DNA from: Bisporella sp. PMI_857
Taxonomy: Eukaryota; Ascomycota; Leotiomycetes; Helotiales; Helotiaceae
Length of the DNA stretch: 64,000 nt
Reading direction: 5' to 3'
Assembly (NCBI GenBank): GCA_021307315.1
Contig: JAJSPD010000014.1
Span: 682,001-746,000, forward strand
Made by a program: the position numbers and the translations under genes. This document shows, in pieces, positions 1 to 64,000 of this stretch (positions are counted from its first letter, which is position 1; every line of letters begins with the position of its first letter). A model generated the notes under the pieces. The model was not told the origin of the DNA. It saw nothing but the letters and a program-made list of their open reading frames with translations, and searched no databases.

Positions 1-321
1 GGAGCTAATCTGAAGTGCATACATGCGCCAGGTGTTGACATGACAGAATCTTTTAAACCTAAATATAATTCGCGAATGCTTTGTCTTTGCTTTGGCTGAT
101 AGGTGTGTTGAATCTAGAATGACAAAACGTGATGTTCAACTGACCCTGAAGTCTATCAGTTACCTGACTGTCAATTCGAACGTATCGTTTTAGTAGGAAG
201 CACGAGGTAGGATGTAACTAAGACTATTGCCCTGAAGTTCTTGAAGATACCTGTTCGAATAAACTCATATTATGCATAGTATCCCTGACTAATAACACGA
301 TTAAGCAGATTCTCTCCCATC

Positions 322-1107
322 TCAAGGGCCACCGGTTGGCAGATACGGGTGCATGAATGGGAAAAAATGTCTTATCAACCCGGTCAGAATAACCATAGGA
401 GTCCCTGACGGGAATTTCGCTCTCCCATTTGTATTGGCCACACTCACGTTCCGGAAATCATACTGTCCTTCCTCGTCATCTGCCGCCTCTATCATAGCAG
501 CCGCAAGATCCAAGTATGAGAGAGGGCTATTCTCTTCCGTCAGACTCAACGCATGGCCCCTTTGTATGTCTAGCGACAGCGCGCCCGGCTTGATGTAGAT
601 AGTTGTTAACCAATCCTCCTGCGTCCGGAGAAACATCTCTGTCACTTTGAGGTCGTTGTAGACGTGCGACGCAGAGCGGAGCAAAATCTGCCGTAGCACG
701 TATGGCACGTGGCGAGAGAAATGATCATCAATTGTTGCCGACGAGAGTAGGATGAGCTTCGGCATCTTCACCGGTGACCCGTCGGCCGATTTAAGACTCT
801 GAAGTACATTTACGACCGCATGGGTGGTGTCTTGACTGAGGCGACAACCAGGAATGTTGTTGTTGGTTGAGAGGACGATAAAGATGGCCCGACAGCCTGT
901 CAAACAGGAAGTAAGAAGCTCTGTATCGTGGATACTGTCTTCAAAGATGTCAACTCGCCCACTGGACTCAACTTCTGGGAGAAGCTTTAAGAGCTTAGAC
1001 TTATTTCGGCAGTAGGCATGGATTCCGCCCTTTGGACGCTGTAGAAGGATTTGAATCAGTGCTGTTCCGGTGTTTCCTGTGGCACCTAAAATAGCGTATG
1101 TGGCCAT
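322..1107 (-). CDS. NmrA-like / NAD(P)-binding Rossmann-fold protein
   Basis: A 261-residue intronless frame that starts at a true ATG. The N-terminus carries the dinucleotide-binding motif GATGNTG at residues 8-14 straight after a beta strand (YAIL), the layout of atypical short-chain dehydrogenases of the NmrA/HSCARG/isoflavone-reductase group. An LLSSAT strand near residue 120 is the usual central strand of the fold. No catalytic YxxxK is obvious, which is normal for this group. Members act as NAD(P)H sensors or as reductases on small aromatic or terpenoid compounds. The substrate cannot be told from sequence. It stands alone, with over 1 kb of non-coding DNA upstream. Confidence 0.8.
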
Positions 1108-2348
1108 TCTTGAATGTGATTTCTGAAACTCAAAGGACGGTGTATTAAGATTTTGAAAATTTGGACCAAAAACAGAATAATGGAAGGGAGTAGGGTGCTG
1201 TTACACAAAGCAGCCTCATAGATCGGAGGTTTGCATTTTCCCGACAGTTGCTTCAACCCCGAAGCTCATCCTGCCGAGAGGATAGTACTTCCTTAACAGC
1301 TCCGATAGCTATATCATTCACGAAAGGTTCCGTGTTCGCGCTATTACACATATTTGAGAGATCCATTGCTTCTGCAAGACACAAGAGGTGAAACACATTA
1401 CGGAGCAATTACCTCCACGGGCCCACGCCATCGTGTGAGATGGAATTTTACTAGAAACACTGTATTAGTTTACACGCTTATTGATTTAAGACGCAGTTCA
1501 TAAGTCAAAAGGGTTTTCTTACCATTTTAGCCTTCCTTTTAAACAAAACGCACGAAACATTTATTCTGTTTGCAGGCTCTATTGGTTTTCGTCGATGCGT
1601 AACGATGACACATATCCTTCAAGCATCAGGTATAAGCTTGGCCCATATAACTAGTTGGCAGTTGTCATCTCACGATTGTTAGGACAGAATGAGAACGAGG
1701 TTCAATACCCATCATCAGACCTTATTCGGAGGAAACATCTTAAATGATGCGAGTCACGTGCACGGTCCTTCAGTCCCCGAGAACTCGGGATCAGCACGGA
1801 TCCCCAGGGCTAGGCCGTATCGGGATGCATTATTGAGCTTGGCAGATGCTTGGACATGAATTGTAGAGATCTAGCCAATTAGAGGTTGAAACTTTAAAGT
1901 TTACGATCCACTAGTTACGCCTTTGGGCCGGCTACATCACTTCCCGTCGACACACCACTATTTCGTCTTTCTCCCGCAGCCATCAACAACCAACTGTATG
2001 TCCGGTAGGACAAGGCGCTTCAGAAGCACACGGCCCAAGCTGAACTGTACAGTAATGATGAAGGAACTGTCGATCTTTATCCGCCGTCGACGTCCTCTTC
2101 GTCATTGTCTCGATGCTTTGTCCTGCATGTAAATATCTACGTGCGCTGTTTCCCTCATGTCTTCACTCGACATTCTGGAGTCTTTCAGCCTGACCAAGCT
2201 AACTGAACTCAATCGTTTGTCCACTGACAGTCAAAGCGCCATTCTAGTGCTACCGCCTCTTACCCACCATCTCGTCACTAAGCAATTCTGCCACAGCGGG
2301 CACTAACCATTGAGTGTCTTAAGTTGACCTCCCGCGTCCGTCTTCGTG
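1108..2348. other. intergenic stretch, no supported gene
   Basis: About 1.2 kb between the NmrA-like gene (transcribed leftward) and the membrane-protein gene (transcribed rightward), so it holds both promoters. The pyrimidine-rich stretch after about 2,150 is likely the leader of the rightward gene. The open frame at 1,923-2,132 has no recognisable domain and no splice context. Confidence 0.5.
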
Positions 2349-3458
2349 ATGCACTCGAATTCGTCCGCAATGCTTCGACTTGGCACAACTGGCAGCGCAC
2401 TGCCAGCTATCGCCGAAGACCGTAATTCCTTTCACGCTTCTCAGACACCTCCGCCTGTCCCTCCCCGTGCATGGAACCGTCCAGCGCAACGTATCTTCGG
2501 ACTCGGTCCATCAATTTTATCACAACATGATATCCCCCCTGCATATAGTCAATTTGATAGCACAGGGGTTGAAGGCCCACATGGCGAGAAGCTGTCAGAT
2601 GTGAGAAAGAAAGGATTCAATAATAATAAACATATTGCGAAAAGGGGCGGATGGAAAAGGCTGGCGCTTCTTGCGTTCTTTGTCGTATTGTGCATCATTG
2701 GTCTAGCTATTGGCTTGTTTGTTGGGCTACGACATCGCAAAAAGTCATCGTGAGATTAGCCCTGCATTAATGTAATTCGAGGCTAACATGAAGTTAGGAG
2801 CATCATTGAGAGCACACCTACTGGAGGAGCATCAGGGATTGTAAACACTGTTTCTAACAACCCCGCCATAAATACCATCTTTCCTGCAGGTTCTTATCGA
2901 ATACAGACGGTTCTTTCCGCAGTTACAACAAATTGCACCTCCAATTCCGCGACGTGGATGTGCTATCCATACACAACATTTGCCCAAAATCCCAAATCGT
3001 CAAATGCAACATTCGACTGGATCATCAGCAACGTAGAAGGCACGGATACATACACCATCTCCTCCACACCGAACATATTTTCAATACAATTCGCGAACGT
3101 TGCTCTGTCCTTCATGAATAGCGGCACTGATCAAGAACATTACTTCTTCTCGACGCCCTTAGATAAGCCTACTAGACCTACTACCAAACTGGGTGACGAC
3201 AACACTGCATCGCAGTGCAATTTCCCAAATACCAATCTACAAGGAGCACTTTATACCAGAATGGCGAAGACCCCCTCGAACGGTGATTCAGGCATGCCAT
3301 TTGCACCGTGGCCATATGCCGTGAAGATCGAGCAGATTGCAGGCTCAGGCGCAGGATCGCCCACCTGTACCGATGCTTCAGGGAATTCTGTCGGTGATTT
3401 TAGTGTTGCGACGGCCGGCGAGTTTTGTGACTGCGTGTATATAAATACAGAATCATGA
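2349..3458 (+). CDS. single-pass (type II) membrane protein with extracellular Cys-containing domain, unknown function
   Basis: Two exons, 2,349-2,749 and 2,798-3,458, joined across a 48-nt intron (donor GTGAGA, branch GCTAAC, acceptor TTAG). The reading frame continues exactly across the junction and gives about 353 residues. The frame also opens one codon earlier on a GTG, so the ATG at 2,349 is taken. Layout: a Pro/Ser-rich cytosolic N-terminus with a PPPVPPR stretch near residue 35, a basic stop-transfer region, one hydrophobic helix at about 107-127, then a Ser/Thr/Asn-rich lumenal or extracellular part with several Cys and N-glycosylation sequons. This architecture is common in fungal cell-surface proteins of unknown role. 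I do not recognise a named family. Confidence 0.75.
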
Positions 3459-5022
3459 TTCATCATGGTATATTTATATTGCTTAGATGAGCGGCGTTTG
3501 GGTTCTGCATAGGGTATGTTTGCATGCCGTAGTCTTTCGGCTCAACTATAATATTTAGTATGGCATATAAGCGCCTGCGTATATAGCTTGCTCTGGGTCA
3601 AGGCTCGGTAGCTAAGATAGATAATGTCGACTATTTATGAAAGTATTGAAGATGCCGACAGCCTACCTAACCTTCTACCGTTTCGCTGTACGTTTATTTC
3701 TTATAGCCGTGAGGCTTCCCACCGTCCTACTGGATTAGTCAGCTCATGAACTGTCATGACTGCAGGTCATTTCGATTACCTGGTAGCCGCCAACATTTCG
3801 GGATAGATCCTAGGATGCTATCGAACCTTTGCTTGGGAATTATTTGACATAACAAAGTATTATGCGTTTCTTCTATCCCATGTATATGCTCCCGATTGAG
3901 GAATGTATACAATTTGAGGAGCTTAGAGCTGCTCATAGAATTTGCCCCACCATAAAGGGGGTTCGCTTCGAGCCCATGCGGCATGAAACAAAAGATGATA
4001 GCGGCAGATATCTCTTGGGCACCTAACTGCCTCACCTCACTTAACTCTTTCCCCGGGGCCTACTTGAAGCTTTGGCAGCGTCAAGAGTGTATCATCCCAA
4101 TTTTGAAAGTAACGACTCGACGAAATACTGGAGGTGAGCAGGAAAGAATGTGTTGCTGAAGCCCCAAGAGAGTATGCGACCTCTAGCACACGCCCTTCCA
4201 CTAAAAAAATGGCCATGGACTCAACACATTTGGACTACCAGATGGTTTGAACATGAGGCATAAAGAGTATTTTATCTGTTAGTTTAATCTTCTGCTTTAG
4301 CAGTTTGTTGACCCAACAGTTTGATGGTTGGACCTGTAGTTTATCCTTATTTTGGAAGTTCCGCCTACTTGGGACTGTATTCCGGGCTGCATGATTTGTT
4401 CTTGAGAGCAAGGCTTCTAAAATATAGACTACGTTCCGCCTCTTTACTGTGTGCCCTCTGCATGGCGATGGAAATCCTTTCGAAGCCTCAGTTGGGTCCC
4501 AGGATGCTTCCCTTATATAAAATCAGATGTCTAAGATATAAGGCTCATCAGAATGCTGGCTATTCACAAGTCTCAAACGTCCTCCCGTTTCCCAAGAAAA
4601 TTTAGCATCCCCTCTGCTGCTTCTCTATTCTGATCCTGCTGCAGTAAACTTTTGAGACTTAGGTTTGACCATGTACTTCACTGACATTTTGGTTCTGGCG
4701 TTGCTCTAGGAGCTCTGCTGCGCAGGGGTTGGCTCGGTATATGCGAATGTCACGATTACTGCAATCCACAATGCTCAACACCATAATACGAAAGGGGCGG
4801 CTACTGAAAGTCCAAAATATCATGTGGCACAAGCTGTGGTGACCGCACTTGCAACATCTTGTTGTTCAGCCACAAGTGGTTACGGGGCATGAAGGATAAC
4901 GAGGATGCAGAAACTCTGCCCCGATCGAGGCTCTAATAGAGATTCGCCACATTCTGTGCCAAACAGCTCTACATCTACAGCTACGACATCATATACATCA
5001 GCAAGTGTAAAATCCCGGGGCA
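3459..5022. other. gene-poor stretch
   Basis: About 1.5 kb with short open frames on both strands (for example 3,754-4,035 minus and 4,321-4,605 plus). None shows a domain, a signal peptide or consistent splice sites. Base composition is AT-rich like the other intergenic stretches. Confidence 0.45.
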
Positions 5023-5313
5023 GATGCGAGAGCCTTCTTGATATCCATCCCACTGCTCCTCCCATGCTCCGCCGCCCACAGCAAACGTTATATACTAGAC
5101 GGCTTCCAAGCCACCTGCGCCTCTGATGTTCTGACCCTCAACACCGTATTCTAGATTGGGAGCCGGGCGGCGTTGCAGATTGGGCTTGCAGGTATGCAGG
5201 TCGTGTTTCCTGAGACGAGGCCGCTGAAGGCTAAGGGGCTTTGGAGATCGCTGAATGGCATTGCAAATGTGGTACCGGTTCTGAGGATGGCGCGGACGAT
5301 TGGAGAGATGTAG
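5023..5313 (+). pseudogene. relic of a membrane-protein gene, C-terminal part
   Basis: One reading frame can be followed from 5,023 to the stop at 5,311-5,313 and is interrupted only by an in-frame TAG at 5,152-5,154. The sequence around the stop (LNTVF, stop, IGSRAALQIGLAG) reads as one continuous hydrophobic protein and ends in a coherent tail with GLWRSLNGIANVVP. The TAG may replace a Trp codon (TGG to TAG). No start or upstream exons are visible, so this is a fragment. I cannot name the family. Confidence 0.35.
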
Positions 5314-5715
5314 GAGAACCGAGGTCCAGATAAGGTGAGCTTGATAGAAGAGCTGTTGGGAATCAGTGATGTTATTGGCGCTTGTAACTTTATTGTAGAA
5401 TAAAAAGGCTATTTATGTATATCACTTGTCATAGTATTCGTATTGCATATCTTTAAGTTCCTCAACGTGAAATAGGTTTGGTTTAGTACCTTAGATCTTA
5501 GTCTCTGCATCTCTGGGTGTACTAATGGGCTCGTGGCCTAGAATTTTGGGCTTCTGAATTTGATATACTATTTTTCCCCATATTTATCACTGCCAGTAAT
5601 AGGTATGATGTTACTTAAAGTTCCATTGGTTCATTTAAATACTGTATTGTCTAGGTTACAAGCCTGGCCGACTTTAATTTGGCGAGCTGTCAAGTATCTT
5701 CAACCGATTAACGCC

Positions 5716-6651
5716 TCAACGTCTTGTTGCCAGAATGACTTTCGCAGGCCAATAGCCTCGAATAGTCTTCCCATCATCAAGCAGCTCTTCCAGCTCTTGA
5801 AATAATTTGGTGAAAGCCTCTGGATCTGCGGCAACATAAGGAAAAGACTCAATATGTCCTCTCACACCCTCAAGGTCCGTCTCGAAGCTCCACCCTTCCT
5901 CATCCTCAAAGATCTCTATATCATCTGGCCCCGTATAATTAGGTTCCTTATTCCTATGTGCCTCTTCCGGCGGCAACAGCCTTGCAATTCCGCCTCTACT
6001 CATATTCAAGGCCACTCTCTGCGCCCCAGGTCTGAACAGTTTTGGATCCAGAGGGGCCACATTATATCCATCTTGGGTCCTTGCCATAATCCTAATGGTC
6101 TCCTCCGGATTATCAGATTTCTTGAGAAGCACACGACCACCCTGATAGCTGATTCTCGCCCATAAGTCCTGCAATCTCCTGTCCTCAAACCTTGCCGGCC
6201 CGAAAACACTACAAGTAAAGGTTCCCCCTGGCTTCAACTGTTTTGCAATAGCATCTATAGCCACCTTTTGATCCGGGAAATGCATCACGTTGGTGGCGAA
6301 GACCATGTCTACGCTCCCCTCCTCAATATCATCCGCCTCCTCCACCTTTGCTGCCCTGTAACTGAACCCATCGCTCCCGAGACGATCTTGGGCCAGTTCA
6401 ACGTTCTTGGGCACGAGATCTGAGACGATCACGTGGGAAAACGTGTCGCGAAGCTTCTGAGCGTAGGGTCCGTTTCCGGCACCGACGTCGTGGGCGGTGT
6501 TGAAGGAGCCGCCGTGGGAAGCATGGTAGGCGAAAATCCGGTGAAAGAATGCGTCAGGGGCGCGAGGCCGGCCTTGGAGGTAATTGTTCCAGAATTTCTT
6601 GTCTTTAGCGAAGATTCGACCGTTGGAGTCTGAGTCCATGAGCGGAGACAT
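5716..6651 (-). CDS. class I SAM-dependent methyltransferase, trans-aconitate methyltransferase-like
   Basis: Intronless, 311 residues from the ATG at 6,651; the open frame extends nine codons further upstream but opens on GTG. Motif I (DVGAGNG) lies at about residues 55-61, the acidic post-I motif (VIVSDLVP) follows about 20 residues later, and motif IV-like DMVFATNVMHF and a KPGGTF post-motif are in the expected order of the Methyltransf_11/25 fold. The N-terminal NNYLQGRPRAP segment resembles fungal trans-aconitate 3-methyltransferases (Tmt1/TmtA type), which methylate small carboxylic acids, but the actual substrate is unknown. Close relatives occur both in primary metabolism and in metabolite clusters. 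Confidence 0.85.
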   Translation of the reverse strand: MSPLMDSDSNGRIFAKDKKFWNNYLQGRPRAPDAFFHRIFAYHASHGGSFNTAHDVGAGNGPYAQKLRDTFSHVIVSDLVPKNVELAQDRLGSDGFSYRAAKVEEADDIEEGSVDMVFATNVMHFPDQKVAIDAIAKQLKPGGTFTCSVFGPARFEDRRLQDLWARISYQGGRVLLKKSDNPEETIRIMARTQDGYNVAPLDPKLFRPGAQRVALNMSRGGIARLLPPEEAHRNKEPNYTGPDDIEIFEDEEGWSFETDLEGVRGHIESFPYVAADPEAFTKLFQELEELLDDGKTIRGYWPAKVILATRR

Positions 6652-9600
6652 TTTGCCTGTTAAACGGCGCCGATACACGTGAAATAGATGCGATTAGTGT
6701 TGATTTGGTAGACGTGGCTAAGATTTCAATGATATGTGACGTTTGATGTACTTAGGTAGCTGTTTTTATATCTGGAACCTTGGGTTTACCTAAGAGGTAC
6801 AAAGCCAGTTTTAATCATTTGATATGTCTTTTGACGCATAATTCTGAGCGTTCTTTAACGCCTTGCAAACTTTCTTGCGGATACATGCGTATAATTGCAA
6901 CCGGGAATTCGTGGTATTGAGAGTCGCGACTCCCGAACTCGGGCACACCTCTGTGCGACGCCATAAAGGAGAATTTTCGGGCGGTTGTAAGTATTCCGAG
7001 CTCGGTACATTGAGCTGACATAAATTGACCGATCTAGTGCCTTATGGTTTTTCGATTCACCTAAAATAACAGGAAGGAAGAGAGTGAAGGATCTGCTGTT
7101 CGGAGTACCACCGCATAAAAGATAAAGGCACAACATGGCGTGGAGCCGTGCAGGTACTCACCATGGATAACCATGTCTCTACACATAGATATCCCAAACT
7201 TCGACTTCATACTTCGAGCAAAATAGTGAGAGACTTATTTTCAGCGTGCATGCTTCACTAAGTGAGAACACCTGGGTTGTAACTAGCCATATCACCAAAG
7301 TTACGAAACCCCTTAAAAGGCGGCTACTAATGACCATAGCTTTGACGCACGATATCTAATGCAATGGCAAGGTGATTTTACATATGAAACATACAGCTGC
7401 CCTGCCTAAAGGTTTCAAAGTTTAAAAGTCACTCTCAATGTAGGGGAGCTAGCCAGTCTATCACGGCCAGGAATGGCCTTGGTGCACTGTGTGATTAGTC
7501 AATGCAATTGCTTATTGAGTTTCGACAAATAGGCGGGGAACCCTAGAGATCATCATCAGCTTGATACTCTCCATTGGTGTGGTATTGGGTGTTTCTCCTT
7601 TCTAGCAATTAACACATAAGTAAATTTGCCAACCTTGTTCTGGTTGTAACAAGGTAAGATCGCCCAAGGGTCTCCAAAGTTTAGGGGAAGGATACACTAC
7701 CTGGTTTTGGGAGTCAGCGCGAGGTCAAGATAAGCATAAAAAGCCACTGCATACTTGCCCATTGGAAAGCGGCATGATGTGCCCCCGGCTTTGTAAGGAT
7801 CACGAAACGTAGAGTGCTAATGGCGCTACATGACGAGTGAAGCCAGCTACATCAATCACCACCATACGTAGACTAGTGGATATCGAGAGTAGGTTTATTC
7901 TCTCGACATTGAGGGTTGACGCCTGGATCATTGATCTACAGACGGAATGTATGCAAGGATAGTAGGAATCTGCAACGCTTCGGCAATCGAATCAAGTGAG
8001 CGCACCCTGGAGAGTTCGTTTTCTGTTTCGCATCAAACATGTTGCATACTTCCTTAAAAAAAAGAAAATGCAACGTGAAATGGTGATCTTACTCTGACCA
8101 CTTATGATCCGCGATATAAAGTTTATGTTTTGAAAGGATTCGAGATTCTACTAGCTGTATGCATTGAAGTGGCGTACCAAAGACAAGAATTCCACTAGTA
8201 GGATCAGCGCAAGATGAATTGATTTGGTGGGATTGAGATTCAATTGTAGAATAATCGTTCTCATTAGCAATGCCCTGAATGATATTAGTCACGTGGTTTA
8301 CGCAATTACCAGTTAGAGAAAGGATCACTAGAAGTGGGGGAAGGATTCGTTCCGATTCGTGGGCAGCACTCCTTGTGGCTATCAGAAATATGGCGCAAGA
8401 CAGATCACAAATGGTGTCTCGGGGACCTCGGATGGTTCCGTTATATCTCTGATTACGCTTGTTTCTTGGAGATTTGTTGGTTAGTCATAAGCCTTATTGT
8501 GCAGCCATTGTTCAGATGATATGAACAGTGCCGCTCGAGTTGTGGGACGGTGCATAATACCTCCACACTGCCGAGCCGTCTTATTAATCGTATTATAGAA
8601 GCATGCAATCGAATCCTTTCTCAGAACGAACGATTCTTTTGTGAACTCCAAGACGAATCATTGTTGGGATCTAGCCAGTTCTGGCAAATACATATTTGCT
8701 TGGATATGGACACTCCAGGGAAAGTCAAATTCAGGACTCTCAAGAGACGGCCCTGTAATTCTTGCTGTAAGTTCTAAATCGGGCTGACCCTACTTGGCCA
8801 TCCTGTACCTTGTAGCGACCAATTGCTATATCGGCGAGAAAATCTGTGAACACGCGTCGTCTAGTGGTCGCGTATTTTTGTCTAACTTCATTCAGGCAGG
8901 GAGCATAGCTCAAGTCTTACTGAAGCATATGGTCTAAGTCGCTTTGCTCCTTGAGATAACGATTTTATAACACCATATCTTGAACAAGTTGAAGACTCTG
9001 CCAGTGAGGACACTGAAATAGACTTCTGGGCCGTCCCGCACCACGAGTTAGTAAGCCACTATAGTTTGGCAGGTTCAACCGCCAAGGCCAGCTTCCATCT
9101 ACACGTGAGGCACCAGGAGATGTTTTTGCTGAGCCAACTCGAAGTTCGAATCTGCACTATGTTTCCAAGAACAATGGCGACCAAATTGGGTAGGTAACCC
9201 GAGTTTTTTAGAGTCAGCCATAAAGCTCGGGCGGCTTACTGCATGAATAGGTCCAAGATAAGCTCATGTTACGCTTACCAAGCCAGCTCGTTTAAGGCAG
9301 CCACTTGGTGGACTCATATGCAGAAGCTCTCCTCATTGGACCATGGACTGATTAGTGAGTATCAATGTGAGATAAAACATTATTGTGACAGCATTTGAGG
9401 ATAATCCTGGCTCCATCACAACACTGGCAAGAGATCCACTGTAAGACGGAAGTCTGGGAGTAACGTTTTAAAGGGCCTGTACGGAGGTAAATGGAGATAA
9501 AGCTTCGAGACTTCTTACTGAACTTACAAAAGAAGTAATTAGAGCGAGCCAAGGGGCAATAACTGGCTACAAATGTAGTTTAAGTGCCTCTAGATACGAG

Positions 9601-10111
9601 CGCTTTTACGAGCTGTCCACTTATATATGGATAATTATAGGTAGATCTACTACTACCGCGTAGATTCTGAGGCACACATGTCACGTGAAATATGAGCGTA
9701 TTAAAGTTCCTACCTCCAATCCTGGATGAGCACATCTTGAAAAATCAGTATTAAAACTTGCAGCCAGCCAGCCAGCCTCATTTCCTTGAAGCTAGCTTGA
9801 TGTTGACATTTCTTAATATTTTGCTTGTATACATCGTTCTAATTGAGAATTCTTGTTCTTGAGGTCTGACTGTATTCAACCACCCCACGTATCAAATTTA
9901 TTTAGGATATGTATCTGCAGTCTGCTTCCACCGACCTCTTTTTAGATTACTACTGTAGCTCTCTGAACCAGTTTCAGGTCCCTTAGGAAAGCCTCATACA
10001 GCAAGCCTTCCTCACATCCAGCATAATATATCGCAATCGCACGACTGAGAAAAGTAGCATAACTAAAGTCTATTTTATTTCTCTGTGACTACTTTGATAT
10101 CCCGAAAAAAG
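6652..10111. other. 3.4-kb gene-poor stretch
   Basis: No frame with a recognisable domain or joinable exons on either strand. Short frames at 8,089-8,328 (minus), 8,334-8,777 (plus) and 9,352-9,552 (minus) look random. A short (CAGC)n run sits near 9,760. The last few hundred bases should hold the promoter of the Zn2Cys6 regulator. Confidence 0.45.
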
Positions 10112-11458
10112 ATGACAGACGCAAACCCCGTCGAACAAGTTGCACCGCCAACACGAAAAGCTACAAGTGGCAAAATCTCCAAGTTAAGAGACAGTTGCCA
10201 TGCCTGTGCATTATCCAAAGTCAAATGTCACAAAGAGAAGCCGTCATGCTCGCGATGTATAAAACGTGGTAGCATTTGTGAGTACTTCGCTACCAAACGC
10301 CCGGGGCGTAAGCGTGATAGCGGTCAAGCCACCAAAAATAATAGTCACGACACGATCAAGTTAGTAGTGCCAGCATATCCAATTAAACGAAATGAAGAGA
10401 ACGAGTGGCCGGGTACCACAAGTACTACTGCGAAAAGCAAATTACAGGCGAGAAATAGCTATCTTACTCCTCCAGGCTTTGTCCCGACCTCCCCCGGAAC
10501 AGGCACTATATCTGAAGCCGAGTTGGACATGTTCATGACGCCTATGGAGTCGAGCCTGGTTTCTGCTCTGGCTGGCATGACCAATGAGTTTGATGACTTT
10601 TTCAGCCCACCTATAGATTTTCCCAAGCTAGAACAGCTAGACCACGAGTTTATTCAAGACCAGAATGACGTTGGAAAGTTACTGATACCTGGTGGGATGG
10701 ATCTCAATCCGGCTTTAGAATCTGCTTCAACTTCGCAGGCAAACGCATCTAGGCCATCATCACCATTCTCAAATTGCCAAACTTTTTCAACCAGTGCTGT
10801 GAGCGTGACCGACATATCAGACTTGAACTGCTCATGTTTGATGCAAACTCTCGATTTCATGAAGAAGCTATCATCTTGCAAGACATCAAGCTGGCCAACG
10901 TCAGATACGGGCCGAAGCAGTAATCCTTCAACGCAAATTGTGATCGCCGAGAATAAGTCAACCATCGAGATTGTGAGCAACATACTGCAATGCTCATGTG
11001 CGGAGGACGGGTATTTGTTGACCATGTTGTCTATGGTCGTCTTCAACATACTAGGGCGGTACGCTACAGCAGTGCACGAAGAGCCCGAGCAAGGCATGAA
11101 GCGATGTGAGAACTTAGGACTGCCAGCGATTGGTGCGCAACTCAACAACTATTATCATGATGGCGAAGATAGCTGGCGAATGACAGCTCAATTGGTTCTT
11201 AACGAGTTGCATCGTGTACAACAGCTTGTGAATCAACTGTCGCCAAGACTTAGGAGACTGGGTTTTGGAGAAGCACGCAAGGGGTCAGGAAGTGGGGCTA
11301 TGAGAAACGAAAGAAGAGATAACTCGAATGCATCACTTTTGAATGGCGAAACAGGGGCGATACATTTTGCAACTACTCTAGACCAAATAGAGGTGGATTT
11401 AAGAAAGTGCTTGAGTAATTTGTCATTGGAAATCATCACAATGCTTCGCGAAAGCTAG
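10112..11458 (+). CDS. AflR-type Zn2Cys6 transcription factor
   Basis: Intronless, 448 residues. The frame opens earlier on a GTG at 10,085, but the first ATG is at 10,112. The zinc binuclear cluster is complete: Cys29, 32, 39, 46, 49 and 56 in C-x2-C-x6-C-x6-C-x2-C-x6-C spacing, followed by the basic linker TKRPGRKR typical of AflR-like regulators. The C-terminal half contains the Cys-rich and leucine-rich segment (for example CSCAEDGYLLTMLSMVVFNIL) of the aflatoxin-regulatory-protein domain. Such proteins activate polyketide clusters by binding palindromic sites in promoters. Neighbouring AflY-like, SDR, MFS and P450 genes fit a pathway-specific regulator. Whether its targets still work is open, as the next gene carries a stop codon. 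Confidence 0.92.
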   Translation: MTDANPVEQVAPPTRKATSGKISKLRDSCHACALSKVKCHKEKPSCSRCIKRGSICEYFATKRPGRKRDSGQATKNNSHDTIKLVVPAYPIKRNEENEWPGTTSTTAKSKLQARNSYLTPPGFVPTSPGTGTISEAELDMFMTPMESSLVSALAGMTNEFDDFFSPPIDFPKLEQLDHEFIQDQNDVGKLLIPGGMDLNPALESASTSQANASRPSSPFSNCQTFSTSAVSVTDISDLNCSCLMQTLDFMKKLSSCKTSSWPTSDTGRSSNPSTQIVIAENKSTIEIVSNILQCSCAEDGYLLTMLSMVVFNILGRYATAVHEEPEQGMKRCENLGLPAIGAQLNNYYHDGEDSWRMTAQLVLNELHRVQQLVNQLSPRLRRLGFGEARKGSGSGAMRNERRDNSNASLLNGETGAIHFATTLDQIEVDLRKCLSNLSLEIITMLRES

Positions 11459-12344
11459 TAGACCTCGAGAGTAGACTCAATAGACAAGATTTTGAATTTT
11501 AGCGAACTGATATATCCCACTTTAACGAGCCGATCGACGCTGTTTCTACAATCTGCTATTCTTTCGAGTAATTAGCCAGGATGTATTTATCCTGACTGAC
11601 CCTCTTTCAATCGCATGCTTAGAACGAGGCTCGATTTTCTTGTTTTTATGCATGTATTGCTCTCCTACTGACCATATAATTTATCAGGAGGAATACTTGC
11701 TTGATGACATTACTTTTGAAAGCCTTTCTATTCTGCAGCTGTTCACGTAAGTGGCAACTTCGTGCTTGCCATAATGTTCAAGCATCCGTCGTGAAGACCT
11801 GCAGTCTAGAGATAACAGACCTTGATAATTTTTCGAATCGCGCTGTTAGTCGATAAAATCATGCGGGCAAAAGAAATTGCCCGACTGTGATCCAAAAGAC
11901 CCGAGACTAACTTCACGAACACCTAAACTAGGTAAACTGCGGGCAGAATATAAACTGCTCAGCTTCTTATGTACTGCATAATCGAAGTTCAAGTTGTCAT
12001 ATCACCGTGTCAAACTGAGTGGCTAGAGCGATGACCGCATCGGAACATATCATGCTACAAAAATCGGGTCGGGGCATATCGTACTAGAAGCTTTTAGATC
12101 GGACCATCGCCTCAAAATTTTCGGAATAGCGGTGCAATTTTCGAGACAATCTGCAACGACAATGTCCGATTATTACAGAATTGCTATGTCATACGATATG
12201 CATTAAGTGCATGATGTTACTGGAGCTTGATCTATACTTAGAGGCCGTTTTCTCAAGGGAAACAATGAGCATTTACCATATTGAATAGCTCGTCTCCGCG
12301 ATTTTACTTGACACTTTACCAAGCATCCACTCCACAAAATAACC
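11459..12344. other. promoter region between the regulator and the AflY-like gene
   Basis: About 0.9 kb without a coding frame. It contains several CG-centred palindromic stretches (for example TCGATCGA-like sequence near 11,530), but I could not assign a specific operator. Confidence 0.4.
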
Positions 12345-13757
12345 ATGGGATCTATAGCAGCATTAAAGGCTTCCCAGATTCATCTGTCCCCTGAGAATCT
12401 AGGCTTAGCTCGGCTCGATCTAAACCCATCAGGATGCCTCGAATTAGCAAACGAACTGCTGCAAAAGAACCATGAAAAGTTTCACATGTATTTTCGAAAT
12501 GTTGCCGGCCATAATCATATCCCACACTCTATTCTCACAGTCCTGGCGATGGGCGGCGGCCCCAAGGAGCTAAACAGAGCATATACGGATGCAGAGGGGC
12601 TCCAACGGCCGTTGCCTCCAGTAGACCCCAAAGTCGTTAAAGATCTGAGTGACCCAGAGAGATTCAAGGCGAGAATGCTTGAGCTGCCTGAGTACCCCAA
12701 CTTTCTGGCGTTCTTCGAGCAGGAAATCGAAGCCAAGGGCTCAAAAGCAGTGACGGAAGAGTATCTTTTCAGCCATACGCCACTGGCTGAGCAAATGCTG
12801 GCACAGCTATATGAAGGTCTTTACCATCCTATAATCCATCTGGGTTTCGCTGTCGAGTTTGACCAGCCTAGTATCATTGCCGAGAGCCTTGCGCAGGCGG
12901 CCTCGCATGATCCAGGACAGATTGATGAATTTTTCCAGCGTAGTGAGCTGTTGGCTCGATCGGGTTCCGTGAAACCTAAGCCCCTGATCGAGTTGTACGC
13001 CGAGGTACGAGCCAACGAGAAGATAAGGGCATCTGCAAAATGACAAGATGGACCTAACCGCGGGAAAATGGTGCTAGCTCGAGGAATAGATGAATTGGTC
13101 GCTGTTGCAGCACAGTTCCAGGTCAAGCCTGAGGATCTCGAGCGTGGTACTGCCGAGATGATGAGTTGTGCAGCGTTCACCGCTGCGGCACAAAAGCCCG
13201 GCAAGGCATTCAAGATCGACTTCTTCTACTTGCACATCGTCACTTGCTCCATCGCTGTAGATGTGCTGCTGCGACAAACTTGGATCAAGATTGAGGACAA
13301 GGTGCGCTTGCTAGAGTGGAAGGGTCGTCTCGACCTCGTGTGGTATGCCGCAAACGGTTCTGCTGAATTGCGTATTCAAGATCTGCTCGAGTATGAACCG
13401 ACCCTTAGTAGTGGCATGGATTGGCGTGCGCTGTACAAAGTTGCAAATAATGTGACTGACGATGGCCATGTTGTGAAGTATATTCGGTCTCTGAAAAATG
13501 CTCAAGATGTTGCGAGGCCATTTGAGCAGGGTGAAGGCGCGTCATATTTTCCTGTTAAGGGTGACTTGTACTTAAAGATCGCCCAGATTTGCTATGATTC
13601 AACGGCGAAGGTCATTGATGAAGATCCGAACACATTATCGAAGAAGTGGGTCTGGGGAGCTGGATATGATATGGCGTGGGGGAACATTCCGGATGTGAAA
13701 TTATGGACAGCGGGAATTGTTTTCAGTAGATTGGAATCAACAGGACTAACAGATTAG
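12345..13757 (+). pseudogene. questin oxidase-like (AflY/MdpL family, DUF4243) gene with one in-frame TGA
   Basis: A single reading frame of 470 sense-plus-stop positions runs from the ATG at 12,345 to the stop at 13,757, interrupted only by TGA at 13,041-13,043 (codon 233). Sequence on both sides fits the questin-oxidase-like Baeyer-Villiger family: the N-terminal HFMYFRN-like and HNHIPHSILT segments, LGFAVEF and LAQAASHD in the middle, then AAQKPGKAFKIDFFYLH downstream. Family members usually have a Trp where the stop lies, so TGG to TGA is the simplest lesion. I tested splicing: no GT/AG pair near the stop restores the frame without losing conserved residues. In related clusters these enzymes open anthraquinone rings. 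Alternatives are a sequencing error or stop readthrough. Confidence 0.8.
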
Positions 13758-14325
13758 GGAAAGCAACATAGGATGTACCAATGTAATGTTGTTCTTCATG
13801 CTCATTCGAATAAGTCCTGTGCGGGCATAATGTGCAACAGATAGGAGACTCTTGAGACTCAACTTTCCCATGATTAATATCTGTATTGGGACCCACTTAG
13901 AGACCCTAAATATCAAGTGAGGTATCGACTTGAAGATATCCAAGGAAGTCCAAAACTATTTAAGACAGGGAGCTTCGTAACCTATTAATCTATTGGATAT
14001 CCGAAAAGGCTGAAATTACATAGATGGGATTTAAACACTATTTATATATTGGCTTGGCAAATCATTAAGCAGCAAATGATGACAGCCGAGAGGGAGGAAA
14101 TCCAGTAAGGTTCGTACAGCGTAGCATTAGGTGGACGGTGGAGTGTGCGCATGTAGAAGGACGACTGTGTTTCTAATATCATTGATTCCTCCCACTTTAC
14201 TTAATATTATTGAGCGAAGGCACTGACATAATTGGCTTATTGTCATATGTTAAGCAACAAAAGCTCTCATATCTGTTCTATATTGGTGACACCGGGTACA
14301 ATTGATAATGCAATACTAAGAACTC

Positions 14326-15321
14326 TTACAGCCCTTCCTTCTTAGTACTCGATTTTGCAGCGTAATCGTTAAAAACCTTTTGTGTAAATTTCCAAACCGC
14401 CTCATCAACATGGCGTTTCCTGAAGTCCCCTAATAGCTGCTCATCACCAGTACTTTCTCCTTCCTTACCGACAAGAAATATACCCCCGCCTGACCTCCTT
14501 AAGACCTCTAATCCCTCAGGAACGGGTACAAGGCCTCCTGGATGAACGGCATACCGATCATTGGTAGCCAGAAATACAGCGTACGCACCAGCAAACTCCT
14601 CGCTTACTGGATTTGGAGGATTAATGCCAAACTTATTAGCTATTGCCAAACCTGGTGTAGCGACAGCACCGGGAAGCCAGTGTGTTATGCTAAGGCGTGG
14701 ATTTTCTCTTGAAATATACTCCAAGGCCAGCGTAGACATGGTGGCCGCATGCACAGATGCGTTCCAGAAATGCCAGTTGGTTGGGTCCTTTAGGTCTAGA
14801 TCGTCCTCCTTGAGCGGTCCTTCCATGCCAGCGGCCAATACTGAGATAATGCGCGGGCTCACAGCAGAATCACTATTGAGCAATGGAAGTAATTGCTCAA
14901 CAGCACGCTGTCTCGAGTAGTATCGTGTGGTCATCGAAGGCTCAAGACCCTCGCTAGTGTCTTTGCGGCCTTCAAAGGCCATGAAACCGGGTGACATGAA
15001 GAGCAGGTCTAGTTTGGTTTCCTTCTGCTTAACAATTTCGACCACTCTATCAACTTCTGCAATGAGGGAAACATCGGCGGCAATGAGACTGTAGGTTCCG
15101 GACGGATTTTCTTGGCGTAAAGAAGCTAAAGTGTTCTCATGGGAGGTGACTGCAGGCTGACGAGCGACGCTATATATTCGCGCAGCCGTGACACTCTGAA
15201 CGAATTGCTTAAGTGCAGCTTGTCCGATCCCTGATGTAGCACCGATAAATAGCGCAACGAGACCTTTTGGAAGTGTGGCTATGCGAGCATTTGAGTATTG
15301 TACTGTTTGAAGGGAGACCAT
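14326..15321 (-). CDS. short-chain dehydrogenase/reductase, fungal divergent type
   Basis: Intronless, 331 residues from the ATG at 15,321 (the frame extends two codons further to a GTG). The nucleotide-binding motif GATSGIGQAA is near residues 27-36, and ADVS and LLFMSPG match later Rossmann-fold strands. At the usual active site the canonical YxxxK is missing: the aligned stretch reads WNASVHAATMSTLALEY, as in a fungal SDR subgroup that also lacks it. The C-terminus keeps the LPGAVATPGL turn found in SDRs. The position beside the AflY-like gene and AflR-like regulator suggests a tailoring reductase, but orphan members of this subgroup are common. Confidence 0.85.
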   Translation of the reverse strand: MVSLQTVQYSNARIATLPKGLVALFIGATSGIGQAALKQFVQSVTAARIYSVARQPAVTSHENTLASLRQENPSGTYSLIAADVSLIAEVDRVVEIVKQKETKLDLLFMSPGFMAFEGRKDTSEGLEPSMTTRYYSRQRAVEQLLPLLNSDSAVSPRIISVLAAGMEGPLKEDDLDLKDPTNWHFWNASVHAATMSTLALEYISRENPRLSITHWLPGAVATPGLAIANKFGINPPNPVSEEFAGAYAVFLATNDRYAVHPGGLVPVPEGLEVLRRSGGGIFLVGKEGESTGDEQLLGDFRKRHVDEAVWKFTQKVFNDYAAKSSTKKEGL

Positions 15322-15328
15322 CTTCACA

Positions 15329-15360
15329 GTCTATGGATATATATGTCTATGGATATATAT
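15329..15360. repeat. 16-bp perfect tandem duplication upstream of the SDR
   Basis: The unit gtctatggatatatat occurs twice in direct tandem, beginning 8 bp upstream of the SDR start codon and therefore inside its 5' leader or core promoter. Confidence 0.85.
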
Positions 15361-15429
15361 GTTGTATTGTAGCTCGTAAGCTTGCCGCTCTCGCACACGT
15401 GGTGGTTGCAGTAATTGAGTGGCTCCTTC

Positions 15430-15500
15430 CCTTGTTATTAATATGTCGGCAACCACTATTATTAATATACCATCACCCCTTATTTCTAATATGTCAGCAC
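15430..15500. repeat. imperfect tandem repeat, about 30-bp unit, three copies
   Basis: Three degenerate copies built around TTATTAATATG/TTCTAATATGTC followed by a C-rich segment. It lies in the AT-rich leader region of the SDR gene. It looks like a minisatellite and not coding sequence. Confidence 0.6.
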
Positions 15501-15866
15501 AGCTTGCCAAAAACAGTCACTTAATTCCTCCAGCCACTAGTGGCTTGTTAATGAAACACGATTACTTTCGATGCACTTTCCTCCTAATAACCTGTTTGAG
15601 CAGGACAAACGATTTATTAAATAATGATTAAATAGATATAAGAATTTACAAATAATAATCAACAAATCCTTCTTTTAAGATGTTCAAATATACAAGTTCT
15701 GACAGGCAGTTAATCCATAGCTAAATTACGTATAAGTGAGAGCATCAGCGATAGTGAATCATGATCATGCACGTCGCACTTCAATCAGGCGCTGCCTTTG
15801 CCTTCTAAATACATCCTTTACCTGCAGAGATTAGCCAACCATAGTTAATTAGTCCAGACCAAGTAA

Positions 15867-16552
15867 TTAAATGGCATTTCCACAAATCAACTGTAATTTG
15901 GAAAAGTTGCTATATGGCAAGGTATCTAGCCATTCCTGACCTTGTTGCATCATGACGAACAGGTAGTTGATGGAGTACAAGATTCTGTCAGCACCTAGGA
16001 GATTGCGATTAAAGTCGAGGAGCGGGGTCCAGAAATTACCCGTCGTCGTCTCGTATATATTTATCTTCCAGTAGTCTGACAATTTGCGTTTCATAGGCAT
16101 GCCTTGAGGTTTTTTCCTTGCGAGCACTATTGTGATGTGTCAGCTCGCTCGTTAGCCCGAAGCTGAGAATACTAATGTACAGGTAGTTTAGCTAAAAAAA
16201 ACTATGAAGAACTCACTTTCATCGAGGCACCAGAAGTCGCTGGGGATACGCTCGCCAAGATGGCCCACAATGACCTTGACAGTCGGAAACCGGCTGCAAG
16301 TGGTCGGCATTGATGTAGGAGGTGCGAGTGACTTACTCAAAAATGCCATTGGCACACAAGCCGACTATGTGGTTCGAAAGTTCAACGGCAAATTGATGAG
16401 GGGCACTAGATAGCTACTTCGCATGGCCTTAGTCTAAAGCAAACTTTTGTGAGATGGCGGGACGAGGATGAAGGTAGATAGGTACTCCAAGTTCCGATAT
16501 TGTCGCCCAGAAGATACAACATGCACTTTCCAAATAAGCTTTTGGCTAATTT
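15867..16552 (-). pseudogene. relic of amidohydrolase-2 decarboxylase (6-MSA / 2,3-dihydroxybenzoate decarboxylase-like)
   Basis: Reading leftward: an ATISELGVPIYLHPRPA segment carries the YLHPR metal-site motif, then an HQFAVELSNHIVGLC segment, a clean intron of about 46 nt (GTAAGT to TTGCAG), RFPTVKVIVGHLGERIP with the GHLGE motif, a second intron at 16,216-16,127 (GTGAGT to ATAG) and a well conserved C-terminus with YETTTGNFWTPLL and LICGNAI. Between the YLHPR and HQFAV segments the same frame has TAA (16,431-16,429) and TAG (16,416-16,414), and the N-terminal third is not recognisable. Relatives remove the carboxyl of 6-methylsalicylate or dihydroxybenzoate. I infer a gene lost recently, since splice sites survive. 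Confidence 0.7.
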
Positions 16553-16719
16553 ATATCCTGTTAACTTCTATTGATCCTAAATTTCCATCATAACGCACCT
16601 AACCATAGACAGGAATACAGAATCTTTTAGTGCCAAGTATTAATCTTGGGGATGATCAGACGAACTACGAGTGTGAAATACTTTGTTATTCTGGATGTCT
16701 CCCACATGACCAGCATCCT

Positions 16720-17802
16720 CACGTGACTGTATGCTGTTTACTTCCTAATATCTTCAAGGCCCAAAGCCTCCACGGCGCTGGGATCGGAAGACTTGTCCAT
16801 TCTCTGTCATATTTCCTCAAGCCCAGCAATAGTAAGACTGATGGCATACACCAAACTACACGGAGTGAGCATGTAAATAAAGATGCAGTAATCATATCTC
16901 TTCTTCCCCTAGGAGTTGGTAATAGCGGGAAACGCTCTTCAATGACAGCTTCGATTGTGGTACTGGTACTTGATGCAAGTTTTCGAGCTGATTGGCAGTA
17001 CCAACACAGAAAGCGTGGAACGTGCCTGGTGATAATTCCATCAAATGGATGGGAATGACACCAAACGCTCCCTGGACAAAATATTGGAGAAATAATGCAT
17101 CTGCAATGACAGATTCTGAAGAGGCCAAGCTGTAGGGATAAGTCAGAACTCCTGCCATCATACAAGCAGTGACGATGCTAAATCGCCGACAAAAAATTGG
17201 GAGTGATAGCCGACAGTACCGCCACCAGCCTTAGCACCGATATTTACAATAGCTTGGGTAATCGTAACATCATTTAAAAAGAAACCAAATTAATTGATCA
17301 AGGGTGTTAGGGAGAGATCTGTGTTCCATGCGGGCTATTTACATTTAGTCATAGTTCGCTTGACTTGGGCACCGCTACTTGCAACAGAGTTGATACTAGC
17401 TATAAGCATGATAAGGCAGGTGAACAGAATCCAATGCTACTTGGTTGCAATCCTAGATTCTGTAAATAAATGTGCTAACTGCTGAGACAGCCAGCCTTCG
17501 AACTTGTTCTCTTTCAGTATAGGCATCCGTCTCAGGAAGAGACATTCTGAATAAGATGGTTGAGGACAGGTGTACAAGCCCCAAACCAAAACAGAGGTGG
17601 CCAGATGTGATATGTTGTGTCTACAAACGCCCCTTAGAATACAGTGGCGAGGGGAAGACCAAAAGAGTAGTTTAATTGAGGCATGCCGGGAATAATACCT
17701 CGAGCTGCGGGAGGACAATCTTCGGGGGAGTAGCAACAACGTTACCATAATAGCCACCCATAACGATGCCGAAGAGTGCACTACAAGCAAGCCTGAGTAC
17801 AA
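16720..17802 (-). pseudogene. relic of an MFS carboxylate transporter (Jen1-like)
   Basis: Two overlapping minus-strand frames give consecutive parts of one transporter: YFVQGAFGVIPIHLMELSPGT and FCVGTANQLENL in one frame, then LASSTSTTIEAVIEERFPL in the next, where intact relatives read straight through. This order matches transmembrane helices near the C-terminus of monocarboxylate/sialic-acid permeases of the Jen1 type. The upstream 17,165-17,802 is further decayed, with only hydrophobic scraps. At least one frameshift near 16,990 is needed to join the pieces. It follows the decarboxylase relic in the same orientation, so the two may have decayed together. Confidence 0.6.
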
Positions 17803-18567
17803 CTGTAGTGCCTCTTATTTAAGTCTTCAAAGGCGTAAACAGATTAAGCGTTTTACCATAGACTGGCCTGAGGGTGCTAACCCAAGTCCGAAAGAATTCA
17901 GCTCTTCTCATTTTGGTGCCTCTTGCATCTGCTGAATACGAGTACATATTGCTGTCCTTTCAGCTTTCAGGTGCCAAGATCCAATGCATAGGCTTTCGGT
18001 GGTTCCCGTCATTTAAGGGCGATGACCTCCGCCAGGTCCATTGTTCACTTCCTGTTTGTTAGGCATCAGGGCACGTGATCGGACAACTAAAAAGTCCGGG
18101 GCATGTCGCAAATACTCTTTCCGGAGTTCTGAAAAGTGCGGATACTGCCTATCCCATTATCTGATATGTAGATACCCGATGTTAAGGGGCGGTATTGTGT
18201 CCAAACCATGGACTTTTTCTTGCTATTACCCGAGATTGGCATGGACTTTTCAGAGTGTTTCGTTCCATGATTTGCAATCACAATTTGGCTTGATCTTGTC
18301 CCGGTTGCTGGTACCTTTGTTATATAGGCCTTTCTCTCTATAATACTCATAGCGTTGAGCCTCTGGTAGTATGTAAGTGCTGCGACGATTCAGCCTCTTT
18401 TACATCCAGCTTCCAAGCGTGAACACAGGTCGGTTTTCTTCCAACGACCCTAAACTCCACTTTCCTAACAATTGCCCAACAGGAAAAACTAAGCAGCCAC
18501 ATCAATTGCTTCTTTGAATTGTCTAGCAAACGTCAATACCTTCAACCTCAGAAAACCCTCCTTAATC

Positions 18568-20369
18568 ATGTCAATACAAACGGAAACTACGCTAAGGCCT
18601 AAGTCAGAAACAGATCATACACCTGACTCAACTAGCAATGGCGAGAAATCAGCTCCAGATAGCTTACAAGAGAAACAAGATGGCATTGCAACAGAGCATG
18701 CTGGCGAAGAACCCGTATATTTGACAGGGTTTCGTCTGTCGATGGTCATGACCACGATTTTCTTGGTTACACTACTTGCGGCATTGGATATTGTTAGTCC
18801 CTGGACACTTACAACGAAGTATTGTTAGCTAACAATTTCTAGGGAATTGTCGCTACTGCAATACCCGGTATCACAGATGACTTTCATAAGCTTGATGATG
18901 TCGGATGGTATGGAAGCGCTTGTTTCCTCCTTGTGGGGGTGTCCTCACCCACTTGGGGCAAGCTATACAAATACTTCGCAGGAAATCTTATTTATCTTGT
19001 CTCTGTCGTTGTATTCTTGGTTGGAAGCATCGTAGCTGCAGCGGCACCAAACAGCGCAGCCTTGATAGTCGGCCGAGCTATTCAGGGGTTTGGATGCTCT
19101 GGTTCCTTGGGTGGCTCTGTACTCATGATCAATTATGTTGCAGAACCCAAAAAACGCCCTATGTTGATTGGACTCTGGATGGGTGTCTTTATGTGTTCCA
19201 CCATTATTGGCCCTCTAATCGGTGGTGCTTTCACGAGCGAGACTACCTGGCGATGGTGCTTTTGGATCAATCTTCCAGTTGGTGGGCCAGTACTCGCCAT
19301 GATTGTGTTTTTCTTCAAGATGCCTAAGCACATCAAGCCTTTTCCTGCTACATGGAAAGAGATCGCATTGCAGCTCGACTTCCCGGGTTTCGCATTGCTA
19401 CTTACTTCACTAATTTGTTTCACTTTGGCTCTACAATGGGGTGGTCAAACAAAACCATGGGACAGCAGTGCTGTCATCGCCACATTGGTAATGTGGATTG
19501 TCTTAACAATCGCCTTTTTTATCACTGAATACTTTTCTGGCGATTATGCCATGGTTCCACTGGCTTTACTAAAACCTCGGATGACATATACGAACGCTTT
19601 GTACGGTTTTATCAACAACCTCGCCAACTTTCAAGTTCTGTTTTATCTCCCAATTTACTTCCAGTCAATCCATGGCCAGTCGGCAATTACTAGCGGTGTT
19701 AACAGCCTTCCATTCATGGCTTTCTTCGCGTTGGGCTCTATTCTTAGCGGTGGCCTCATCATGCAAACACGTTTCCTGCAGCCATTTGAGCTCGGTAGTG
19801 GATTGGTAGTCGTGGCTGGTGGGGCGTTGTTATATACCTTAGAAGTTAACTCCTCAAAAGCACGATACCTTGGCTCTCAAGTTCTTTTCGGAATCGGGAT
19901 TGGCCTTGGTAATCAGATTCCAATGACAGCACTCCAAAGTTTTGCTAAACCCGAAGATGTGCAAACTACCACTGGAATCATGCTCAGTATGTCATAGAGT
20001 TTTCCACAGGCCTTATTGATCTAACTAACCTAATTAGTGTGTAATTCTATTAGCGGTGCCTATTTTGTTACAGCAGCGCAGTCCGTCTTTGCCAATCGCC
20101 TTCTTCATACACTTGCCGAAGATGCTCCGCATATCAATGTAGGAATGGTCCTTGGAACTGGTGCGAGTGAACTTCATAAAGTCTTCACCGGTGCAGATTT
20201 GAGCGCTGTTCTCGATGCTTACATGGTCGGAATCAAAGATGTCTTCGCTTTTGCATTGGCCGGTGCAGCATTTACTGTTGTTATTGCCCTTGCAATTCCC
20301 TTTAAGAGATTAACGGACCAGTCCAAGAAAACTGCTGAGGGGAAGGCAGCAGCTGTCCCCATGGTCTAA
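18568..20369 (+). CDS. MFS multidrug/toxin exporter, DHA-type (14 TM)
   Basis: Three exons: 18,568-18,792, 18,843-19,986 and 20,038-20,369; both introns are about 50 nt with good GT/AG sites (GTTAGT to TCTAG; GTATGT to TTAG). The joined frame gives 566 residues. The start is the ATG before SIQTETTLRPK, as an in-frame upstream open stretch has no ATG closer to consensus. A polar N-terminal tail leads into the first helix, motif DDVGWYGSACFLL follows, then GRAIQGFGCSGSLGG (motif C-like antiporter region), and RPMLIGLWMGVF with a conserved Arg. This is the DHA1/DHA2 class that exports metabolites such as aflatoxin-type products. It fits self-protection or export for the neighbouring cluster. Confidence 0.92.
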
Positions 20370-21721
20370 TCTACTATAAAGAAAATAGAGAGCTTAATAG
20401 GAAGGGGAAGAGCACCAACTGCCAACCAAAGGACATGCTACTAGCAGAAGGAGATTAAGTCAAGCGATGTTCATGCAGGCATATATTCATCATTTTCATG
20501 AACGCGCAACTGTGGCTCGAGCTATAGCAATGGAGATTAGATAAAGGATTCTAGATCGGCCAATTCCTTAGATAGACAATTTGTACTTAATATGTGTGTC
20601 AATAAAGGAGGCTGTGGCGATAAATTCACAAGACCGTTGTGACCTATTATGGTCTTCTTCTAATCATAGATATATCGGCAAATATCTCAATTACCATCGA
20701 AAAGTTGTCATCATTATCGCTATCACGTGTTTCCAGCTCAATAACCTGATCAGATTTTTCAATTTGTATGCCTAACTCTTGATGAGGGCGTAATTTCTTT
20801 TCTTCGTCGGTACTCAGTTCATTTTGTTCGTCTTTATTATCCTTATCTTCAGATTCCGATTGTAGCATTTGTAAGCTTGTTTTCAATGTCTATTTGAAAC
20901 AGGCTGACTTTTAGAGCGACAGCGATTATAGCTCCATTCAAAGCAATTTCCACAGTGTGTTTGATTCCTACATTATTGGCTTTTGCGTACACGCTTTGTT
21001 CGAAGTCGACCAACTGCCTTGCGCAAAATTGGTGGTTTAATTGAATCGTTGTAAGATTTCCGATTAAAGCTGTATGGTAAATTGAAACGGCCACCATTAG
21101 CGTCCCCATTATTTCCTCTTTGAGGTAGTTAAGCGAGATTTATGAGCACGCTTTCCCACTTCAGAATTTTGCTTGCTGTTGTACTAAGCGAAATATGCTA
21201 AACTCGATTTATTTAAAATATTTTCTTTTTCTATATAAACGAATGTCGCTTCAAATTATATATAAATATATAGTAGAATAATTAGATTGGATTAGATTTA
21301 TTAGATTTAAATAAATCAACTTTGATTTTTCTGGGTTGTTATTTAATATAGGTACAGTTCCGTGATTTTTTGGGGGGGGGGGAATATGATGTGTCATCTC
21401 ACTACAACTCCGAATGGCTCGGTACATATCGGGCTCCGGACCGCGCTTTACCAAAAAACAGCATGCACAAATTGGCCGTAGACTTAACAATCAGTTGCAA
21501 CCGGGTTGCGAGTTCTAGTCTCATCCTCCGACAATGTTCTCGGATGATTTTGTCATCTGGATCAGACGCTATGTTTGTCAAAATGAAAGGTTAGACCTGG
21601 TTTATATATACTGATGGTTACGGCGTAAAACCTAAGCTAGAGAACCTCTTGGTCGGTTTCAGGTTCATAAGATTTACAGAGCAGTAGCACCTCTGTCCCA
21701 GAAAACACAGAATAATACATC
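20370..21721. other. AT-rich intergenic stretch with G11 homopolymer
   Basis: About 1.35 kb of AT-rich DNA between the exporter and the P450. Two overlapping minus-strand frames (20,647-20,886 and 20,849-21,109) have no family resemblance and no splice junction between them. A run of 11 G lies at 21,372-21,382. The last 100 bp should hold the P450 promoter. Confidence 0.5.
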
Positions 21722-23479
21722 ATGGCCTTGAACACGCCTTTCACGGTCTCAGTCCTCATTCCGCTTCTACTTCTTATTGTTTACAATACGGCGAAATGGC
21801 TGAACTCAACCAGGCGTCCAAAGAACTTTCCTCCAGGGCCTCCTACTATTCTTGGCCTAGGAAATCTCCACCAGATGCCTCAAACCATGGGCTTTTTAAA
21901 ATATAAAGAATGGGCAAAGGAGTATGGCCCTATTACTGGTCTTAAACTCGGACCAACTAATGCCATCCTCATAAACGATGCATTAGTCTTGTACGAATTG
22001 ATCGTCAAGCGAGGCGCGTCATTTAATGGTCGACCTCAAAGATATGTTGCACAAAAGCACGTGCTACCAGAAGCACAACATGTTCATAGTCTCTATATGC
22101 GCAGTGACTACAGCAAGAGATTTCGTACGGTATCCAAGCCATTCTTCTCAGGTACAGGGCTTGCCAACTTGGCCCCCATGCTGCAAGCTGGAGGGATGCG
22201 TCTGGTCTTTGATTTATTCGAAACAGGGAATGAAAAGATGGCAGATTGTATTGCGCAGTGGTATGAAATTTCCTCTTATACATTGATGCAACCATCCCTC
22301 TAGACTATCAAAGTAATGTCTTTTCATAGGAGTGTCTTAACGCCGGTTGCAATGTTGAGCGGAGCACCAGTCCAGGAGTTCGGGAAAAGCTGGATACACG
22401 ATTACCACGCCTCACAAGTATTGTTCGAGGACCTTTTGGATCCTGGAACTGCGCCACCAGTTGACATATTTCCTATTCTCCGATGGGTGCCTTCCATGTT
22501 TGCCGAATGGAAGCGTAAGGCGCCACTTGCGCGCAAACTCTTGCTGCGTACGTATGGTGTCATGATGGCTCAGGCAAAGAAAGAACGGCGGGGAGATTTT
22601 CAGTCCCTTATTCCAAAATTACTTCGTCAGGCCGAGGATCCGACATTCCCGGAGGATGGCCGATTCTCAGAAAAAGATATTGAATTTATGATGGGCGGTA
22701 TCCTGTATGTATTCCTTTCTGATAAATCCTGTAGTTTCTCTTTCTCCATTTATATAAAAACTTGACTGGACTTTTAAATTAATCTACTTACTACCAATAG
22801 TGATGCTGCCGTAGACTCCTCAGTAGTTTCCGTAAATACTATCCTTCTATCATTAGCAACTCATCCGGAAGCCCAGCGTAAGGCCCAGGCCGAGCTTGAC
22901 AGAGTTTGGGGCGACAAAGCCATTCCAGAGAAGATTGATCTTGAGAGACTACCGTATCTGACAGCTTGTGTGAATGAATCCATCCGGTGGCGTCCTGCAT
23001 CAGCTTTTAACTTGCCTCGTGAGACTGAGCATGATGAGGAAATATTAGGAATGCATATACCAAAAGGCACTATGGTTATTCTCAACCACTGGACCATCAA
23101 TCATGATCCCGAATTTTACGATCAGCCGGAAGAATATAACCCGGACCGCTTCATCAAGGATCCGTTTGGCGCCAAGAAGGGAGTCTCGCAGGTGGGCCGA
23201 AAAGTGGTATATGGGTTCGGCTCAGGTAGGAGAGAGTGTCCTGGCAAAGACTTTGCCTTGTTGAGCATCAGGCTTGCATTTGCACAGGTTCTATGGGCGT
23301 TTGATATCTTGCCAGGCGAGACGCTACACACTGATATCGAAAAAGGCTTCTCGTGTTCTGTGATGCTTAGAACGAAACCATTTAAGCTCAAATTTGTACC
23401 ACGCAGAACGAAGGAGACGTTGGTTGAGGAAGTACGAAAGGCTGATATAAAGCTGAATGAACTTCTTGGACTTGCATAG
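21722..23479 (+). CDS. cytochrome P450 monooxygenase
   Basis: Three exons (21,722-22,260; 22,330-22,704; 22,801-23,479) give 530 residues. An N-terminal membrane anchor precedes the proline hinge KNFPPGPPTILGLGNLHQMP. The I-helix reads GGILDAAVDSS across the second junction, the K-helix ExxR is at 364-367 (ESIR), the PERF-like region is NPDRF, and the haem loop FGSGRRECPG places the ligand Cys at about 451. All key elements are intact. The N-terminal half resembles P450s of the O-methylsterigmatocystin oxidoreductase and m-cresol hydroxylase (patulin) type, which act on small aromatics; this assignment is weaker. It is the last clearly intact gene of the metabolite region. Confidence 0.93.
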
Positions 23480-24323
23480 CATATGGATGCTTGGATCAAG
23501 ACTCATCGATATATCCGACTCACAGAACGGGACTCAGGCGATTTATCCCCTGCCGGAACTCTCTGTTCGAAGTGGGTGCAAGGAGGATGTGTACCGCATC
23601 AGAGTAATGCTATTGAATTGGATATACAATAATTTTGAAGCAATTGAAAGAGTTGGTTGTAAGCATTGATCTGGGCAACTATTATAACTTCTACTTTCTC
23701 TACTTTCCTCCTAGTTCTATGGTTTATTTGTATGTATGACCAACACTTTTCTTGCTACAATCCCCGATTTATAGAAACTTATTGAGAGCTGATCAAAGTC
23801 CTATATTTAAAAGTTTAAAAGACTGAAACCACTTGTTAGAGAGGCGAGCGTTGAAACACTGAAGGTCAGAAGATTGGTTATCAAGGCTATGTGACTTGTA
23901 TTTAGAAACTGCATTTCTCAAATCCAAAAATGGTAGATTTGATGGCTTAGTTTCAAATCACAGACCTACATGAACCAAATTCCATATTAGTATTCTCCCG
24001 TTGAGACAACTTTGAACTCACGAAGCTCCTGTTGTCACTCCCTCGATCATGTGTCGCGGGACATTTTGGTTCATAGATACTGGGGTCATGATATGTCCCG
24101 CTGCATGATTACCAAATGAAGCTGCTATCGGAACCCGTAATATGAGATATCTCTATGGTTTCTTTCACCTGAGGAATCAAGAAAAAGTAGAGTATAATTT
24201 GATAAGAGTCTCTCATTCATTAACCTATACTTTATTTTGGTCGCTTTCCTTCGGACTTAGCTTCACCCATTATCCAAACATCTATCTATTTTCAGCCACG
24301 ATCATCCAGCGAACGGAGACACC
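23480..24323. other. intergenic stretch, no supported gene
   Basis: About 0.85 kb with the 3' end of the P450 and the promoter of the DUF4267 gene. A pyrimidine-rich track just before 24,324 resembles a fungal leader. No further gene seen. Confidence 0.5.
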
Positions 24324-24778
24324 ATGTCGAAGTCGTACTACTCATACGCGCTCGATGCAGCTACCTTGACCATTGGTTCGGCGTTAATTTACTCAGGTGT
24401 CCTGGGCACCTTCATCAATCCTCTTGCCTGTATCTCATCATCTTGAGCCCCATCCTCTCTCATCTTGTATTTAACCCAATTTCGCTAACTCGGTAAACTA
24501 CAGTGGCAAGATTCTTCGGTTTTCCTAAAGCAACTGATGAGATGGTCATCCTCTTCCCGTCCGCCACCGGTCGAAACCTTGGCGCCGGAATTTTCGTTTG
24601 GCTCATGACTCTGCTGGGCGAGAGGAAAGCTCTTGGAATCTTTCTCTTGTGTTGGACGTGGGCAGGTATTGCCGACACGAAGCTTCTGTACGAAAACGGG
24701 GGGCAGGATCAGTTCATGCATATGCGGAACATCGCTATCCTAACGGTTCTGGGTCCTCTTTTGATCAAATCCGCATGA
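24324..24778 (+). CDS. DUF4267 small integral membrane protein
   Basis: Two exons, 24,324-24,429 and 24,504-24,778, with a 74-nt intron (GTATCT to CTACAG; branch CTAAC). The joined frame gives 126 residues. Sequence features are a first hydrophobic helix (LTIGSALIYSGVLGTFINP), then FGFP, a small polar loop and two or three further helices (GIFVWLMTLLGERKALGIF; LCWTWAGIAD; AILTVLGPLL). This pattern matches fungal DUF4267 proteins, a DoxX-like four-helix family of unknown function often found near metabolite genes. The open frame before the ATG has no coding signature. Confidence 0.78.
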
Positions 24779-25932
24779 GGGAAGAATATACGACTCCGCA
24801 AGTCAGGGCATCTTGCAGTCCTTAATTACTGTTGACATCAGTAAAGAATGGGACTAGTGACGAATGGGATTTCTTCCGGGCCGCCCAACAGAATTGCAAA
24901 TGGTAGTTTACCTGATCGGCGAGAATTGCATGATGGTACGTCTTGGGGGACTACGGAACCTATACTTAATCGTCTTTCAGGCTCCCTGAACCTTTGGAGC
25001 AAAAAGCCATGCACATATTTTCGAATCCTTTAAGCCCAGTCCTCAAAGGAAATTTTCAATAACCAGACCTCGAGTTTTCCGAGGATATATGCGCATCACC
25101 AAACATTGTTCCCCAGAAATTCCAAATAACTAATACAAGAATTTTATAGTTCAAGGCTTGATTAATGATGTTATTGTTTGCGATCTCTCATGAATTGCGT
25201 TTTTACTATAGCTATACAGTTTTCTTTATTCTCTTGTGCAACCGTTCATATACCGTTCTCCCATCAACTTGGATCTATGTATCTAGGCATATCATAGAAG
25301 CAGCCTGTATTTCAGCACTGTGCGAAATTAGTTCTGTGCATGTTCACTTATTATCCAGAACAGCAACTCTTTCGCATCACTTAAATGATGGTCAAACAAG
25401 CATTTCTATACCAGGTTTCTTCTTGCAGGTTTGAGGACTACAGATGCCGATGCTCTAATGCATTGATTACATTGCCAGAATAACGCATTAAGCATATCTT
25501 ACCATAAAGTTTTTGAAAGATATTTGTTCCTCACAGGCAAGAGCCACGTGATCGGTTTATAACGTGGTGGATCTTTCTCGCTTGGAGCCCCTATATCTGG
25601 CGAGTCAGAGTTCCCGACGCTAATGGTAACTTGGTCTTAGCTTCCCGTTTCTTCGAGCATGAATTTGTAAGCCATACAATCATCTCAGCTTGTAACGCCC
25701 CATTTGCGCCAGAAAAGTATAATTATGACACATTGTGAAACACTTACCCCGCTGCTCCTCAAGCAACTTCAGGTAGAAGATGAACCACTGATGATAAATA
25801 CTCTCTTCACCGCACGGTAACTCTATCCTGAGTGTGAATATATAATTAACATCCCTTCCCAGCTTTGGAGCCTCATCAAGCACAACTTGTTCTTCATTTT
25901 CAAAGCGAGAGATATCGTCACATATCCTCACA
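24779..25932. other. intergenic stretch, no supported gene
   Basis: About 1.15 kb of AT-rich DNA. The plus-strand frame at 25,165-25,434 and minus frame at 25,680-25,931 have no domain. Promoter of the DUF1993 gene expected in the last 200 bp. Confidence 0.45.
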
Positions 25933-26608
25933 ATGCCTTCTCTCTACGAGATCTCCATCCCAGTGTTCGTCGCCAATCTCAAAATCCTCTCCTCTCTGCT
26001 TACGAAAGGTATCGATCATGTTGGCGAAGAAAAAGCTTCCGAGCTCCTCAACTCCCGCCTCATAGCTGATATGCAGCCACTCACCTACCAAATCCAGCGC
26101 GTCAGTGACACCTCTAAGGGTCTCGCGACACGCCTTAGCGGCGGCAAGGTTGAGAACGTCATTTGGGCAGGTAAGTTTGGCTTCTCGCACTACATTCCTC
26201 TCTCATAATTATTGATGACGCTTCGATCCAAGACATATGTAGCCTTTCAAAATTTATAATCGGGCAGATTCCAATCTAGAACAACATAACACAATGAACA
26301 CGATGAACAAGCAAGCTGACTCTAGGTGTGGTCGAGCAGACGACGAGAATAGCTTCCCCGCCCTGCAAGCACGCATCCAGAAGACAATCGCCTTCCTGGA
26401 AGCGGTACCTCAGTCTGCGTTCGATGGTCAGGAAGATGCGGAGATAGTGTTTAAGACTAGGTCCGGGGAGACGAAGTTCACGGGATCAAGTTATGTCCTG
26501 AAGTTTGCGATCCCAAATTTCTTTTTCCATTTCGTTACAGCCTTTGCGCTGTTGAGGAAGGAGGGTGTTCCTATTGGGAAAAATGATTACTTGCAACCTA
26601 GAAAATAG
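25933..26608 (+). CDS. DUF1993 family protein
   Basis: Two exons, 25,933-26,170 and 26,340-26,608, separated by a 169-nt intron (GTAAGT to GAGCAG). Joining gives 168 residues, the usual length of the family. The segments PSLYEISIPVFVANLKILSSLL, RLIADMQPLTYQIQRVSDTSKG, ALQARIQKTIAFLEAVPQSAF and FAIPNFFFHFVTAFALLRKEGVPIGK-type tail are all in the expected order, including the C-terminal GKNDYL. These small alpha-helical proteins are common in fungi and bacteria, related in fold to DinB-like proteins; their activity is unknown. An upstream acceptor at TCTAG would shift the frame, so the GAGCAG site was chosen. Confidence 0.82.
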
Positions 26609-29600
26609 GTTGTTGGTACTCATTTTGGGTAGGAGAATACGTCTGCAAGTGTGTCGCGGTACCCATGCGTCTCAATTCCTACAACCACCCAGGAATTAAC
26701 AGATGATATTGGCCGAGACATCCTCGAAGACGTAGGGATTGATAAAGGTACGGCAACATGATCGGGTGCCGAGTTCATTACGCAATTGGGCGGGCACTGT
26801 TTCTGGAAAGGAACTTTCGGAGAGCTGCCTTATCAACATGTAGAGATAACTTGATTATTTTACAACTCAGAAGTCCTTAAGAAAAGCCTTATGCACAATT
26901 GAGGAGAGGACAAAGCCTTTCTCATTGTTTTCATAAATTGCATACATTGAACAAGTTTCATAACTCAACTTAACGCAGGATGAATGTTGGGAGCCTCAGG
27001 CACCTACTTAGCTATCCTTCTTCCCTCCTCTCTTCTCTCTTCAGACGATCGCAGCCCTTTCAGCTATCCAATACGACTCAAGCGTTATTTCACACTGTCA
27101 GAGCCTCCCACTCGGTTGCCGTGATCCCTACTTGAGGCGTTACAACGAAGTCCTTGTGGGCCATTCGGATCATAGCATGAAAACATAGTTGAGTCTGAAT
27201 TTCTTTAAATTAAGTAATAACAAAAGGTAAACCAAGCTCCTAAATGGATAGCTTTTGGGGATTTGGCTCGCTCCGTCGATGCGAATTGTAATGGCATAAG
27301 AGCTGCTAAAATTTCTGAGGTGAGTTCTCACACGCCTACGATGGTACGGTAGCAAGAACAATTGCATAAAGCATATCAGTAATAAGAGTGAGTCGATGTA
27401 GGGCTGCACCAAAACTAATTGCCAAAATGCCCACACTCTGTCTGTTATTTTACGTGGTTTTACGCACGCTTTTCCGCTTAGTGGGCCGAGAGAATGAGCT
27501 ACATCGAGATATCCATAGCTTCTCAGTCTCCCACAGCGATGTAGATGTAAGGAATTGAGGTCACTATGTAGTAATTGATGGAAAAGATGCCAGGTTTTAC
27601 TAGCATTCAATTGCAGAATTCAACATCTCACCAGCGTAGAAAAGGGATAGGAGGTTGAAAGCAAACACATTTATCCGCATCGTCTATGAATTATGGCTTC
27701 CGAAGCACTTTGAATAATTTGCTCTGTCATTGACACGCTACCAGTTGACTTAAACTTTGGCTTTTGAGCAGGATTCGGACCTGGCTTCTTCACGCTCAGG
27801 ATTATCCCTACGATTTAAAGGTTCTGGCTTCGCTGATGAACCAGCAATACCAAACAGCTAACCAAGAGTCCAGCCAATCACTCCAGATACAACAGTCAAG
27901 ACAGTATCCTCTAAAGGGAAAGGACGAAGTAACGAATCTCACTCACATTCAAGTCGCGACACTCATCAAGTCACGCTAAATGCGAATCTAACGTTACTGC
28001 ACAAGCAGTGACTAGTTTCTAGTGCTTCGGACCGGTCGCTGTTGCTGGTTGCGGACGACGGTACTGACGAATTCGCAATCTTCTTCCATCTTGAACTGTA
28101 ATGATCGGTGCTCACTGTCTAGAGTCGACAAGGAGAAAGAAGGACCAAGACCACTAAATTGACCATGCTGTTGCCTAGGCTGATAAGCCTGTCGCTGCTA
28201 GCATTGAATGTTTCCGAGGCTTTAATTGTGACGCTACGCAGTTGAGCAAGAAGTTTGAGGGTGAGGTGGGCGATGTTGAATCGGCTGGAGCTTTATCTTC
28301 AGACTTGATTAATACTTGTAACGTCTCAGAAATAGCTGACTCATTAGGTTTGATTCTCATTCTCTAACAGAGGTGCCTGCGTCTACCTTTGGCCTTCATT
28401 CTAAGAACCTCTGGAACAGGTAGCCAAATCATTGTAACTAAACCATTTGTTTCTAGGTACTGTTCTGGTCTATGTCCTTCCATCGGGGTACGATTTCAGT
28501 ATTATCTTGCCGGTTTAAGGGACAGGCTAACTGCTTCCCGAAATTATTTCACCTTGTCATCGTGAGGACATCACAGCATTCTATGAAGTGGTTTTACGAG
28601 ATTGAATATTCGAAATCACCAAGCACTCAAGCAAATGAGCACCAGAGGACTCAAGACCAACCATCTCCAAGCAAAGGGGGGATGCAACGGGACAGTACAA
28701 CAGAGACTCAGGAGACGGACACGCTTTGCGTCATAACTTGCGCAGCCAATGGCCGCCCGAGGGTGTTTTTACCATCCAGAGGTGTAGTGACCAAAGGGTT
28801 GTGGATCTCGAAATTGGGAACCCCCCCGGCGGCACTCACTACACGAAGATGACATGTCTTGCTCAAGGCAAGGCAGAGGGCGAAAGCCATGATTCATAAG
28901 CGTGGGGAACCTAAAACTGGGTACTAGGTTCGCGCAACTAACTGTGGGCATAATCTAGAGAAGCTGAATAAAGGCGGTGCAGGTAATTATGATTGAGTCG
29001 TAGTTGAGCCGCCGTGCCAGTAGGTTTCTTGCTTAGTTAAAGTGCCAAGACCGACGGCCCATGATATCATCAGAGATTGCGAACGTTATTTGTGAAAATA
29101 GTTAACACATTTAAAAAGGTGAAAATCCAGTAGTTGTGGTGGTTGTCTGTCAATTATTATTGAGCTTTTTTTATCCTAAAAATTATTTACAATTATTACA
29201 AGTGATTGCTAAGCGGTTTGTACAACTTACAATAGTGTTTGTGAAACCGCTAGGTGTAGTTATTTGTTATAGCTTAACGCTTCTTCAGCTTCTTACACTA
29301 ATTTTATTATTTCTTACATACCTTTATTCTTTCTCTTTAGCTAGATGAATATGCTTTATTCAACTGTTATTACTCTAATATCATAAACTATAATACGGGT
29401 CTGACACCGGAAGTCTGCTACCAGAATAGTACAGGTAATCTCTAATAGCGCCGCTCGTGTTGTGCAACAAGATTGTTATGCACGCTGACAACTTTGAAGG
29501 TCCAATTAAGAACCTGCCCGCTTTAATATCACGTGCAGTGACCTCCTTCTCTTCGCCCGACTTGACCACAACACTGTCAGAGTCTCCACAACACTTCCTG

Positions 29601-29671
29601 ACATGGCACTCCCTCGTGAAATATAAAAAATCGCCCCGTGCTCGCTGTGTCAGGATCTTCAAAAGAAGAAA
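26609..29671. other. 3-kb gene-poor stretch
   Basis: No recognisable domain on either strand. The longer open frames (27,170-27,610 minus; 28,472-28,852 plus) have no splice partners and no family resemblance. A strongly T/A-rich low-complexity block lies at about 29,100-29,350. This could be the remnant of degraded elements, but no terminal repeats or transposase motifs were found. Confidence 0.45.
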
Positions 29672-31869
29672 GGCGCGGCCCGTCTAGCACTCGATTTCAA
29701 ACCTCATGAGCTGCAGACATCTATATCTAAGACCGGGTGCGTTAGCTGTTCACTCATTCTTGAAGGGATTCGCTGTTTTGAAAACAATATGTGGTCTTTC
29801 GAGAAACATGTAGCGCATGTGTGTGGTTACGGTCTTGCTACCAACCAAGAGACCTTTTCCATCCAGGTCTATTTTATTGATGATAGACCAAAACTTGTTA
29901 TTGAGTATTTTTATTCTCAAAATGGTGTGCTGGCTAAATTGAAGATATTTGGTCCCTGTTAACGTACAGTTTAGATTCTTATGCTCGATCTTGGCAGGCC
30001 ATCAAACCTGTATCGCTTACGAATGGCAATCCATTAGGTCCGCAAAGTATGAGCTGGGTGAACTCCCTTCTTAGTGAATGCCTCCATCATCATGAAGATT
30101 GTCCGTCCATTGGCGAAGATCGACTTCCATTTAGAATCTTGGCCCTTGAAGCCCCTTTAGATGGCCATCCGATCGTCAGACTCGAGGAGAATGAGACAAA
30201 ATATGGCCGCTACGCAACACTGAGCCATCGCTGGGGCTCGCAGCAGAGCTGCACCACAACATTGAGCACCCTCAAGACTCGGCAGATTCATATCCCTTAG
30301 AATGAAATCCCAAAGACGTTCCAAGATAGCATCATATATTGCATTAGCCTGAATATTCACTATCTTTGGATTGATGCCCTATGCATTATACAGGACTCAG
30401 AATCCGACTTGGAAATTTAATCTTCGAAAATGGCCAATATATATCAAAACTCATATATTACACTAGCGGCAGCTGCCGCAGCCAATGACTCGGAAGGCTG
30501 TTTCATGCAAACCCAGATCTCTAGCAAAGAATTCAAACTTACGGCTTCAGAAGCGTACCCGCCGATATTTGTTCGCAGAAAACTGGACCACTGGATCATC
30601 CCTCCAACCGAGGCATCTATGCAACAAGCTCCTCTTCTTACTCGTGGTTGGGTATTCCAGGAACGAATTCTCTCCCCCAGGGTACTTTATTTCTGTCGTC
30701 GAGAGCTGTTATGGGAGTGTGAATGTGTGATAACATGTGAATGCGGAAGTGAAAGCCAACTGGCCAGCACTAAATTAGACCTAGATCCAGACTTTGAAAG
30801 TATTAAGGATAATATTATTAAACGCCCCCGAGGCAAACCATCACTATACCGTCGAGCAGTAAGACTGATGTATCCACACCTGTTCCCTAATGAACAAGCT
30901 TTGCCTGAGGACAGATACTTAGATGAGTCAGATTTGGATGAAACATATTCCGAAGATGAAACTACATCCACTAACCCCGCGACTCAAGAAGATCATAGTT
31001 TGACGTTCGAGAATTGGATTTCGACCATGAAGTTCTCGGAGAAATGGCACCGGAATGTCGAGAGATATTCGACTTTAAAATTAACGAAACCTTCTGACTA
31101 TCTACCTGCCCTTTCGGGTCTTGCCCAGCTCACTTCGAGCTCTCTAAAGTTATATGCTGCAGGCTTATGGACTGACACCATCTCCGCTGATCTCCTGTGG
31201 AGAGTAGATAAGCTTCAACTTGATTCTGGCAGACCCTTAGAGACTAGAGGTCCATCTTGGTCATGGGTTTCGGTCACTTCCCGTGTCAGCTACTGGACTT
31301 TGGAAGAAGCGATAAATTATACCAAAGAGTTAATATCAAGCGACTCCGTGGGAACTTCGTTCAATCGTAGTGGGCGTATTCACGTTCAACATCACCCTCA
31401 GCCAATGCCTGCAAGGTCACTCAATAATATATCCTGTACCACGGAAGCGAAGGGTGAAAATAGGTTCGGTGAAGTACATGCTGGTGAGCTATCTCTGACT
31501 GGATACTTACAAGACGTCACCTTGGAATATGTTTTCGACTCTGTATACGTCGAGGGGCGAAATTGGCCAAAAATGCAACCAAATCCACTCAGGTACGAGC
31601 TGCGCATTAACATCCCTGCTCTCGGCGAACTTAGTGTTCCATTCTATGCAGACTATATTCTGAGCAACCGCGCTGCCGGTCAATTGCCGGACCATACACA
31701 GCTCTCATTATTGCAGATCTTTCCAGGTACATGCCTCGTTCTCAAACCTACCGGCCAAGATTCGGTTTTCGAGAGAATCGGGGTATTTCAAGCACACGCC
31801 GCCTTCGGGAGTATGTATCATGCTGACGTAATGGAGCGGGCAAAAGAATGTAGGATAACAATTATATGA
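29672..31869 (+). pseudogene. HET-domain (heterokaryon incompatibility) gene, broken
   Basis: A HET protein can be followed from about 29,672 (GAARLALDFKPHEL, CSLILEGIRCFE) to the stop at 31,869. The HET core is present: YATLSHRWG, then IPKTFQDSIIYCISLNIHYLWIDALCIIQDS and YQNSYITLAAAAAANDSEGCF, then RGWVFQERILSPRVLYF. Two in-frame stops interrupt the core: TAG at 30,298-30,300 and TAA at 30,418-30,420; the frame before, between and after them is the same. The N-terminal exon also does not splice cleanly onto 29,998, which suggests a further lesion or a missed intron. Intact HET proteins trigger cell death after fusion of incompatible hyphae. The long 479-residue 3' part is otherwise open, so the decay is recent. 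Confidence 0.8.
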
Positions 31870-32363
31870 CGGAAAAACGATCAACACGCCCGCCGGTCTC
31901 GCTCGGACAGCCGGATCGTTGAGACTTAAGGGTTGTTACTACCACATTCTATTTGGGATATAATTTAATATGCTATAAGAGGGTGTAGCTTAATGCGTAT
32001 GAGCACGCTATAGTTCCAATGCATACGCGGTGCGCTGCCGCCATTCCCCGGAACCTTTCGGTGATTTCCATGAGTGGATGATAATGAAATGATTAGACGA
32101 GTTTCTTCTGGCTTCCAAATACAGTTCCATTGAATTCCTCTCCATGCCTAATTATGGAACTATCAACAGATAGTTTCTGAATTTTGAAAGACAGATCTCG
32201 ATTGTTGCCCGCCCGAATGTTGCAACTACCTTTGTCGCCATTATGACTTGTGCATTACCTTGAAAATATTTCACCTGACTGGGAAGAATAGCTCCTCTGA
32301 TACAGGGTATATTATTCTTTATTTCATTATTTACAAGCACGCTAAAGATAAATTACATCATTT
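31870..32363. other. intergenic stretch between convergent genes
   Basis: About 0.5 kb of 3' flanks of the HET relic and the 5'-nucleotidase gene. No gene seen. Confidence 0.5.
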
Positions 32364-34249
32364 TTATAGCATGACCAACAGTGCGGAACCAAGTCCCACG
32401 ATACTCAACAATAGCCACATGTTTTGCCCGATAATGCTTCCACCACTTGGGCTACTCGTTGCTGCTGCTGGCGTGCCAGCCCCAGTACCTGTAGCTGTCT
32501 CGGTCGGAGTCGTCGTGGTGCCGTTGACAGCCTTAATACGCCCATCTAAGGTAATGTTCACCGGGCTTTGGCTGATAATGTAGTTCGTCAGGACCTGATC
32601 TTGTGTATCTAAAGTAGCGAAATCAGTCTTCTTCTGGAAAATGTTGTCGCCTCCACCAGCCAAGAAGTCCAATGTGACAACGCTATAGTTTGCGGCTTTG
32701 TCGAGCGGCTTGCCACCAACCGTGACGTTGACAAGCTTTGAGCCGTTGTTAGCAGTCGGGTTGTATTCGATGGTGATACCCTTCGAGACCTGGACCGCAG
32801 ATGTCACGACCTTTTGGTTATATTGGTTGATCTTTGTGTAGACACCCTCGAGGGTCTTCCATAGCTCATCGCCGCTGATCTTGATCTCCACAACCGCGTT
32901 GCCGAAGGGGAAAGAAGTCAGGACCTCGCCCCGAGTAATAACTCCCTCGTCAATAGTAGCACGAATACCACCAGCGTTGATCAGAGCAAAATCAGCGGTT
33001 TTAGAGATATTGAGGCGGTAAGACAACATAGCATCGGCCATGAAGTCACCGAGTAGACACTCCTGGCGCTGGCAGAGAGTCTGATCTAGGTTTACGCTAG
33101 AATCTCCAACCCTTTGGTTGGAAAATGCCTGGAATGGCAAAGCCCATTCCTTGATTTGGGCCTCGAGTTCAGGGTCTTGAGCAGTCTTGTTATCCATGTG
33201 GATTGGAGCTCCGTGGTAAGCCAGGATCTTGCCACTTGGGTCGTAGGTAACATCAATGTAGCCAAGGTATTCACCCCATCGATAACTATCGATATGGTTA
33301 GAAGGAGTACATGTGCAAAAAGTACAGAAAACCTACGCAGTGACAATAAACACTTCGTCGCCATCCTTGTTTGTCTCGATGGTTGGGTATGGCCCCTGAG
33401 CACCAGTGAAGTTGCCTAGGGGTGTGTGGCTGTGGCCACCCATAATGAGCTGTAGGCCGGTTGTTGCCTTAGCCAGCTTCTGATCTTCTTCATACCCGAT
33501 GTGGGTGATGGCTGCAATACGCGTAATGTTGGTAGTGCTCTTGATTAGGTTGATTGTGTTTTGAACCGCTTCAATGGGATCGGAAAACAGAGTACCATCA
33601 CCAGGGTTAGAAATAGAGGGAGTTTCATCAGTGGTAACACCAATAACGGCCAATTGAAACTCCTCATATATGTGGAATGGCTTGATGGTTTTGTTGAGAA
33701 CTGGGTGATCCGAAACAATGTTGGCGCTGATGATTGGGAAGGTCAAGTTCTCGAGGAAAGCTCCCAACTTATCATCGCCGCCGTCGAATTCGTGATTTCC
33801 CAAAGTCATACCATCAAAGCCGAGCTGATTGATGGTCTCCGCAATCTTCTCGCCCCCATAGTAATTGTAATACAGAGTACCCTAAGACAATTAGCCTCCC
33901 AAAAACCCAAGCACATACGAGCGGCGAAGGGGAGCGCACGAACCTGGAATTCATCCCCAACATTCAGGAATAAACTGTCTTGCAGTCCAGGTCGAAGTTC
34001 CTTAAGTTTTTGCGATACACGAGCGTATCCACCAAAGCAGCCAGCCGAAGGATTAGTACAGTTCGTCCCCGATGACCTGAATTCGTCAAGATGCGCATGG
34101 ACATCATTGATGTGGAAGAAGGAGATGTTGTAATTCCCTTGCTCGTCAATGAAGCGCTTGTTCAATGAGCGTTTACTAAACAAGGCGTCTTCGGCTGTCG
34201 CAACCGCAACGGCAGCGGAAATGAGCGACAAAGATTGTGTAAACTTCAT
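32364..34249 (-). CDS. secreted, probably GPI-anchored 5'-nucleotidase (metallophosphoesterase, UshA/NT5E family)
   Basis: Three exons on the minus strand (34,249-33,944; 33,881-33,337; 33,285-32,364) with introns of 62 and 51 nt give 590 residues. A signal peptide (residues 1 to about 19, MKFTQSLSLISAAVAVATA) precedes the metallophosphatase domain with INDVHAH (about 47-53), NVGDEFQGT, GNHEFD (130-135) and GGHSHT motifs, all metal ligands present. The 5_nucleotid_C domain follows (GDFMADAML, NAGGIR, GGGDNIF). A Ser/Thr/Pro-rich linker and a hydrophobic C-terminal helix (WLLLSIVGLGSALLVML) fit a GPI-attachment signal. The enzyme would strip phosphate from extracellular nucleotides (EC 3.1.3.5-type). 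Confidence 0.93.
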
Positions 34250-35347
34250 GACTGCGAGTTCAATTGACCCGATATTGAAGCAATTGGAGGAAAGACGAGA
34301 AAATCGAGCATGGTCATCGTGCGGAGAGTTCTACGATAAATATGTGAATATTTTCATAACATGGGTAGCACAGGGACTCAGAAAGGTCAGCCTCGCCCCA
34401 AGTCTTGATCTAGAAGGCGACAAGACATTCCATCGTAGATATGGAAGCTTGTTCGTCGAGTTGACGAGGCACGAGGGGCGGAGAGCGGCGATGGATGGCT
34501 GTTCGGGCGGGCTGGAAAGTATGTTGAGTGGTGCCAAGGCTGTACAGTACATGCAGATAGCCTTACGGCATGGTATGGCCATGTATGATTCGAGGAGATG
34601 CAGGAAACGACTGTCTGGAGGGAAGCGATCGTCGCTGACAAGATTTGGGGACAGCCTTGTCATGCCTTGTCATGCTTACAGTACTGTAACTCTCATGCCT
34701 ATCTCGCCAAGGGGCCGCATCTTGGCGTTACGGAGTCAGCCCATGATAAGAAAGCGGAGGAGAGGGGAATACCCGCCTCCCCATCGTTCAAAGAGTATAT
34801 TTCTCCCTCATTAGTATCAGCCTTCGGAGGAGACAGCCAAAACGGGGCCGCCGCATAGAACGCTATCTGATCCAAACTTGCTGTTGTCAATTACATTAAT
34901 CCTCCGAATGTTTATCTTTGCTATCAGGTTCCACGTGCCTGCCAAGATATGCGATGCACTCCGCTTTCCGACTTGGCAGATACCGACAACCCACGTAAGT
35001 AGAAAAAACTTTGGCATAAAATGAGACTTAAAGATTCCGCCCACAAGTTGGGAAGGTCATAAACATGAGGCTTGAAAACTCTGAACAAGGCTGAGCATGT
35101 GATGGGAACGTCTTTGATCGATATTTCTCTCCAGAGATTACTAAACTGCATGATCATGTTATCTTTGAATCATCAGTTAGCTTTTGCAATTGGAACCAGC
35201 TCTCGAGAGACCTCAAGGCTTCTTCCAAAACTAAAACTCCGAGCGCTTTCCGGTTCATCCCTGTGTCTATATTCCATATGAAGTTTGTTCAGCCACGGCG
35301 GTGAAGTACTCGCTTGATGCATACAGTACCGTCCCTCCCTTCTTCAT
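34250..35347. other. intergenic stretch, no supported gene
   Basis: About 1.1 kb upstream of the 5'-nucleotidase gene and downstream of the P450 relic. A 221-codon plus-strand frame overlaps the nucleotidase 5' end but has no domain and antisense codon structure, so it is not called. Confidence 0.5.
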
Positions 35348-37130
35348 CTATTCTCTCTGCACCGGCATAAACCGTACCTTGAGCTCAGGCTTGATCCGAA
35401 ACCCAAAGTGGCGCGGTGTATGTTCCAAGCTGACCTGCTGCCCTGGCACCTTTTCCACGTCGAGCATTCAAAGAACTTTGGCCAAAAATAGCATCCCTTC
35501 CATCCACGCCAGCTCCTTGCCCAAGCAGTGTCTCGGACCTATGCTGAAGGGATACTGACCCTTGAGGTCATCTTTCGCATATTTCGAATCATAAAGCGGA
35601 TGGCTTGATGCGAGCCAACGTTGCGGCCGCGGACTCCGTCCAAAGGCAAACATGCTTGTTTGCACGTGAGTTTGTCATGACAAACTTAGTGGAAGTGATC
35701 AACCAACTACACGTATAGTAGAAAAAAAATGACATGTAGTCATAAGGAGATGCTCTTACCCCTCCAGGAACATAATGACCATCGACCACCGCACCAGGAT
35801 TGAGACGTGGTAGCCCAGTAGAGTTGCTTGGAAACACTCGGAGTGATTCCTCTAGGCATGCATGCAAGTATTGGAGGGATGCCAAGCTTCCAGAGGTAAT
35901 GTCATTATAGCTCGTGAAAGCATTTCTGATTTCCTCAGTCAGGGGCTTATAAGATTCAACCTCCTCGAGTAGATGAATTAACGTAGCATAGAACCAATCC
36001 GACATGGGACCATATCCCGCAAACATAAGCTGTAACGACACTGAGCCTAGATGAGTGAGCTCCCGTGGGTCTTTTGGGAGTGGGCTATCAGCAGGAACAA
36101 GATACTTGAAGAAATCGGAGTGCTCTAAATCGTTCCTTCCGTCTACACGCTTTTGTATGTTTAAGCGTGTGATCTTCTCTGCTTCAGCGAGAGATTTAAG
36201 TTTGCCGAAATGAACGAAAAGGCACTGGATTGGTTTGATTAAGGGAAGCGCTTGAAGACTTGTATGACGTAGTAAGTACATTGAAACCAAGGACAACTTC
36301 GAGCTGGGTGGAGTTTTCCACTGTAAGATTAAGGCATTAGTCTCTAGATCCCGTAAGGAGTAATCTAAGGAACAGCTTACTGTCTCTCATCTCGTGCATC
36401 TTATCATTCCAGGAGAGATCTGCCGATAAGTCCATGGCCAACCAAGTAGTCCAGTCAACGAGCCCAACACCGTCAGCTGCCTCGCCCAGCTGTCTCATTC
36501 TCTCCACAAAAGTGCTCACATACTGGTGGACGAAAGGATCCATGGCTCCGATTGACCGTTTACTAAATGCCGGAGCAAATTTCTTCGCGACCTTTTGGTG
36601 CCGGACTGGATCTCCCTCCCAAACGAGGCCACCAAGATCTTTTCCGCGATTGTTGAAGTCCGTTTTAAGGAACGCCCCATTACCTCTCTGGTGCGAGGAA
36701 CAAATGTCTCCATTACGCCATGGATTAGGGGCTCCTCTGTATTAGAATTTTCTTAGACCACTCACCAGGTGTAGCCTGTGGCGTTAGAAAGACAAGCTCG
36801 TTGGGTGCAACGCGTACGACATCCCCATACTTGCTGAGGGCATTCTCAATCGCCCATGGATACCGCCCCGAAAGCCTAAATGATGATGAGCGTGTGACGT
36901 CTCTTCCAGAAACTTTTAATATGGATGGATCTACTTGCCAATGATAGCCGTACCAAATATTTGAGAACGCTGCTATTTGCAGGCCCGGAAATTTGGAGAG
37001 GGGATGGAAGTGCAAAATATAGACGCATCTGCTTACTGCATATATAAATATCTAGATCGCAAGTTAGAGCAAGAAAAGACTCGTGAGAAAAGGCACCGAG
37101 CAGTTTGTGTGGTATAGAGAGACCTACCAT
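35348..37130 (-). pseudogene. cytochrome P450 relic (CYP65 / isotrichodermin hydroxylase-like)
   Basis: Segments of one P450 occur in order on the minus strand: membrane anchor (37,130 onward), HPLSKFPG and SGRYPWAIENALSKYGDVVR with a clean intron between, NNRGKDLGGLVWEGDPVRHQ, a DWTTWLAMDLSADL helix, ESLRVFP (ExxR), and FSIGPRHCLGKELAW with the haem Cys. Lesions: a frame change after RLYF in the N-terminus, a frame change near 36,270, an intron acceptor near 35,660 reading CTCAC where an AG is expected, and TGA at 35,470-35,468 between LFLAKVL and MLDVEKV where relatives have Trp. The true end is the TAG at 35,350-35,348. It is oriented like the UstYa gene 0.7 kb away, so may have been part of that locus. 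Confidence 0.75.
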
Positions 37131-37810
37131 AGTACGAGTGATAGTCACTATATCCTCGTTTGTCACCTCGTCGAAGGCGACAATGGAACGGAAAGCTACC
37201 ATTTTCTCATCCAAGGAGTAAGATACTTTTTTCTTCTCCGCTTCAGTAATTGTAGAGCTTGGAGCCTGATAATCTTCTGACATTCCAGCAGAGCCAAGGT
37301 ATCCCATACAATAAGCTGTTGGGCTGCGCCGTAATCAGCGCTTGTTTGAAACATGCTGTTAGAAATGCATGGCGGCAACCTTAGGTGAATCCAGCTCGGC
37401 AGTCCTGGTGGCAACTGATTGGATGGAGCGTCTAAAGTTGTGGCCTGTGATCTTTCGGGATATGGCCCCAGAAGGTGACAAGATGTGCTTAAGAAAAGGG
37501 TCATGGCCCAGCCTCCAGCTCAGGTATGTCCTGGCCACATTCTACTCTCCTCGGGAATGACCCCGCTAACACTAAGTGCAATAAAAATGGTAAGCAAAGC
37601 GAATGTGTTTCTTGTAAACATCGTTCTAATTCTTTATTCTTGGTAATATCCTACCTTGAAAGACCGGAACTAGATACAGTCCAGCTAAGAAACCAGACAG
37701 AATACTAAAATGAAACACTACAGTACTGGTGCCTAATGGTTGATCAGTCGAAGGACCATACGACACTGTGCCTCTTATGTTCTACGTATATTAATTATTT
37801 TATTTCTTTT
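37131..37810. other. intergenic stretch with unassigned coding-like sequence
   Basis: About 0.7 kb. A minus-strand frame at 37,131-37,307 (SLDEKMVAFRSIVAFDEVTN) looks coding-like, but I could not place it in a family or splice it to the P450 relic. Confidence 0.35.
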
Positions 37811-38873
37811 CTAGCTATCTTTTACCCATGATGCATTACGACCTGGGTTTTTTGCGTTCCAGTGCCTAACGGCGCTTTCTCCAAAGTGTTCAGCAAAGCC
37901 GTAAATTGGCGGGCCTTGCACCACGTTTGGTGGCCTTGTGTTGTTGTAGATATGCGAGTACTTATCCATATCGATCGACTTCTCCTTCCGAAACTCGGTC
38001 AACTTGTCAAAATTGATACACTTCCGGTTGATAGACCTGATTAATATATCGTAAGCCAAACCCGTTTAGCATGCCAAACAAACATCACTCACATCTCAGG
38101 GAATGGCCGTAACTGCGTCTGTCGCCATGTCAAAGGAATCAGATTCACATTACCACTGCACTGTATTCCTTGCAGTAGTATGTCGATACAGTGATTGACG
38201 TGGATCTCTCTCAACGTCTCGTGAGTCGCATCTGGTATAGGCGAACTGTAGTAGTCCGCGTAGGCTATTCTCCGTAACGCATTTATACAGTGTAGTTGGT
38301 GGTAGACATCGAAAATCGCGGCATATGCATCGTCACCAAGGCCCCAAATATCATCCTCTAGTTTGACGGCTATTTCGACATCTGCTCCCATTTTTCTCAG
38401 ATCATTCGCCGTTACTGGAATGACCCTGGTGAGCTCATACTCAGCCCAGATCGCATCTGATGCATTGTTCGGCATCTTTCGCGCGATGGAACCATCAGGG
38501 TGTGGGAAAAGAGTGCCATTGATTTTCTCAACTTTGAGCTCGAGATCCACCATGTCAATGATGGGGCCTGATTGAACATATCAGCTTTCTCATTCATCTT
38601 AAGTGTATGTCTTGGGACAGGCGCACTATAACTTGTCACACGACGCAAGTCAGGGTTGATGAGGAAGTATTGATGGTAGAGCCAGGTGCCAAAAAGAGCG
38701 ACACTGGTGATGAATAAGGTAATATTAGAGAATATGATGAACAACGCCCATGGCTGCTTTAAGGGCGAAAGTTTTGGCTCCTGGTATCGTATTGATCTCT
38801 TTTCTTGTAAAAATCCTCGGGTCTCATCATCCTCGAGATCTGAAGAGCGCCCGTTTGAATCCGGCGATCGCAT
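37811..38873 (-). CDS. UstYa-family oxidase (DUF3328), RiPP tailoring enzyme candidate
   Basis: Three exons (38,873-38,627; 38,567-38,093; 38,036-37,811) give 315 residues. A cytosolic N-terminus is followed by one membrane helix (about 42-64), then the lumenal UstYa domain. Both hallmark HxxHC motifs are intact: HQLHC at 172-176 and HVNHC at 205-209. The sequence GDDAYAAIFDVYHQLHC and the tail SINRKCINFDKLTEFRKEKSI are typical of the family. Intron 1 (59 nt) uses a weak donor GTGCGC; it was chosen because it restores the frame and gives the usual SPIIDMVD start of the domain. Intron 2 (55 nt) has GTGAGT. Family members oxidatively cyclise ribosomal peptides (ustiloxin, phomopsin, asperipin) in the secretory pathway. 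The peptide precursor gene lies divergently 0.97 kb away. Confidence 0.9.
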
Positions 38874-39842
38874 TTCAACACTTTTTTTTCATTTATCGTG
38901 GTTTTTCTAGGCAATATTCCGCATCTCAAGGCATAGATGAGCGAGAAACCTTCAAGATGTCGAAATTTATCTGGTAGAAAAGTGAAAGAGATGGTTAAAT
39001 ATTTGCTAACTCTGACAAAGGTCATCTAAACCTGGTCAATATCATTGTATCATGTGGCGCCAAGATCCTGATATGGAAGCTGGACAAAATAAGTTAAGCG
39101 AGGAATCATATTATCGAGCCTACTTTGTACGCCGCAATCGTGCTTTAAGCCGGATTTTTATAATGCAGCAAGTGGCCGTGAGGCACTCCTAGCAGTGCGA
39201 GTACGCCGCAGTCGTGCTTTAAACAGGGCGATGTCACTGTTTGTCGCCAACTTTATTCACGAGTATGTAGAACCTTCTTTAAGAGGAAGGGTTGCTAATG
39301 CCGGTGCATAATCATCTTGAAGCTCCTCGCTCCTTCGAGTACATTTCTACAAGGGAATCTAGCTAAAGACCAAGCTAGGGTATTAAAGGGCTGCAACGGG
39401 GGAAGTATAGCGCGGCCAGCAATAGTCGCTTACTGCGGCCTCGTACTTAAAACGCTAATCCCTTGTTTCAATAGCTATCTAGCATTTGCTGTTCTGATCG
39501 GTGCCTTGTTTCGGCGATCGTGTCCCATCATATTTACAGCCAATCGGAGTTCAAAACAAGGTGATCACAGATCTACTCAACCGTTAGAAAGATCACAATA
39601 TACGCCATACTCGTTTGACCTGCCTGATTCGACACCGCCCCTCAACGAGGACATAGCGTGTGTGCAAAAGCCATTTCAATACCACTACGGAGGACTGACG
39701 GCGAGAATAGAGTGGGTGGGGTTAAGTAGCCTCCAAGTACAAATACAGCCATCAGTTTGCGTTAGGCTCTCTCAGTTCTCAAGAAAATTCTTCGTTCATT
39801 TACTAAAGCTATTAATCACTGAGCCTGAAATCACTGCGCAAT
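38874..39842. promoter_or_regulatory. bidirectional promoter region of the UstYa gene and the peptide precursor
   Basis: A 969-bp region between two divergent start codons. It carries a 22-bp imperfect direct repeat (see separate entry). A 206-codon open frame over the right half ends out of frame with the precursor and shows no domain, so I treat it as chance. Confidence 0.55.
39127..39222. repeat. 22-bp direct repeat pair in the divergent promoter
   Basis: gtacgccgcaatcgtgcttt (plus two A) at 39,127-39,148 recurs at 39,201-39,222 with a single A-to-G change, start-to-start distance 74 bp. Both copies are in the same orientation. A pair of long, nearly identical sites in a divergent promoter is a reasonable candidate for co-regulation of the two genes. 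Confidence 0.65.
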
Positions 39843-40294
39843 ATGCTTTCCACCTCAAAGCTTGTTCTGGCCGCTCTAGCCTTGTTCATCTCGCAGGCTG
39901 TTGCTGCTCCTATGAACGTTCGTTGGCCCGGCCGTAACCTAACTTGATACTGAATAACATTTGCCTTCAGGTCAAGCGAGATGTAGAGACCACCGCTGAA
40001 GCGACGTACCTTGATCCTGAAAATGGTCTTTACCCTCTTTCAGCTTTGATCATCAAGAAGAACGAGAATGGCGATCTCTATGTTGCAAAGCGTGAAGAAG
40101 ATGCTCCGCTTGATGCCACCTATGTTGACGCTGAAAATGGCCTCTACCCTCTCAGGGCCTTGATCATCAAGAAGGATGAGAACGGAAATCTATATATCGC
40201 GAAGCGCGAGGAAGATGCACCTGTTGAAGCGGCATATCTGAACCCTGAGCTTGGCTTGTATCCTACCTCAGCCCTCATCATTAAGAAGGAGTAA
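39843..40294 (+). CDS. secreted repeat-containing RiPP precursor (dikaritin / Kex2-processed type)
   Basis: Two exons, 39,843-39,917 and 39,971-40,294, with a 53-nt intron (GTTCGT to TTCAG), give 132 residues. Residues 1 to about 22 are a clear signal peptide ending AVAA. After VKR (residues 26-28) come two 38-residue repeats (29-66, 67-104), each ending in a Kex2-type Lys-Arg, and a 28-residue third copy that lacks the KR end. Each repeat contains an invariant GLYP-x-x-ALIIKK block; flanks vary (ATYLDPEN, ATYVDAEN, AAYLNPEL). Short acidic segments EEDAP follow the KR sites. Signal peptide, KR-punctuated near-identical repeats and a divergent UstYa gene are the three hallmarks of fungal dikaritin precursors. 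The core peptide is inferred, not proved. Confidence 0.85.
39980..40291 (+). repeat. in-frame 114-bp tandem repeats of the precursor
   Basis: Units 39,980-40,093, 40,094-40,207 and a shortened 40,208-40,291. The repeat period is exactly 38 codons. Differences between units are mostly outside the GLYP/ALIIKK block, so the block seems to be under stronger constraint than its flanks. Confidence 0.85.
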
Positions 40295-40973
40295 ATTGTC
40301 GGCTTGAATGCTGCAGGGGCGGTATATTTGGAATATGCCTGGATGCTTGTGGTATTTTCCTTGGTGAAAGATGTAAAACGGAGAACTATGTGTAGGGCTC
40401 TGTGGGTAACGCAAATCTTCAATATAGTTTCCAAAAATTAGGCAAGAAGCGAGACAATCTTTAATGAACCCATTTACTCTTAAAGAACCCATAATTAGGG
40501 CAATTCGCCTTAGTCCGCTGGAGCGTGCTGATGAGTAATCATCTTCTGCTACCTTCTGCTTTAATAAACTTGGGCGAAAGTAAACATAACAAAACTTGTT
40601 CTCTCTACGAGAGAATGTTTGGGGACATCTAAAGCTTGTAGAATATGAGATGGTGAGCCTATAGTATATCAAGTAGAACAAAGCATTCCTTTTCATCTTT
40701 TTAAACCTTGAGTGAGGAGCTTGGGGCGATGCCGGATTTGAGGCAAATATATTTCTTCTTATACTTCTCTGTTAATATGCAAGCTTTCGAAAAAAAAAGC
40801 TCAGACATTCCACAAAGCTAAACAAACTGGTGATGGACTTAAGCTGTAGATCAACTCTCTGTCCTCCTAAATTAGTATGTGTATTTGTATAAAGGAGCAC
40901 TTGTTACTGATAGAACTATTATCAGGTAATCTTCACCTTCTCACTGCCGTAAGGCTGAGCTACAACGCTAATC
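40295..40973. other. intergenic stretch between precursor and DUF3632 gene
   Basis: About 0.7 kb with the 3' flank of the precursor and the promoter of the DUF3632 gene; no gene seen. A homopolymer of eight A lies near 40,792. Confidence 0.5.
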
Positions 40974-42045
40974 ATGACAGAGGACGCGTTTGAACTTGGA
41001 TTGGATTACTTGCTTGCGCTCTCAAAAGGCCCTATCAGACATGAAGTCTATCTCCCAGTCATTAATTTAAAAGCCATCGGCAACACCGGCACCATGTCGC
41101 ACGATAGTCATAGTTACTTCGTGGAAAAGTTGAAAGACGCAGAAAACTATGCAGTGAATTCCTTCAAGGCTGATGAGATACTTGCTCTTCAGGCTCTGGT
41201 TCAAGGCGAGATAACTGTCGAGGAAACCTCGCAATACATCACACATAACACCTCAATTGCCTCCGATGCAGTGGAGGTTGAATCATGTCTCTCTGACACC
41301 TTTTGCTTTCTCAACGACGCGGCAGTCAACCTACCTCTGCATCAACAAACAGTTATTGCCCTTCTTCTTTCCATTCGGAGCCTTCCTGATCTAAAAATTC
41401 CAGAGGACGTTATTGGTCGCATGCCAGTTAAGCAAGGTGATGTTTTCAAGCTGTTGCCGAGCTGGGCTTCCAATTGGGATTACCAGCTGAACCGTACGAC
41501 AAGCTAAGATACAACCTATTGCAAAGGAAACTGGCTGATTTCCCATTCCAGACATCTTCTACGTTACTCACGTCAAAAAGTTCGCAAGAACAAAAAATGA
41601 GCGAAATGGCAAGGATTGGTACGCCGCTACCTCTTTCACGGCTCAGCTTATTTCAGAGATGCACCCACTCTTGAACTGCGAAGGCTATTGGCTCATGATT
41701 TGCTTTGACGCTATCGTACTTGCGCTCGAGTACGATGCTGTTGACCTTGATATCTCGATTCCAGCCACGGCAAACTGGTTTTTGTTCGCAGGGAAAATTA
41801 TCTACCAGCAGGTTTGCAAGGATCGAAGATATCAGGAAGGGGCTCTAGGCTTCAAGGATGTTTATACTGGAAAGTTCATGTATCCCGGCCGCTGGCAAGG
41901 GGAGGCACGGTTGAGCATTGGCAGGTGGGTGTTTTGGAGAAATAGGTTCACCGAGGTTTCCAACGGACGTAAAGGCCGAGAGACCACGAGAACTATGGCG
42001 ATGGAGACAGCAAGGGAAATGTTGAAGATTGAGACTGAGAAGTAA
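40974..42045 (+). CDS. DUF3632 family protein
   Basis: Two exons, 40,974-41,493 and 41,552-42,045, with a 58-nt intron (GTACGA to TTCCAG). Without it the first exon ends in a stop at 41,505; with it the frame is continuous for 337 residues. Typical family segments are WYAATSFTAQLI after the junction, LALEYDAVDLDISIPATANWFLFAGKIIYQ and the C-terminal RWVFWRNRFTEV with a long terminal helix. DUF3632 proteins are soluble helical proteins of unknown function, frequent in filamentous ascomycetes. The gene is 0.7 kb downstream of the precursor in the same orientation and may belong to the same locus or be a bystander. Confidence 0.8.
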
Positions 42046-42903
42046 ATTGTTTATTTCAATTTGTTTGGGTCAGTGGAAGAGGAGCTGTATTAAACATGGA
42101 CAGGAGCTTTTCTTTTTGGTTCGGCTGCAAAGTACGCAAGACTGCCATTATACAGGTATCGGAATATTAAACGGTCAATCAATGGACTACCGTGTCGTGA
42201 CACGATATTGATGAGATTTAACACCATCCAGTGTGCTCGTGCTTCATATGTTCAAGGCAGACAGCAGGTCCAAGAATGGGATCTATCAGCTTTTTAACTG
42301 TCTGAGACACACGCAATGAGGAGTTATTAGCTAGAATCTACATTGCCTCAGCCCATGAATGACTACTCCAGTGTTGGAAAAGCATTGATGACTAAAGAAA
42401 CCATCTCATGCATTGGGGAAGCCAGCAAGCCAACATGGCTATCGAATACTCTCTGAACTAAAATCATAATTCTGAGATATGCAGCGAGATATGGAATAAA
42501 TGTAGAGTCTCAGGGTAGAGGCAGCTGTGCAAAGCGCCGTCAAGTCTGTGATATTTGTCTCATCAGATATGAGTTAGCCTTAAAAGCATTCCTGGATTTC
42601 GAACAAATATAAGCATAGCACACGCAGTGTCTGACCACGTTGACTTGAATAACTTATCTCTGCAAAGACTTAAATAATCAGATCCGGGTAAGGCTACTGT
42701 TTAGCAGAAATTCGTGCAGGGATATATGGAAATTTGAATTTTTGAAACAGAAGAGGTTGAGTTTAGGTTTGTTTGCCAAGAGCTTTCTCTAACGTCACAT
42801 CGCCAGATGTTGCGTCACATCTTGCAGCACATTCAATGTTTTCCTCTCATTGTAGCCATTATGGCTCTTCCCTCTCAGCCGTACGTATGATGAAGGATGT
42901 GTT
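42046..42903. other. intergenic stretch, no supported gene
   Basis: About 0.86 kb between two rightward genes. No domain-bearing frame. Holds the promoter of the metallo-beta-lactamase-fold gene. Confidence 0.5.
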
Positions 42904-44125
42904 ATGGCACCGTTGCTTCCATCCAAAAGTTGCAAAGATGAACCATCTGCCCAACTATACGCAACTCTCCGAGACTCCATAATCGATGCATTCTCTACTC
43001 GTCGACCCCTTCTCACCCATCTCAATGCCGATACGACGTGGCTGTTGTCTGTCCCCTATCCCGCCGATGCTCCGAATCCGAAAAATAGACGATTCTACCA
43101 TATTCTGCTAGACCCATGGCTAAAAGGGGGCCAAAGCGACGTCGCTACTTTCTTCAGCCAACAGTGGCACAAGCAGCCGAGTGCTGTACAAACAATTGCA
43201 GATGTGGATAATGCAATACAAGGGATTGAGCAGGTTGCCCATGGGCCTATACTACGCGATGATGAGGATATGCAGTTTGCAGGTGCTTATAACCTTGTGA
43301 CGCACGATTCTCCCGACAAATCCTCCGCTAGTTGGGTGGATATGGTTGTTATATCACACGAATTTACCGATCATATGCACAAAGAGACATTATTAGAGGT
43401 ATACAACCTTCATGATCTAATTTGTCTCCGTTGCTGAGAGATACAGGTCTCTTCACAAACACCAGTTTTAGCAACATTTAAAGCCGCCTCAATAATCAGA
43501 TCTTGGCGGCATTTCTCTCAGGTGCACGATATTCTGGCCTTTTCTGGCAACTGGTTCGAAAGTTCCAAAGATCCATTACCATCCTGGATTGGGATAAGCC
43601 GGCTTGCATACCTAGGGCGGGATCTACTCTACTATCATTCCGCAATTATGGTTGCATTCTCTCTCAACGGCGTGTGAGTGACTTTATCGCCTAATACAAC
43701 CACTGTATACTACCTCATACTAAAGATATAGCAGACCTGAAGCTGAGGCTGTGATATACACACCACATGGCGTCGCACCTCGAGATGTTGAAATTTTGGC
43801 TACGGCGTCGCCCAGCATTAGTACCCTCGCCCTTCTGCATGGTTTGCACGATATTGCACTCCCTGCGAAAGCGCAGTTAAACCTAGGAGCACACAATGGA
43901 CTAAGAATACAAAGGATATTAGATGCAAAGTACTGGATCGCCACTCATGATGAAATCAAGATCGGAGGCGGCCTCGTGAGCTGGTTCCTAAATCGGCAAA
44001 TAATAACAATGCAACAAGCGTTACAAAGCGAAGAGAAGGAGTATGTTCACAAAGTGCGCTTGGATATTTCGAGGGAGCCTACGTTTGTGGACTTGGGTAA
44101 TGGAGAGAGCTTAATATTGGAGTAA
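42904..44125 (+). CDS. metallo-beta-lactamase-fold protein, fungal uncharacterised group
   Basis: Three exons (42,904-43,398; 43,447-43,673; 43,735-44,125) give 370 residues; introns are 48 and 61 nt. Family segments: TTWLLSVPYP near the N-terminus, FYHILLDPWLKGGQSDVA, VVISHEFTDHMHKETLL with the HxxxDH-like metal site HEFTDH, YYHSAIMVAF, EAVIYTPHGV, STLALLHGLHD and LGAHNGLRIQRILDAKYWIATHDE. This order is typical of a fungal MBL-fold group annotated only as beta-lactamase superfamily; the substrate is unknown. The third acceptor reads tagcag, so two in-frame acceptors three bases apart (NAGNAG) can be used, giving a one-residue difference. Confidence 0.85.
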
Positions 44126-44386
44126 AGAGCATTCAGTTCCGTCAACTGCAAGCAGACTAGCACACACAACACTGCCTAGAATCAATTCAATAATCTTGCA
44201 GCATATCCTTGGCTTGAGCCGAGTGTCTTTAAAGCTAAATTTGCTAGAGGTTCGGCACACATAGCCTAAAGCGCAAGATGAGCATATGTACTCTTGCGAT
44301 TCTTCGTTGTAAGATCTTCATTTGAAATTTAGTGCCAGCATGCAGGAGCCTGCTGCTGTATAAGAGAATAATCTGCGTATGTCTAT

Positions 44387-46452
44387 TTACAGACCATCAT
44401 AGTTATCTTCCTCAATCTGTGCGACTTGTATATTTGGCTCATTAGCATATACTGCTACGTCGAAATCATACTTGGTCGGCTTCTCTCTCCGCGCTTCTCG
44501 GAACAGGTAGCTAAGTCTCCCTTTCACGGTTTTCCAGCTATCCTCGCACTCCCATCTTCTGACCTTGAGCACCTCGTCTTTAGAGAAGCAAACTTTGAAA
44601 ACAAGCATATGAAGGTGTGCGAGATCGATGTCAGAATGCTTAGAATATAGTTCAAAAAATCCTGCTAGGGTTGTGTCTCTGACTTCGTGAGAAGGAAAAG
44701 GCACCTCGGGGTAATAGTCCAGTTTACCCATGGCTTCTTTATTCTCAATCACAAACCTAATTTTGGGATTTGTTTGTTCAATCTGGCGCAATTGTTCGCG
44801 TGGCCTCTTGAGATTCTGCCTCTCTTGGACCGCATGTTGCCTCTTCTGCCCTACACCATCCGAAACTCCTTCTCCATATGTAGTCTCTGTGCTGCGTTCT
44901 CTAACCGACGGCTCGTCAGAGGGCAGACCTTGGAAAATAGGATCTAGGCGACGGCGTTTGGTGCTTGACTCTTGGTCGGACGATATGCCAGAGCTCTCCA
45001 ATGAAGAAACTGCATCTCCATCGCCTACCAGACATTCTTGAAAATGATTTTCATACGTCTGGCTTACTTGCTGCTTCGCACTAGTATTATGACGTCCCCG
45101 GTCTGGTGGTGATACCTGTTTAGTATTTTTATATCAATGCTGTGGAGAATGACCACTTACCATGCGCTAATACAGGTACAACAAAACCCTCGTTTGGTGC
45201 GCAAGTACCATGAACCTGTGCTGTGCTTGGACCTTCCCTGTTACCGGACTCTATCGCAGCGCTAGGGGGTTACCTTAAAGAAGGCTGCTTCGTTTTTATT
45301 GAGTTCTGCATGCCAAGAGCTGCTACTTCAATGTTTGGCCTCCCTTGTGAATTATATTCCGACGGTGTATAATTGTGCTCTGCTCCATTCGTTCTCGGAG
45401 GCATGGTAATACCGCTACCTTGACCTTGGTTGATCTTATCAGAAAACGATCGAGTTTCGGGTCTGGTCCTAAATGCTCAGCTAAGACATGGTACATATAA
45501 ACAATACAATGAACAAACGAAACTACGCTAGCTCCATTTTAAGCACATGACGACTTACTGACGATTACGCCTAGCGGTTGTCTTTGAAGAAAAGTCTACA
45601 ACAATACTATTGAGACCTAGGCTTGATTGATCAAGGACACGATATGTGTCGGAGGATTCATTTCCAGGGAGTATAATGCTGTACTCATTATGTCAGCTAT
45701 TATCAGTATTATATTTTAACGAGAAGTAAGCGGGTTGGTAGGGTGCTATCGTATACAATTATCATGTTGAACTTCGCATAGTCATAGAAAGATCAGGAAT
45801 CTCTTATCATCCATGAATTACATACCCAGGTGTCTCGATATGCGCGGGAGCCACGCAGTCCGTTGTGCTGAGTCTGGTGTGATTTGTCCAGTCATTATCC
45901 AGCCGAAATATATGTGTGGTGTAAGGCGAGAGGCATTGACTAGTAGCTGTATCCTCCATCTCGTCCACGTACTCATCCTCATCATTGTGCAAGTGTTCCC
46001 TCTGGCGAAGCTTGTACTTCCGAGAGGAGTATTCCTGTACACAAAATAATTGTGCCAGGCGATCTATAATCCTGTAGCTCAAGTTAACATACAGCATCTA
46101 TATTGCATCAATTTTGTGACTTGAAGACTTACAGCTCTCGATCATCCGGTAATGATGGCAAACCTTGCTCTATTGCCTCTGGAGTTTTATCAAAGAACCT
46201 ATCCTCAACGTGAGGATTTCTCTCATCTAGCGCGCAGAATTGTTTTGCGCACTCTTGAGCTATGGGATCCGTGTGGTCAAGCGGGAATCGTCCTTCAATG
46301 GGGCAAAACTCTGCTCTGAATTTCAAGGTCGCTTTAGCCAGAAAAGAACGACGGTTTCTTTTAGTCCTTTTCTCCTCCCTGTCCCAGCCGAGTTCTTTGC
46401 AAAGTGCCATGACCCGTCCTGGCCGTGGACGAGACAACTTGGCTGTTTCCAT
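44387..46452 (-). CDS. multi-exon gene of unknown function (paralogue A), middle splice uncertain
   Basis: Minus-strand exons read: 46,452-46,133 (METAKLSRPRP to LPDDREL), 46,071-45,826, an exon starting after CATAATGAGTACAG near 45,680 and ending RRNRQ, one beginning after CATTTAG near 45,465 and ending PSLR, possibly a small one near 45,230, and a last one of about 0.75 kb that ends at 44,387. The first three junctions keep frame exactly. Between the fourth exon and the last I could not find a clean solution: a 36-nt intron followed by a phase conflict is needed. The C-terminal domain (residues around LAHLHMLVFKVCFSKDEVLKV, then SWKTVKGRLSYLF) recurs in the gene at 47,303-48,943. No known family recognised. 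It may be partly degenerate. Confidence 0.55.
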
Positions 46453-47302
46453 GTTTAGTTCAACCGTTGAGTTCAATAGCAAAACCTCAAAGTACTGAGT
46501 AAAGGAAACAGAGTTCTGTTTATGTATTGGCACTTCCTAACTATATGGAAAGCTATCGAATATAACTATTTAAAACCGGCACACAAGGAAAGATTAGGTG
46601 CGTAACGGGCTCTATTCACTAGATCGGATTAGTGCCATCAGTTCCCGCTTCATTCCGCTATTTATATGGATGAGAGAGAGTATTAAAATATGCGTGCCGG
46701 CCCTAGTATGGTTTCAGATTATTGCTAAAAATGCGCAATGAGTGGTTGGAATCATTACTTTTATTCGTTGCTTTTGCCAACTATGCAGCTACTCAGTGAG
46801 TCATTAATATTGCTGCCTCCTTACGATATGATATATCAGGTATAATAAAGCGTGTTTCAAGCAGCTTGTAAGAGGTTGTTTCCACAAACCAGCCGAGTTG
46901 CCGCCCCCTGTTTGATTTTAAGCCAATCTTATGTGCCAAGGTGGTTACACACACCGGTGAAATTGGATCATATTCAATCCAATAAACCCTGTCTGAAAAA
47001 AATCTCAGTACCATACGTGGTGGCTTTGTCCCCAAAATGATATGTGATTAATACTATCAATTTTCAGCTGCTTATTGAGAGAGACCACAATTTTGTGAAA
47101 GCCTGGTTAGCCCTTATCTTCATAAACCCGCATAGCTTGCAAAGCCTGGCCACCTAAAGTAATGCGAAATTAAGTTGCAGAATTGTCAAGACAACGACTT
47201 GTTGAAATGTTCAAAGCAGCCAACCTTTGTTACATACCTTTATTTTGTCCTCTTGACGGTAGACGTACGACTATAATGAGCCGAGTATAAACCACTACAA
47301 AG

Positions 47303-48943
47303 ATGAGCACTCTGGCTGCGAACCTGAGTGCTTCGCCAATTGTACCTCAGGTTAGTCTATCGGCGTGTCCCGTTCCCTGCTAAAGAGTCGGTAACCAAAT
47401 TTGAAAAGCTAAGGTCGACTGGGCCGATTGATCAAGACAAGCCATATTTACCACCACAATGCATTTGCGCCTTCTTAGCAACAATAAAGCGAAACTATAT
47501 TCATGATGGCGTACTTAATGAGCTAACTCTAGAATGGCTATATAACGTAAGTTTCTCAACTCATGACAAAGATTGGGCTAAATACTCTATTACATAGCGC
47601 CATCGTTCGTGGCCATCAACAGCAGATCAAAGACTACTATGTTTTATGCATCAATATGATCTGTACCACAAATCTTCTATTGAAGATGAGGAATATCTTC
47701 TGCTAAGACTGGTAATTCTTCTTAGACGTGGCACAGAGATTGAAAGGGAGGGAGGGCTTCCGGTGTATAGAGCTTTCAGAGAGCGGATACTGAATCAAAT
47801 TTCCGTCCATACTTCTGTTCTGATATCTCATGGAGACCTTGCATATACGAATACTGGAGATATAGAGAAGACTAGAGGCCTCAAAGCATGCTGGAAGAAG
47901 ATTTCACACAAACTCGATTATGCAAACGCTGATAATACAATCATACATGAAAGTGCTCAAGGCGCTATATATGACGCACGGTGAGTACAAGATTATAAAA
48001 TTGTCGTTAATTTGCTTTCATCATTGGATAATACTAAAGAGGTATTTTTTTCTGATATGGTGGTAGGAGTTGGACAGGTGAAATATGTGCTACACCGCAA
48101 CTCGTCAGATTAAAGCCTCGACCTTTTGAAGTATTATCAAGCGGAGCCCCATCAGCAGCTGGCCCCATTTCACCAGGAAAAAAATCAGAGACGATCAAAT
48201 GGATTATCCAAACACAACAGCCCGCTCGCAATCCTGGACGAGTAATAGCTGAGAAGAGAAGTTGTGGGCTAAATGAAACACACTCCATAGCTTATGGCGG
48301 TTGCTCAGTTGCAAACCTTAGTTCACACTCCGGAAATATTACCCCGCCTTTATCGTTGCGAAATAATACAAGAGTATTGGAGCAAGAACGATATGTTAGA
48401 CGGCAGGCTGTCCAGCTTCAAGATAGCTCAAGGCACTTCAAAGGAGCTGTGGCAAGCAATCAACAGATAGCTAGTTTTCCTGCATCTATAACAGATACTC
48501 CTGGCATACAGACGATAGCAGATTCCACATCAACTGCAAATGGCAGAGAGGTAGCCGAACTACCAGGAACGGCGCGCCAAGAGGCTCTAACTCATTTTCT
48601 TGACACCAATATCTACGCCCAGCAAGAGCTTAATGGCGGTGTATCTTGGGAAAATCCGCTATCGATAAGAGCCCTTTGGAACGCCGCTGAGGCCAATGAT
48701 TTCTTTTCGAAATATGCTGAGCACTGTAGTTTGCCGGCTTCCTGTTTGCACACTCTAGCCTTCACCGTCCCGTTCTCAAACCTGGTAACTTTTGAAGTAC
48801 ATCGCGCTTGGGATAAGGACATATGGATGACATTTAAAAGAAGGTTGGCGGGAACACTGATGATGAGTAACAAAGAGTGTACACAAGAAATTTGGGTTCG
48901 GATTAGAAATGGTGATGTCGACAATGGTTTGCCAGGGTTCTGA
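47303..48943 (+). CDS. multi-exon gene of unknown function (paralogue B)
   Basis: Four exons: 47,303 to about 47,341 or 47,350; 47,388-47,546; 47,598-47,980; 48,067-48,943. Frame is continuous for about 485 residues. The first intron is either 46 nt (donor GTACCT) or 37 nt (donor GTTAGT); both keep frame. The centre has a basic, charged region; the last exon has a long Ser/Thr/Gln-rich linker and then a compact C-terminal domain, FFSKYAEHC, LHTLAFTVPFSNLVTFEV and DIWMTFKRRLAGTL, that matches the end of the gene at 44,387-46,452 position by position. The two genes point toward each other's 5' ends (divergent, 0.85 kb apart). Function is unknown; a role in nuclear or chromatin biology would be guesswork. 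Confidence 0.65.
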
Positions 48944-49228
48944 GCTTCTCCCCCACTATCTCGAACAGAATTTTCACAAGAGTATAACAGAATTAGGCCC
49001 GGTGAATTCTCGTCAGATGTAGGGAGATATCCCCGCCCACCTGCAGAGGAGATGAGGTCCACATTAAGTGGAAGCCCAGTGTGATACTGGGTGGATGATA
49101 GTCTTTGTTTTGATTAGAAGGACGAGACAGAACTGTCTAGTAACACTGACAGAAATTAATTTGTTTGGAGAAGTTATATCTCGAACGGTGCATATGATAT
49201 CAAGTTTTCTTCAATCAATGAGCTGCGT

Positions 49229-50327
49229 CTATCCTGCGTATTGTCTGCGGCGTAGAGTCTGGTGCTTGTCAAAGAAACTCTCTAGGTCCCCGTTGATGTA
49301 CTGCTGAATATTTTTCTTAAGTTCCTCTCTCTCGTCACCCCCTGCTTGGAAATATTTTCTAATTTTCCCGTGGGCCATAGTCAGCTTCTCTAAGTGGCCT
49401 TTTTGAAACGACCATGGGTCTTGTTAGTGTTATGGCTTGTTATATAAAATCGTTAACGAACCTCTGGTAGCTTTGGCGAGAGCTCTATTATGATTTCGAT
49501 ATCTTGGATGATGTTTGAAATACTGGCAAGCGACCAAAACAATAGATCTATCTGCATCTTGTGTCGGCTTGGTGGCTTTGCCCAAATATCTCTATACTGC
49601 CAGAATCAGATATTAGCATTTGAATTCCTTCAAGCTAGTCATTCCTAGTTGTGAATGGATTCCTCTCTGAAAGCTAGAAACCTGCATTAATCTAAATATC
49701 ACTCACGTCTTCCTTTCGCCAACCAAATTGATCGCCACTACATCGCTCATAAACGGCGCTGGTTCTTAATTGTTGTACTAGGCCCACTGATTCCTTATCC
49801 TGGAAATGGTTAACTCTATGTGATATTGAATTGAGATTGGGGTCACTTAAGCAAAAACAATGGTGTCATCAAAAGAGGTATTAGGTGCTTACCTTTCGAT
49901 ATCCCAACCTGACAAAATGCTTACCCCTTTCGTTAATCTGGTCTTTGAAGATGGCCATCGCAGTCGCTTTCTGGCTCATTCACTTGTTATCTCTAGCATA
50001 CCTCGCTATAACGTCTAGATGTCGCTGAAGAACGTCCACTGAGTCTTTATCAACATTGAATTCTTTCTCCGTCGCCTTGGGCTGGTTAGGATTCTCGATC
50101 TCGCTAGGCTCGTCGTCATTAGACTCATCGCTGTCGCTTTCTTCAGCCTTATGCTCAACTGGAAGCTGAGTCTTAGTTTTTGTCTATGCATATTATTAGC
50201 ATAAATCTCTTTGGAAACGAGCTATGGGGAGAATCATTACCGCCAGTAGAGTTTTTTTTTTGATAGGAGTACTCATTGGAGAGAATCTTGGAGCTCGACG
50301 CAGAATAATGAACCTTCCTGGGGCCAT
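49229..50327 (-). pseudogene. multi-exon gene of unknown function with an in-frame TGA
   Basis: Reading leftward from the ATG at 50,327: exon 1 ends at 50,241 (KKKTLLA), exon 2 starts TKTKTQLP and carries an acidic stretch (EESDSDESNDDEPSEIE) then VLQRHLDVIARYARDNK, a TGA at 49,982-49,980, and MSQKATAMAIFKDQINE onward in the same frame. Later exons read DKESVGLVQQLRTSAVYER, YRDIWAKPPSRHKMQIDLLFW and a last one ending FDKHQTLRRRQYAG. Splice sites are otherwise good (GTAAGC, GTGAGT; acceptors CCAG, GCAG). The stop may replace a Trp codon, or two shorter genes may exist. No family recognised; helical and charged. Confidence 0.45.
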
Positions 50328-51112
50328 ATTGACGTTATTGAATAAACCTAAGGTGAAGATGGTGAAGTCAAATTGTTAGAGTAAAAAATGTAAATAGTAG
50401 ATTAGTGGGACGAAAGTATGGGTCTTAAAGCTTTGTTACCAACACATTTGTGAGCTTGATTTTCTTGGCTCTGGCCCTAAAAGTTTACTGCCTTTCAATG
50501 TTCACTCAACAACTGCTTACTAAGAGCTGTATTATAGTATGTTGCATTAATCTAGCATCATCCTGTTCAGGATTTCTGCGCTCCTTTGTATTAGCCGAAG
50601 CTATGGTGCAAGGCTACATAGAGATTGAGACAGCACGATCATCAATGAACAATCATAGATTCAACGTTGAAAAGAGATCATATGGTGGTGAACCTGAACA
50701 CGCTCTTGTAGTTACGGGCTATAATATTTTGAATGGAACATTAGTTGTAAGCTAAAAGAATCAATTTAAGAGGGAAAGAACCCACTTTAGCTATCGTTAT
50801 TATAGGAAGCGACTAGAACACCGCCTCAAACTAAGCTCTATTTCTATCGCGCGGAACCCTCAACAGATAGGTATCTCCATTGGGCTCCAATACACATTCC
50901 ATATTTAGATTCTTTCTTGCCCCTTTTTGGGGAACGCTTTAAGCGAACAGCACGTGTTTTCGTGCACGTAGAGTGGGTCATACGGATGCCTGACGTGCCT
51001 GCCTGGCGATGAGGTAACTTTCTTGCATCAACCTCGTAGTTCTTTTCAGCCAAACATATATTTGTGGCGACTATCATAGCTCACTATTTCCAAAACAGAG
51101 CGAATCTTCAGA
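50328..51112. other. intergenic stretch, weak open frame only
   Basis: About 0.8 kb divergent promoter region. A 101-codon plus frame at 50,450-50,755 begins on a non-ATG codon and has a vague resemblance in its tail (GGEPEHALVVTGYN) to peptidase-like sequence, too little to call. Confidence 0.45.
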
Positions 51113-54100
51113 ATGTCAACCTTCGGCGGGTTCATGCCCGAGTTTCCAGATATTAGAGGTTTGCCTTTTCTTCTCTCACCTCCTGTTGCGTGTATTGGCT
51201 GGTCACTCATGCAGTGCAAATATCTGGGTGGCGGGGGTCATACTTTTCATACAATCTCATACAACCTGATGCTCGTCCTTGTAGACAAAAGGCTCTAGAG
51301 TGCTTCACAGATATTCTTTTCGTGGACTATCTCTAATTCTATTCCGTGTTTTTACCTTATTGCTCATCCAAGCCCATTAAAAGTCATAGGCTGCTTTGAG
51401 TGCTAATGATTATAGTTGATTACTTCCGCCAAAGTTCAGGCCATCGTCCCCCATTAGCTTGCTTCTTAAGCCATATTCACAGCGATCATCTCACCGGGCT
51501 GGATAACTTGAAATCACCATTGTGAGAAAATATAAGATTAGTCGATAGAAAATGCACTTACATTAACAGTGTTTACTGCTCTGCAGCAACTAGAGAGCTT
51601 TTGTTGCGCCTTGAACGATATGGCCACCGTCTAAACTTTGCCAAGGGAATTCTGGAGGCCAGAAAACTGCAGTACAAGCACCTGAATAAGCTTTTGGTAT
51701 GATATACTTGATTTTCAGTACCAAATACAACTTGCTAAGGCCAATATTAGAAAGCAGTACCTTTGGAAACTCCCACACGTATTGAACTAGAGCCTGGAAA
51801 CGAGATTCAAGTCACCTTATTCGATGCCAACCACTGTACAGGAGCGGTAATGATTCGTAAGAAATATATCTCAGTATCTGTTCAAAGAGGATAATTAACT
51901 GGCTAGTAGTCTTGGAGGATGGTTCAAAGGCAATTCTCTACACCGGCGATATCCGATCCGAGCCTTGGTTTGTCAACTCACTAGTCCGAAATCCGTTCTT
52001 GATCGAATACACGTCTGGGTTGAAGAAACTTGACTGCCTATATTTGGACACCAGCAACACGCGACCGATAAAATTTCCAACGAAGGCGGAAGGACTGAAA
52101 GAGCTGCTGCTCAAAGTGTCTCAATACCCACCCGATACAGTGTTTCATTTCGCGGCATGGACCTTTGGGTATGAAGAAGTATGGATGGCACTTTCGCGCA
52201 CCTTAAAATCGCCTGCAAGTACATACCAGAAAATTTAGTATCGCAGTTCTAACTGTGGTCAGATCCATGTTGATGATTACAAACTTAAGCTCTACCAATC
52301 GCTTCGAGGCTCGCCAGATCTGCCTAGCTCGCAATTCTTGCCGAACGATGGTCGAGTTCTGACGGGGTACATTTGTGGAAATACTGCACAAGCTGGATTT
52401 CTCACCAACAACACAAATGCCAGGATTCACAGCTGTGAAAAAGGCATGCAGTGTGCTAATGTGAACGAGAAAACCGTCTGGATCCGCCCAATCATTGCCC
52501 GTACGCTTTCAGGTGTTGAAATAGGCGAGATTGGGATTGGTGGTGGTGGTGATGACCTCAGCCGTAATCCTGAATTGGATCTAGAGAACGACTGTGTGAT
52601 AGATCAATTTCTGGGCCTGTAAGTCGTTATGAATCATACTTCTCATAGCCATGTTGCTTACTGTAGTCAAAGTTTTGCGAATACAGAAGATACTGCCATG
52701 CAGCGTACTAAGCACAGACTTCTCGAGCAGATCCGATCTTCTGGGAAAATTCTATCTCTTGATGAAGTAGGACTCGATCGTGAAGACAGAATCTATAGCT
52801 TCGAGGAACTAACTAAAGGGCTTGCTAAATCTGTCTCAGAAAAGAAAGATAGCGGGCTAGGACGAAACTTGAGTACCGCAGGCAAGGACTCCACTATTCT
52901 CCCGCAAGTTATAACTTTTCCATACTCGAGACACTCTTCATATGATGAGCTCTGTCATTTGGTAAAGGTTTTCGATCCAAAGGATATCTATCCGTGTACT
53001 GTTGACGAAGCAACATGGAACGAGGGTGAGTTTGACACTAGATCGCTACATGTCAGAACCTTTGCTAAGCAATAGATCAGAAAGTAGTATTTCTAGCTTG
53101 TTCGGTCATGAATGTTCTGCGAGGATTTTTCGCCATGACGAAGAAATGCGAATGAGACATGGAAAACGCCAGGTAAGTCGTCTCTGGTTTGTGGCTCCAC
53201 AATCCCGTAGTTTCTTTCTTACACATTACATTTCTCTGGTTCACGATGTCTACTATCCTAATCATAGCTCCGTTGTTGAAATAAAGATACCATTGCTGAG
53301 TGTCTTAGCTGCAGTCTCAACATGAAACCCAAAATTCACAAATAACACAGAGCACAGGCATCTTTGGGATGCTTCCACCAAGCAGTTCGCTACAGCAGAC
53401 TGCGAGCGCTGAAGGCAGACCAGCGATGCCAATCAAAAAAGAAAAACCTGATCTTTCTCAAAATTCAAGAGCCGACCATATTTCTACTTCAAGCCCTGGT
53501 AACCAGCATGTTTCTCCACCCACATCTGCGCGTAGCATAGTCGCTGTTTCACCTGGTTCATCTTCCCAGAGCCTGCGACGACAGGCCAGTAAGTATATTT
53601 TATTCGAAAAATTGCGTTGCTTTAATTTCCTAATAGCACATAGTACGAGAGGAGATGAACACAGATCTTTCAGTTTCACATCTAGAGAAGAAGCCCCGTC
53701 TTTATGGACCTGGAATCTTTCCTCCAGCACAAGAATCAGTTGAACAAAGTGCCTCCACACAAGATCCACAAGAAAGTTAGTATTGTCTATCTGCATCCCT
53801 ATTTGTACCAAGAAGACTAGACTTATCGATCCATCCGAAGGATGCTAATGACTCATGCTCTTAGACTTCAATATTTCGGCTGCATCGTCTCATCAAGATG
53901 AGCCCACATCTGTACCACTGACCTTCTGGGATCCCGCCGATGAAGTTTTCAGATGTGCTACCTGTAGTCACGAAGTATGGGGCACTCAAAATGGGTTTTG
54001 CACCCAGTGTGATGAGGGACCAAAAGATATTCCATACTTTGAGATCGAGTAAGTATTCAGCCCGGAAACTGAAGTGCTTCCGAGATTGGCGCGTCAAGAG

Positions 54101-54691
54101 CGATCGCTAAATTTTAAATATACTAGGCAAGGAAAGGGACGACCCCCCGAAGTAGAAGATGGCCACCCTTCGCAAGATGATGATCCAGTATTCTTGGATA
54201 TGGTTGTTGGCGATGTCATCGACTATGACTCATCTGCCTACGACACCCAAGATGCAGCTGAGCCTGGCGAGTTTTACGAAGAATACCTTCGTGGTAGCGA
54301 CATTGACGATGAAGAAATTGAAGAGCTTTCCACCATCGAAGATATGCAACCAATGAGTGATGTAGAGATGACTGCCTCGCAACAGGCTCTAGAACTTGAA
54401 GCGGAAATTAACGATCTTGTGGCTGAGGACAATTCTGAAGGAAGTGAATCTGACGATCAAGTCCAGGATAACATTGATGGTGTTGAGATGGAGGAGAATG
54501 AAGCAAGTTTGGTCATGGTGGACAAGCCGTCAGGTCCAAATTCGGATGAGATGCAGGATTATTCAGGACCCCGATTGCAGCGGGCAAGAGATGATGTTGG
54601 GGCGGCTAAAGCTGTCGGTGGACAGAATTGGCACAACGCCTCTCTGCTATCGATAACAGCTGATCATACACATCCAGAGCGAGAGTTGTAA
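51113..54691 (+). CDS. Artemis-like DNA-repair nuclease (SNM1/Pso2 superfamily) with zinc-ribbon and acidic tail
   Basis: Twelve exons rebuilt in one frame: 51,113-51,158; 51,416-51,521; 51,570-51,696; 51,751-51,856; 51,910-52,214; 52,263-52,618; 52,667-53,025; 53,081-53,172; 53,351-53,588; 53,644-53,775; 53,865-54,048; 54,127-54,691, total 871 residues. The metallo-beta-lactamase motif HIHSDH is at 35-40 (His35, His37, Asp39, His40), DANHCTGAVM and LYTGDIR follow, and the DNA-repair MBL domain has FPYSRHSSYDELCHLV and DPKDIYPCTVDE. The start MSTFGGFMPEFPDIR resembles Artemis (SNM1C) more than Pso2. Beyond the nuclease is a Ser-rich linker, a CxxC-x11-CxxC knuckle (Cys653, 656, 668, 671) and an acidic tail. 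Intron 5 is GC-AG (GCAAGT donor). Acts in nuclear repair of DNA ends or crosslinks. Confidence 0.9.
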
Positions 54692-55827
54692 TGGGAACGT
54701 AGTACTTCTAGCAAAGAAGTTGGGCTGACTTGAAGAATTTTCGATGGTAGATACCCAGGGGTTTCAGGGATATGATGGCGTATTCTTATTGCATCTGGCT
54801 CTCGTATTAAGCCACCAATAAATAATGACATCTACGAAGTTTCTAAGTTTTGAGCATCATTTCCTATATATTGTCTCATGTGAAAATGAAGAAAATAAAA
54901 CGGTGCCGAATTAGTATGTCAACACATGGTTCTTTCTCTTCTTTTCTTTTCCTGTGCTGTGACGGGGTAGTTGAAAGTGTCGAGATGGCATCCAATCACT
55001 CAAACCTGGCCATTCTTGGATAAACACCACTTCGATGATAAAACAGTACCGGGGAGTTTGTAGAAGGGGCGCGCTCGCCAATCGTCGGTGAATTTGTGCT
55101 GCCGCATCCCCCGTGAGTAGTGGTGGACCGGGTCTCAGCCTAGGGCTTTCAGGGAGCACGATTGGAGGATAGGCACAGCGAAACCCGATGGATGGGGAAG
55201 AAGCGGCAGGGCTGAGATATGAAGGCATTGGCTGGGAAGTCTCCAAGACGGGTGAAGGAGGGTTTTTCTGTGCAGTCAGCAGGAATACCCACGGTGCTGG
55301 GCAGTGGGGATTTCCTGCATTGGATTGGATCTAGACTGGGGGAAATTTCATGATGTGGTTCGGGGTTGTGGAACAACACAGATGCATCGCATCAATGGAC
55401 GCGAGCGTGGTCACGACGTGTCACTTATGAGGAAAATGCATAACCTGCTGGTGGGATTATCGCAGTCGTATGGTAGGTAGATGTAGGGACTTTAATCTCT
55501 CATGTGTTGTTGTTGTGCTGTGTAGCGCTCCACCCGGCCATGGATGGAGTGGTGGAGGGAGAGAAAAATGCAAGTGAGATGCTGATGACTGGACCAAATG
55601 TGCTGACTACAGCGAGAATTGTATATTTATCCAGATCCAGGATTTTGATTGTGTTTCAGTGATTGCCTGACCATCATCCATCTATTTCGGCTTTTTCCCT
55701 TTGGAAACCTACGGCTTCTCAGAATAGATTTTATCAGTGCACACTCACATTATCAAGGACCTCTCTGTGGAACCTCCATACATAGCACAGAACAGGTACC
55801 AACACAAGCACAGGCACCGGCACGCAT

Positions 55828-55853
55828 ACACACACACACACACACACACACAC
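55828..55853. repeat. (AC)13 microsatellite
   Basis: Uninterrupted dinucleotide run of 26 nt followed by CACGCACGCA. Likely polymorphic between strains. Confidence 0.9.
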
Positions 55854-56358
55854 GCACGCACAGGTACCCGGTGCAGATTCCGAGCGCAGGAAGAAGCAAG
55901 GATCTAATTGTTTGGCATTCTTCAGGCAATTCCAAGTACAAAGGACCAGGGGGAGGTTGTAGTATCATACGCAATAAAGGCTTCCAACAAAGTGACCAGA
56001 TAAAATCAATATCGACCTGACCTTACCTTTGTCAGTAGTTTGATGAGGGTCGACCACTCCTTCGGCCTTCTTTAGATCGTCCAGCGAATCGAAGCTGCAG
56101 CACGACATAAATCTTCACCGCACGTCCACGAAAACGACCCTCCACCACAAATACCATTACGAAGACCCTCCTCCTCCTCTCCCTCCCACCTTTATACAGA
56201 TACAGTATTTAAAGTCGCGCCTGTCCTGACTTTGCTGTCTAGGAAAATTGCGCCCGACTCAATTTTCTAGGAGTGTCGTATTCTAGGGAAGGTGCCGCGA
56301 CTAGTGGACCATTGCCGTGTCTCTGGAATCTCTAATCTCACCACAATTAAGGGGGCTT

Positions 56359-56383
56359 GATTCAGGTGATTCAGGTGATTCAG
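56359..56383. repeat. gattcaggt tandem repeat, 2.8 copies
   Basis: Nine-base unit repeated directly (56,359, 56,368, 56,377) in the leader of the next gene. Confidence 0.85.
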
Positions 56384-56673
56384 TCTCCGTACATTGGTTG
56401 TTCACGAAGGGTGATAGAGTCACCAAAGAAAGAAGGTTTCAATTCCTCAGGCGATTGTGGGGATCGGATTACACATACCTGCACAGACGTAATCTTCTTT
56501 CTACACGATTCTGTTCCGATCCAGAAGCAGTTCTGGCCCTATCTACGATTAGATCATATTCAACTGCGAAATCTCCTCCTGCACGACTCCTGGGCTCCTT
56601 TCGCAGTCGGAATTAATCTCTGAACGTTTCGACCAGTCCCCTCAGCGCAACGCAACGCAACCCAATCTTCACC

Positions 56674-57807
56674 ATGAAGGGCCGCCCAATTGATCAGATC
56701 GTGTACGAGTGCATGTTTCCCAAGCCCAAATCAACAGATCCTCAGAATTTCCAAGGACTGCTTCAACGTCAACTAGTGCCAGAGGTACGGCTTGAGACAC
56801 AAGCTTTCTACGGACATCTCTCTTCCCAAGAAGCCAAATACCCAGGTCTTGACTATGCCTACCAACCTCACCGCAACCGGCTCTCACGATATCCATGGCA
56901 CCGCAGGCTCTTTCGTGCTTTCGATAATCTCAAATTGACCGACAGCGAAATTGCGGGGTTGACAAAGTGGGAGGGTACGAGATGGGCAAAGGAGCGGTAC
57001 GAAAAAGAACAAGGCGTGGTGATTCGAGACACAACGGGAGATGGAATCGAACCATGGATCGATCCCTCTTTGCGTATTCCGGTGGCACAAAGAGCAGAAG
57101 TTGAGGAGATGGAGGACGTGCAGGAAGACCAGGACCAGGATGCTGAGGACGAGGAGAACGAGGTGGATGAGGACATGGATGAAGATAGCGACACAGAAAT
57201 ACAAAGTGTGGGTTTGGAGCTCAACGAGCGCTTACGAGCCGCTGCTGCAGAAAGGGAAGCTGGAAATCCCGCAGCAATTATGGACGAAGAATGGGAGCAA
57301 TGGCTCAAGGATGCTGCAGAGTCGGGCACCATCCCTTTTCTAAGCGGCGAGCTTTCTCCTGATGCCAATTTCCCTGGCACTAGACCCGTAACCGAGAACC
57401 ATGCTATGCATCCCAGAAGCATTAATGCTCCCAGACTGGAACAATGGCAGCAAATCCCCGAATTTCTCCATAACCTGGTACGACAGAACATTGAGGCAAA
57501 CGGTCAACGATTACAGAATACACGACCGTTGCCACCAGCTTCTTCAACATGGGACAACACCGCCTCGTCCAGGACTTCATCAACTGTTCTTTCTCGGCCA
57601 AGCCCAAGCCAGCGCGCCAGAATTCTTCCTGATGCAGCCGCGGCTCGTCGCATTGATCGAGCAGCTATCAGCAGACTGGACAATCACTTTGCGGGAGAGT
57701 TTCTTCGACGACCTGTTCCACCCTTGCCATCCTCTACGGCCTCTGGTGTGATCACTGCACGGAGACAACTTCCATGGTCTTCGACCGGGCCATCAAGCGA
57801 GCCTTGA
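56674..57807 (+). CDS. conserved acidic fungal protein of unknown function
   Basis: Intronless, 377 residues from an ATG in a good context (caccATGaag). The first about 130 residues are compact and conserved-looking (KGRPIDQIVYECMFPKPKS, RNRLSRYPWHRRLFRAFDNL, KWEGTRWAKERYEKE). Then comes a strongly acidic stretch (residues about 145-170, mostly Asp and Glu), a helical part with EEWEQWLKDAAESGT, and a disordered Ser/Pro/Arg tail. No named domain is visible; acidic stretch and low-complexity tail suggest a nuclear protein. It has an unusually long 5' intergenic region (2 kb), which often marks regulated genes. Confidence 0.75.
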   Translation: MKGRPIDQIVYECMFPKPKSTDPQNFQGLLQRQLVPEVRLETQAFYGHLSSQEAKYPGLDYAYQPHRNRLSRYPWHRRLFRAFDNLKLTDSEIAGLTKWEGTRWAKERYEKEQGVVIRDTTGDGIEPWIDPSLRIPVAQRAEVEEMEDVQEDQDQDAEDEENEVDEDMDEDSDTEIQSVGLELNERLRAAAAEREAGNPAAIMDEEWEQWLKDAAESGTIPFLSGELSPDANFPGTRPVTENHAMHPRSINAPRLEQWQQIPEFLHNLVRQNIEANGQRLQNTRPLPPASSTWDNTASSRTSSTVLSRPSPSQRARILPDAAAARRIDRAAISRLDNHFAGEFLRRPVPPLPSSTASGVITARRQLPWSSTGPSSEP

Positions 57808-59037
57808 GCGCTGCTCCACGTCAAGCTAGAGAAATCAGTGGTTCAGCACAATCAGTGGCGCAAAGCCTAGGGGACGAGCTTCTGCCACTCCTATTTTATT
57901 TATCTTTTGGCTGAGCCATATACCATTTGCTTATTGTTTATACTTATCACGAACACTGTTTTAGCATGGCGTTTACGAAAGTGGATTCACCGCAGCGATG
58001 CTTTCCCCCTCTTGCATGCAGGGGGAAAGCGCTGAAGGGAGATTCATATGATCGAAGACTGGAAGGGATGGGGGTACATACGGGGCATGGGACGGGACCA
58101 CAATATTAGCATGGTTTTGGGAGATTATATATCTGGCTTCTTTATGGTTGGGTGGTAGAAGTGTGGATAGCTAATGAGCATGGCAAGGGGAATGGGATTA
58201 CGTTGCAAGGCGATGAGTAGTGAGTTAATGAGCGATGACATTGCAATGACCTGATCTTCCTCCGTGATTGCCTTTCTCACGCCTCTTCCACCAAGCACCT
58301 TCCACTATCACCGTGAACCAAAAAAAGAAAGGGTCATCCTCCGCATCTTCACAAAGCGCAACCGGCCAATCAAATTCTTCCTGTACTTATTACCTAAAGC
58401 ATATATATATGCATATAAGCAACACAAATCTCAACAAACACAGCAGGCGACTCGGTGGAACGAGTTCCGGTCAAACTGCGTTTGCGGGATATGAAAGAGG
58501 GCTGATCGATCGATCGAACAAACAAACAAACAACAACCGAGCGAATGACCTCCGACACAAAAAACTGCGTACCGGAGCAAGTTTTCTAGGCAACCCCCTC
58601 AGAAGGGGTTGAATAGTTTTTGGCTTTTTTGGGTGGCTTTCGATGAAGAAATTAGGAAAGGTCAAACTTATGCTTAGGGCCTGGTTAGGACCGGAGTATG
58701 CTTTCGTGTTGTTTGGTGCTTGATATGTGTGAGCCGCGAGCCATGGTTGTGTATATTTACAGGCAGGTAAAGCCTGGTATCGATATGGGATGACGTATTA
58801 AAGTTGTAATATCAAAAATCCCAGAACACACTCAGATTGCGATGATCCTACACGCAATGCATCGAAGGCATCTCAACGCAGACATATCTATAAATACCAT
58901 GCATCACAATGAAAATATTGGTCGTTGGTATCACACAAACGCCCATGTTCACCCATTTCCCATACGCTATTTCCGTCCAACCAAGAACATGCACATCTCC
59001 CGAAACTCCTACGCTTATGTAAACACATGATCTATAT
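57808..59037. other. intergenic stretch between convergent genes
   Basis: About 1.2 kb of 3' flanks. Includes short simple repeats near 58,506 (gatc x3 followed by caaa repeats). A 114-codon plus-strand frame at 58,268-58,612 has no domain and low-complexity content, so it is not called. Confidence 0.5.
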
Positions 59038-60372
59038 TTACTTTTCCATATGACTCCATTCAGGGACATTGGCAATCTGCTGCCACATGTACTTCTCGAG
59101 CTTGTTGGCGCTTTTTGCGTAAGGCGTGGTCTCGTTGTTGTATTTGCGACAATTGTCAAAAATGAGCTTGGCATCGTGCACGAACTCTTCAGGCGTGGAG
59201 TAGCTGTCGGCTTCGAGCTTAGTTTCCATGGCTACCTTTGTTAGTATTTGAATGTGTGGCTTTTGAAGGAGATAAGACTTACTGCTGAGATCCATGGGCT
59301 CCTTGATCACCTCGTAGTAATCGGCAACGTCGTCTCGAGAAACTGGATGCAAGAATGGCCAGGCAGAAGCGTGGTTTTGCATATCGTTAAGTAGATGAAG
59401 AAGCTGGTTGTAATTAGGTCCATGCCGAGGCTGTCTCGCAAGTTCGTCCATATCTGGAGACCAGCCTGAGGCTCGAATTGCTTCCACTGACATAGGATCA
59501 ATCTTGCCAACTTGGCCATTCCTCCACTGCTTCGGTGGTTGATGGACAACATGGCTTTGACTGAATGCACGAATCTTGGCGTGCACGGCTTCTTTTTGTT
59601 TGAGTAGCATTTTGCCTTGCTCAAGATACCGTACTCTTGGCAACATTGAACATTGCATGATAGTTCCTCCCTCGTAGTCCTTTATATAGCCCATCCATAT
59701 GGATTTTTCAAGTGTGATCTCCTTCGTGAATCCTTGCTTCTTGAAATAACCAATGGCGTAGTTGTCTGCATAGGTCAAGAAATGCATGACGTCAGAAGTT
59801 GCTTTGACATAGTCTTTCAGGTGGGACATGAGATGCGCGCCGTAACCCTTAACTTGCTGATCTGAAGATATAGCACAAAAGACGATTTCGGCAAATTTCC
59901 GGCCCTTAAAGGGACGGTATGTAATACCCCCGACAACTTCTAGAGGCTTTTTAACAATTGCAATTGACAGATGAGTGCGATCATACACAAGACGGGCAAT
60001 ATAGTCCTTTGGCATTTTCGGCAGTTGTTTCTGGAAGATGCACTTCAGACCTGTCAATACAATCATACTCTCTCGCTCGCTATCGTTGTTCACTACTCGA
60101 AATTCTATCTCGCCGTTTTCTTCTTCTATTACTGCCGGCTATTAGGAGTCAGCGTATGTTAGGCAATTGATGTAGAAGACGAAGCTTCTGGCAGTCTGCA
60201 ATAAGAGCCGACAGGCGAGACTGACCTTTTTCGGGAATGGTATTGGCTTCGCGACAGGTGGTTTACCGTTTGATGCTTGTTCTGAGTCGCTTCTCTTGAT
60301 CCGCTTGCTATCTGAAGGTGTACTAGGCTCCTCTGTAGCTTTTCGCTTGCCATTTTCCTTCAATGGTGCCAT
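59038..60372 (-). CDS. gcn5: histone acetyltransferase Gcn5 (GNAT domain plus bromodomain)
   Basis: Three exons (60,372-60,226; 60,138-59,283; 59,231-59,038) with introns of 87 and 51 nt give 398 residues. A basic, Ser-rich N-terminus leads to [18 protein letters not shown]. The GNAT core has [11 protein letters not shown] with the catalytic Glu at 133, then [11 protein letters not shown] (acetyl-CoA loop, about 143-152) and [17 protein letters not shown]. The C-terminal bromodomain has [23 protein letters not shown] (spanning the last junction) and the acetyl-lysine Asn in NCRKYNNE. This is the catalytic subunit of SAGA/ADA complexes, acetylating histone H3. Near identity of motifs to yeast Gcn5 makes the call firm; only the first few codons are uncertain. 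Confidence 0.97.
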
Positions 60373-60450
60373 TGCGTCGGATTTCTCTGGGCTAGGATTC
60401 CCTTGTCAGTGAGCCTATTGTCCAGGAGCCCCTAAAACTGATCCTGATAA

Positions 60451-60720
60451 TCAATGAGACACCTGTGTAGTATCCTCTGATTCAGATTCCTCAGTGTATA
60501 TTGGCTCAGGCCCTGCGAACCCAGATTCTGCTAGGTTGGAGTCTTCTTGCTTGGTACCCTCTGGCTCAGGCTCTGGTGAAATGGAATCCCCTCTGAAGTT
60601 TTGTCTTTTTGCAGCGCGTCCCCTTTTCTCCCGATCCCTTCTTTGCAGATATGCCGCGGTCAAATCGGATCTTATCTCCCGTGGTATGTCACCTCTACCA
60701 TTTGTAGCTGCTATCGTGTT
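60451..60720 (-). other. possible upstream exon or small gene 5' of gcn5
   Basis: A coding-like stretch with GDIPREIRSDLTAAYLQRRDREKRG and an acidic, Pro/Glu-rich tail ending ESEDTTQ before a GTGTCT donor-like site. No acceptor joins it in frame to gcn5, and no ATG with good context is seen. It may be a 5' exon of an isoform or a separate small protein. Confidence 0.25.
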
Positions 60721-61282
60721 AGCAACAGTGGATTATTAATAGTATGAATATAAATCTAAGCAATCTCAGAAAGAGCATTTTGGACCCACAGGAATTTCCT
60801 CCTCCTCCGCACCTTACGCCTTCCCTAGAACTTCTGTGTAAATATGCAATTAACTCCTGCCCGCGGTATCTTTGTTGATGTTGTGGTTAAGGTGTCAATG
60901 TCAAAAAAGAGGAGAAGCCGCTTGCGGCTGAATGATGCTCGCCCCATGGCTGCCCCACTCTATATTTAGAGTTGAGCTTAAATATCGCTCGATCTTTTAT
61001 CCGAAGTTAAACCTCTTCGGTCAAGACAGATTGCTGAAGCTTCGACGTCAAGCAGTTACCATTCCAAAACGACAATCTTCATATCAAGACTTCAGCAGGT
61101 TTTCTCTTGATTGAAGCACCACAAGACTTAAGTAAGCACTACTATTCGTCATTCAGGAACCCTCTGCGCTATGACCCGCCATACATCTCAAGATTCTGCC
61201 TTGGGTGTTACGAATTCATGAATTCATGCAGAAAAACATGATATGGTGTAAATTACTGACGATTGCTTCCTTTACAGATCAT

Positions 61283-61614
61283 ATGGATTCGTCACTGCAT
61301 CAAGTCTGGGAGAGTGCCATCGGCAATCCCTTCGAGCCTACGATCGGAAAAAATAGTCAATTCTCTGTTGGCCTTCTGCTGCTGATCGCTGGGGTTCTGC
61401 TCAGCGGTCTCTTCGGGCTCAGTATGGTCTCTGAAGTTATACTTGAAGCTCGCTGACATTTACAGACCGGTCTCTTGTCAGCATTCCTCTCATTGGAGTT
61501 CCTGCCTCATTAGCTCTGGCGTAAGTCGCTGGCTGATTCAATCTTGGACTTTGTCTAACTATGTGTAGGTTTGGGGCAGTTTATATGATTTGTGCGGTTG
61601 GAGTCTACGTATAA
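61283..61614 (+). CDS. ost5: oligosaccharyltransferase small subunit Ost5 (TMEM258 family)
   Basis: Three exons: 61,283-61,421; 61,466-61,520; 61,569-61,614, introns 44 and 48 nt, giving 79 residues, the normal size. The start MDSSLHQVWES and the segments NPFEPTIGKNSQF, FSVGLLLLIAGVLLSGLFGL, NRSLVSIPLIGVPASLALAFG and AVYMICAVGVYV match the two-helix Ost5/TMEM258 family closely. The protein sits in the ER membrane as a small subunit of the complex that transfers glycans to Asn of nascent proteins. The frame is open upstream of the ATG, but no earlier ATG begins a family-like sequence. Confidence 0.92.
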
Positions 61615-61803
61615 AAAGCCATAACATATACCCTATTCAACGAAAGTCCACGAGTTTCCTCCGTCCCATATCTGTACATTAGTGAAACTCTCAAAAAGTT
61701 CTTTAGTCAGGAATACACTACAATTCTATCAGCAAAGCCGTATCCTATTAATTGTCTGCAAAGCTCTATTTTCGGTCATCATATATCTGTTATACCTGCA
61801 GAC

Positions 61804-63010
61804 ATGTCCACAATCGGCGAGAACCAGCCCGGGGCTCCAATATTTAAGGCTGTCTCGAGCTCTGCCAGGCAATTGTTCCAGCTGTTAAATTGTATCCGAT
61901 TTGCGCCAAAGGTCCATGTTCAAATCAGTAATGAAGGCATGCGCTTTGCCGTGGAGGAGTCTAGAGTTATGCAAGGCATTGTCTTTCTGGATAAGGCTCT
62001 ATTCACGTCTTTCACTTATACACTCCCTGTTGTTGAGCCAGGCGAAGATGACCCCGACACCTTCGCTTCCGATCTTCCAAACTTCCAAATATCTCTCTCT
62101 GCTCTCCTTGAAACTCTTCAAATATTTGGTGCAGCAGATGCAAGTAAGTCACCAGAGAGCCGCCTAAGACCCCCACACCATGATTATCCTGTGTTCAAGT
62201 TAGACAAAGACGTAGTAAATACTGACCTATCAATAGACACATCTCGCTTCTCAAAGCCCGAAAATGACGGATATGGCTCTAATATACGTAGAGACCGTCC
62301 CAATGCGTTCAGTAATCAAGCTTTAGGCATGGCAGGCATTTGTCGATTATCATACACTGAGACTGGAGCGCCATTCAGTATTATCTTGGAAGAGTCAGGT
62401 GTTACTACCACATGCAATCTCAATACATATGAGCCAGAAAACCCAGAAGAGATCCCTTTCCAACGTGTACGTAATTTCTTATTCCTGATACACGTATCTA
62501 CTACACTTTAATACTACGTCATGTTGTCTTATTAAATCATCACTAATTGTAGCATTTTAGGATGCAATGCAAGTCAAGATTATTATGCAAGCTCGCTGGC
62601 TTTTTGATGCCATATCCGAACTGTCATCGACATCTCCCAGCCGCCTCGAGATCACTGCTTCCCCAGATGCACCATATCTAAGCCTCTCAGCTGTTGGACA
62701 TCTTGGGAGCGCCAGTATTGACTTTACAAAGGGTCGTGATCTCTTAGAAACTTTCACTGTCGCTGAGAAGTGGACACAGAGTTACAAATTTGAGATGGTA
62801 AAAGCCGCTGGGGAAGCAATGCGGTTGGCTAGTAAGGTCAGTATTCGTGGTGATGAGCAGGGCGTTCTAAGCTTGCAGTTCATGGTCGAGATTGAGGGTG
62901 GAGGTTTTAGCTTTGTTGATTTTAGATTCGTTCCATTTTTGCCAGAAGATGATGAAGATGGCGAGAGTGAGAGCCAGGATGACGATGAGTATGAAAATGA
63001 TGTGGAATAA
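61804..63010 (+). CDS. rad1: DNA-damage checkpoint clamp subunit Rad1 (9-1-1 complex)
   Basis: Two exons, 61,804-62,466 and 62,561-63,010, with a 94-nt intron (GTACGT to TTTAG), give 370 residues. The protein has the two PCNA-like halves of the Rad1/Rec1/Rad17 family: NCIRFAPKVHVQISNEGMRFAVEES with the sheet SRVMQGIVFLD, the loop region PEIP-like NPEEIPFQR at the junction, and the second half with IDFTKGRDLLETF and VSIRGDEQGVLSLQFMVE. The Asp/Glu-rich C-terminus (DDEDGESESQDDDEYEND) follows FVDFRFVPFLP. With Rad9 and Hus1 it forms a ring loaded at damaged DNA to activate the ATR-type kinase. Call is firm. Confidence 0.93.
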
Positions 63011-63124
63011 TTTTGTACGTGATTGGTGTGACAATATTTTGAGTGGAATTGTGGAGGTTTACATTCTTTAATCTGAGAGTTTTCCTGATCACTCTTCACT
63101 CCTCACTCCTCACATTGAATAACG

Positions 63125-63166
63125 CCTGATTAAAATCAGGACCTACTTTTTTTTTTTAAAAAAAAA
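63125..63166. terminator. hairpin plus T11A9 tract downstream of rad1
   Basis: A perfect 7-bp inverted repeat with a 2-nt loop (cctgatt aa aatcagg, 63,125-63,140) is followed within 6 nt by 11 T and 9 A. It may mark the 3' end region; in eukaryotes such hairpins are not canonical terminators, so the role is inferred from position only. Confidence 0.3.
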
Positions 63167-63633
63167 TATTTACGGTACGTAACTTTGATTGCAATTCATA
63201 TCATGAAACAGAACTCATAGGACCTGCTCTAGACATCCAATGATTGGCAGCAATATCTGTCTTACCACAGCTTCCCTCTTGTGCGACATCCTAATCTTAC
63301 TTTCAAACACAGGCCCGACGATCTATCATAGCCTATCACCTTCGCGGCCGGCGCTGTTTGACCCGCACAGCCTCGTTTGAGGCTCCATTTACTATTGGGA
63401 TCCCGCCGCACGACGATGCGTAATGCAGGGGCAGCGCCTGTCCCCGACGTTCCGCCATTCCTTGGCAGGGGGCCGAGAGCAAGCGGCCTCCAACGCGGCG
63501 CACACGAATCTCATTTCCCTAAAATGGTCGACAGATAAAGAGCCAAGCGTCTCTTTTCCCTTCGTTTTTCTTGTCGTTTCTTCTTGGATTTCTTGGTCCA
63601 TCCAAAGTCGCTCCTTAAACTGCATCATTCAGA

Positions 63634-64000
63634 ATGCTTGCCTTTATAACGACCCCTCTCGTCTTTCTGAGCAGCCTGGCGCTTGCTCCGCTTGAGAGCT
63701 GGACTTCTGCTCCCGTAGACGTGCCTTCGCTGCCAAATATCTTTGTAATCAATGCGGGGGACTCGGGCACCTCGATTGTTCGAAATGCCTTGGGAGTTTT
63801 GGGAATCACACCTGTTTCGGGAGATCACGTGCGCACGACACCTCAAGCGGAATCACCACGGAGAGAGTTCAAGGAGCTACCATTAGACTTTCCATACCGG
63901 GACATTATCAAAAGCCAACCGAGCGCCAAGTTCATTCTGCCTTTCGAAAGAACCGGGGGCTCCACGTTCAACCACACTGGCTCCGCACTGGAGGGAGAGA
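63634..64000 (+). CDS. partial: secretory-pathway P-loop sulfotransferase-like protein, 5' end only
   Basis: An open frame from the ATG at 63,634 runs off the window end, so no stop is seen. The N-terminus has a signal-anchor helix (LAFITTPLVFLSSLALAPL), then FVINAGDSGTSIVRNALGVLGITP, which resembles a P-loop strand-loop-helix of the fungal Sulfotransfer_4 group (usual GxxRTGTTS). SGTSI keeps the Gly/Ser/Thr character but not the canonical spacing. DFPYRDIIKSQPSAKFIL fits the following part of the fold, where relatives have a helix and strand preceding the PAPS site. I infer a lumenal sulfotransferase or related enzyme, with moderate confidence. Confidence 0.5.
   Translation, partial: MLAFITTPLVFLSSLALAPLESWTSAPVDVPSLPNIFVINAGDSGTSIVRNALGVLGITPVSGDHVRTTPQAESPRREFKELPLDFPYRDIIKSQPSAKFILPFERTGGSTFNHTGSALEGE

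Follow-up and report, generated by a model that had tools for sequence, protein, structure and literature searches.

A UstYa-family (DUF3328) oxidase gene and a gene for a small repeat protein lie head to head in the stretch of Bisporella sp. PMI_857 DNA analyzed here (64,000 nucleotides, hereafter the window). The oxidase gene (37811..38873, minus strand) is composed of exons 38873-38627, 38567-38093, and 38036-37811, stop codon included, separated by introns 38626-38568 and 38092-38037. The spliced model encodes 315 amino acids and corresponds to the annotated Bisporella sp. PMI_857 protein P0002, with 100% identity over a 193-residue query and an identical reading along the 315 residues. 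The first-pass annotation had proposed a UstYa-family gene that diverges from the precursor and carries both HxxHC motifs. This is confirmed by a PF11807 match (151.7 bits, E 3.6e-44) and by two intact motifs at residues 172 and 205. In an alignment of 30 UstYa homologues, P0002 included, H172, H175, C176, H208, and C209 are invariant, and H205 is nearly so. The protein has a single hydrophobic stretch at residues 43-61. In the predicted structure (mean pLDDT 81), the two motifs sit on helices 169-184 and 201-219, and no clear match to this model was found among solved structures. A search for relatives returned 152 at E <= 1e-8 from 270 candidates. Among the matches listed are proteins from Xylariales, Cytospora, Pestalotiopsis, Apiospora, Hypoxylon, Ascochyta, and Trichoderma; the one from Xylariales sp. 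PMI_506 is at 66%.

The repeat precursor gene (39843..40294, plus strand) is composed of exons 39843-39917 and 39971-40294 with an intron at 39918-39970; the model rests on splicing, a repeat test, and a relative, P0001. Together, the two genes account for the interval 37811..40294 given by the first-pass annotation, an interval bounded by their two stop codons. The 132-amino acid product has a hydrophobic N-terminus, a KR site, and then units of 38, 38, and 28 amino acids. Exon 1 (39843..39917) encodes the signal-peptide-like N-terminus, MLSTSKLVLAALALFISQAVAAPMN, a putative signal peptide by hydropathy only (best 13-residue mean of 2.31). Unit 1 (residues 29-66; 39980..40093) and unit 2 (residues 67-104; 40094..40207) close with KR, and unit 3 (residues 105-132; 40208..40291) is truncated and stops at KKE. 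The dibasic sites KR27, KK54, KR65, KK92, KR103, and KK130 are in register. Their positions and the spliced model uphold the earlier description of two 38-residue, KR-ended repeats and a truncated third copy. An ATY...ALII block is present three times, bounded by KR or KK, and counting KR alone leaves two complete units. Kex2-processed repeat proteins are defined in the text of PMC7329392 by a signal peptide and at least three tandem repeats of at least 8 amino acids between KR, KK, RK, or RR; the precursor has three such repeats when both KR and KK are used.

The repeat is exceptional in the window. Among 830 open reading frames (ORFs) of at least 40 amino acids, the precursor is the sole case of an in-register dibasic tandem repeat at an identity of at least 0.42, and its own repeat identity is 0.79. 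The rest of the window, which served as the UstYa-free comparison, contains no other in-register dibasic repeat ORF. In 16,600 shuffled window ORFs, repeat identity stayed below 0.5 (maximum 0.45), and the highest value in 2,000 shuffles of the precursor was 0.32. The precursor repeats are under purifying selection. The 21-amino acid block that all three units share gives pS values of 0.60-0.79 and pN values of 0.10-0.27, and copies 1 and 2 compared over 35 amino acids give a pS of 0.76 and a pN of 0.10. Because pS is well above pN between copies, the translated repeat is maintained by selection.

The start codons of the minus-strand UstYa gene and the plus-strand precursor gene are separated by a 969 bp divergent promoter region (38874..39842). 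Dikaritin-type loci are usually built this way, with a UstYa gene diverging from a Kex2-type repeat precursor. A repeat scan of this region revealed a 27-bp direct repeat on the plus strand (39127..39153 and 39201..39227), the second copy being 89% identical to the first. Across the 55.6 Mb genome, the 22-bp core of this repeat (with R standing for A/G) has only two exact occurrences, namely in the copies that begin at 39127 and 39201; the other five divergent UstYa/precursor regions of the genome lack it. The repeat could be a local regulatory element.

A single relative of the precursor, P0001, was found. This 126-amino acid protein, encoded on a 983-base contig without known neighbors, was the only match at E <= 1 among 188 candidates in a single-sequence search of ~5.8 billion proteins. 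A two-row profile search gave nothing beyond P0001 at E <= 10 among 2525 candidates, and a search of the Bisporella sp. PMI_857 genome itself gave no second precursor copy. The three units of P0001 read PLYVD[AP]ENGLYPLRAL[AI][VI]K[EA]KR, and none of 1000 shuffles of a P0001 unit aligned to the window unit equally well. P0001 retains YVD-ENGLYPLRAL and does not have the [ND]ENG[DN]LY[VI]A segment of the window precursor. The GLYP block is present in all six units of the two proteins, and the short segment is absent from the three P0001 units and from unit 3 of the window precursor. Since the block is retained where the short segment is missing, the Y...GLYPxxALII block is the better core candidate. 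The candidate cores, each part of the block kept in P0001, are YLDPENGLYPLSALII (40007..40054), YVDAENGLYPLRALII (40121..40168), and YLNPELGLYPTSALII (40235..40282), all on the plus strand; their calculated linear [M+H]+ values are 1790.9575, 1819.9953, and 1776.9782, and each ring would lower them by 2.0157. On this sequence evidence, the better candidate is a core of ~16 amino acids that contains two tyrosines but lacks a YXIX motif. The precursor tyrosines are followed by LDP, VDA, LNP, PLS, PLR, PTS, VAK, and IAK, none of which fits the YXIX pattern.

The same two genes could also make up a RiPP unit in which the core is the short peptide that precedes KR, NENGDLYVA (40061..40087) or DENGNLYIA (40175..40201), both on the plus strand, or only LYVA/LYIA, with the GLYP block acting as a spacer or recognition sequence. 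The cores of ustiloxin, phomopsin, and asperipin are 4-6 amino acids long, with ED and KR flanking those of UstA, as described in the text of PMC6514808. In the window precursor, KR likewise comes after the short segment and EED comes after KR. The segment is also conserved between units 1 and 2, with 3 non-synonymous and 8 synonymous differences. Calculated linear [M+H]+ values are 994.4476 for NENGDLYVA and 1008.4633 for DENGNLYIA. However, its absence from P0001 and from unit 3, set against the GLYP block in all six units, makes this arrangement unlikely, and the two short peptides are possibly a second product of the precursor. The proposal of the first-pass annotation that GLYP-x-x-ALIIK is the core thus holds insofar as P0001 keeps this block and lacks the other segment, and is qualified by the second possible core before each KR. 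Taking the GLYP block as the core, it may be, tentatively, that UstYa acts on a ~16-residue, two-tyrosine core without Y-x-I and that each unit holds two potential products split by KK and KR, so that a long cross-linked peptide and a short companion peptide would come from one locus.

The Bisporella sp. PMI_857 genome encodes many UstYa proteins. A search of the genome gave at least 75 matches, which were grouped into about 52 genes at 40 loci. The flanks of 36 of the 40 loci were covered, at 0.49-1.00 of 3 kb per side; the other four are C137, C230 near 999 kb, C269, and C40. With a threshold of 0.6 for repeat identity and a period of 12 or more, a Kex2-type repeat ORF was found at 7 of the 40 loci, the window included, and no repeat precursor was recognized at the other 33 (4 of which lie outside the DNA covered). 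The six further precursors beside UstYa genes are located at L034 1-486, L035 1896-2264, L043 6030-6431, L053 2793-3200, L056 5-532, and L058 31-306. Their units are APSWYYDKKR, VPDWNYYGSESSTSKR, AETSADESYLPNKR, LATYALSDGELEKR, GEAVYDNPKTATLPYAPNSLEAKR, and a 39-amino acid unit ending in LSLLDLTYIDKR, all of them different. At 6 of the 7 loci, the precursor and the nearest UstYa gene are divergent, with 1.0-1.5 kb between the matches; at the seventh, C68, the genes are convergent and 3.3 kb apart. Weaker or low-complexity repeat ORFs were left out of the seven, namely L026 (identity 0.50), L052 (0.50), L047 (0.43), L054 (0.60, with a period of 10 and runs of K and R), L063 (0.55, with a period of 11 and YKRDA twice), and L068 (0.54). 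The last of these is a long ORF (4328-5266, plus strand) that adjoins a UstYa gene and has weak repeats of period 26 and several KR sites. Of these ORFs, L063 and L068 may be genuine precursors.

Within the genome, P0035 at C216 is the UstYa paralogue closest to the window protein (56% identity across the 193-residue query, 46% across the whole alignment), and it too has a divergent precursor. By eye, the repeats of this precursor look like those of the window precursor, but an equally good alignment was obtained for 92 of 1000 shuffles, and a genome search with the C216 precursor returned only itself. The lowest shuffle counts among the six other-locus precursors compared were 26 of 1000 (L056) and 52 of 1000 (L034), which is unremarkable for six tries. 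Given these shuffle tests and the self-only search, homology between precursors within the genome was dropped. The next-closest UstYa gene, C1 (1127 kb), has no divergent related precursor within ~0.9 kb upstream.

A further explanation is that the repeat protein is a source of secreted linear peptides resembling pheromones or effectors and that the proximity of UstYa is incidental. In the text of Umemura 2020 (PMC7329392), 7878 Kex2-processed repeat proteins are reported, of which 1758 have DUF3328 within the nearest 15 genes and most (6120) have no DUF3328 neighbor. According to the same text, DUF3328 around these precursors is most often the next gene, tyrosine is enriched in their repeats, and a DUF3328 neighbor is almost never found for pheromone-type repeat proteins. 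The window precursor matches no Pfam pheromone family; its single match is the unrelated Ned1_M, which falls below the cut-off (15.5 against 27 bits). With the divergent pair recurring in 6 of the 7 precursor loci as well, linear peptides are a distinctly unlikely outcome of this locus.

The surroundings of the pair were also considered. Pieces of a cytochrome P450 gene lie at 35100-37300 on the minus strand; judged by eye, their frames meet a stop shortly past the heme motif, and the stretch ahead of this motif looks short, which suggests that the P450 gene may be decaying. That the pair belongs to a larger, now decaying cluster that once included this P450 gene is very improbable, for though UstYa and the downstream pieces share a strand, the P450 frames run into that early stop and the remaining flanking genes (5'-nucleotidase and DUF3632) are atypical of such clusters. 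Elsewhere in the window, 10067-23476 encodes an AflR-type regulator, a questin oxidase-like protein, a short-chain dehydrogenase, an MFS transporter, and a P450, and is probably a separate secondary-metabolite cluster. The questin oxidase-like gene (12312-13757, plus strand) is composed of two adjacent ORFs in the same frame divided by a stop, where the profile skips 13 positions, pointing to an intron or an interrupted gene.

Several known systems resemble the pair. With the Umemura 2020 class, it shares a putatively secreted precursor, at least three repeats between KR and KK, tyrosine in the repeats, and an adjoining DUF3328 gene; its sequence type was not matched to the types given in the text of that paper (PMC7329392). 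As described in PMC6514808, the asperipin-2a locus (aprA/aprY) is likewise a small locus with one UstYa homologue and a repeat precursor whose cores have internal tyrosines. The asperipin-2a core is FYYTGY in repeats of ~8 amino acids, whereas the window units are 38 amino acids long, and no transporter or reductase gene was recognized beside the window pair. The ustiloxin and phomopsin loci also combine a precursor with KR-site repeats and UstYa-type enzymes, but their units are 13-14 amino acids long, and the window locus has no Y-x-I core and no tyrosinase that was found (texts of PMC6514808 and PMC9233826). No tyrosinase match was obtained among 30 Pfam-scanned sequences, a set that directly includes 25 of the 32 window ORFs with 160 or more amino acids and few shorter exons. 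The epichloecyclin precursor GigA is a secreted precursor with few imperfect KR-site repeats, and, by the description in PMC6514808 and PMC9233826, its nonapeptide cores with an N-terminal Ile and an internal Tyr set it apart from the window precursor. UstYa proteins are also active in non-RiPP clusters, as stated in the text of PMC12048977. Neither GLYP nor DUF3328 occurs in the available text of a Trichoderma paper (PMC7099791). A text search of a collection of open-licence papers gave no published match to the repeat pieces. The core sequence was thus not found described in the literature searched, the repeat is longer than characterized examples, and each unit has two possible products. 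Many gene pairs of this kind have been recorded before, but the peptide sequence seems to be new.

Taken together, the two genes probably form a minimal fungal RiPP unit, dikaritin-like in combining UstYa with a repeat precursor. Because the pair is confirmed and its layout recurs in 6 of the 7 precursor loci, the RiPP reading has good support as far as the kind of locus is concerned. The minimal dikaritin-type unit put forward by the first-pass annotation is partly supported, by its usual divergent anatomy and by this recurrence. It does not fit in the narrow ustiloxin/phomopsin sense, as there is no Y-x-I and no tyrosinase in the scanned ORFs.

UstYa-type oxidases close repeat-derived peptides into rings. 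If the pair works like the ustiloxin, phomopsin, and asperipin systems (PMC6514808 and PMC9233826), the precursor would enter the secretory pathway, where a Kex2-type protease would cleave it in the Golgi after KR and probably KK. A carboxypeptidase would then remove the basic ends of the released peptides. The membrane-anchored UstYa oxidase would subsequently oxidize the peptide through a tyrosine side chain and cross-link it, most likely at a tyrosine of Y-[LV]-[DN]-[PA]-E-x-G-L-Y-P-x-x-A-L-I-I. The outcome would be an oxidized, probably macrocyclic, secreted peptide. We infer signal peptide use, Kex2 cutting, the choice of core, oxidation, cyclization, secretion, and co-regulation of the pair. 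With two tyrosines per block and no Y-x-I, a ustiloxin-like ring is not predicted; use of internal tyrosines, as in asperipin, would fit better, and the cross-link is not assignable from sequence. As a guess, the product might have a signaling or antagonistic role.

UstYa oxidases form unusual cross-links, and to our knowledge, only a small number of the resulting products have been described. With just two genes and a long, conserved candidate core that contains two tyrosines, this locus offers a simple test of the reach of UstYa beyond short Tyr-Ile motifs. The recurrent divergent layout, seen in 6 of the 7 precursor loci, is a handle for finding unannotated precursors.
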